Below are positions 1 through 35,711 of a stretch of DNA of 35,711 nucleotides, piece after piece. How positions within the stretch are numbered: the stretch's first letter is position 1; each line of letters begins with the position of its first letter. The notes beneath the pieces were generated by a model. It was not told the DNA's origin and did no database searches. It worked only from the letters and a program-made list of their open reading frames with translations. The stretch is from an uncultured Flavobacteriales bacterium (lineage in GTDB: Bacteria; Bacteroidota; Bacteroidia; Flavobacteriales_G; Salibacteraceae). Made by a program: the position numbers and the translations under genes. Location of the stretch: NCBI GenBank assembly GCA_913057205.1, contig CAJXNO010000027.1, forward strand, positions 1 through 35,711, written 5' to 3'.

Positions 1-528
1 AATAACCAGGTAGAGCACCAACACAAGAACAATCCCGAAAAGGATAAAGAAAGGGTGGTAGAAGCTTAATAGGATCAAGCCAAAAATGATCTGTAAGGAG
101 GCCGTACCTACATCCAACAGAATCTTCGATAGACCTTTTTGGAGAGATAACGTATCGAAGAAGCGGTTGATCAATTCAGGTGCGTACTTAGACGAAACCT
201 CCTCCAGTCGAATTCGAGGTATGCGTAATGCAAACTCAAATGCAGAGCGTTGAAAAATACGTTGTTGAATGGTTTCACTCAAAGACAGCTGCATCACCTG
301 CATCACACCGGCCAGCAACACTCCAAAGATTACCAAGACCACAAGAAACACCCATGAAGTGGAGATCATTCCCCCGGTCAAATAGGTGATGATGGCCTGA
401 ATTCCTAACGGAAGGGTCAAGTTAATCAAACCACTCAATGCAGCGAAGGTGTAGATACGGATGATGTCCTTTTTATCTACCTTCAGTAGGCTAAAAAAAC
501 GACTAAGCGGTGGGATTTTTGATGGCAT
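1..528 (-). CDS. ABC exporter, transmembrane domain (partial, N-terminal 176 aa)
   Basis: Reading leftward from an ATG at 528, an open frame of 176 codons runs off the window edge. An in-frame TAA lies 12 bases upstream of the ATG, so this is the true beginning of the frame. The product starts with a short cytoplasmic stretch (MPSKIPPLSRFFSLLKVDKK) and has hydrophobic segments at about residues 22-45, 54-80 and 140-175. Between them is a charged coupling-helix-like region (SETIQQRIFQRSAFEFALRI). This is the layout of the type I ABC exporter membrane domain, and it resembles the HlyB/MdlB-like exporters common in Bacteroidota. No C39 peptidase domain precedes the first TM segment. The nucleotide-binding domain expected downstream lies outside the window, so the substrate is unknown. 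It follows the glycosyltransferase at 581-1810 on the same strand with a 52-base gap and may share its transcript. Confidence 0.8.
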   Translation of the reverse strand, partial: MPSKIPPLSRFFSLLKVDKKDIIRIYTFAALSGLINLTLPLGIQAIITYLTGGMISTSWVFLVVLVIFGVLLAGVMQVMQLSLSETIQQRIFQRSAFEFALRIPRIRLEEVSSKYAPELINRFFDTLSLQKGLSKILLDVGTASLQIIFGLILLSFYHPFFILFGIVLVLVLYLVI

Positions 529-580
529 CGCTTGTGTTTATGACTGGTTTGTTACAGGTTGTTTATACCGATAAGTAAAG

Positions 581-1810
581 CTAATCATCCGACTCATCCC
601 GTTGAGCAAGTTCTCCGAGAATAGTTGACACCATGCCGTTGAATAACTTCGAATTCGTGTATTCGGAACGACACAGTGATTTCCCATTGGTTCGGATGGT
701 GGTGGCTTCATGAATGTTTTCGATTACCGTGGTGATCGCTTCTAGGAATTGATCAGAAGTGGAAACAATAAATGCGTGCTTTTTGTTCTCCATTTCAATG
801 CCTTCAACGCCTACAGGTGTGGAAATGAGTGGAATTCCTCTGTACAGTGCGTCGAAACTCTTGATTTTCATTCCACTACCAAACCGCAAAGGAACGATGG
901 CCGCTCTGCATTTCGCCATGTTCGCTTCCAGATCCTCCACAAAGCCATGGTAATGCACCTGCTCAGATTGGCGCATCATGGTTTGCAAATGGTGGTCTGC
1001 GTTTTTCCCGCATATGTCCAGGTGGCAATTGGGGTGGTGCTTAAGCACCTTGGGCCATACTTCTCGCAAGAACCACATCAGGCCATCGCGGTTCGGCTCC
1101 CAATCTAGCGTGCCTCCGAAGAAGAGTCGCTCTTCCGTGTTTTCAAGTTCTACATCGGGCAGATCCAGCCAAGCATCATTGCCCAAATGATAGGTTCTGC
1201 GGAACGCTTCATCTTTGAATCCAATGCTCTGCTGTATGGTTGCTTGATCATTTGGAGCCACAAAAGTGAAGAGAGAACGACTGATCGCCCAGCGTTCGAA
1301 TTTTTTCACTCGATTGGCTTCCCATTTCAACATCAATCGCTTAATGCCAGACTGCGTTTTGGCGAAGTCTTCCCACAACCTGAATTCAGCGTTGTGACTG
1401 TGATAGATGACCTTATGCCGAAAGTTTTCAGGCAGCAAGTGGTACGCTTCCAAATGATCAACAATTACCGCGTCACAGTCGGCAGATGACCATTTAATCA
1501 TGGTAGTGATCTCCTTGCTTTCAATCCGATAGGCGTTCAGGGTAGGAGCGAACAAAAAGGCAGAAATCATATTGAGTGGTGAGCGCGTTAGGTGCTGCTT
1601 AAAAGCTTGAAAACCGCTGAAGCGCAAGCTTTTCTTAAGCTCGTCTACGGCGCTTTTTCTTGATCCGCCGTACGTGCAAATCAGTTTGACATCTGCTGAT
1701 TGAACGAGGTGCTCAAGAAAACGGAATGTTTTGATGCGTCCACCGCTATCCAACGGATAGGGAACATCCGTAGTAAGGAAAAGTATTTTCGGTCGAGCAG
1801 GTTCTGCCAC
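581..1810 (-). CDS. GT4-type glycosyltransferase
   Basis: A 409-aa protein with the two-Rossmann GT-B layout. The N-terminus (KILFLTTDVPYPLDSGGRIK, residues 8-27) is the acceptor-side signature of GT4 enzymes, with the typical glycine-rich 'PLDSGG' turn. The C-terminal half carries the nucleotide-sugar site: FFGGTLDWEPN, then HYHGFVEDLEANMAKC, then PLRFGSGMKIKSFDALYRGIP followed by STPVGVEGI. It should transfer a sugar from an activated donor to an envelope glycan or lipid acceptor at the cytoplasmic face; the acceptor cannot be inferred. The start is GTG, two bases after the metK stop, so it is very probably co-transcribed with metK. No other in-frame ATG is available before the essential N-terminal strand. 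The link to metK looks positional rather than functional. Confidence 0.88.
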   Translation of the reverse strand: MAEPARPKILFLTTDVPYPLDSGGRIKTFRFLEHLVQSADVKLICTYGGSRKSAVDELKKSLRFSGFQAFKQHLTRSPLNMISAFLFAPTLNAYRIESKEITTMIKWSSADCDAVIVDHLEAYHLLPENFRHKVIYHSHNAEFRLWEDFAKTQSGIKRLMLKWEANRVKKFERWAISRSLFTFVAPNDQATIQQSIGFKDEAFRRTYHLGNDAWLDLPDVELENTEERLFFGGTLDWEPNRDGLMWFLREVWPKVLKHHPNCHLDICGKNADHHLQTMMRQSEQVHYHGFVEDLEANMAKCRAAIVPLRFGSGMKIKSFDALYRGIPLISTPVGVEGIEMENKKHAFIVSTSDQFLEAITTVIENIHEATTIRTNGKSLCRSEYTNSKLFNGMVSTILGELAQRDESDD

Positions 1811-1812
1811 GC

Positions 1813-3066
1813 TTACAAATCAAATGCTCGCTTAATGTCTTCCACCATATCAAGCTCCTCCCAAGGGAAGAGCTTCACCTCCACTTCCTTTGATTGGCCA
1901 GAGCCGTCCTTGAACGTCTTGGTGACTTGACGAGGTGTGCGACCCATGTGGCCATATGCTGAAGTTTCTCCATAGATCGGAGTGCGCAGGTTGAAGCGCT
2001 TTTCAATGCCGTAAGGACGAAGGTCAAACAGTTCAAGAAGCTTCTTTGCAATGGCCCCATCCGATAGGTTCACCTTGCTCGTGCCGTACGTGTCAACGAA
2101 CAATCCAACAGGTACTGGAACACCAATGGCATAAGCTACTTGTACCAAAGCTTCGTCAGCAACGCCAGCAGCTACCATGTTCTTAGCGATGTGTCGTGTA
2201 GCATAGGCCGCTGAGCGATCAACCTTGCTCGGATCTTTTCCACTGAATGCACCACCACCATGTGCGCCCTTGCCACCATAGGTGTCAACAATAATTTTTC
2301 GCCCGGTCAAACCCGTATCTCCATGCGGACCACCGATCACAAATTTTCCGGTTGGATTGATGTGATACTTAATATCGTCATTGAACAGGGCTTGGATGTG
2401 ATCAGGAAGCTGGGCTTTGACTCGAGGGATTAAGATGTTGACTACATCCTCCTTGATCTTCGCCAACATCGTGTCTTCCTTGTCAAAGTCGTCGTGTTGG
2501 GTAGAAACCACAATCGCCTCGATGCGTTGAGGTTGATTGTCGTCTGAATACTCAATCGTCACCTGGGCCTTAGAGTCCGGGCGCAAGTAGGTCATCTCCT
2601 TTCCGCCTCTTCTGATCTCGGCCAATTCAAACAGCAACTTATGAGAAAGATCTGCCGCCAGTGGCATGTAGTTCTCTGTCTCGTTGGTGGCATATCCGAA
2701 CATCATGCCTTGATCACCCGCGCCCTGGTCTTCCTTCGTAGATCGATCAACCCCTTGATTGATGTCTGGTGATTGCTCATGGATCGCGCTCAGGATGCCG
2801 CAAGAGTTGGCTTCAAACATGTAGTCGCTCTTAGTATAACCGATACGCGCAATCACGTCGCGTGCAATCTGTTGCACATCTAAGTACGTTTCCGTCTTCA
2901 CTTCACCTGCCAACACTACTTGACCAGTGGTGACCAAAGTTTCACACGCCACCTTCGAATGCGGGTCAAACGCTAAGAAGTGGTCGAGCAAAGCATCAGA
3001 GATCGCGTCTGCGATCTTATCTGGGTGTCCTTCTGAAACCGATTCTGAAGTGAAGAGGTAAGACAT
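1813..3066 (-). CDS. metK: S-adenosylmethionine synthetase
   Basis: Makes S-adenosylmethionine from methionine and ATP in the cytoplasm, releasing phosphate and pyrophosphate. The 417-aa product begins with the family signature [11 protein letters not shown], and has [12 protein letters not shown] in the methionine-binding region and the P-loop-like [16 protein letters not shown]. Length fits the Bacteroidota form, slightly longer than the ~384 aa of E. coli. The frame is intact from ATG 3066 to TAA. A -7 type element (TACATTTG, minus strand, 3095-3102) lies about 30 bases upstream, so the gene can have its own promoter despite following gldA on the same strand. I found no SAM riboswitch in the 98-base leader. 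The product of SAM-dependent methylation is handled by ahcY, also in this window at 13.1 kb. Confidence 0.98.
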
Positions 3067-3094
3067 GTTGATTCCAATTTGAAATTAAGGGTGT

Positions 3095-3102
3095 CAAATG
3101 TA
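3095..3102 (-). promoter_or_regulatory. Putative -7 promoter element of metK
   Basis: On the minus strand this reads TACATTTG, a match to the Bacteroidota -7 consensus TAnnTTTG, ending 28 bases before the metK ATG. No convincing -33 TTG was found at the usual 17-23 base spacing, so the call rests on one box and its position. The identical octamer precedes the flavin reductase gene near 33.5 kb. Confidence 0.45.
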
Positions 3103-3164
3103 ACGCTTGGCAATGATTTTATTTTCTCTAAATCCGCAGTTCTTGTTTCGTTCGGGGAATTCCT

Positions 3165-4070
3165 TTATGACGCGGTGAGTCGTTTGAAGATGTCCTCTAG
3201 GCGCTGTTCTTCCTTCTGAACGGTGAGCACAGAGTTTCCCGCCTGTACCGCGAAATCGAAAATGCGTTGTCGGATATCATCGTCGCTATCGCTTCCGATT
3301 AACCAAACGGTATCGCTCACCCGATTCACATCTTTCACGCCAGAAATGGACTTTAGTGCATTGCTCGCGACGGCTTTGCTGAACTCTACGCGTACAACTT
3401 GCTTGTTCTGGTAATTCGTCAAATTCTTTGCTTCATCATTCGCGACGATTTTTCCTCTATTCACAATGATGACCCGGTCGCAAATGGCCTCAACTTCTTG
3501 CATGATGTGCGTGCTAAGCATCACCGTACGGTCATTCCCGATCTCCTTAATCAAGTTTCGGATCTCGATGATCTGATTAGGATCAAGTCCAGTGGTCGGT
3601 TCGTCGAGGATCAACACTTCCGGATCGTGGATCATCGCTTGCGCCAGTCCCACCCGTTGACGGTAACCCTTGCTCAATGCACCGATCTTCTTCTTGCGCT
3701 CAATGGTTAAGCCTACCCGTTCGATCATTTCATCCACCTGCTTCGAGGGATGTTTTAACCCGTGAATGCCAGCTACAAATGCCAAGTATTCCTTGACATA
3801 CATTTCTGGGTATAGGGGGTTGTGTTCCGGGAGGTACCCAACGCGTTGCTTCACTTGCATCAGGTCTGCATTCACATCAAAGCCCGCCACGTTAACGGCG
3901 CCTGAGGTGGCTGGGATATATCCCGTAATGATCTTCATCATGGTGCTTTTACCGGCACCGTTTGGACCCAAGAAGCCAACGATGTTTCCTCGTTCGATGG
4001 AGAAACTCACATCGTCCAACGCGCGTTGTTCTCCGTAAAGCTTCGTTACCTGATCTACCTGAATGGACAT
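3165..4070 (-). CDS. gldA: Gliding-motility ABC transporter ATPase GldA
   Basis: A 301-aa ABC ATPase with Walker A GPNGAGKST (about residues 35-43), the Q-loop region near YLPEHNPLYPEMYVKEYL, signature LSKGYRQRVGLAQA, Walker B EVLILDEPTTGLDP and the switch histidine in STHIMQEVEAICDRV. The 'YLPEHNPLYPEMYV' stretch and the C-terminal domain ending EEQRLEDIFKRL are typical of GldA, the ATPase that works with membrane subunits GldF and GldG in gliding Bacteroidota. No gldF or gldG is next to it here, which is common because they often lie elsewhere. Some GldA-like proteins are general drug or lipid exporters, so the motility role is family-based inference. Start ATG at 4070; the gap to the upstream PLP enzyme is 49 bases. 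Confidence 0.85.
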   Translation of the reverse strand: MSIQVDQVTKLYGEQRALDDVSFSIERGNIVGFLGPNGAGKSTMMKIITGYIPATSGAVNVAGFDVNADLMQVKQRVGYLPEHNPLYPEMYVKEYLAFVAGIHGLKHPSKQVDEMIERVGLTIERKKKIGALSKGYRQRVGLAQAMIHDPEVLILDEPTTGLDPNQIIEIRNLIKEIGNDRTVMLSTHIMQEVEAICDRVIIVNRGKIVANDEAKNLTNYQNKQVVRVEFSKAVASNALKSISGVKDVNRVSDTVWLIGSDSDDDIRQRIFDFAVQAGNSVLTVQKEEQRLEDIFKRLTAS

Positions 4071-4119
4071 GTTGCGAATTTAACGGGATAATCCTGCAAG
4101 ATGCGGGAGCTAAGTTTTT

Positions 4120-5049
4120 TTATGTTTTTGGGTCTGGATTGGAGAGCTTAACCCCAAATCGCTGTTCAAAACCTGCATTTCCTTGCAGTCCACCGGTGTG
4201 AATGAACAAGACCTTTCTTCCGGCGGGCACCAATCCTTGTTCGATCTGATCGAGCAGTGCATAGAACGCCTTGCCCGTATAGATCGGGTCAAGTGGTAGA
4301 CCGTATGTTCCATTTATGGTTCGAATGAAATCAATCAGTTCATCGGTCCATTTCGCGTAGCCACCAAAATGATACGAGGTGAATCGCTCCGCCTCCAGGC
4401 GGTTCGGTAGCTGCAGTTGGGGGATCGTGCTGGCCAACTCATCTACCACTTTACTATGCTTGTGAACGGGTATGCCCCAAAGCTTTTGATGCGGCTTGCT
4501 CGCTAAAGCCATTCCGGCGATCGTTGTACCCGTTCCAACTGCTGAAACAATGAGATCGTAGGCTTGGCAGCGTTTATCCAATAGCAATTGAGCGCCACGG
4601 ATTCCATCCCAGCCCCCACCACCTTCAGGAACGAAATGATAGCTAGGGTATGCCTGGCGCAGCGTTTCTAAGTAGTCTTGATCTTCCTTTTTTCGGTAGT
4701 CGCTTCGTGAAACATAAACCAAATGCATACCCAATTCAAGGCATCGCGATAAGGTAGGATTGAGCGGAACGACTTCTTCTCCGCGCACGATTCCGATCGA
4801 TTTAAGTCCCAATGCATGGCAGTAGGCAGCCGTCGCCAACAGGTGATTGGAATACGCTCCGCCAAAGGTGGCGATTCCTTTTGCGTGTTTTTTCTGTGCC
4901 GCCTCTACGTGGTATACCAACTTGTACCATTTATTACCAGAGACTTCTGGGAGCAGCAGGTCGTCTCTTTTAACGGCGATGTGTACACCTCCGATGACGC
5001 CGAGCTCATCGATGGGTACGGGTACTTTTTTCTCTTCAGCTTGAACCAT
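4120..5049 (-). CDS. PLP-dependent ACC deaminase / D-cysteine desulfhydrase family protein
   Basis: Fold-type II pyridoxal-phosphate enzyme. The N-terminal 'AVKRDDLLLPEVSGNKWYKL' motif holds the PLP-binding lysine region (GNK), and 'FGGAYSNHLLATAAYCHALG' is the substrate loop. Phosphate binding is by the glycine-rich VSAVGTGTTIAGMA, with FIHTGGLQGNAGF near the C-terminus. The family includes 1-aminocyclopropane-1-carboxylate deaminase and D-cysteine desulfhydrase; the WYKL in place of the classical TRKL makes a specific substrate assignment unsafe. I place the start at ATG 5049 (309 aa, MVQAEEKKVP). A frame extension to TTG at 5070 exists but adds only seven residues with no family support. 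It is divergent from the DUF5522 peptide across about 57 bases. Confidence 0.85.
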   Translation of the reverse strand: MVQAEEKKVPVPIDELGVIGGVHIAVKRDDLLLPEVSGNKWYKLVYHVEAAQKKHAKGIATFGGAYSNHLLATAAYCHALGLKSIGIVRGEEVVPLNPTLSRCLELGMHLVYVSRSDYRKKEDQDYLETLRQAYPSYHFVPEGGGGWDGIRGAQLLLDKRCQAYDLIVSAVGTGTTIAGMALASKPHQKLWGIPVHKHSKVVDELASTIPQLQLPNRLEAERFTSYHFGGYAKWTDELIDFIRTINGTYGLPLDPIYTGKAFYALLDQIEQGLVPAGRKVLFIHTGGLQGNAGFEQRFGVKLSNPDPKT

Positions 5050-5106
5050 TATGGGTAACGTGCGTTCCAATGCCCGAAACTAATCGTTCCAATCTTTTTG
5101 ACGTGT

Positions 5107-5295
5107 ATGTTTGAAGGCGTGTGTGGCACCGGAAATAAGTCAAAGCTCGATCCTGAGGATTACTACAAGAGCGATGAGGGATATATTGTCTTTACGGAGA
5201 AGTATCACCTCAAGCGCGGCTATTGCTGCAAAAGCGGATGCAAGCACTGTCCATACGGCTTCAATAAGAAGACGGGACGTGTAGAAGGCAAATAG
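5107..5295 (+). CDS. DUF5522 small cysteine-rich protein
   Basis: A 62-aa protein with the core IVFTEKYHLKRGYCCKSGC followed by KHCPYGF, the hallmark of the DUF5522 family in Bacteroidota. Four cysteines in the arrangement CC-x3-C-x2-C-P look like a compact metal-binding site, probably zinc or Fe-S; this is inference, as the family has no known function to me. The frame can be extended to TTG at 5098, but ATG 5107 is preferred because the conserved part begins well after it. One more cysteine lies near the N-terminus (FEGVCG). It sits 37 bases ahead of hutU on the same strand, with a -7 element for hutU in between, so the two need not be co-regulated. Confidence 0.8.
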   Translation: MFEGVCGTGNKSKLDPEDYYKSDEGYIVFTEKYHLKRGYCCKSGCKHCPYGFNKKTGRVEGK

Positions 5296-5301
5296 CTCTT
5301 C

Positions 5302-5309
5302 TATCTTTG
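5302..5309 (+). promoter_or_regulatory. Putative -7 promoter element of hutU
   Basis: TATCTTTG matches the Bacteroidota -7 consensus TAnnTTTG and ends 23 bases before the hutU ATG. A matching -33 TTG at 17-23 bases was not seen. It would give a leader of about 15-20 bases. Confidence 0.45.
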
Positions 5310-5332
5310 TGTGAGAAACTTAACTACCCTTT

Positions 5333-7321
5333 ATGAGCTTCAAAAAGGAAATCAAGGCAGGTATCCCAAAAGAACTGCCGGAGGCGAAACCATTGGATGA
5401 ATCGGTAAGCCACGCACCCAAACGCAAGAAAATCCTTTCATTGGATGAGTTTAAACTCGCTACTAGAAATGCCTTGAGGTATTTTCCAGAGGAGTGGCAT
5501 GCCACCCTAGCATCTGAGTTTGCTGAAGAGCTGAAAACCTACGGACGCATTTACATGTACCGTTTTCGTCCGAACTATGAGATGTACGCTCGTCCGATCG
5601 ACGCCTATCCCGGAAAGTGTGAACAAGCCAAGGCGATCATGCTGATGATCCAGAACAACCTCGATCCAAAGGTCGCGCAGCACCCCCATGAACTGATCAC
5701 CTACGGAGGCAACGGTGCCGTTTTTCAGAACTGGGTGCAGTACCTACTCACCATGCAGTACTTGAGTGAGATGACCGAAGAACAGACTTTGGTGATGTAC
5801 AGCGGGCACCCGATGGGGTTGTTCCCATCGCACAAGGATGCACCTCGGGTAGTGGTCACCAATGGGATGATGATTCCGAACTATTCGAAACCTGACGATT
5901 GGGAGCGCTTCAATGCTATGGGGGTAACCCAGTACGGCCAAATGACCGCTGGAAGCTACATGTACATCGGTCCGCAAGGCATTGTGCATGGTACCACCAT
6001 TACCGTACTCAACGCAAGCCGAAAGATCGGTGGGGAGCCGGAGGGTAAGATATTCGTTACGGCCGGTCTCGGCGGAATGAGTGGAGCTCAACCCAAGGCA
6101 GGGAACATCGCAGGAGTAGTAAGCATCACGGCTGAGGTGGATCCTAAAGCAGCCTACAAACGCCACGAGCAAGGGTGGGTAGATGAGGTCATCGATGACG
6201 TGGATCAAGCCATCGATACTGCGCTAGAATGGAAAATGAAGAAGCAGCCGCGATCCATTGCCTATCTCGGTAACATCGTGACGCTTTGGGAGAAACTCGC
6301 GGAGGCGGGCATCAAAGTGGATATGGGGTCAGACCAAACCTCCCTTCACAATCCATGGGCTGGAGGATACTATCCCGTTCAGATCGGCTTTGAAGAAGCG
6401 AAAGAGCTGATGGCCAATGATCCGGTCAAGTTCAAAGAACTGGTTCAGGAAACCCTGAGGAGGCATGCCGCTGCAGTCAACACCTTGGTGAAAAGAGGCA
6501 TGTATTTCTTTGACTATGGTAATGCCTTCTTGTTGGAAGCGAGCAGGGCAGGTGCAGATGTGATGGCGGCAGACGGCATCACCTTCAAATATCCAAGCTA
6601 CGTGCAAGATATCATGGGACCGATGTGCTTCGATTATGGCTTTGGCCCATTCCGTTGGGTCTGTGCCAGTGGCGATGAGGCCGACTTGCAGAAGACCGAT
6701 GATATCGCTTGCGAAGTACTGGAGAAGATCATGAAAAGATCGCCGGAGGAGATCCAGCAACAAATGGCCGATAACATTCGCTGGATCAGAGAAGCGGGTA
6801 AAAACAAGATGGTGGTGGGCTCTCAAGCACGCATCCTCTATGCAGATGCTGAAGGTCGTATCAAGATCGCCGAGGCTTTCAATAAAGCCATTCGGAAAGG
6901 TAAGATCGGACCGGTAGTGCTCGGACGTGATCATCACGATGTAAGCGGAACAGATTCGCCGTTTCGGGAGACGAGCAACATCTACGACGGCTCGCAGTTC
7001 ACCGCTGATATGGCGGTACAGAATTTTGTGGGCGATGGTTTCCGTGGAGCTACCTGGATCAGCCTCCATAATGGTGGTGGCGTTGGCTGGGGTGAGGTGA
7101 TGAATGGTGGTTTTGGTATGTTGCTCGATGGGAGCAAGGATGCCGATCGTCGATTGAGAATGATGTTACACTGGGATGTAAATAATGGCATTGCCAGACG
7201 CAGCTGGGCACGAAACGATGAAGCCATCTTTGCCATTGAGCGAGCCATGGAAGCAGAACCCTTGTTGAAGGTGACCGTGCCCAAGAAAGTGGATGATAAC
7301 CTGATCGATAAACTGCATTGA
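5333..7321 (+). CDS. hutU: Urocanate hydratase (long form)
   Basis: Second step of histidine degradation: converts urocanate to imidazolonepropionate using tightly bound NAD+ as an electrophile. At 662 aa it is about 100 residues longer than the ~556-aa proteobacterial enzyme; the long form is seen in Bacteroidota. Recognisable blocks include MYSGHPMGLFPS, NGMMIPNYS, the QYGQMTAGSYMYIGPQGIVH segment, NAD-binding TAGLGGMSGAQPKA and the strongly conserved GPMCFDYGFGPFRWVC (Cys432 and Cys444 here). Near the C-terminus are VLGRDHHDVSGTDSPFRET and NGGGVGWGEVMNGGFG. The first ~70 residues are lineage-specific. No hutH, hutI or hutG lies in the window. The stop codon abuts the ATG of the thiamine-binding protein gene, so the two are probably one transcript although their functions differ. 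Confidence 0.96.
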   Translation: MSFKKEIKAGIPKELPEAKPLDESVSHAPKRKKILSLDEFKLATRNALRYFPEEWHATLASEFAEELKTYGRIYMYRFRPNYEMYARPIDAYPGKCEQAKAIMLMIQNNLDPKVAQHPHELITYGGNGAVFQNWVQYLLTMQYLSEMTEEQTLVMYSGHPMGLFPSHKDAPRVVVTNGMMIPNYSKPDDWERFNAMGVTQYGQMTAGSYMYIGPQGIVHGTTITVLNASRKIGGEPEGKIFVTAGLGGMSGAQPKAGNIAGVVSITAEVDPKAAYKRHEQGWVDEVIDDVDQAIDTALEWKMKKQPRSIAYLGNIVTLWEKLAEAGIKVDMGSDQTSLHNPWAGGYYPVQIGFEEAKELMANDPVKFKELVQETLRRHAAAVNTLVKRGMYFFDYGNAFLLEASRAGADVMAADGITFKYPSYVQDIMGPMCFDYGFGPFRWVCASGDEADLQKTDDIACEVLEKIMKRSPEEIQQQMADNIRWIREAGKNKMVVGSQARILYADAEGRIKIAEAFNKAIRKGKIGPVVLGRDHHDVSGTDSPFRETSNIYDGSQFTADMAVQNFVGDGFRGATWISLHNGGGVGWGEVMNGGFGMLLDGSKDADRRLRMMLHWDVNNGIARRSWARNDEAIFAIERAMEAEPLLKVTVPKKVDDNLIDKLH

Positions 7322-7585
7322 ATGGACGTAACATTAGAACTCTCCATGTATCCATTGAGCGAGGCGTATGAGGAGTATGTCCTGGCCTTCATCGACGATC
7401 TGAAATCAGATGATCGCATCGAGGTTCGCGTGAATGAAACTTCAACGCACCTTTTCGGTCCATATGACCTGGTTTTCGATCTCGTGAAGAACAGTATTCG
7501 AAAGAGCTATGATCGATACGGGAAGAATGTATTCGTCATCAAGGTGCTCGGCGAGAATTTGAAAGGTTCGGCGGACCACCTTTGA
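7322..7585 (+). CDS. YkoF/MTH1187-like thiamine-binding family protein
   Basis: A compact 87-aa protein. ELSMYPLSEAYEEYVLAFI at the start, then THLFGPYDLVFDLVKNSI and FVIKVLGEN at the end, fit the ferredoxin-like fold of the YkoF/MTH1187 (thiamine-binding, PF01910-type) family. The pattern is a first beta strand, a helix, a strand with a 'ST.(L/V).G.YD.V' turn, a helix and a final strand. Members bind thiamine or its pyrimidine precursor HMP. Ligand binding here is inference, but it is supported by the thiamine genes that follow: a NadR-like kinase, a TPP-riboswitch-controlled receptor and a ThiE-like protein. Its ATG follows the hutU stop without a gap. Confidence 0.68.
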   Translation: MDVTLELSMYPLSEAYEEYVLAFIDDLKSDDRIEVRVNETSTHLFGPYDLVFDLVKNSIRKSYDRYGKNVFVIKVLGENLKGSADHL

Positions 7586-7628
7586 TCTAAGAATGATTTG
7601 AGAATGTGGCGTTTGCGTTTTAATTCAG

Positions 7629-7677
7629 TAATTTTGCAGACCGTTTTTTCCAAAGCACGAACGCAATAGCGCGTTCG
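7629..7677 (+). promoter_or_regulatory. Putative promoter -7 box and leader hairpin of the NadR-like kinase gene
   Basis: TAATTTTG at 7629-7636 matches the -7 consensus. Downstream in the presumed leader, CGAACGC (7658-7664) pairs perfectly with GCGTTCG (7671-7677) around a six-base loop. No T-run follows, so it is not an intrinsic terminator; it may stabilise the mRNA or regulate it. The only upstream TTTG (7612-7615) is 13 bases from the -7 box, shorter than usual. The hairpin ends 44 bases before the start codon. Confidence 0.35.
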
Positions 7678-7721
7678 AGGAGTATTGAAATAGATTCAGA
7701 CCAGAGAAACCGATAGATCGT

Positions 7722-8324
7722 ATGGAGCAAGAGAACATGGATGCAGCGAACCTCTCTAGGAATGGGAGTGGAGATAAAAAGCTGGTGAAACTGGCCCTTG
7801 TAGGTCCAGAATGTTCAGGAAAGACAACCTTGGCAAAAGCCTTATCTGAAGAGTGGAATGAGCCATTTGTTGAGGAGTATTCGAGAGAGTATCTTGCCGA
7901 ACTCGGCAGGAATTATAACCAAGACGATCTGCTTGAAATTGCAAAAGGTCAGCTTGAGAAGGAATACGAAGTAGCAGAATCAGCGAATCATTTCTTGATC
8001 TGCGATACCAATACACTTGTGGTGAAGATCTGGGCAGAAGTGCGCTTCGGACGCGCACAGAATTGGATCGAGCGCCAGTTCCTAGAAAAGCCATATCAGC
8101 TTTATATCCTCTGCGGCCATGAAGGCATCGATTGGGAGTATGATGACCTGCGGGAGAATCCTGACGAGCGTGCAGAGCTGTATGACCTTTATAAGAAGGC
8201 ATTGGTGAAGGCCGGTAAACGCTTCATCGAAGTTGAGGGAACTACGGAAGAGCGCTTGGAACGCATCCACAAAAGCCTGAAGCGTAATCGTCTCTTGCCG
8301 AGAAAGAAGAAGGCCACTGCTTAA
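7722..8324 (+). CDS. NadR-like P-loop kinase (AAA family ATPase)
   Basis: A 200-aa P-loop protein with Walker A LVGPECSGKTTLAKAL (about residues 27-42), the conserved VEEYSREYL that follows in NadR-type ribosylnicotinamide kinases, FLICDTNTLVVKIWAEVRFG (Walker-B-like Asp) and WEYDDLRENPDERAELYDLY in the lid region. The NMN adenylyltransferase domain of full NadR is absent. In NadR the homologous domain phosphorylates nicotinamide riboside. In Bacteroidota stand-alone copies often accompany PnuC/PnuT-type vitamin transporters and may trap the imported vitamin by phosphorylation. Here no such transporter is adjacent, while thiamine genes flank it, so the substrate could be nicotinamide riboside or a thiamine-related compound. 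It is followed directly by a terminator. Confidence 0.8.
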   Translation: MEQENMDAANLSRNGSGDKKLVKLALVGPECSGKTTLAKALSEEWNEPFVEEYSREYLAELGRNYNQDDLLEIAKGQLEKEYEVAESANHFLICDTNTLVVKIWAEVRFGRAQNWIERQFLEKPYQLYILCGHEGIDWEYDDLRENPDERAELYDLYKKALVKAGKRFIEVEGTTEERLERIHKSLKRNRLLPRKKKATA

Positions 8325-8329
8325 TTTTT

Positions 8330-8360
8330 ATCGCCCCTGAACCATGGGGTGATGTTTTTG
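8330..8360 (+). terminator. Intrinsic terminator after the NadR-like kinase gene
   Basis: ATCGCCCC (8330-8337) pairs with GGGGTGAT (8346-8353) through an eight-base loop, with one G-U pair, and is followed by GTTTTTG. It starts six bases after the kinase stop and separates that transcript from the riboswitch-led one. Confidence 0.7.
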
Positions 8361-8378
8361 TTCTTACGTTCGCAACAG

Positions 8379-8460
8379 CTGACTGGGGTGTTTCCCTTCC
8401 TTAAGGGATTCTGAGATCATACCCATTGAACCTGCCCGGGTAATACCGGGAAGGAAGACG
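8379..8460 (+). promoter_or_regulatory. TPP riboswitch (THI element)
   Basis: All conserved blocks of the thiamine-pyrophosphate aptamer appear in order: GGGGTG (8385-8390), a short variable stem, CTGAGA (8411-8416), ACCC (8421-8424), GAACCTG (8428-8434), GGGTAATACC (8438-8447) and GGAAGGAAG (8449-8457). It lies about 65 bases before the ATG of the TonB-dependent receptor, which should therefore be repressed when TPP is plentiful. Downstream, AAGACCG (8463-8469) can pair with CGGTTTT (8474-8480) around CCTG. Its T-run is inside the stem, so whether the switch acts on transcription or translation is not clear. Confidence 0.92.
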
Positions 8461-8523
8461 GCAAGACCGCCTGCGGTTTTGTGTGTACCGAAATGCTTCG
8501 GTTGGCTCTAAATCATATGAGTC

Positions 8524-10962
8524 ATGCACAAACTATTTTTCCTCGCTGTTTTCTTACTAACCGTTTCATCCTCTATTGGTCAAGAGCGCTATGTGATCAA
8601 AGGACGAGTGATTTCTTCCGATGGCACTCCACTCTCTGGAGCCTCTGTGTACAATCCGCTCAATTATAGTGGAACAGCGGCCGGCCCCGACGGAAGCTAT
8701 ACCCTTAAGGTTCGTCCGGGACAATACGTGATCCGGGCAGAGTACTTAGGCTACCGAGCGGAGACAGATACGATAGAGGTGTCTGGTGATATGGGATATG
8801 ATTTTAGCCTGGAACCCAAAGCGTTCATGTCCAAGGAGGTGGTTGTAGAAGCCACCCGTGCTGGAGTGCTGACACCAATGGCGGTGCAGAACATCAGCAA
8901 GGAAGAACTGGAAGAGCTGAACCTCGCCAAGGATATGCCCATCCTGCTCAATCAAACCGTTTCCGCCGTAACCACCTCAGATGCTGGCGCCGGTGTGGGC
9001 TATACCGGAATCCGCATCCGAGGCAGCGACGCAACTCGAATCAATGTAACCATCAACGGAGTTCCACTGAATGATCCAGAATCCCACGGGGTGTTTTGGG
9101 TGAATATGCCTGATTTCGCATCCTCTACTGAGAACATCCAGATCCAGCGGGGGGTAGGAACATCGAGCAATGGTTCTGCCGCATTCGGGGCTAGCATCAA
9201 CTTGCAAACCTCGGATTTTGACTCAACCTCTTATGTTGAACTGAACAACACCTTCGGGTCTTTCAATACCCGCAGACACAATGCTATTTTCAACTCTGGA
9301 CTCCTCAATGATCACTTTCAGTTTGAGGGTCGACTCTCGTATATTTCTTCTGATGGCTACATCGACCGATCGGCTGCAGACCTGCGTTCCTATTATGTTT
9401 CCGGAGGCTATTACGGCGATCGATTGATGGTCAAGGGACTCACCTTCGCTGGACGTGAAGTGACGCAACAGGCTTGGTATGGAACCCCGCAGTCGCGCGT
9501 AGAGGGCGATGAGGAGGCTATGCTCATCCATGCCATCAACAACGGTTACACCGAAGCGCAAACGGAGAACCTGCTCAACAGCGGCAGAACGTACAATTTC
9601 TACACCTATGATAACGAGATCGACAATTATGGTCAGGATCATTATCAACTGATCACCGGCTATGCGCTCAGCGATAAACTTTATTTGAATGTAACCGGAC
9701 ACTACACCTATGGAAGAGGATACTTCGAGCAGTTTCAAGGACAAGATGATCTTGCTGAGTATGGCCTCAGTTATCCCGTCATCGGCGGTGATACGGTGAC
9801 TACCGGTGATGTGATTGTGCGTAGATGGCTAGACAATCATTTCTATGGTGGAGTTTTTAGTTTGCAATACAAAGGCGGTGCTCATCGCTTGACCTGGGGT
9901 GGAAGTGCGAACGAGTATCGTGGAGACCACTTCGGTGAGGTGATCTGGTCACAATTTGCTCCAGATGCAGCGATCCGCGACCGCTACTATGCGTCTACAT
10001 CCAGAAAGCAAGACGCATCAAGTTACCTGAAGTGGGAGTATGACTGGAAAACACTCACCTTTTTTGCCGATATGCAAGGACGTTACATCGACTATGTAGC
10101 GCAGGGTGTTGACAATGACCAACGTCCCATCGATGTGGACGTTGACTACCTCTTCTTCAACCCCAAAGCAGGCGTGAGTGCAAGACTCGGTTCCCAATAC
10201 CGCGCATACCTTTCGGTGGCACGCGCAAGTAGAGAGCCGGTTCGCAATGATTTCATTGATGCGGCGCCCGGTGTGGTTCCAAAACCTGAATTCCTCACGG
10301 ATTTGGAGTCGGGATTGGAGTTTAAAAGCGAGCGGGTCACTACGTTGATCAATGCCTACTACATGCACTACACAGATCAACTTGTGCTCACCGGCGAAGT
10401 GAACGACGTTGGTGCGCCGGTTCGGACCAATGTTCCCGAAAGCTTCAGAGCAGGTATTGAGGCGAGTTTTCAATGGAAAGTTACCGATCACTTGACCTGG
10501 CAGCCGAATGCCACCTTCAGTCAAAACAAGATCACCCAGTTCACGGAGTTGATTTATGATTATACCGAAGGATTCGATGTGGTAGAGGTGCAACATCAGA
10601 ACACAGACATCGCGTTTTCACCTTCCCTGATCGCTGGTTCTCAGTTGGGTTACCAGTTCGATTTCGGCTTGGAGCTTGCTTGGTTGACCAAGTACGTTGG
10701 ACGGCAATACCTAGACAATACTGGAGATGTAGATCGAAGTATTGATCCCTATCTGGTCAATGATGCTCGCATTACCTATGCGCCGAAGGTGCGGGGCTTG
10801 AAGCGGTTTGAGTTGAATCTCCTGGTGAATAACGTGCTCAATGAAATGTACTCGGCGAATGGTTACACATTCAGCTACATTTTCGGACAACAGATCACGG
10901 AGAACTTCTTTTACCCACAGGCAACACGTAATTTCTTAGCTGGGCTTACGCTTCGTTTCTAA
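8524..10962 (+). CDS. TonB-dependent outer-membrane receptor, probably for thiamine
   Basis: An 812-aa outer-membrane active transporter. It begins with a signal peptide (MHKLFFLAVFLLTVSSSIGQ). Next is a CarboxypepD-like domain (about residues 22-105, YVIKGRVISSDGTPLSGASV and GPDGSYTLKV). The plug domain follows (about 115-225, with GIRIRGSDATRINVTINGVPLND and IQIQRGVGTSSNGSAAFGASINL). A long beta-barrel ends in the aromatic residue of FLAGLTLRF. The TPP riboswitch directly upstream strongly suggests that thiamine or a derivative is the substrate, as proposed earlier for THI-regulated receptors in Bacteroidota. The barrel itself does not reveal the ligand. ATG 8524 is chosen because it gives a clean signal peptide. 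The stop overlaps the stop of the convergent ThiE-like gene. Confidence 0.9.
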   Translation: MHKLFFLAVFLLTVSSSIGQERYVIKGRVISSDGTPLSGASVYNPLNYSGTAAGPDGSYTLKVRPGQYVIRAEYLGYRAETDTIEVSGDMGYDFSLEPKAFMSKEVVVEATRAGVLTPMAVQNISKEELEELNLAKDMPILLNQTVSAVTTSDAGAGVGYTGIRIRGSDATRINVTINGVPLNDPESHGVFWVNMPDFASSTENIQIQRGVGTSSNGSAAFGASINLQTSDFDSTSYVELNNTFGSFNTRRHNAIFNSGLLNDHFQFEGRLSYISSDGYIDRSAADLRSYYVSGGYYGDRLMVKGLTFAGREVTQQAWYGTPQSRVEGDEEAMLIHAINNGYTEAQTENLLNSGRTYNFYTYDNEIDNYGQDHYQLITGYALSDKLYLNVTGHYTYGRGYFEQFQGQDDLAEYGLSYPVIGGDTVTTGDVIVRRWLDNHFYGGVFSLQYKGGAHRLTWGGSANEYRGDHFGEVIWSQFAPDAAIRDRYYASTSRKQDASSYLKWEYDWKTLTFFADMQGRYIDYVAQGVDNDQRPIDVDVDYLFFNPKAGVSARLGSQYRAYLSVARASREPVRNDFIDAAPGVVPKPEFLTDLESGLEFKSERVTTLINAYYMHYTDQLVLTGEVNDVGAPVRTNVPESFRAGIEASFQWKVTDHLTWQPNATFSQNKITQFTELIYDYTEGFDVVEVQHQNTDIAFSPSLIAGSQLGYQFDFGLELAWLTKYVGRQYLDNTGDVDRSIDPYLVNDARITYAPKVRGLKRFELNLLVNNVLNEMYSANGYTFSYIFGQQITENFFYPQATRNFLAGLTLRF

Positions 10963-11573
10963 GCGGCGTGGATAAGCGAGCTCAGTTGCTTGCTCTGCTG
11001 GTCGAAGTTCTTCCAAACCGCTGAAGAGAGTCCTGCCCCTTTGAATCCAGCAGCCTCCACAGTGGGTAGTTTTTCCGTAGACACCCCGCCAAGAGCATAC
11101 ACAGGACAGGTAGATTTTGAGACGATGGAGCGAAGCATGTTAATGCCCGCTTCTTCGTCTTTGTGATAGTATGCGTGACTGTTGAATACCGAACTGAGAA
11201 ACACGTAATCAAATGATTGTCGATTATCCCTCAAGCTTTCTAAACTGTTAAACGTCGTCGTGAAGATCATACCGGGATGACGTAGCTTCAGTAACATGCG
11301 CTTCAACCGATTCTTCCACTTGGGAGAGCGGTGCCTACGGTGCAAATGCACTCCTTTGAGCTTATACTTGATGGCCAGCTTATAATGACCGTGCAGTACA
11401 ATGAATTTATGATAGCGGGGATCTATATCCTTAAGTAGGGCTTCCACTTTACTCTGGCTCCACTTGGGTTTTCGGATGTGCAAACATTCCAAACCCAGCG
11501 AAAACAGGTCGTGGATCTGTCCTACTTCAGCGGGATGTTCTTTCGGGGAGGTAATGACAATGATATCGACCAC
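10959..11573 (-). CDS. Divergent ThiE/TenI-family protein
   Basis: A 204-aa TIM-barrel-like protein with the general pattern of thiamine phosphate synthase. IIVITSPKEHP forms the first strand, CLHIRKP sits where ThiE has QLREK, and KGVHLHRRHRS where it has DGVHLGQED. SFDYVFLSSVFNS stands for ADYigfGPvFpT, and VYALGGVSTEKLPTVEAAGF for the phosphate-binding GGI...aGa segment. The Asn-Asp pair and the Thr-x-Thr-Lys motif of active ThiE are not recognisable, so it may act like TenI or on another substrate. The start is GTG 11573; the nearby ATG is out of frame. It converges on the riboswitch-controlled receptor with a four-base overlap, supporting a link to thiamine. Confidence 0.7.
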   Translation of the reverse strand: MVDIIVITSPKEHPAEVGQIHDLFSLGLECLHIRKPKWSQSKVEALLKDIDPRYHKFIVLHGHYKLAIKYKLKGVHLHRRHRSPKWKNRLKRMLLKLRHPGMIFTTTFNSLESLRDNRQSFDYVFLSSVFNSHAYYHKDEEAGINMLRSIVSKSTCPVYALGGVSTEKLPTVEAAGFKGAGLSSAVWKNFDQQSKQLSSLIHAA

Positions 11574-11593
11574 GGGTTCATTTTAGGGTAACA

Positions 11594-11625
11594 CAGAATT
11601 AGGTAAAATTTGTGCTATTCTCAAA
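11594..11625 (-). promoter_or_regulatory. Putative promoter of the ThiE/TenI-like gene
   Basis: On the minus strand TTTG (11622-11625) is followed after 20 bases by TAATTCTG (11594-11601), one mismatch from the -7 consensus TAnnTTTG. Spacing fits Bacteroidota sigma-A promoters and the leader would be about 15-20 bases. Confidence 0.45.
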
Positions 11626-11667
11626 TTCCCTTAACAACGATGATGGTTTAGAATTGTTGATAAGTGC

Positions 11668-12396
11668 CTAGCGACCAGAACGGATACGCTCAGACAAACC
11701 TCGGAAAAGCGGGTGATGCTGATCTTCTAATGCATTACCTATCACCACGAGGTTCGCTCCGGCATTCCACATCCCTTCGATGGCTTCTAAAGACCGCAGA
11801 CCGCCTCCAACGATCAACGGAATATCTGTTGCCTCTGCCACGCTCTTAACCATTTCGGTGGGTACAGCTTTCTTCGCACCACTGCCTGCATCCATGTAAA
11901 TACAGTGCATTCCAACCAGCTCCCCTGCTTGAGCTGTGCAAACAGCGATGTCTACTTTGTCACTCGGTATGGGTTGGGTATGACTCATGTAGCTCACCGA
12001 TGTTGATTGTCCTCCGTCTATGAGCATGTAGCCTGTTGAAATCTTTTTCGCTGCCATTCGCTTCAATCGGGGAGCTGCAAGCACATGTTGTCCGATCAAT
12101 AGATCAGGATTGCGACCAGAGATTAACGATAGGAGTAGAACAGCATCAACATGTTCAGTAAGCTGGGTAAAATGCCCAGGAAATAGTACCAAGGGGACCT
12201 TCGTATTGCTACGAATCAGTTTAGCGCTTTCTTCAATGTTTGCCTTATAAACAAGGGAGCCGCCGATTAGGAGAACATCCGGTTGCAAGGAGTCTACATG
12301 TGCGCACAGGTCTAACAAGGAGTTGGCGTCGTGCTTGTCTGGGTCCACAAGAATGGCAAGCTTTCGATCGGTCTTGTATAGGTCAAATGATGGCAT
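11668..12396 (-). CDS. Geranylgeranylglyceryl/heptaprenylglyceryl phosphate synthase family
   Basis: A 242-aa (beta/alpha)8 enzyme that joins a polyprenyl diphosphate to sn-glycerol-1-phosphate through an ether bond, the first step of archaeal-type lipid synthesis. Motifs include AILVDPDKHD near the N-terminus, VLLIGGSLVYK, VPLVLFPGHFTQL, STGYMLIDGG, CIYMDAGSGAKKAV and the phosphate-binding IPLIVGGGLRSLEAIEG with LVVIGNALE. Homologues are known in Bacteroidota as well as the PcrB proteins of Firmicutes. The open frame extends to 12600 but overlaps the upstream gene; ATG 12396, five bases after the stop of the phosphopantetheinyl transferase gene, begins exactly at the conserved region. The product length of the prenyl chain cannot be read from sequence. 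Confidence 0.9.
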   Translation of the reverse strand: MPSFDLYKTDRKLAILVDPDKHDANSLLDLCAHVDSLQPDVLLIGGSLVYKANIEESAKLIRSNTKVPLVLFPGHFTQLTEHVDAVLLLSLISGRNPDLLIGQHVLAAPRLKRMAAKKISTGYMLIDGGQSTSVSYMSHTQPIPSDKVDIAVCTAQAGELVGMHCIYMDAGSGAKKAVPTEMVKSVAEATDIPLIVGGGLRSLEAIEGMWNAGANLVVIGNALEDQHHPLFRGLSERIRSGR

Positions 12397-12401
12397 GGTG
12401 C

Positions 12402-13043
12402 TCAATCGATGGATCGCACAACTGTATAGGATACGATCAATGGGGCAAAGATGCGAGAAACAACGGAATAATGCTGCTGATGCTGAGGGTGACTCACCTC
12501 GCAATGCTGGTGCCATTTGCCGTTGTTTAGGCCTACCTCCTTGAGGATCAAGTGTTCTTTGAAGAGCACTTGGTTTACTGGGATCACCTTGAAAAGACAC
12601 TCTTTGATACTCCAGAGCTGCAAGAGTGCTTCATCTGCTCCTGCCGCTGTGAGTAAAGCTGTTTCTCCCGGTCGTGCAAACCGACGCTCGATGGCAGATA
12701 TGTTGCGTCCCAACAATTCAATATCAATAGCCACCTCTTCGTTTTCGTGCAAGTAAACGGCCATGTAGTCGTCGGTATGGCTGATGGATAAACGCTCGCC
12801 TCTGCCTCGGAGCGATGGTGCACCTTCCTGATCACGAATGATCTGGGAAGGAGTGCTGAGTAAATACGTAACCACTTGGTCAGCACACGTCAATTGATGG
12901 GTGCGTTCTAATGAATGTCCAGTTCTGTAAGTATTGATGGTCTCTGCTGGCAATTGCTCTACTACCTTGCTTATACGAACGATCATCACACGTCCGCCGA
13001 TCTCTGGAGTGAACTGTTGTAGGATTGCCTTGTTGATGTCCAT
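12402..13043 (-). CDS. 4'-phosphopantetheinyl transferase superfamily protein
   Basis: A 213-aa Sfp-like transferase that moves the phosphopantetheine arm of CoA to a serine of an acyl or peptidyl carrier protein. The metal-binding pair is in VAIDIELLGRNISAIERRFA and the catalytic helix in LLQLWSIKECLFKVI (the WSxKE...K motif); the preceding LSISHTDDYMAVYL is the conserved 'SISHs...a' strand. It is longer than AcpS-type enzymes (~120 aa) and closer to the Sfp half-repeat layout. It is divergent from ahcY over 44 bases and forms a tight pair with the prenylglyceryl phosphate synthase gene downstream. The carrier protein is unknown. Confidence 0.88.
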   Translation of the reverse strand: MDINKAILQQFTPEIGGRVMIVRISKVVEQLPAETINTYRTGHSLERTHQLTCADQVVTYLLSTPSQIIRDQEGAPSLRGRGERLSISHTDDYMAVYLHENEEVAIDIELLGRNISAIERRFARPGETALLTAAGADEALLQLWSIKECLFKVIPVNQVLFKEHLILKEVGLNNGKWHQHCEVSHPQHQQHYSVVSRIFAPLIVSYTVVRSID

Positions 13044-13054
13044 AATGAATACGC

Positions 13055-13072
13055 CAAAGGTTGCTACCTTTG
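13055..13072 (+). promoter_or_regulatory. ahcY -7 element within a perfect inverted repeat
   Basis: CAAAGGT (13055-13061) and ACCTTTG (13066-13072) form a perfect 7-bp inverted repeat around TGCT. The right arm together with the preceding T reads TACCTTTG (13065-13072), a match to the TAnnTTTG -7 box, 15 bases before the ahcY ATG. The repeat lies in the 44-base divergent gap with the phosphopantetheinyl transferase gene and could be an operator. Confidence 0.45.
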
Positions 13073-13087
13073 CACAAATTTTAAAGC

Positions 13088-14398
13088 ATGAGCGAAGTTA
13101 AAGACCGCCTTTCTTACAAGGTCAAAGATATTTCCCTCGCGGAATGGGGACGAAAAGAGATTCAACTGGCAGAAGCTGAAATGCCAGGTTTGATGTCCCT
13201 CCGTGAGGAGTACAGTGCATCAAAGCCCCTGAAAGGAGCGCGCATCGCAGGATGTTTGCACATGACTATCCAAACCGCTGTATTGATCGAAACATTGGTT
13301 GAACTTGGTGCCGACGTAACTTGGTCAAGTTGCAACATCTTCTCTACGCAAGACCACGCTGCCGCTGCTATCGCGAAAGCGGGCATTCCAGTGTTTGCAT
13401 GGAAGGGCATGACAGAAGAAGAATTTGATTGGTGCATCGAGCAAACCTTGTTTGCGTTTGAGGGCGGACAACCCTTGAACATGATCTTGGATGATGGTGG
13501 AGACCTTACCAATATGGTGTTCGATAAGTATCCGGAGTTGACCAAAGACATCCGAGGCTTGTCTGAAGAGACGACCACAGGTGTGCACCGTCTGTACGAG
13601 CGCATGAAAAATGGCACCCTTGTGATGCCAGCGATCAACGTGAACGACTCGGTTACCAAGTCGAAGTTCGATAACAAGTACGGCTGTAAGGAGTCGTTGG
13701 TAGATGCGATCCGTCGTGCTACCGATGTGATGATGGCGGGTAAAGTAGCTGTTGTTGCAGGTTACGGTGACGTTGGAAAAGGTTCAGCAGCATCGCTTCG
13801 TGGAGCAGGTGCGCGTGTGATCGTGAGTGAGATCGATCCGATCTGTGCGCTTCAAGCAGCGATGGATGGTTTCGAAGTGAAGAAGATGGTAGACGCGGTG
13901 AAGGAAGCAGATATCGTTGTAACCGCAACAGGAAACAAAGACATCGTGCAAAGCGTGCATTTCGAAAGCATGAAAGACAAGGCGATCGTTTGTAACATCG
14001 GACACTTTGACAATGAGATTGATGTGGCTTGGTTGAATAAGAATGCTGAGCGTGATGAGATCAAGCCTCAAGTAGATCTTTACACCTTGAAAAGCGGAAA
14101 CCAGATCATCTTACTCGCTGAAGGCCGATTGGTGAATTTGGGATGTGCAACAGGACACCCATCTTTCGTGATGTCGAATTCCTTCACCAACCAGACCTTG
14201 GCTCAGATCGAGTTGTGGAAGAACCACGGCGATTACAAGAATGAAGTTTACGTGCTTCCAAAGCACCTCGATGAGAAGGTTGCGATGCTCCACCTGATGA
14301 AGATCGGTGTTGAGTTGGATGAATTGACCCAAGATCAAGCCGATTACATCGGCGTTCCAAAGGAAGGTCCATTCAAGCCAGAGCACTACCGTTACTAA
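13088..14398 (+). CDS. ahcY: Adenosylhomocysteinase
   Basis: Hydrolyses S-adenosylhomocysteine to adenosine and homocysteine, removing the product inhibitor of methyltransferases. The 436-aa protein has [20 protein letters not shown] and [18 protein letters not shown] in the substrate-binding domain, and the [19 protein letters not shown] block with the conserved lysine that contacts substrate. The NAD-binding turn is [20 protein letters not shown], and the family-specific C-terminus ends [11 protein letters not shown]. Length matches the bacterial form lacking large inserts. The frame is intact. It is the partner step of metK in the SAM cycle. A -7 box inside an inverted repeat precedes it and a strong terminator follows. 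Confidence 0.98.
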
Positions 14399-14423
14399 AA
14401 CAAGGACGGAATATCAGTAAATC

Positions 14424-14448
14424 AAAGGGAGCTTCGGCTCCCTTTTTT
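14424..14448 (+). terminator. Intrinsic terminator after ahcY
   Basis: AAAGGGAGC (14424-14432) pairs perfectly with GCTCCCTTT (14437-14445) around a TTCG tetraloop and is followed by more T residues. The T-run overlaps the stop codon of the convergent lipoprotein gene. Confidence 0.92.
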
Positions 14449-14869
14449 AGTTGGTGATGATCAGGTTACTGCCGTCGAAACTCGTCTGGTATTCACGCAA
14501 AGGCAAAGAGGCTGGTCCGCGTAAGACTTGTCCATCCAACAACAGCCACTGAGACCCAGAGCACGTATCTGTGCAGTACGTAGAACCAGTGTCTACAAAG
14601 ACCTTGCACTTCTCGCGAACATTATAAGGAGCTTGCCGATCATAGGCCTTCACTTCGTCATTGTTTACCCGGTAAGCGATGATACCGTTGTATCCCTCAT
14701 CCAGGTAAACCCAGCCATTGATGAAGTTTAAGTTATTGTATTGAGGAAGATTGGTGCTGAGTTCCACATCAACTCGTACATTCGGAACAAGGTGTTCGCT
14801 TGGTGTTCGTTGACAGTTACTCAATGAAAGCGCCCCTGCACTCATTATCAGTATGAAAAAACGTTTCAC
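14447..14869 (-). CDS. Lipoprotein with degenerate Rieske-like fold
   Basis: The open frame begins at TTG 14896, but I choose GTG 14869 because it yields a textbook lipoprotein signal (KRFFILIMSAGALSLSNC, lipobox LSNC) and has AAGGAA just upstream. The mature part resembles a Rieske domain: INGWVYLDEGYNGIIAYRV, then EVKAYDRQAPYN, then a cysteine region, then LLLDGQVLRGPASLPLREY and DGSNLIIT. That matches the usual 'dG....GPA..PL..Y....dg..l.I' ending. However the C-x-H...C-x-x-H ligands are missing: cysteines occur at REKC and CTDTC but there is no histidine partner. It therefore probably does not hold a 2Fe-2S cluster. Function unknown; location likely the periplasmic face of a membrane. Divergent from the next gene. 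Confidence 0.65.
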   Translation of the reverse strand: MKRFFILIMSAGALSLSNCQRTPSEHLVPNVRVDVELSTNLPQYNNLNFINGWVYLDEGYNGIIAYRVNNDEVKAYDRQAPYNVREKCKVFVDTGSTYCTDTCSGSQWLLLDGQVLRGPASLPLREYQTSFDGSNLIITN

Positions 14870-14889
14870 TTCCTTATTATAGATTTTGA

Positions 14890-15180
14890 ATGACAAACCT
14901 AGCGATTAGATGTGCAATTGCTTTATGGATCATGTTCGCCATGATACCGGATCAAGCAGGAGCGCAATCGAGAAAGAGATTAAAGGAACTGGAGAAGACA
15001 GAGGAGCGTCAGCAAGAAGAAGCGCAGGCTGCAGAAGAAGAGGGAAGGAAGAGGCACATGGACATCCAGAGCAAACAAACGAGAAAGGAAATGAAGCGCT
15101 ATCGAAAGCAGAGCAAGCGCTACAACAAAAACAAACGCGAACCCTTCTACAAACGATGGTTCCGAAGAAAAAGAAGATAA
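14890..15180 (+). CDS. Small basic exported protein, function unknown
   Basis: A 96-aa protein with an N-terminal signal peptide (MTNLAIRCAIALWIMFAMIP, cleavage likely after QAGA). The rest is almost entirely charged: an Arg/Lys/Glu-rich helix-forming stretch (RLKELEKTEERQQEEAQAAE) and a very basic tail (KREPFYKRWFRRKRR). I do not recognise a named family. The basic tail could contact phospholipid, LPS or nucleic acid. It is first in a tight operon: the next ATG starts one base after its stop. Confidence 0.6.
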   Translation: MTNLAIRCAIALWIMFAMIPDQAGAQSRKRLKELEKTEERQQEEAQAAEEEGRKRHMDIQSKQTRKEMKRYRKQSKRYNKNKREPFYKRWFRRKRR

Positions 15181-15181
15181 G

Positions 15182-15592
15182 ATGGATGATATTGAAAACC
15201 TGATTTACATCCTGTTTGTACTGATCAGTTTGATCAGCGGAGTATGGAAGAACGCTTCCAAACAAAAGGAAGAAAAGAAGCGGCGCGCAGCCATGGAACA
15301 AACAGTGGCCGAAGACGAGGCGGAGGAAGTATCAACTTGGCGACCTGAACCTATTCCGGTAGTACCAACCGAGAAGGATGAAGCGGCGGCAGAGCGATTG
15401 GAGCAAATGAAGCGAGCAGCGGAAGAGGCCCGATCAAACCGACGCTTGAGAAAACGCAACCTCTTAGCAGATGATGTACTCCCTGTGGAAGAGGAAGCGC
15501 CTAAGCTGGCTTCATTGCACAGCTATAAGAGCGACTTTGATGCGAAGAAGGCAGTCATCTATAGTGAAATCCTTAACCCACCATACCTATGA
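15182..15592 (+). CDS. Single-TM membrane protein, function unknown
   Basis: A 136-aa protein with one N-terminal membrane segment (about residues 6-22, LIYILFVLISLISGVWK) followed by a long Lys/Glu/Arg-rich, probably helical cytoplasmic region. It ends in a conserved-looking tail (KKAVIYSEILNPPYL), and the -SEILNPPYL ending is typical of uncharacterised Bacteroidota membrane proteins of this size. The stop codon overlaps the ATG of the LytTR regulator (ATGA), implying translational coupling. Confidence 0.65.
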   Translation: MDDIENLIYILFVLISLISGVWKNASKQKEEKKRRAAMEQTVAEDEAEEVSTWRPEPIPVVPTEKDEAAAERLEQMKRAAEEARSNRRLRKRNLLADDVLPVEEEAPKLASLHSYKSDFDAKKAVIYSEILNPPYL

Positions 15593-16344
15593 AAAAGATC
15601 AGAACACTTCTGGTAGACGACGAAGAGTTGGCTCGAAAGAACATGGCCTTCATGCTCAATGAACACTGTCCGGAAGTGGAGGTGATCGGTGAGGCGGCTA
15701 ACGCAAAAGTAGCACGAGAGATCATCTTGAATGATGAGATTGACCTCTTGTTATTGGATATCGAAATGCCGAATGGTTCAGGTTTTGATCTTTTGGAGAG
15801 CTTAGAAGGCGACTTTCATTTCAAGATTATTTTCATCACAGCATACCATGAATATGCGCTACGTGCGTTCAGGTTCTCGGCGGTAGATTACCTCTTGAAG
15901 CCGATCAATGAAGAAGACCTCATTGCGGCAATTGCTAAGGTCAGACCCGGCAAGGATGAAGAACCTCGGGAAAAGATCGAGCACCTGATCGAGAACATTT
16001 CGAAGAAAGGGGAAGCATTGGATAAGTTGGCGTTACCAAGTATGGAGGGCTTGAAGTTCGTTGAGCTAGACCACATCATCTACTGTGAGAGTCAAGACAA
16101 CTATACCCAATTCTTTCTGACCAGCGGTGAGCGCATCATGGTATCAAAGACCATCAAGCACTTTGAAGAGTTGCTCGACCCGGACCGTTTTTTCAGGGTG
16201 CACCGATCCAATATCATCAACCTGAAGTACATCGATAAATATGTCAAAGGAGAAGGTGGATATGTGGTCATGCAGCAGGGTAACCGGATCCCTGTTTCAA
16301 GGAGAAGAAAGGAGGCCTTTCTACAACTTTTTCATCATCAGTAG
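15589..16344 (+). CDS. LytTR-family response regulator
   Basis: A 251-aa two-domain regulator. The receiver domain (about residues 1-120) has the acidic pair in LLVDDEELARKN, the phospho-acceptor Asp57 in LLLLDIEMPNGSGFDLLE, Thr in IIFITAYHEYALRAF and Lys in YLLKPI. The C-terminal LytTR DNA-binding domain (about 150-250) has FVELDHIIYCESQDNYTQFF, then TIKHFEELLDPDRFFRVHRS and NIINLKYIDKY, then RIPVSRRRKEAF. Such regulators normally pair with LytS/His_kinase-type sensors; none lies in the window. It is coupled to two small envelope proteins upstream. Confidence 0.93.
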   Translation: MKKIRTLLVDDEELARKNMAFMLNEHCPEVEVIGEAANAKVAREIILNDEIDLLLLDIEMPNGSGFDLLESLEGDFHFKIIFITAYHEYALRAFRFSAVDYLLKPINEEDLIAAIAKVRPGKDEEPREKIEHLIENISKKGEALDKLALPSMEGLKFVELDHIIYCESQDNYTQFFLTSGERIMVSKTIKHFEELLDPDRFFRVHRSNIINLKYIDKYVKGEGGYVVMQQGNRIPVSRRRKEAFLQLFHHQ

Positions 16345-16589
16345 GTTAGGAAATTGACCACCAAATGGATGAATCTGACCGTTTTCTAAACCGTTATTGT
16401 GCATCCGTTTGATTTTAAGTTACTTTAAACCTGAATTCGTTCATAATTTCATTAAAAGCCTAGTGTTTACAAGGGATGCGGGTAGATTAAAAAAATGTTA
16501 ATCGTATCATTACTTTTTTATCTTTACCCTCCATTTTAGGGAGTGTCCTAACTACACCCCCGAAGAACCTATTCTAAAGATAGCGAGTC
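16345..16589 (+). promoter_or_regulatory. Intergenic region with putative promoter and leader hairpin of the receptor trio
   Basis: This 245-base gap is AT-rich and holds no gene. TTA (16498-16500), 18 bases, then TATCTTTA (16519-16526) resembles a Bacteroidota promoter with one mismatch in each box. Just downstream GGGaGTGT (16539-16546) can pair with ACACCC (16554-16559) around CCTAACT, so the mRNA would begin with a hairpin. About 55 bases then lead to the ATG at 16590. I see nothing else in the gap. Confidence 0.4.
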
Positions 16590-19500
16590 ATGAGAAAAAT
16601 TTTACTACTCACCTTAGGGTTATTGGTTTCGACGTTGAGCGGTTTTGCTCAAAGTGGTCAGGGTGCCATCAATGCAACGGTAACGGAAGCAGGCAACGGA
16701 TTACCTATTCCGTTTGCGAACGTTGCGGTTAAGCAGAATGGTAGTCTGATTACAGGTGCTTCAACCGACTTCGACGGAAAAGTGGAGATCAAGCCTATTC
16801 CGCCAGGAAAATATGATGTGGAGATCACCAGTTTAGGTTTTGCTCCGATCAAGGTGGGTGGGGTTCAGGTTACCGCCAATAAGTCAACCTTCATTCCAAA
16901 GTCTAGTACAGCAATGACCAGCTCAGCGATCCAGATCGATGAATTCGTGGTTATTGAATACAAGAAGCCACTGATCGAACAGGATGGCGCGGCAACCCAA
17001 GAGACCGTAACCTCGGATGAGATCGCTAGGATGGCCGCTCGTAACCCAGCTGAACTCGCTGCAACCGCTGGAGGTACGTATTCAAAGGATGACGGTTCAA
17101 ATAGCTTGAACGTTCGTGGAGGTCGATCCGACGCGAACTACTACTTCATCGATGGTATTAAGGTGCGTGGTTCATCTGCGATTCCACAGTCTTCTATAGA
17201 ACAAGTTTCCGTAATTACTGGAGGTCTTCCTGCACAATATGGAGACGTTACCGGTGGTGTGGTTTCCATTACTACGAAAGGTGTTTCTAGAAAGTATGCA
17301 GGAGGGTTTGAGATCCTTTCATCTGGTGTACCGTTGGGTGATGCTTATGTGGGTTTGGATCCTTATGGCTATAACTTGCTTGAAGCGAGTGTTTCTGGTC
17401 CGCTGATCAGTAGACGTGATTCATTGGGTGAGAAGGAGCCCTTAGTTGGATTCTTCCTTTCAGGTAACTTCACATCAAACCGCGATTCTCGTCCATCTGC
17501 TGTAGGTGCATGGAAGGTGAAGGATGATGTACTGACTCGTCTTCAGCAAGATCCATTGCGTCAAGGCTTTACCGAAGGCGCTGTGATTCCTAACACAGAC
17601 TACTTACGATTGAATGATTTTGAGCACGTTGATGTACGTCCAAATACCCAGAATCTGGGGGCGAACTTGGCCGGTAAGATCGATGTTGCTACGACCAGCA
17701 CAACCAACCTGACCTTTGGAGGTAGCTTGAACTACTCTCGAGGTCGTGACTATGGTTTTGCTCAGTCGCTCTTCAACTATGATAACTATCCAGAGGTAAC
17801 CAACCTCGACTGGAGAGCTTATGCGCGATTCACACAGCGATTCAAGAATGCGGAAAGCGATGATGAGGCTTCTGCTTCATTGATCAAGAATGCATATTAT
17901 ACCATCCAAGCGGATTACAGCCAGGAGTATGGTCGCCGTTGGAATCCTGAGTTCCGAGATGATTTCTTCCGGTATGGACACATCGGTACCTTCGAGACCT
18001 ACCAAGGTGCGGCGTTCGAACCAGGCATTGATGGACGTACAGGTATCTTCGGAAACATTCAACAGACCTTTGAAGATACACTCATTGCGTTTACCCCAGG
18101 TAACTCAAATCCACAGTTAGCTCAGTATACGCAGCGTTACTATGAATTGAACGGTTGGGAAGGGTTTGACGAAGAAGGCAATCCTATCTATGATCCGGCA
18201 TTGAGCAACGCGTTTACCAACATCAACAACATCCAAGGTGGTGGAGGTTTGATCAACGGTGATGGTTTGGATCAGCGTAACTTGAACACCTATGGTATGT
18301 GGATCTACAACAGTGACCTTACCAACCGTGGTGGCGCTGCTGTGAACAACTACTTCGAAAGCATTACCAATCAGGTGCGATTGACCGGTCAAGGCTCTGC
18401 CGACATCGGTAACCACCAGTTCATCATCGGTTTCGAGTATGAGCAACGTATCGACCGTGCATACAGCTTGAGTCCACGTGCATTGTGGACCATCGCGCGT
18501 CTCCGTTCAAACACCCACGTTACCGAACGTGATACCAACAACCCAATCATTACTTATCCTGGTCCAACCATCACGTATACGCGTTTGAATGCATCTCCAG
18601 GTGAGTACGATCCTACCAATCCGGAAGAAGCGCAGAGCTTCATTGACTTCAACCTACGTCGTGCAACTGGTTTGGATCCTGATGGAGTGGATTTCTTAGA
18701 CGTGAATGCAATCGATCCTGAGACCTACCAATTGGAGTACTTCTCAGCCGACGAATTATATAATGGTGGTGCATCGTCTGTAGTAAGCTATTTTGGTTAC
18801 GATGCATACGGTAACCGTTCAACGGCAACCCCATCATTCGATGACTTCTTTACTGCCCGTGATGAGTTCGGTAACCTTACTCGTCCGATCGCGCCATTCC
18901 AGCCGATCTACGTTTCGGGTTACATTGAAGATAAGTTCGAGTTTGATGACTTGATCTTCCGTGTAGGTCTTCGCGTTGACCGCTTTGATGCGAACCAGCA
19001 AGTATTGAAGGATCCTTATGTACTGTTCCCAACCGTGAAGGCGGGAGAGGATGCTGCATTGGAGTTGTTGCCAGAAGGAGTGGATAACCACCCATCGAAC
19101 ATCGGGGAGGACTACGTAGTATATGTAGACAACATTCAAAGTCCAACGCAGATCTTGGGTTACCGTGATGGCAACACTTGGTACAACTCTGAAGGAGCTG
19201 AATTGAGTGATGCATCTGCACTCCGTGTATCAAACGGTTTGCCTGCACCATTCTTGGTTGATCCAGAACAGAACAACAGTGTTGAGGTGACCTCTGAGTC
19301 GTTCGAAGATTATCGTCCGCAGACCAACTTCATGCCACGTGTGGCCTTCTCGTTCCCAATCTCAGATGAGGCGAACTTCTTTGCGCACTATGATATTTTG
19401 ACGAAGCGACCTACTACAGGTATTCGCTTAGATCCATCGGATTACTATTATTTGGAGAGCCGTGCAAGTGCTGCGCAGTTGGCTAACCCAGCATTGCGTC

Positions 19501-20381
19501 CAGAGCGTACCATCGACTACGAGGTTGGCTTCCAGCAGGCATTGACCAATGCCATGGCATTGAAGATATCTGCCTTCTACCGTGAGTCTAGAGATATGGT
19601 TTCTTCGGTACGTGTGTTTGATGCTTATCCGATCGAGTACGTTTCTTTTGAAAACCTTGATTTCAGTACGGTAAAAGGTTTGACCGTTTCTTACGACTTG
19701 CGTAGAACCAACAACTTAACAGTTCGTGCGAGCTACACGCTTCAGTTTGCTGAAGGTACCGGGTCTAACTCAACATCACAGTTGAACTTGGCACGTACTG
19801 GTCAGCCAAACCTACGTGCACCGATCGCCTTGTCTTATGACCAAAGGCACCAGATTCGTGCGAACTTTGACTACCGTTATGGTGAGGACGAGAACTATAA
19901 TGGACCGGTACTTGGAAACAGTCAGATTTTGAAGAATACAGGGTTCAACTTGCAGATCATCGGTGGTTCTGGAGAACCGTACAACCCGCAGTCTAACTTT
20001 ACGTCTGCAGCGCTCTTCAACAACGTGCCGAACCCATTGCAGAAAGGTGCCATCAACAGTGCACGTCTCCCATGGACATTCCGCTTCGATTTCGTATTGG
20101 ATCGAGACTTTGTATTGTCTATGAACTCTGGAAAAGAAATTTACTTGAACGCTTACGCCCAGATATTGAACTTGCTGAATGCACGTAACATCAATGGTGT
20201 TTATCGTGCAACCGGTAATCCTGATGATGATGGTTACTTGAACTCAGCGCTTGGGCGTGAATTTACCCGTGAACAAAACAGCCCCTTGGCCTTTGTTGAA
20301 TACTACAACATGAAGCTTTGGGATCCTGTCAACTGGCAGTTACCTAGAAGAATTAGACTTGGTTTGAGAGTGAACTTCTAA
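16590..20381 (+). CDS. Large TonB-dependent receptor (first gene of surface trio)
   Basis: A 1263-aa outer-membrane receptor. It has a signal peptide (MRKILLLTLGLLVSTLSGFAQ). A CarboxypepD-like domain follows (about 25-110, AINATVTEAGNGLPIPFANV and FDGKVEIKPIPPGKYDVEI), then a short linker with EFVVIEYKKPLIEQDGAA. The plug is at about 130-240 (SLNVRGGRSDANYYFIDGIK, EQVSVITGGLPAQYGDVTGG). The barrel is very long and ends RIRLGLRVNF. Substrate is unknown. It differs from ordinary siderophore receptors in size and in its fixed neighbours, a ~1500-aa exported protein 24 bases downstream and a PorV-like protein after that. Codon use is strongly biased to CGT, GGT and AAC, suggesting high expression. 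Confidence 0.9.
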   Translation: MRKILLLTLGLLVSTLSGFAQSGQGAINATVTEAGNGLPIPFANVAVKQNGSLITGASTDFDGKVEIKPIPPGKYDVEITSLGFAPIKVGGVQVTANKSTFIPKSSTAMTSSAIQIDEFVVIEYKKPLIEQDGAATQETVTSDEIARMAARNPAELAATAGGTYSKDDGSNSLNVRGGRSDANYYFIDGIKVRGSSAIPQSSIEQVSVITGGLPAQYGDVTGGVVSITTKGVSRKYAGGFEILSSGVPLGDAYVGLDPYGYNLLEASVSGPLISRRDSLGEKEPLVGFFLSGNFTSNRDSRPSAVGAWKVKDDVLTRLQQDPLRQGFTEGAVIPNTDYLRLNDFEHVDVRPNTQNLGANLAGKIDVATTSTTNLTFGGSLNYSRGRDYGFAQSLFNYDNYPEVTNLDWRAYARFTQRFKNAESDDEASASLIKNAYYTIQADYSQEYGRRWNPEFRDDFFRYGHIGTFETYQGAAFEPGIDGRTGIFGNIQQTFEDTLIAFTPGNSNPQLAQYTQRYYELNGWEGFDEEGNPIYDPALSNAFTNINNIQGGGGLINGDGLDQRNLNTYGMWIYNSDLTNRGGAAVNNYFESITNQVRLTGQGSADIGNHQFIIGFEYEQRIDRAYSLSPRALWTIARLRSNTHVTERDTNNPIITYPGPTITYTRLNASPGEYDPTNPEEAQSFIDFNLRRATGLDPDGVDFLDVNAIDPETYQLEYFSADELYNGGASSVVSYFGYDAYGNRSTATPSFDDFFTARDEFGNLTRPIAPFQPIYVSGYIEDKFEFDDLIFRVGLRVDRFDANQQVLKDPYVLFPTVKAGEDAALELLPEGVDNHPSNIGEDYVVYVDNIQSPTQILGYRDGNTWYNSEGAELSDASALRVSNGLPAPFLVDPEQNNSVEVTSESFEDYRPQTNFMPRVAFSFPISDEANFFAHYDILTKRPTTGIRLDPSDYYYLESRASAAQLANPALRPERTIDYEVGFQQALTNAMALKISAFYRESRDMVSSVRVFDAYPIEYVSFENLDFSTVKGLTVSYDLRRTNNLTVRASYTLQFAEGTGSNSTSQLNLARTGQPNLRAPIALSYDQRHQIRANFDYRYGEDENYNGPVLGNSQILKNTGFNLQIIGGSGEPYNPQSNFTSAALFNNVPNPLQKGAINSARLPWTFRFDFVLDRDFVLSMNSGKEIYLNAYAQILNLLNARNINGVYRATGNPDDDGYLNSALGREFTREQNSPLAFVEYYNMKLWDPVNWQLPRRIRLGLRVNF

Positions 20382-20405
20382 AGAACCTAAGAGAGAACAG
20401 TGATT

Positions 20406-23400
20406 ATGAAAATGCGAGCCTTACTTTTTAGTGTACTTATTGCTTCTGTGAGCTTCCATGCGAATGCAGAACGGTATAAGTACGAGCAGAAAAATAAAGG
20501 AGGAGATCAACCTCCTGTTACTGCAGCGAACTGTACACCAGCGACTGCAGCTGCGGAATTGAATATCAATAACACCAAAGCCCTCATTCAAAGTGGTGGT
20601 GACATGTGGTGGGACTTCAACCGAGCGCGATATGAAATACCATCGGGTTCAGAGAAGACCTCGCTCTTTGCCGGATCGCTTTGGTTGGCTGGACAGGATG
20701 TTTCTGGACAGTTCAAGGTGGCTGCCCTTCGTTTCCGTCAGATCGGTAACGACTATTGGACAGGTCCGTTAAGTACAGTAGATGCAGAGATCGATCCGCA
20801 GACCTGTCAAGACTATGACCGTCACTGGGAGACCACCCGTTCAATGGTAGCTGAGTTCAGCGCATGGTGGGAAGCTGGTCAGTTCGACCAAGAGAATAAT
20901 ACCAATACGCAGGAAGAGCTTTACCCAGGCTACACACCTCCAGCGGTGATTGAAGAGTGGCCAGCACACGGTCGTAACTTCTCACCTTATAATGAGGATT
21001 ACTACCTGGCTCCGTTCTTTGATCGCAATGGCGATGGAGATTACAACCCAAGCGATGGAGACTATCCAGGCTATGTACTCAATGGTCAAAGCGACTGCAG
21101 CCGACGCGTTCGTGACGTTTATGGTGACCAGAACCTTTGGTGGGTATTCAACGATAAGGGTAATATTCACACCGAGTCTAATGGACAGGCGATCGGTATG
21201 GAGATCCGTGCACAGGCTTTCGCATTTGCCACTACGGATGAAGTGAATAACATGACCTTCTACAACTACGAGTTGATCAACCGTTCGACCTTTGAATTGA
21301 CCGACACGTATTTCGGACAGTGGGTGGATGGTGACCTCGGTAATGCGCAGGATGACTACGTTGGCGTAGACGTTGAGCGTGGATTGGGTTACTTCTACAA
21401 CGGTGATGATGAAGATGAAGATGCACAAGGTCAGTTGGGCTATGGATTAAATCCACCAGCTGTAGGTGTTGACTTCTTCCAAGGTCCGTTCCAAGCGAAT
21501 GACTCAAAAGACAACTGTTTGTGTGAGAATGACTACGCAGCAGCGATTGCCGATGATGGTATTGTATATCCTGGACAGGGTGCTGGTTATGGCGATGGTA
21601 TCGTAGACAACGAGCGATATGGAATGCGTAAATTCTTGTATCACAACAATGCCTCTGGTCCTCAAGGAGACCCTAGTAATGCTACCGACTACTATAACAT
21701 GTTGCGTGGCCTCTGGCGAGATGGTACTCCGATGACCTACGGTGGTAATGGATATGATCCAGCCAATCCAAATGCAATACCTGCAGGATACATGTTCCCT
21801 GGTGAAACCGATCCAGTAGGATGGGGTACAGGAGGTATTCCTCAGGAGCGCTGGACGGAGGTTACCGCTGGTAACTCGCCTGCTGACCGTCGTTTCGTTC
21901 AGTCATCAGGTCCTTTCCGCTTAGGCCCAGGTGCAGTAAACAACATTACTGTTGGTGTAGTGTGGATGCAGGCTACCCAAGGTGGTCGATTGGAATCGGT
22001 TGAATTGATGCGTAAGGCAGATGATAAGACCCAGGCATTGTTCGACTCTTGCTTTGAGATCCTAGATGGTCCAGATTCACCTGAAATGACGGTTCAAGAA
22101 TTGGATCGTGAGGTGATCTTGATGATCACTAATCCGGTGAACTCGAATAACTTTAATGAAGAGTATGCAGTTGTTGATCCATTCTTGGCAGCACCTGATA
22201 GTGTAGACATAAATGATGATGGAGTTAATGATGTCCGCTTGACACAAGAGGAAAAAGAACTATACGCTACCTACAAGTTTGAGGGTTATCAGATCTATCA
22301 ATTGGCCGACGGTTCTGTAGGTACCAACGATTTGAACGATCCTGATAAGGCGCGTTTGGTCGCTCAGGTTGATATAGCGAACGATGTAGATCGCTTGGTG
22401 AACTTCGAGTTTGACTCACGTATCGGACAAGATGTCCCAGTGGTGAAGGTGGATGGTGAGAACCAAGGTATCCGCCACACGTTCAAAGTAGACCGTGACC
22501 TTTTTGCAACCGAGGATTCTCGTTTGGTAAACCATAAAACCTACTACTTCATGGCGATCGCTTATGCGTACAACCGCTTTGGAGATGGCGAGGGTAACCT
22601 CCAGTATATTGATGGCGTTTACGATCCGGCTAATGGCAGAACAGAGGGACAGAAGATTCCTTATTTGGCTTCTCGTAAAGCTCCTAATGGTCCTGTTCGT
22701 GTATATGAGGTGATTCCTCATAAAACAGAGATGGAAATGGGCGGTATCGAGTTGAACGCTCAGTACGGCGACGGTATTGAACTGACCAGAGTTGAAGGCC
22801 GTGGTAATGGTGGTTTGTTTGTGAACATCAAAGAGGACTACTTGGATTCAATCCTTTCGCCTTCTACTTGGGAAACCAGAAACCTGACCTTCCAGGCGGG
22901 CGAAGGCCCTGTAGCATTGAAGGTTGTAGATCCATTGGTGATTCCACCTGGTGACTTTACCATCCAGTTCATTGATACCACAGGAACCGGAAACAGCGAG
23001 AACTTCACTTGGTTGCTGTATGAACGCAACAATCCAGATGCTCCGATCGATACGATCTTTGCTGATCAGACTGTACGACAACGCAATGAGCAGATCATGT
23101 TTGAGCTCGGTCTTTCGTTAACCGTAGGTCCAGGTTACCCTGCACACGATGAGGATGCCGTACGAAATGGTTTCGTAGGCTTCGATATCGCTTACGATGA
23201 CGAGACCGACCAATGGTTGACCGGTTTCGCTGACCAAGATGGTAACGAGATCTCTGATTGGATCAAGAGCGGTACATTCTATCCAAGTGCACAGGATATT
23301 CCACCGTCGCAAAACGACTGCTTCCTGGATCCTCCTACGAACTCCATCCCTTGTGATGAGAACGAGAACTATGAGAACATCTTGGGAAGAACATGGGCTC

Positions 23401-24908
23401 CGTTTGCGGTAGCAAGTTATGACACCGCTCACCCGATCCCACTTTATGTGGCGAATGGACAAGAGCGTAACACCTTCAGTGAGCGTATGCGTGTTGCAGC
23501 TTCATTGGACCTCTTGCCAAGTGTTGACATCATCTTTGATCCAAATCCGGATAATTGGACACGAGCAGCTGTATTTGAAGCAGAGGATAACCCGACCCTG
23601 AGTGTTGGAGGTGTTCAACGAGGCGAATTGCGTCGTGCGCTTTCTGTAGACAAGCAAGGCCGAAACCAATTGGATCCCGAGTGTAATGTAGAGGAAGCTA
23701 CATTTAACGGTGAGCAGATCATCGGTAACCGAGTGAGCGAAATGCGCGATAAGGATATTGAGTTCTTCGAATCTTTGGGTATCGAGTCGTCAGAACTTGG
23801 TCAATACTCTTTCGGAATGGGCTGGTTCCCTGGTTATGCGATAGATGTTGAGACCGGTGAACGATTGAACATTGCATTCGCTGAGAACTCATGGTTGGGT
23901 AACCAAAATGGCGACGACATGCTTTGGAATCCAACGGATCAGATCGCTGAGCAGCTCTTCGGAGAACTTCGCTTGGGAGGTATGCACATGATCTATGTGT
24001 TCCGAAGCAATAAGGATGAAGGTCCTGAATTGGGCGATGCTGACCTCTTGATGCCAGCATACGATGGTGGAACCTTCACCTTCCAGAACATGTTGGCATG
24101 GGATCCAACAGACGTTGCGGCGTTGTTGCAGCCAAGCAACGAGCAGAATCAAGAATACCTTGCCGTGATGCGTTCTGCTGCCTGGGTAGGTTATCCATTG
24201 CTGCAAGAGAATGCGCAGCTCTTTGGAGCCTCTGGTGAGAACAAGGTAAAGATCAGTCTTCGTTCAGCGAAGCCTTACAAGCCTTACACCCCGTCTGAGG
24301 AGGTGTTCTCGAACCCAAGTCAGATTCAGGCTGGGCAGACCTATTACGTCCGTAATGGTGAGATTCGGGTGAATCAGGAGCAGATCATCCCAGTGGGTGA
24401 TAGCTTTGAAGTGAACATCGTAGATGAGGAGTTCTTCCGAGGACAAACTTTCACGGCAATCGAGGGTGGAGCGATTGGTGGTTCCAATGACATTGAGCTC
24501 GTTGAGACCATTAACAGAGGTTTGCCTCTATACAACTTCAGTACGGACGATGTGGCACCTACTATGTCGCAAGACATCGGTGTAGAAGCCTTGGATCAGA
24601 TCAAAGTTGTGCCGAATCCATACTACGCGTATAGCGAGTATGAGCAAACCCGTCTACAGTACTTGGTGAAGATCATCAACCTGCCTCAAACGTGTACGGT
24701 GAACATCTTTACCGTCAACGGTACACTGGTACGTACCTTCCGTAAGGATGATGCTACCGTGACGAGCATCGACTGGGACTTGAAGAACCAAGACAACATC
24801 ACTGTAGCGAGTGGACTTTATATCATGCATATCGAAGTTCCTGGCATCGGTGAGAAAGTGATCAAATGGTTTGGAGTACTGCGTCCAATTGACTTGAACT
24901 CCTTCTAA
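20406..24908 (+). CDS. ~1500-aa exported protein with T9SS-like C-terminal domain
   Basis: The product has a signal peptide (MKMRALLFSVLIASVSFHANA) and no membrane segment. About residues 200-330 hold a conserved-looking region: FFDRNGDGDYNPSDGDYPGY resembles an acidic calcium-binding loop, followed by WWVFNDKGNIHTESNGQAIG and MTFYNYELINRSTFELTDTY. The last ~100 residues (IKVVPNPYYAYSEYEQTRLQ, TVNIFTVNGTLVRTF, VASGLYIMHIEV and KVIKWFGVLRPIDLNSF) look like a type A T9SS sorting domain, suggesting surface export. A GTG at 20400 is in frame, but ATG 20406 gives the better signal peptide. No enzymatic motif was recognised. The protein probably works with the flanking receptor and PorV-like barrel. 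No frameshift is seen. Confidence 0.82.
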   Translation: MKMRALLFSVLIASVSFHANAERYKYEQKNKGGDQPPVTAANCTPATAAAELNINNTKALIQSGGDMWWDFNRARYEIPSGSEKTSLFAGSLWLAGQDVSGQFKVAALRFRQIGNDYWTGPLSTVDAEIDPQTCQDYDRHWETTRSMVAEFSAWWEAGQFDQENNTNTQEELYPGYTPPAVIEEWPAHGRNFSPYNEDYYLAPFFDRNGDGDYNPSDGDYPGYVLNGQSDCSRRVRDVYGDQNLWWVFNDKGNIHTESNGQAIGMEIRAQAFAFATTDEVNNMTFYNYELINRSTFELTDTYFGQWVDGDLGNAQDDYVGVDVERGLGYFYNGDDEDEDAQGQLGYGLNPPAVGVDFFQGPFQANDSKDNCLCENDYAAAIADDGIVYPGQGAGYGDGIVDNERYGMRKFLYHNNASGPQGDPSNATDYYNMLRGLWRDGTPMTYGGNGYDPANPNAIPAGYMFPGETDPVGWGTGGIPQERWTEVTAGNSPADRRFVQSSGPFRLGPGAVNNITVGVVWMQATQGGRLESVELMRKADDKTQALFDSCFEILDGPDSPEMTVQELDREVILMITNPVNSNNFNEEYAVVDPFLAAPDSVDINDDGVNDVRLTQEEKELYATYKFEGYQIYQLADGSVGTNDLNDPDKARLVAQVDIANDVDRLVNFEFDSRIGQDVPVVKVDGENQGIRHTFKVDRDLFATEDSRLVNHKTYYFMAIAYAYNRFGDGEGNLQYIDGVYDPANGRTEGQKIPYLASRKAPNGPVRVYEVIPHKTEMEMGGIELNAQYGDGIELTRVEGRGNGGLFVNIKEDYLDSILSPSTWETRNLTFQAGEGPVALKVVDPLVIPPGDFTIQFIDTTGTGNSENFTWLLYERNNPDAPIDTIFADQTVRQRNEQIMFELGLSLTVGPGYPAHDEDAVRNGFVGFDIAYDDETDQWLTGFADQDGNEISDWIKSGTFYPSAQDIPPSQNDCFLDPPTNSIPCDENENYENILGRTWAPFAVASYDTAHPIPLYVANGQERNTFSERMRVAASLDLLPSVDIIFDPNPDNWTRAAVFEAEDNPTLSVGGVQRGELRRALSVDKQGRNQLDPECNVEEATFNGEQIIGNRVSEMRDKDIEFFESLGIESSELGQYSFGMGWFPGYAIDVETGERLNIAFAENSWLGNQNGDDMLWNPTDQIAEQLFGELRLGGMHMIYVFRSNKDEGPELGDADLLMPAYDGGTFTFQNMLAWDPTDVAALLQPSNEQNQEYLAVMRSAAWVGYPLLQENAQLFGASGENKVKISLRSAKPYKPYTPSEEVFSNPSQIQAGQTYYVRNGEIRVNQEQIIPVGDSFEVNIVDEEFFRGQTFTAIEGGAIGGSNDIELVETINRGLPLYNFSTDDVAPTMSQDIGVEALDQIKVVPNPYYAYSEYEQTRLQYLVKIINLPQTCTVNIFTVNGTLVRTFRKDDATVTSIDWDLKNQDNITVASGLYIMHIEVPGIGEKVIKWFGVLRPIDLNSF

Positions 24909-24931
24909 CCAACACCTAACGACTAAGTATT

Positions 24932-26023
24932 ATGAGAACAGCGAAATATATCATAGCCTCAGCGCTCATCCTAACGGGAGGAATGACTCAGGCAGGAAAT
25001 AAGGAGCGGATCGGTCAAGCGGGAGCAAATGAGCTGCTTATCAATCCATGGGCAAGAAGCTCAGGGTTTGGTGGAGCGAATACTGCCTTCGTAACGGGTG
25101 TTGAAGCGTTCAACTTGAATATCTCAGGACTGAGTGGTATCAATAAAACAGAGTTGTATTACAGCAATGTGATGCTTTTCACCGGTGCTGATATCAACAT
25201 CAACTCAGTAGCCTTGGGTCAACGCGTAGGGGAGTCTGCCGTATTCGGACTTTCGATCAATGCGATGAACTTGGGTGAGATGGAGATCACCACAACCCAG
25301 AACCCAGATGGAGGTCAAGGTACCTTCACTCCACAGTTCCTGAATTTGGCCATTGGATATGCTCGATCGTTTTCGAATAGTATTCATGGTGGTGGAGCAA
25401 TTCGTATCATCAGCGAATCCATCAACGATGTTGGTGCACAGGGGGTAGCTCTTGACGCCGGTATCCGCTACATCACAGGTGACTATGACCGTGTGAAATT
25501 TGGTATTGCCTTGAGAAATGTTGGCCCGAAGATGCGTTACAGTGGTGACGGACTTTCTGAAGTGGTTTTGCTCCAGGATGGTGAGTTTACCTTGAACCAA
25601 CGTACAGAGGCATTCGAACTTCCTGCTCTGTTGAACATCGGTGCTTCTTATGACCTTTACCTTTTCCAGAAGCCTTTGGCTGAAGGAGAGGAGCGTGATG
25701 ATGAGGTGGCTCCAAGCGACTACCGCATCACCTTGGCTGGTAACTTCACATCGAACTCCTTCTCTCAGGATCAGATCCGTGGTGGTATTGAGTTCGGCTA
25801 TTCAAAATACCTAGCTGTGCGCGCTGGTTTAGTGTATGAAGCAAATGGCTTTGCAGCGCTGGGTGAGGGTCGAGTTAATGCAAATACAGGTCCAACCGTA
25901 GGTATGTCATTGATGTTGCCATTCGGTGGTGAGGACGTCAGTGGAGTTAGTGTTGACTACGGCTATCGCTTCGCGAACCCACTGGGTGGTACCCACACCT
26001 TCGGATTGCGCTTGTCACTGTAA
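24932..26023 (+). CDS. PorV/PorQ-family outer-membrane protein
   Basis: A 363-aa beta-barrel protein with signal peptide (MRTAKYIIASALILTGGMTQ). After it comes the family pattern IGQAGANELLINPWARSSGF, then GGANTAFVTGVEAFNLNISGL, which corresponds to the 'aGa.eL.i.vgAR..alGgA..a.v.g.ea..wNpAgl' start of PorV/PorQ proteins. It ends GGTHTFGLRLSL, a typical barrel C-terminus. PorV is the shuttle that carries T9SS substrates from the translocon to the attachment complex; paralogues are also found with specific surface proteins. Here it is 23 bases after the T9SS-tailed protein, so a dedicated role for that protein is likely but inferred. It is shorter than classical PorV (~390-400 aa). Confidence 0.85.
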   Translation: MRTAKYIIASALILTGGMTQAGNKERIGQAGANELLINPWARSSGFGGANTAFVTGVEAFNLNISGLSGINKTELYYSNVMLFTGADININSVALGQRVGESAVFGLSINAMNLGEMEITTTQNPDGGQGTFTPQFLNLAIGYARSFSNSIHGGGAIRIISESINDVGAQGVALDAGIRYITGDYDRVKFGIALRNVGPKMRYSGDGLSEVVLLQDGEFTLNQRTEAFELPALLNIGASYDLYLFQKPLAEGEERDDEVAPSDYRITLAGNFTSNSFSQDQIRGGIEFGYSKYLAVRAGLVYEANGFAALGEGRVNANTGPTVGMSLMLPFGGEDVSGVSVDYGYRFANPLGGTHTFGLRLSL

Positions 26024-26044
26024 ATTCTTTTTTACATAATTTTG
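26012..26044 (+). promoter_or_regulatory. Putative promoter upstream of greA
   Basis: TTG (26012-26014), 22 bases, then TAATTTTG (26037-26044) fits the Bacteroidota promoter pattern. Transcripts would begin at or just before the terminator-like hairpin at 26051, which makes the call uncertain. Confidence 0.3.
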
Positions 26045-26050
26045 ATGAAT

Positions 26051-26082
26051 GGAACCGTTCTCAGAGCGGTTCCTTTCTTTTT
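26051..26082 (+). terminator. Intrinsic terminator after the PorV-like gene
   Basis: GGAACCG (26051-26057) pairs perfectly with CGGTTCC (26067-26073); the loop can also form CT/AG pairs. It is followed by TTTCTTTTTG. It closes the receptor trio operon before greA. Confidence 0.85.
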
Positions 26083-26103
26083 GTATAGCTAAAACGACAA
26101 CGT

Positions 26104-26577
26104 ATGTCTCAGATCACATACTACACCGAAGAGGGATTAAAGAAACTGAAGGACGAACTGCATGAGATGAAGACCGTGCAACGTCCTGCGATCTCTAGGC
26201 AGATCGCTGAAGCGAGGGATAAAGGAGACCTTTCCGAGAATGCGGAATACGATGCTGCTAAGGAAGCACAGGGACTCCTGGAGATGAAGATAGCTAAGTT
26301 AGAAGCGGTCATCAGCAATGCGCGCATCATCGATAAAAGTCAACTCGATACAGAGAAGGTTCTTATCTTATCTACTGTTCGCCTGAAGAACTTTGGAATG
26401 AACAAGGAGCTCACTTACACCTTGGTAGCAGAGAATGAAGCTAACCTCCGCGAAGGTAAGATCAGTGTTGAGTCACCGATCGGTAAAGGACTGTTGGGTA
26501 AGAAGGTCGGTGAAGTGGCCGAGATCCAAGTGCCAAATGGTGTGATGAAGTTCGAAGTACTCGAGATCACCCGCTAA
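26104..26577 (+). CDS. greA: Transcription elongation factor GreA
   Basis: A 157-aa protein of the usual GreA length. The N-terminal coiled coil starts YYTEEGLKKLKDELHEMKTV and carries the tip loop DKGDLSENAEYDAAKEAQG; its acidic Asp and Glu residues stimulate transcript cleavage by backtracked RNA polymerase. The C-terminal FKBP-like domain has the SPIGKGLLGKKVGE signature and VPNGVMKFEVLEI. The stop overlaps the ATG of the HIT protein gene (TAATG), so the pair is translationally coupled. Confidence 0.97.
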   Translation: MSQITYYTEEGLKKLKDELHEMKTVQRPAISRQIAEARDKGDLSENAEYDAAKEAQGLLEMKIAKLEAVISNARIIDKSQLDTEKVLILSTVRLKNFGMNKELTYTLVAENEANLREGKISVESPIGKGLLGKKVGEVAEIQVPNGVMKFEVLEITR

Positions 26578-26972
26578 TGGCGTCCATTTTCACCAAGATC
26601 GGTCAAGGTGACATTCCTGGTCACTTCGTAGCGAGAAACGACGAGTTTTTCGCCATTCTCGATATCAATCCTTTGCGCAAGGGACATGTCTTGGTGATTC
26701 CGTTTGATGAGGTGGACTACATCTATGACCTGCCTTCAGATAAACTTGGTAGGTATTTTCAATTTGCCCAGCGCGTTGCGGAGGCGATTAAGAAGGCAGT
26801 GGACTGCAACCGAATTGGAACAGCAGTGGTGGGATTAGAAGTGCCTCATGCCCACATCCACCTCATTCCCATCGATCAGATCGATGACATGAACTTTAGC
26901 AGACTTAAGCTCGATTTATCTCAGGATGAACTGGCAGAGATCGCCCAGCAGATCGCTCAGCAATTCATTTGA
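26577..26972 (+). CDS. HIT-family nucleotide hydrolase
   Basis: A 131-aa histidine-triad protein. The nucleotide-binding N-terminal part is IFTKIGQGDIPGHFVARNDE, with FAILDINPLRKGHVLVIP. The catalytic triad is VPHAHIHLIP with His91, His93 and His95, His93 being the expected nucleophile. Family members split AMP from lysyl-AMP, adenosine phosphoramidates or dinucleoside polyphosphates. It is coupled to greA. Its 3' end overlaps the 3' end of the convergent ruvC gene by eight bases. Confidence 0.95.
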   Translation: MASIFTKIGQGDIPGHFVARNDEFFAILDINPLRKGHVLVIPFDEVDYIYDLPSDKLGRYFQFAQRVAEAIKKAVDCNRIGTAVVGLEVPHAHIHLIPIDQIDDMNFSRLKLDLSQDELAEIAQQIAQQFI

Positions 26973-27531
26973 CCCTTCCAGGATTCTTTTTAATGAAGCT
27001 GTCCCAGCTTTTCGCCCCAGATTTCGCCACCGGTGAGCTGCTTTGGAGATGATGGCAAACAGCCACCGCCATGCCGTCTGTAGCATCGAGGTACTTCGGT
27101 AGTCGATCGATCTTAAGCAACTGCTGCAGCATACCAGCAACCTGCTCTTTTGATGCAGCACCGCTTCCGGTGATGGATTGTTTGATCTTCCGTGGACTGT
27201 ACTCCGTAACCGATACACCGACCCGAAGTGCTGCGGAGATGGCTACTCCTTGCGCTCGTCCGAGTTTGAGCATGCTCTGTACGTTCTTGCCATAGAACGG
27301 GGCTTCAACTGCTACCTCATCTGGCTTGAACTGTTCCATCAACTCTTCCACTTTTTCGAGGATCCTACTGAGCTTAAGGATATAGTCCGACTCTTTGATC
27401 TGGATCGCACCCATAGATATCGATTCCATCTTTTTGTTTTGCACCCGAAGAATGCCATATCCCATAACATTGGTCCCCGGGTCGATACCGAGAATTATCT
27501 TTTCTTTGAATGATGGATTGGCGTTGCCCAT
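26965..27531 (-). CDS. ruvC: Holliday junction endonuclease RuvC
   Basis: Resolves Holliday junctions during recombinational repair, acting as a dimer with RuvAB. The 188-aa product has the acidic catalytic residues in KIILGIDPGTNVMGYGIL, DEVAVEAPFYGKNVQS and YLDATDGMAVAVCHH. YSPRKIKQSITGSGAASKEQ covers the conserved DNA-contact segment. The open frame extends upstream to 27609, but ATG 27531 starts immediately ahead of the conserved core and avoids overlap with the divergent gene at 27537; the extra residues show no family match. Length agrees with typical RuvC (170-190 aa). Confidence 0.96.
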   Translation of the reverse strand: MGNANPSFKEKIILGIDPGTNVMGYGILRVQNKKMESISMGAIQIKESDYILKLSRILEKVEELMEQFKPDEVAVEAPFYGKNVQSMLKLGRAQGVAISAALRVGVSVTEYSPRKIKQSITGSGAASKEQVAGMLQQLLKIDRLPKYLDATDGMAVAVCHHLQSSSPVAKSGAKSWDSFIKKNPGRVK

Positions 27532-27536
27532 AAACA

Positions 27537-28580
27537 ATGGTGAAATTAATTCAAAGGCATATGCTCTCGGCGGTGAAAGCCAGAAGTTCTGCACAAGCAG
27601 GTCGTGCATCTTTGTGTTGGTTGGGATGGATCCTGAAGGTATTGGTCTCCACCTTTGTCGTTTGGTTCATCTATCAACGGATTCAAAGCGCTCAGCTGGA
27701 ACTAGGTGTATGGAACTTCCTCTCGCTTGAGGTCATTCATTGGCCTTCCGCAGCGTTGATCTTTCTACTGAGCATGGTATTGATGATGTTCAACTGGGGT
27801 ATGGAGGTCATAAAATGGAAGCACCTCATCGACAGGCAACACAGCATAACGTGGCGCACCGCTACCAAAGGTGTTCTGAGCGGAGTATCCTTTGGTGTTT
27901 TTTCGCCCAATCGTACCGGTGAGTTTATTGGCAGGATCCTCTCTTTGAGACCGGAACAGCGCGTAATGGGAACGCTCATGTCCTTTGTCAATGGCCTTGC
28001 TCAAACCACAGCTACCTTCGCCTTTGGATTGGTGGGCATGATACTGCTCCTGACCTTGATTGGTGAAGCACGTTTGGGCATGATTCCGAATATGGTATTA
28101 CGTGTGACGCTTCTGCTTACCCTCATATTGTTGGTGTTGATATACTACCGCTTACCGCACTTGGGACCTTGGCTGGCAGGTTTCAACAAGCTATCGAGAT
28201 GGAAGCCTCAACTTACAGCGATGGTTCGCCTATCGAGTGAAACCATGACGAAGTTGCTTTATCTCTCTCTGCTGCGTTTCATGACTTTTATTGCCCAATA
28301 CATGCTGCTGTTCTTCGTGGTGTTTGAATCTCCACAATGGTTAGGATTACTAGGCAGCAGCATCCTTACCTTGTTTTCGAGTACCCTTTTGCCTTTCTTA
28401 CCGATTCCAGATTTGCTGCTGCGGGAGACCTTCGCTTTGGGGTATTTTGAACTCTTCTCTTTTGATCCGGTCAAGGTCAGCGTAGTAGTCTTCGGAGTAT
28501 GGTTGATCAATGTTGCACTACCTGCTATGCTCGGTACCTTGGTACTCTTCACTTACCGCATCTTTAAACGTCGAACCTGA
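27537..28580 (+). CDS. Flippase-like / lysylphosphatidylglycerol synthase TM-region family protein
   Basis: A 347-aa integral membrane protein with about eight hydrophobic segments, starting with LKVLVSTFVVWFIYQRI and ending in MLGTLVLFTYRIF. ATKGVLSGVSFGVFSPNRTG followed by EFIGRI matches the conserved loop of the UPF0104/AglD-MprF transmembrane family (usually '...f.n...P.r.GE..r...'). Members are thought to flip or anchor lipid-linked sugars or aminoacyl lipids. The stop overlaps the ATG of the GT2 gene (TGATG), so the two likely act together on an envelope lipid or glycan. An alternative start at ATG 27561 is possible. Confidence 0.8.
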   Translation: MVKLIQRHMLSAVKARSSAQAGRASLCWLGWILKVLVSTFVVWFIYQRIQSAQLELGVWNFLSLEVIHWPSAALIFLLSMVLMMFNWGMEVIKWKHLIDRQHSITWRTATKGVLSGVSFGVFSPNRTGEFIGRILSLRPEQRVMGTLMSFVNGLAQTTATFAFGLVGMILLLTLIGEARLGMIPNMVLRVTLLLTLILLVLIYYRLPHLGPWLAGFNKLSRWKPQLTAMVRLSSETMTKLLYLSLLRFMTFIAQYMLLFFVVFESPQWLGLLGSSILTLFSSTLLPFLPIPDLLLRETFALGYFELFSFDPVKVSVVVFGVWLINVALPAMLGTLVLFTYRIFKRRT

Positions 28581-29710
28581 TGTGGATGCTTTTGCTGCTC
28601 ACACTTTGGTTGTTGCTGTTTCTGTGGTTGGATCGAGGTATAGCAGAAGGAAGTCCAGAACCAGATTCTGCAACCATACCTACGCAAGCTGCCGTTGATG
28701 TTATCGTGCCGTTCAGGAATGAAGCAGGTCATCTTGAGCAGCTTTTGAAGGACCTCTATACCTCAGTACATCCAAATCGAGCGCTTCACCTGATATTGGT
28801 GGATGACCATAGTAGCGATCACGGGTCCCATATGATCGAATCAGTTCGTGGTTTAGCGCCTGAAAACGTTTCCATCTCATTGCTGAACACGGATATCCCC
28901 GGAAAAAAACGTGCCTTGATGGTGGGCCTTGATCGTTCTGAAGCACCATGGGTCTTCCTTACCGATGCGGATTGTCGGCTTCCACACGGACACATTGAGC
29001 GCTTGTTGATGTTGGCTGAACGAGATGCGAGTGAAGTGGTTTTTACCCCTGTGCTGTTTCAAGGCAATGGCTTGTTCAGCACGCTACAGTCCTTAGAAAA
29101 CTTTAATACCCAAGCGGTTACAGAGGCGTTTCTATCCAAAGGAAAACCGATGATGGTGAATGGTGCCAACATATTGTTTCGTTCCAAGGTTAAGGACATT
29201 TACCTGCGGAGTCAACATTGGGGTTATCCAGGAGGGGATGACGTGTTCTTTGCACAGGCACTAACAAGAGCACAGTACACCTTCTGTTATACAAAGCGCT
29301 ACGCAGTCACTACAGCTACTGAGACGAATTGGCGAGCATTTTTTAACCAACGCATGCGCTGGGTGAGCAAGGCACGCTCATACCCTGAACGCATCCATCT
29401 GGCATTTACGGCTCTGTACGGGTTGCTGAGCCTTGGTTTCATCGGTGTGTTTATTCAAGCGATTCTAGCCGGTTCCATTTGGAATACAGCATGGCTCGTC
29501 TTGGTGGCCAAGTGGATCATTGACCGATCATTTCATCAAAGTTGGGCACGGAAGTATGCGATGGCGATTCCATTGGGAGCACACATCTTACTCTCATGGA
29601 GCTATCCTTTTTATTCCCTTATACTCGGTGTACTTTCGTTCATACCGCTGAGGTTTGATTGGAAAGGAAGAACTTTCTCTAACAAGCCGGCCACGGAAGC
29701 TTCGGTATGA
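28580..29710 (+). CDS. Membrane-associated family 2 glycosyltransferase
   Basis: A 376-aa GT-A enzyme flanked by membrane segments: one at the N-terminus (LLLLTLWLLLFLWLDRG) and two to three at the C-terminus (YGLLSLGFIGVFIQAILAGS and SYPFYSLILGVLSFIPLRF). The catalytic domain has VDVIVPFRNEAGHLEQLLKD, LILVDDHSSDHGS, the DxD-type metal site in FLTDADCRLP, the acceptor-side WGYPGGDDVFFAQAL and a QxxRW-type motif in FFNQRMRWVSKARSYP, typical of processive or lipid-linked GT2 enzymes. The sugar and acceptor are unknown. Coupled to the flippase-like gene upstream and to the permease pseudogene downstream (ATGA overlap). Confidence 0.88.
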   Translation: MWMLLLLTLWLLLFLWLDRGIAEGSPEPDSATIPTQAAVDVIVPFRNEAGHLEQLLKDLYTSVHPNRALHLILVDDHSSDHGSHMIESVRGLAPENVSISLLNTDIPGKKRALMVGLDRSEAPWVFLTDADCRLPHGHIERLLMLAERDASEVVFTPVLFQGNGLFSTLQSLENFNTQAVTEAFLSKGKPMMVNGANILFRSKVKDIYLRSQHWGYPGGDDVFFAQALTRAQYTFCYTKRYAVTTATETNWRAFFNQRMRWVSKARSYPERIHLAFTALYGLLSLGFIGVFIQAILAGSIWNTAWLVLVAKWIIDRSFHQSWARKYAMAIPLGAHILLSWSYPFYSLILGVLSFIPLRFDWKGRTFSNKPATEASV

Positions 29711-30867
29711 ATTGGTTAAAGCACATAGCAGTTCAAACCAGCGTTATCCTGAGCCTTTCATTCCTAATCGGGATAACCGTGATCAGTTTTCTCTATCCTT
29801 ACCTGAATCAAAGTGACCTGAACAATGCTTACCATCAGAACAGTGCGCTTGCTAAGTTACCACCACTTACCCAAGTGAAGTTCTTGAAAGTGGTGCAAAA
29901 CACTGGGAATCCATCAAGGTTGGATAGAGACCCTTATCGCTATGAACCCTTTGACCATTTTGAAGTTATCGGTGATCAAGTCCTCATTTATCACGGTGAG
30001 GGCTTTCAACAGTATCATATCGTAGATGTCTGTTATGCAGTATCGGATGAACAGATCAACGCTTAAAGGGCAATACAGTGGCTACCGGTTCACGACAATG
30101 AGCGGAATTAAAGTGAGGACCAGTCAGCGGGAATTGATCCAACAGATTCACCAAGCACATATTGCTCCGAAGCACTTTTAGATGGGCACCGATCAATTGG
30201 GAAGAGATGTACTCAGCCGGATATTAACAGGGGGTAAAATATCCCCTTTCCTTGGCCTTTCTAGCGGTAATCTTCTCGGTGATCTTTGGTGTTGGGCTGG
30301 TTTGATAGCAGGTTATTTTGGCGGATTGATCGATCGCGTCCTAACTTCGATACTCGGACTCTTTTGGGCCGTTCCAGGGGTGCTTTTCGTGGTGATCATT
30401 GCCTTGGTAGTAGGGAGCGCAAAGGTTGGTATTGTAGCAGGTATCGCCTTTGTGATGTGGGTGGAGATGACACAGATCGTCAAGACGAGGGTAAAGGTGA
30501 TTCGTAAGAAAGAATACGTTCAGGCTTCAAGAATGATCGGACTTTCGCACTTCCAATTGATCAATAAACACATCCTACCGAATGTCATTGCACCGGTGTT
30601 CGTGCTTTCTGCCAGTGCATTTGCAGATGCGCTGATGTTGGAGGCCGGACTCAGCTTTTTTGGGTAGGCATCAACCCACCAAACCCTTCTTGGGGAAACA
30701 TGATCCGTTCCACCTACGGTTATATGCTGACCGATCAGTACGCTTATATGGTGCTGCTACCAGCCACCAAGCTTTTCTTGGTGGTGCTTTCTGCGGTCTT
30801 TTTAAGCAACGGACTGAAAGACGCCTTTGAACTGCGATTTGATTGCGCGGATAAGAAACGGATCTAG
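29707..30867 (+). pseudogene. DppC/OppC-type ABC transporter permease, multiply disrupted
   Basis: The frame pieces together give a peptide/nickel-type permease. An N-terminal TM segment (TSVILSLSFLIGITVISFLY) is followed by an extracytoplasmic stretch, then MGTDQLGRDVLSRILTGGKI, then LIAGYFGGLIDRVL. Next come the EAA-loop region (EYVQASRMIGLSHFQLINKH, ILPNVIAPV) and the ending GINPPNPSWGNMI. Lesions: a frame change between 30026 and 30066; a TAG at 30179-30181; an extra C in the CCCC run at 30243-30246; a missing G at 30299-30300 that restores the frame; and a missing G at 30662-30664, creating TAG at 30665. With the CCCC and GG changes undone, ISLSLAFLAVIFSVIFGVGL appears, as expected of the family. 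The neighbours are intact, so decay is more likely than sequencing error, though three lesions are homopolymer indels. Confidence 0.88.
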
Positions 30868-32225
30868 AACAACAATAATGCAGCAATGAAGATCACCGTT
30901 CCAGTCAAGAATAGGAGTAGGGTGTAGGGAAGGATGTCCCGCGCCGTCAATCGCGTGATGCCAAGCAGGGGGAGCGCCCAGAAAGGTTGAAGCATATTGG
31001 TCAACTGATCCCCGTACGCCATGGCAAGGATGGCCTTGTGAAGGGGTACGCCCAGTTCTTGTGATGATGATATAATGATTGGACCTTGAATGGCCCACTG
31101 TCCTCCACCACTTGGTACGAAGATGTTCACTATGCCCGCACTGAAAAAGGTGTAGATCGGGTAGGAAAGGGAAGTAGATATTCGAATGAAGAAGTCAGAT
31201 ATCCATACAATCAGGCCACTTTCACGCATCATGGCTAGGATGCCGAAATAGAGCGGGAATTGAATCAAAATCCCGCTGGCACCTTTGATGGCGTCTTCTA
31301 AGGCATAGTTAAACGAAGCGATGCTAGGGTGAAAAACCATGCACAACCCAAAGAGTAAGAGATTGATGTTGTTCGGTGTGAAAAAGCTAAGCCAACCAGA
31401 CTCTTGTGCAAGCCCAAAACAAACCAACAAGATCATCACGCCAAATGCAAGTGGAAGAGCCCGCCGATGATCGAGCAGTTCAGCGCCAACGTAGTTTCCG
31501 TCGTCAAGGGCTTCAAAGGTATGTGGTTGAAGCTTAATTCGAGTTGGCGACAGGCGTTGGCCGATGAAGTACAGTACAGTTGGAACCGCAATTAACAGCG
31601 CTAAAGAAACCGTTAAGTTCATCGGGGCGAATACCGTTTCCGCTAAGCTGATTTGCGCAGGGAGGATACGCGCATATCCTTCGCCCATCAGCGACGCCAG
31701 GTGTCCCCCTTCGGCCACCTTGATCAACGATGATCCGGATAGTCCACCGTGCCAAACCATCAACCCCACATAACCCGCCGCACCAACCAGAGGATAATTG
31801 ATCGCCAACGATTCTGCATGGGCCTTTTCACCCACCTTTCTGGCCATGATGGCGCCAAAGATCAGCCCGAGCCCCCAATTGAACAAGGCAACAATCATGG
31901 TGAAAAAACTCACGATCATGGCTGCCTTAGCGGTGGTATTACACGGTTGAACAGCTTTGTTGATCAGCGTACGAACAGGAGGAGATAGTGCAAGGATGTG
32001 GCCTAAGACCAGCATCAGCATCATCTGCATGGCAAATACCATCAGCCCTGACGACCAAAGTCCTTCAGACCAGGTCTGCTTAATCAGGCCAAGTGCATCC
32101 CGGTCATGTTCGCCAACGAGGAGAACGATGCATGCCGTAAGAATGGTAAGAATCAGCGCAATCGATAAGGGCGAAGGGAGCACCCGTCGCACCCAAGAGA
32201 GATAAGCCTCTAAAAAGTGCTTCAT
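30864..32225 (-). CDS. AtoE-like short-chain fatty acid transporter
   Basis: A 453-aa membrane protein with about twelve hydrophobic segments. The N-terminus WVRRVLPSPLSIALILTILT matches the 'r.lPdPfviAliLtil' start of the AtoE (short-chain fatty acid uptake, PF02667) family. Other conserved-looking parts are FNWGLGLIFGAIMARKVGE, LVGAAGYVGLMVWHGGLSGS and FVPSGGGQWAIQGPIIISSS, followed by ALAMAYGDQLTNMLQPFWALP-like sequence near the C-terminus. Family members import acetoacetate or butyrate-type acids; the substrate here is inferred only. It is 11 bases after the DUF3127 stop and probably in that operon. Its stop overlaps the end of the convergent permease pseudogene. Confidence 0.88.
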   Translation of the reverse strand: MKHFLEAYLSWVRRVLPSPLSIALILTILTACIVLLVGEHDRDALGLIKQTWSEGLWSSGLMVFAMQMMLMLVLGHILALSPPVRTLINKAVQPCNTTAKAAMIVSFFTMIVALFNWGLGLIFGAIMARKVGEKAHAESLAINYPLVGAAGYVGLMVWHGGLSGSSLIKVAEGGHLASLMGEGYARILPAQISLAETVFAPMNLTVSLALLIAVPTVLYFIGQRLSPTRIKLQPHTFEALDDGNYVGAELLDHRRALPLAFGVMILLVCFGLAQESGWLSFFTPNNINLLLFGLCMVFHPSIASFNYALEDAIKGASGILIQFPLYFGILAMMRESGLIVWISDFFIRISTSLSYPIYTFFSAGIVNIFVPSGGGQWAIQGPIIISSSQELGVPLHKAILAMAYGDQLTNMLQPFWALPLLGITRLTARDILPYTLLLFLTGTVIFIAALLLF

Positions 32226-32236
32226 CAGTACGTTCC

Positions 32237-32605
32237 TTAGAACGGTAGATCGTCTACTTCAGATGAACTGGATGGTGCGTTTCCTTCATCGGGAAACCCG
32301 GCATCCCCGAAAGGGTCTGCGCTATCACTGCTTACCGATGCACCAGCTCCGAGCGACTCAATGCGCCAAGCTTGCAGGTTCACATAGTAGCGTCCCTTGT
32401 ACTCATTACCGCGCACATTGAAATGTACTTTCACCGTGTCTCCTTGCTTGTATGGAGACAAAATATCGATGCGGTCCTTGATCAGCTCAAACTTTACATC
32501 TTGGGGGTACTGTTCTTTTGTGGTGACCACAAATTCCTTCTTCTGAAACCCAGAATCAAAGGTCTGGGTGTCCATGATAACTTTAATGCTTCCTTCTAAG
32601 TCCAT
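32237..32605 (-). CDS. DUF3127 protein
   Basis: A 122-aa protein. The core GSIKVIMDTQTFDSGFQKKE, then FVVTTKEQYPQDVKFELIKD, then VKVHFNVRGNEYKGRYYVNL, then LQAWRIE, is the DUF3127 domain of Bacteroidota, predicted to be a small OB-like fold related to single-stranded DNA-binding proteins. The acidic tail ending DDLPF is the same kind of C-terminus used by SSB proteins to recruit partners, which supports a DNA-related role; this is inference. The open frame extends to TTG 32611, but ATG 32605, two bases after the stop of the upstream gene, is preferred. Confidence 0.85.
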   Translation of the reverse strand: MDLEGSIKVIMDTQTFDSGFQKKEFVVTTKEQYPQDVKFELIKDRIDILSPYKQGDTVKVHFNVRGNEYKGRYYVNLQAWRIESLGAGASVSSDSADPFGDAGFPDEGNAPSSSSEVDDLPF

Positions 32606-32607
32606 AA

Positions 32608-33498
32608 TCAATCATTGTATGCCAACAGGGTCTTCCAAGCTTCCTCTACCATGCCCAATTGCAGAAAGGCATGTGCCTTCTTGTGTAGGGCAATCTCAAG
32701 CGCGCGACTGTCGTCTTCAAGCTCTACGAAGAGGTCTGCTAGCTCTGTAAGTTTAAAATCATTCACCTCGGTTTCATCCGGGAGGGTTTCTACATTGCCT
32801 AGTTTACCCAGGTCATTACCCGTCAAGATCGTACTATTCCGAATATCCTCTGGGATCTGATCAACGCCTATACCCATAGTTTGCAGCGGCTTTGCTACTT
32901 CAAACAAGGCATCGCCGTGTGCGCGGACATAGAAATTCCCTCCCATACGTCCAACAAGGTCGATCTTGGTTTGATCAATCCGTCCGTCTTCATCTAAGAT
33001 GGCATCATCGATGTGCATCAGCACGACTTCACAGACCACCAGGTTTCCTGCACCACCTTGATCCCCAAGTTCGATCACCTCCTTCACCTTGCACTCAAGC
33101 TGAACCGGCGATTCCTTGACACGTTTCGGACGGATCATCTCCGACTCGATCGGCGTGAGTCCGGCCTTTACAAATTCATTCGTGCCTTTTGGGTATTCCG
33201 TACTTGAGAGCGACATCTGCTCGACGATGGCATGGTTCACAATGTTGATCACCACCTCCGGAACCGCTTTCACATTCTCGTAAGTATGCTTCGTGGTATT
33301 GTCTCTTCCACGCCGTGCTGGTGAGAATATGGCAATAGGGGGATTCGCGCTGAATACGTTGAAAAAACTGAACGGACTCAAGTTTACTTGACCATCAGCA
33401 TCAATCGTGCTCGCAAAGGCGATCGGACGCGGTCCGACAGAACCAAGCAGGTAGCCATGCAACTTAGGAACGGGTGTGTTTTTCGGGTCGATTTTCAT
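32608..33498 (-). CDS. Flavin reductase-like FMN-binding protein
   Basis: A 296-aa protein with an N-terminal flavin-reductase-like split barrel (about residues 1-195): LLGSVGPRPIAFASTIDADG, NLSPFSFFNVFSANPPIAIF, and TTKHTYENVKAVPEVVINIV contain the FMN-phosphate and isoalloxazine contacts typical of the family. Then QLECKVKEVIELGDQGGAGN and LVGRMGGNFYVR close the barrel. The last ~90 residues form an acidic helical tail that I do not recognise. Typical activity would be NAD(P)H-dependent flavin reduction or simple FMN binding; partner oxygenase unknown. First gene of a three-gene leftward operon, with TACATTTG 17 bases upstream. Confidence 0.9.
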   Translation of the reverse strand: MKIDPKNTPVPKLHGYLLGSVGPRPIAFASTIDADGQVNLSPFSFFNVFSANPPIAIFSPARRGRDNTTKHTYENVKAVPEVVINIVNHAIVEQMSLSSTEYPKGTNEFVKAGLTPIESEMIRPKRVKESPVQLECKVKEVIELGDQGGAGNLVVCEVVLMHIDDAILDEDGRIDQTKIDLVGRMGGNFYVRAHGDALFEVAKPLQTMGIGVDQIPEDIRNSTILTGNDLGKLGNVETLPDETEVNDFKLTELADLFVELEDDSRALEIALHKKAHAFLQLGMVEEAWKTLLAYND

Positions 33499-33514
33499 GT
33501 CTTGCGTTTCGCGA

Positions 33515-33522
33515 CAAATGTA
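33515..33522 (-). promoter_or_regulatory. Putative -7 promoter element of the flavin reductase operon
   Basis: The minus strand reads TACATTTG, identical to the element before metK and matching TAnnTTTG. It ends 16 bases before the ATG at 33498. No good -33 box was found. Confidence 0.45.
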
Positions 33523-33580
33523 GCCTTCGTGCTGTAAAATGAAATCGATTGATTATGGCTAAATAAACCGTGAATAGTTA

Positions 33581-33610
33581 TATCTTTGCGCTCCTTTTTG
33601 AAAGGAGTGT
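33581..33610 (+). promoter_or_regulatory. Putative promoter and 5' hairpin of tRNA-Leu
   Basis: TATCTTTG (33581-33588) matches the -7 consensus. It is followed by CTCCTTT (33591-33597), loop TTG, AAAGGAG (33601-33607), a perfect 7-bp hairpin that can be extended by wobble pairs to 33610. The hairpin would sit in the 5' leader of the tRNA precursor, ten bases before the mature end. Confidence 0.45.
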
Positions 33611-33619
33611 TCTTTACAA

Positions 33620-33701
33620 GCGGGTGTGGCGAAATTGGTAGACGCGCTAGACTTAGGATCTAGTGCCGCAAGGCGTGGGGGTTCGAGTCCCTCCACCCGC
33701 A
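33620..33701 (+). tRNA. tRNA-Leu (anticodon UAG)
   Basis: An 82-nt class II tRNA. Acceptor GCGGGTG (33620-33626) pairs with CACCCGC (33694-33700). The D-loop has AAATTGGTAGA. The anticodon stem CTAGA/TCTAG encloses CTTAGGA with anticodon TAG. A short variable arm with TGCCGCAAGGCG is typical of leucine tRNAs, and the T-arm has GGGGGTTCGAGTCCCTC. The discriminator is A; the CCA end is not encoded. It reads CUA and, by wobble, other CUN codons. Confidence 0.97.
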
Positions 33702-33810
33702 CAAGTAGGCTGGTTAAATGGAGAGGATCACCCAGCAGGTTCAGGTCGATGCAAAGCGGTCGAACGTGAGCGCTGTTTCTTAACCTCCATCCAGCCCGAT
33801 AAGATCAAAT
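33702..33810 (+). ncRNA. Structured intergenic element between tRNA-Leu and tig
   Basis: No reading frame of note lies here, but the sequence folds. GGCTGG (33708-33713) pairs with CCAGCC (33791-33796), and after a TTAA bulge ATGGAG (33718-33723) pairs with CTCCAT (33785-33790), giving 12 perfect pairs. Inside, CAGC (33733-33736) can pair with GCTG (33772-33775) and GTTC (33739-33742) with GAAC (33762-33765). The element is followed within 14 bases by a terminator, so it could be the 3' part of the tRNA transcript or a small RNA. Function unknown; a 4.5S SRP RNA is not supported. Confidence 0.4.
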
Positions 33811-33840
33811 AAAAAGACCGCACTTGTTCGGTCTTTTTTT
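33811..33840 (+). terminator. Intrinsic terminator before tig
   Basis: AAAAAGACCG (33811-33820) pairs with CGGTCTTTTT (33829-33838) around CACTTGTT, followed by more T. It ends the tRNA-Leu/structured-RNA transcript; the A-run on the left arm means it could also work on the opposite strand. Confidence 0.85.
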
Positions 33841-33866
33841 GTTTAAAGCCATCAAATTTCTCAAAG

Positions 33867-35276
33867 ATGAACGTGACACAGGAAAAAGTGGATGAACTGA
33901 ATGCTAAAGTTACCATCAAGGTAGAACCAGCAGATTACGAACCAGCCGTTAAGTTGGTTATAGATAACCACCGCAAGCAAATGACCCTTCAGGGCTTCCG
34001 TCCAGGTAAAGTGCCTTTCGGTGTAGCCAAGAAGATGTACGGTAAAGCTGTATTGGCAGATGAGTTGAACAAGATCCTTTCTGAGAAACTCAACGAGCAC
34101 ATCCGTGAGAATGACCTGAATATCATTGGTCAGCCACTTGCAGAAGACATCCAAGACCTTCAATTGGACTTCGATAAAACGTTTGAGTTCAATTATGAAT
34201 TGGGATTAGCCCCGAATTTTGAAGTTGAACTTACTGCCAAGGACAAGTTCAATCACTACAAGATCAAGGTAGATGATGAGTTGGTAGATAAGTACGTGCG
34301 CGATTTTCAGCGACGCTATGGCAAGTCAACCGAGGTTGATGTTGTAGGTGAGGATGACATGATCTATGGTGCTTTATATGAGCTCGGCAAGGATGGCAAG
34401 CGCAAAGAAGGTGGCGTTCACAACCACACAACCATAGCTGTGGATTACGTGGAGAACAAAGACGCTAAGAAGAAGCTGATTGGCAAGAAGAAGGAAGATA
34501 CTGTTAAAGTAGAGCCTGCTAAACTTGCCAAAGGTGATGTTGACCTTTCACAAATGCTGGGGATCTCCGTTGCTGAGTTAGATGAAGTGGGTAAGGAGTT
34601 TGAACTCGTGATCGAGTCCATCCATAACATTGAGCCCCATCCATTGAATGCCGAATTGTTCGACCAAGTAGTTGGTCCAGGCGTGGCCAAAACAGAGGAG
34701 GAGTTCCGCAATAAGATCGTCATCGACCTGGAGAAATACTTGGAAGGCGATAGTCAGAAGAAGCTTCGTCGAGACATCCACGATAAGTTGATCGAGCGGT
34801 TGAAATTGGAGCTACCAGATGCCTTTTTGAAGCGTTGGTTGCTACAACAAGGCTCAAACAACGAAGAACGTCCGATCACACAGGATGATATCGACCGGGA
34901 GTACGATGACTACAGCCGTATGTTGCGCGTGCAGTTGATCGAGTCTCAGATCGCAAAGCAGAACGACATCAAGGTCGAGTACCCAGATATCGTTGGTCGC
35001 GTGAAGGAGAACATCAAAGCGCAATTCGCGAGTTTCGGCCAACAAGAGGTGGAAGATCAAATGCTCGATCAGTTCGCTCAGAACTTCCTTCAAAAGGAAG
35101 AAGAGGTGCGCAAGGTCTATGATCAATTGTTCGATGAGCGCATGAACGAATTCTACACAAACAATGTTAAGCTTCAGGAGAAGGAAGTGACCTTTGACGA
35201 ATTCGTTAAATTAGCCTCCAGCAAATCTGGTAAGGGTAAATTCATGGACCAGGTTTCAAACCTTTTAAAGTTTTAA
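33867..35276 (+). CDS. tig: Trigger factor
   Basis: A 469-aa ribosome-associated chaperone. The N-terminal ribosome-binding domain has the signature [20 protein letters not shown] (the GFRxGxxP loop that docks on L23). The C-terminal helical arms are rich in Glu, Gln and Lys (about residues 265-469). The middle peptidyl-prolyl isomerase domain (about 155-240, [20 protein letters not shown]) is a weak match to the FKBP type and may lack isomerase activity, as in many Bacteroidota. ATG 33867 follows a terminator. It is one base upstream of clpP, the usual tig-clpP order. Confidence 0.95.
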
Positions 35277-35277
35277 A

Positions 35278-35711
35278 ATGACAGACGGTAAAGAGTTTAG
35301 AAATTTCGCGGTCAATCACTTAGGAATGAGTGGGCTTGCAATGGATGATTACATCAAAGCATCCAATAAGCAGCAGCCCAGTGGGATGACAAGAACGGTG
35401 ATCGAAGAACGTCCAATGCCTTTCCGTGAGGTGGATGTATTCTCTCGTTTGATGATGGACCGCATCATTTTTCTTGGCTTGCCGATCGATGACTTCATCG
35501 CAAATGTGATCCAAGCGCAGCTTCTGTTCTTGGAATCCGCAGATTCAGGTAAGGACATCCAGATCTACATCAATAGCCCCGGCGGCTCGGTGTATGCAGG
35601 TCTTGGTATCTATGACACCATGCAGTATATCGGTTGCGATGTAGCTACCATCTGCACAGGTATGGCAGCATCCATGGGTGCGGTAATCCTTTGTGCGGGA
35701 GAAAAAGGCAA
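35278..35711 (+). CDS. clpP: ATP-dependent Clp protease proteolytic subunit (partial, N-terminal 144 aa)
   Basis: An open frame from ATG 35278 to the window end, one base after the tig stop. The residues [20 protein letters not shown], then [20 protein letters not shown], then [20 protein letters not shown] are the ClpP core; Ser132 in GMAASMG is the catalytic serine. The catalytic His and Asp lie beyond the window. An N-terminal extension of about 40 residues precedes the processed core, longer than the E. coli propeptide. Works with ClpX or ClpA/C ATPases to degrade proteins. Confidence 0.97.

Follow-up and report, generated by a model that had tools for sequence, protein, structure and literature searches.

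A conserved gene trio of TonB-dependent receptor, T9SS-type surface protein and PorV-family barrel in Bacteroidota, possibly an importer with a barrel-held lid

Layout of the locus

The window, a 35,711-nucleotide stretch from an uncultured Flavobacteriales bacterium (contig CAJXNO010000027.1), contains three genes for outer-membrane or surface proteins that follow one another on the forward strand. The first (positions 16590-20381, + strand) encodes a TonB-dependent receptor (TBDR) of 1263 aa with a signal peptide, a CarboxypepD_reg-like domain (PF13620, 48.5 bits against a cut-off of 32.3), the plug domain that marks such receptors (PF07715, 38.2 bits, cut-off 23.9), and a long C-terminal stretch taken to form the barrel, for which the Pfam barrel models gave nothing at E ≤ 1 and receptor models gave weak partial matches. 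The SusC-type model TIGR04056 is absent from the six matches of this receptor at E ≤ 1. The second gene (20406-24908, +) encodes an exported surface protein of about 1500 aa, here called BIG, for which we prefer the ATG at 20406 (1500 aa) to the longest possible start, a GTG at 20400 (1502 aa), and the third (24932-26023, +) encodes a PorV/PorQ-family outer-membrane barrel of 363 aa.

The TBDR-BIG gap is 18 bases (24 if BIG begins at the ATG) and the BIG-barrel gap 23 bases; the initial annotation had described just such a packed trio, and this was borne out, with all genes on the + strand and gaps of about 20 bases. The terminator that it placed after the trio can also be recognized, as an intrinsic-terminator-like hairpin with a 10-pair stem and then a T-run at 26051-26073 (+), in a region whose 9 terminator-like sites are not enriched over the mean of 8.2 in shuffles. 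Promoters of Bacteroidota differ in type from sigma-70-type promoters; a scan for the latter across the 245 bases 5' of TBDR gave no match, a result that carries no weight either way. The reported bias toward CGT, GGT and AAC held when the trio was compared with 16 hand-picked ORFs of the window, in the share of GGT among Gly codons (0.59 vs 0.34), in CGT+CGC (0.69 vs 0.51) and in AAC (0.64 vs 0.49), as well as in TTC (0.67 vs 0.56), with no rise over the same ORFs in GAC, TAC or ATC. Single-sequence PDB searches with TBDR, BIG and the barrel gave no match for any of them, and profiles were required.

Conservation across Bacteroidota

Conservation was judged in two collections of loci. Set A comprises the best 78 loci among 573 relatives, in which 69 BIGs could be judged, and set B comprises phylum-wide stretches hand-chosen among BIG matches, mostly from genomes used already, with early batches picked partly on C-terminal matches and later ones on matches to the N-terminal part only. 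Further samples of 30 genomes and 20 stretches were likewise hand-chosen, and neighbourhoods were scored without a random control. Alignment A1 takes in 48/49 set A trios, A2 40/49 and A3 24/49, while A4 samples 16 from the 97 type A matches discussed below; TBDR was aligned across 87 trios, and in the trees the window is joined by a third of set A.

Both neighbours are present, in the order receptor-BIG-barrel, for 49 of the 69 set A BIGs, and both are present for 38 of the 47 set B BIGs whose stretches extend far enough for a judgement. The carriers include a named strain, Salibacter halophilus (locus L067). The expectation, set down beforehand, that the three genes would be conserved together thus proved correct, one order being kept in many Bacteroidota, and because the arrangement is kept in distant relatives the trio is no chance grouping. 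Of the family's 35 genomes, 34 encode BIG, among them all 24 of good quality; many families of the same class lack it.

The flanking genes were surveyed for hints of a ligand. Within the clade of the window, housekeeping genes flank the trio (AHCY in 28/42; greA, downstream, in 45/46), and the flanking genes showed no recurrent ligand-specific gene. The recurrent flanks outside this clade, in a scan of 91 of 111 flank proteins (20 were omitted), are GWxTD-domain proteins (19/91), T9SS cargos (12) and DUF4397 proteins (6); these gave no clue to the substrate among the 25 commonest families of the 91 proteins. Immediately upstream of the window's trio lies a gene for a LytTR-type response regulator (15589-16344, +). 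The same neighbour occurs in 16 of the 47 set A trios that could be judged, and it is a possible regulator of the trio.

A stable neighbourhood such as that in the window's clade, with greA so regularly downstream, is what would be expected if the three genes merely encoded co-expressed surface proteins, with BIG a conserved adhesin or coat protein and no joint machine. We consider this unlikely, since the trio order survives in genomes of other classes amid different flanking genes.

The large surface protein and its predicted fold

No Pfam or NCBIfam family passed its cut-off on BIG, the family scans gave no SusD-family match, and, on inspection by eye, the signal peptide is not followed by a lipobox Cys. 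In an AF2 model the N-domain (residues ~46-552; 20541-22061, +) has a predicted fold resembling that of the N-domains in GH94, GH15 and GH116 enzymes (best VIA-align Z 18.1, 249 aligned residues, rmsd 3.1, over model residues ~20-530). In those enzymes, an N-domain is combined with a catalytic (alpha/alpha)6 barrel. The model of BIG contains just two helices of ≥10 residues (122-141 and 504-524), with lower confidence past residue ~750, and BIG apparently has no catalytic helical barrel. The likeness of the N-domain fold by itself shows no function.

A distinct type of T9SS signal

The C-terminal domain of BIG (residues ~1388-1500; 24567-24905, +) had been called T9SS-like, and this assignment is real, though the domain scores below the cut-off of 23 for TIGR04183, at 20.8 bits in isolation and 15.5 bits within the whole protein. 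PorU of the same genome is itself borderline for this model (22.6 and 26.9 bits in two scans), and 97 type A signals exceed the cut-off in this genome among 150 scored of 177 candidates. TIGR04183 was matched at E ≤ 1 by each of the 24 C-terminal domains that were scanned, and 23 of the 24 match the PorZ model, as 23 of 24 do the PorU model. In a PDB profile search, PorZ (5m11, E 0.0083) and PorU (6za2, E 0.29) were weak matches and the top two of three. Type A signals carry a PNP motif, a mid Gly, SGxY and a Lys near the end, and Gly, Tyr and Lys columns of this type A-like pattern are invariant over 38 aligned rows of C-terminal domains. BIG's last ten residues (24876-24905, +) form a conserved extension that, in the alignments, continues beyond the point where type A signals normally stop; both trees place the two set B trios without it (L128 and L202) outside the clade. 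Neither the type B signal (TIGR04131/PF13585) in BIG nor PorP/SprF in the barrel was detected at E ≤ 1. Judged by sequence, the C-terminal domain is a distinct T9SS signal subtype.

The genome encodes a nearly full-length SprA (2488.8 bits) together with PorU, PorV and PorQ, and in a sample of 296 genomes SprA occurs in 141/141 genomes with a BIG-like match, with no such match in the 68 SprA-negative genomes. There is thus good indirect evidence that BIG travels by the T9SS and is no lipoprotein.

The same observations bear on whether the trio is instead a dedicated secretion unit, in which an Oar-like receptor would export or assemble BIG, and BIG would be structural or shed, with no uptake involved. 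There is precedent for a TonB-dependent transporter serving secretion, as the part of PMC6434023 that concerns Oar describes its requirement for PopC secretion in Myxococcus, and the receptor gene does stand before the cargo gene in the conserved trios. BIG, however, already has an exporter, given its T9SS-type signal and its restriction to SprA-bearing genomes in the sample, and 18 of the 69 set A BIGs lack both receptor and barrel next door (20 lack one or both). A secretion unit therefore appears rather unlikely.

A separate clade of PorV-family barrels

The third gene matches the PorV/PorQ family (NF033709) at 137.9 bits, above the cut-off of 90, but remains below the equivalog cut-offs for PorQ (59.9 against 220), PorV (54.2 against 250) and PorV2 (29.5 against 325), and genes that pass these three cut-offs sit elsewhere in the same genome. 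A lead to "PorV2" in PMC10994853 was dropped, as the string is PorV followed by a citation number. For PorV-family genes other than PorV, PorQ and PorV2, NCBIfam offers a family name only. The barrel appears in the trees as a PorV-family clade of its own, distinct from all three. The initial annotation had called it BIG's own export shuttle; the PorV-family part of that claim stands, and is refined here by the separate clade and by a BIG signal nearest to the retained signals of PorZ and PorU.

The barrel profile matched the PorV structure 6h3i_F with E 3.8e-20, and in a fold search PorV was best (Z 33.5), followed by FadL, TodX and TbuX at Z 25-29. A natural fusion in which the BIG tail reads through into the barrel was modelled with AlphaFold as a probe of docking; the pTM of 0.67 speaks neither for docking nor against it, and the barrel dominates the structural search with this model. 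The second tier of fold matches would suit a FadL-type channel for hydrophobic compounds, with BIG as an accessory binding protein, but PorV is the better match by both fold and profile, and the barrel's tie to a T9SS signal subtype, described below, suits a carrier better than a channel. We regard hydrophobic-compound uptake as improbable.

Signal and barrel travel together

Among set B proteins with the N-domain, a barrel gene lies next door in 63 of 74 with a trio-type signal and in 0 of 21 with other endings. For loci fetched after the profile was built, the barrel adjoins 23 of 31 with the signal and 0 of 13 without it (Fisher 4e-6), and a receptor is directly upstream of 0 of the 19 judged set B N-domain proteins with other endings. 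One of the 21, a 731-aa protein on the genome's own contig C47, has receptor and barrel genes in its cluster, not adjoining it. Twenty further hand-chosen proteins join a similar signal to other bodies, and all 20 have both TBDR and PorV-family genes in their stretches; for a rough comparison, an over-cut-off PorV-family gene is found within 10 kb of 3 among the genome's 97 type A matches, namely PorU and two C47-module cargos.

These counts speak against BIG being an ordinary type A cargo beside an unrelated receptor, with the PorV paralogue a spare general shuttle. The BIG signal is akin to 16 type A signals of its own genome (hhalign probability 85.6, E 5.6e-6), as that explanation would have it; the lack of a directly adjoining barrel or receptor beside set B proteins with other endings makes it improbable. 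The 20 set A BIGs that lack one or both neighbours still bear the trio-type signal, and together with the 11 of 74 signal-bearing set B proteins without a barrel next door they indicate that an adjacent barrel is not obligatory. Such BIGs may use a barrel in trans.

Two parallel modules with other cargos exist alongside the trio. The PorV-family and TBDR trees split alike, by module, so that receptor and barrel descend together within each module, which argues further against an adhesin or coat with no joint machine. The module with a cargo of ~700 aa, which the genome has on contig C47, turned up in 13 of the 17 other genomes that supplied a stretch for this purpose, the remaining 4 not being examined for it; signal aside, neither BIG nor the ~700-aa cargos match a family. 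We tentatively suggest, at slightly less than even confidence, that Bacteroidota have a whole class of such units, at least three parallel modules, each coupling a TBDR to a dedicated surface protein that the T9SS exports and a cognate PorV paralogue anchors, as a barrel-anchored alternative to SusCD. Searches of open-access PMC papers turned up no description of a unit of receptor, T9SS cargo and PorV paralogue, an absence that is weak evidence.

A proposed mechanism

Our preferred reading, to which we give about an even chance, is that the trio is a SusCD-like TonB-dependent importer with a lid that leaves the cell through the T9SS and is retained by a dedicated PorV paralogue. The C-terminal signal of BIG, a dedicated subtype, would be bound by the PorV-family barrel encoded beside it, and would probably not be cleaved by PorU, staying docked on the barrel by analogy with PorZ-PorQ and PorU-PorV. 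Since the signal of BIG is most like the retained signals of PorZ and PorU, the barrel may act both as carrier and as lasting membrane anchor. The N-domain, whose predicted fold occurs in carbohydrate-active enzymes, and the long middle region of BIG could then form a ligand-capturing lid over TBDR. TonB would power the uptake of something large, with a glycan or another polymer fragment as the likeliest ligand.

A rule by which a PorV paralogue goes with a cargo bearing the cognate signal, and often with a TBDR, would hint at what many of these genes do, and would mean that the T9SS builds lasting import complexes besides secreting enzymes. It would also open to testing a question raised in PMC10202324, namely how certain T9SS signals are spared from cleavage.

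Comparison with known systems

In the Bacteroidota BAM complex, a FadL-fold barrel, BamG, holds a large surface protein, BamH, according to the portion of PMC12578637 that treats this pair. Unlike BIG, BamH is described there as a lipoprotein, and the BamG-BamH unit serves barrel assembly. The idea that the trio is a BAM-type complex was rejected on the lipoprotein nature of BamH, and the BAM literature, in the portions covering these components, contains no tie to the trio.

In SusC/SusD systems, the receptor and its partner are co-encoded, as the trio's TonB-dependent receptor is with its large surface partner. BIG differs from SusD in having no lipobox or SusD match and in carrying a T9SS-type signal, the receptor lacks TIGR04056, and a PorV-family gene is present as a third member; the initial annotation had already set the trio apart by its non-lipoprotein partner and its PorV-like gene. 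The surface partner of SusC/SusD (RagA/RagB) is thought to act as a lid, in the account of the complex within PMC7618045.

SprB-SprF and other type B cargos offer a second parallel, being clustered with a dedicated PorP/SprF barrel that the pertinent section of PMC10202324 reports as a proposed anchor. BIG is likewise clustered with a dedicated barrel, but its signal is type A-like, the barrel belongs to the PorV family and a receptor is added.

The nearest parallels to BIG's signal are PorZ on PorQ and PorU on PorV, T9SS-exported proteins whose C-terminal domains stay on a PorV-family barrel, and for PorZ/PorQ the cognate PorV-like barrel is proposed to shield the signal from cleavage (both from the passages of PMC10202324 on retained cargo). 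The trio's barrel, unlike PorQ and PorV of the attachment complex, is not an equivalog of PorV, PorQ or PorV2, and BIG matches the PorU and PorZ models in its signal only, within a unit that also includes a TonB-dependent receptor.

Three surface genes on one strand

The three same-strand genes that the initial annotation had placed at positions 16590-26023 are present there, and they encode a receptor, a protein of ~1500 residues, and a PorV/PorQ-family barrel. The TonB-dependent receptor (TBDR; 16590-20381, plus strand) has CarboxypepD_reg and Plug domains above the Pfam cut-offs; the large protein, designated BIG (20406-24908, plus strand, its longest frame starting from GTG at 20400), passes no family cut-off; and the barrel (24932-26023, plus strand) passes NF033709. 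The gap between TBDR and BIG is 18-24 bases and that between BIG and the barrel 23 bases. By eye, each of the three carries a signal peptide, with no lipobox cysteine visible behind that of BIG. The proposed codon bias also holds, mainly for GGT (0.59 in the trio vs 0.34 in 16 other ORFs of the window).

The 5' neighbor of the trio is a LytTR response regulator (15589-16344), and on the 3' side lie a terminator-like hairpin and greA, with greA and then a HIT-family gene occupying 26104-26972. Genes with the same starts as greA and the HIT gene were recognized by eye behind the trio in four loci from other families of the class (L174, L176, L177, and L179). LytTR response regulators also lie 5' of 16 of the 47 judged trios among named relatives and of some orphan BIG genes (L048:6964-7713, L058:3-581, and L059:7110-7856), hinting at a regulator shared by trios and orphans alike.

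Conservation across Bacteroidota and the link to type IX secretion

Loci of named relatives (set A, the best 78 of 573) came from a pattern search of a collection with one genome per species (84,980 species), and their neighbors were identified by seeking the window's proteins in ORFs and then with profiles. Among the 69 BIGs whose loci extend at least 1.5 kb on the upstream side and at least 0.7 kb on the downstream side, the receptor was directly upstream in 51 and the barrel directly downstream in 49, at median gaps of 17 and 20 bases, and 18 had neither. Labels on these records include Flavobacteriales, Salibacteraceae, Crocinitomicaceae, Cryomorphaceae, and others, and Salibacter halophilus (L067) has the complete trio. 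BIG-like matches, some partial, occur in 141 of 296 Bacteroidota genomes. A second set of stretches (set B) was hand-picked around such matches phylum-wide, and its 38 complete trios all share the same order, 32 of them in genomes from classes other than the window's. The co-occurrence of the three families across the phylum, which the initial annotation had asked to be checked, is thus found in both sets, with both neighbors present for 49/69 BIGs in set A and 38/47 with room to judge in set B.

Within the window's own family, BIG is present in 34 of 35 genomes (24 of 24 among those of good quality). In the order, whose 42 genomes include the 35 of this family, the C-terminal profile finds a match in 41. 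Many Bacteroidia are without BIG, since same-class matches in the 296-genome search fall in four families only (f1, f6, f7, and f8), and five hand-chosen genomes from two others (f3 and f5) gave zero matches to the trio signal. A same-genus genome contains a fragment (G315:C2:354473-355435) that matches query residues 1175-1500 and belongs to a second copy of BIG; three stop codons break it, so surplus BIG copies seem to decay and the trio copy to be kept. GWxTD-domain proteins (TIGR04514) make up 19 of 91 scanned flank proteins of set B trios outside the window's clade (e.g., L189:13062-16013 and L125:13409-16208, coordinates assigned by likeness of protein starts); the term GWxTD was not found in open-access papers.

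SprA, the T9SS translocon, is encoded in 228 of the 296 genomes, including all 141 with a BIG-like match, and none of the 68 SprA-negative genomes has such a match. The Fisher value is 9e-24, but the events are not independent because 16 of the 20 listed SprA-negative genomes belong to one family. The window's own genome encodes SprA, PorU adjoining PorV, PorQ, and PorV2 beside a PorU2-like ORF, together with 97 matches over cut-off to the ordinary (type A) C-terminal signal. In L172 (C15:35000-50000 of this genome), positions 6777-11358, the ORF behind PorV2 (NF052325, 500 bits), at 9053-10396, spans just 395-816 of the 879 positions in the PorU2 model; a damaged PorU2-like gene or an assembly error may account for this.

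A signal subtype tied to the neighboring barrel

BIG ends in a strongly conserved ~110-residue domain with a mean column identity of 59% over 24 set A rows and 43% over 38 rows reaching other classes; the window's genome gives 35% over 16 of its type A signals, an unfair yardstick since these are paralogues. Profile alignment relates the domain to type A signals (hhalign, E 5.6e-6). TIGR04183 is matched at E<=1 by each of the 24 rows, with 20.8 bits for the window's copy, below the cut-off of 23. The best models for this copy are PorZ and PorU, which are also the top matches of the profile among all PDB sequences, at weak E-values (0.0083 and 0.29). The PorZ and PorU signals are described as remaining uncleaved, bound to PorQ and PorV (PMC10202324). 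Trio signals extend ~10 residues beyond the usual end, often with an aromatic last residue, an extension seen by eye in 36 of 38 set B trios.

All set B proteins with a BIG N-terminal domain and a judged downstream side were compared, with at least 80 bits taken as a trio-type signal. A PorV-family gene lies directly downstream of 63/74 with this signal vs 0/21 with other endings, in a comparison where the signal profile was partly built from these loci and some early stretches were picked on C-terminal matches. The later stretches (L203-L242), all picked on N-part matches and most from genomes already sampled, gave 23/31 vs 0/13 (Fisher 4e-6). N-domain proteins with an ordinary signal, such as a 516-aa paralogue on contig C7 of the window's genome (L168), have no adjoining receptor or barrel; an exception in kind is a 731-aa protein on contig C47, counted in the 21, whose cluster includes both genes but not adjacent to it. 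Orphan BIGs in set A retain the trio-type signal and perhaps use a barrel encoded elsewhere in the genome. N-domain proteins whose endings are not trio-type also occur in tandem, four at L187:5279-17504 and three at L204:3460-12256, and neither a receptor nor a barrel was seen beside them.

Parallel modules

When 30 hand-chosen genomes were searched with the trio signal, single genomes had as many as 19 matches, and a second size class emerged at ~700 residues, with one member on C47. All 20 stretches fetched around such matches (17 genomes) contain a receptor and a PorV-family gene. Seven are receptor-cargo-barrel trios, one (L247) with ~1 kb between cargo and barrel, and 13 share the C47 order of cargo, ~500-aa protein, receptor, barrel, and ~370-aa protein, most with space for an additional gene behind the cargo. 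The C47 module itself (L169, C47:1-18000; 4031-15139, minus strand) comprises the 731-aa protein with its BIG-like signal, an 802-aa PKD/type A protein as second T9SS cargo, a 480-aa protein, a TBDR, a PorV-family barrel, and a 397-aa likely lipoprotein.

The receptor tree (99 sequences) and the barrel tree (102) split three modules alike (76/78, 14/14, and 7/7), with identical outliers (L128 and L202) and low receptor-tree support (0.47) for the group of seven. PorV, PorQ, and PorV2 of the window's genome fall outside the module groups in the barrel tree. Since both trees separate the modules alike, these look to be inherited as units.

Predicted structures

An AlphaFold2 model of BIG residues 24-1205 (pLDDT 74, pTM 0.58) is less confident past about model residue 750. 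Its region ~20-530 matches the N-terminal parts of dextran dextrinase, cellodextrin phosphorylase, glucodextranase, and a GH116 glucosidase (Z 16-18, 230-270 residues, rmsd 3-4), which we take to be the beta-supersandwich preceding the catalytic barrel; cellodextrin phosphorylase and glucodextranase presumably belong to GH94 and GH15. With just two helices of at least 10 residues in the model, BIG seems to lack the helical barrel while keeping the sandwich, suggestive of a binding rather than a catalytic role. The modeled PorV-family barrel matches PorV first (Z 33.5) and then FadL, and the BIG tail and barrel, folded as a read-through chain to look for docking, gave a pTM of 0.67, which speaks neither for nor against it.

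A possible import unit and its relation to known systems

The three genes are conserved as a unit, are confined in the sample to genomes with SprA, and have a signal subtype tied to the barrel. We give even odds to the trio being a TonB-dependent import unit in which T9SS exports the lid and a dedicated PorV paralogue holds it. If so, BIG would pass through SprA on its cognate barrel, its signal would escape cleavage, and BIG would stay lastingly anchored and contact the receptor, where its N-domain would capture a ligand and uptake would follow.

TBDRs, T9SS cargo, and the PorV family are already known as separate pieces. Their combination was not found in open-access papers, the literature covered, and the trio has a real chance of representing a new class of outer-membrane complex. 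PorV is described as the carrier on which type A cargo exits SprA, and type B cargo as having alternative carriers that afterwards anchor it (PMC10994853). The trio would add a third arrangement, in which a type A-like cargo is paired with a dedicated PorV-family carrier.
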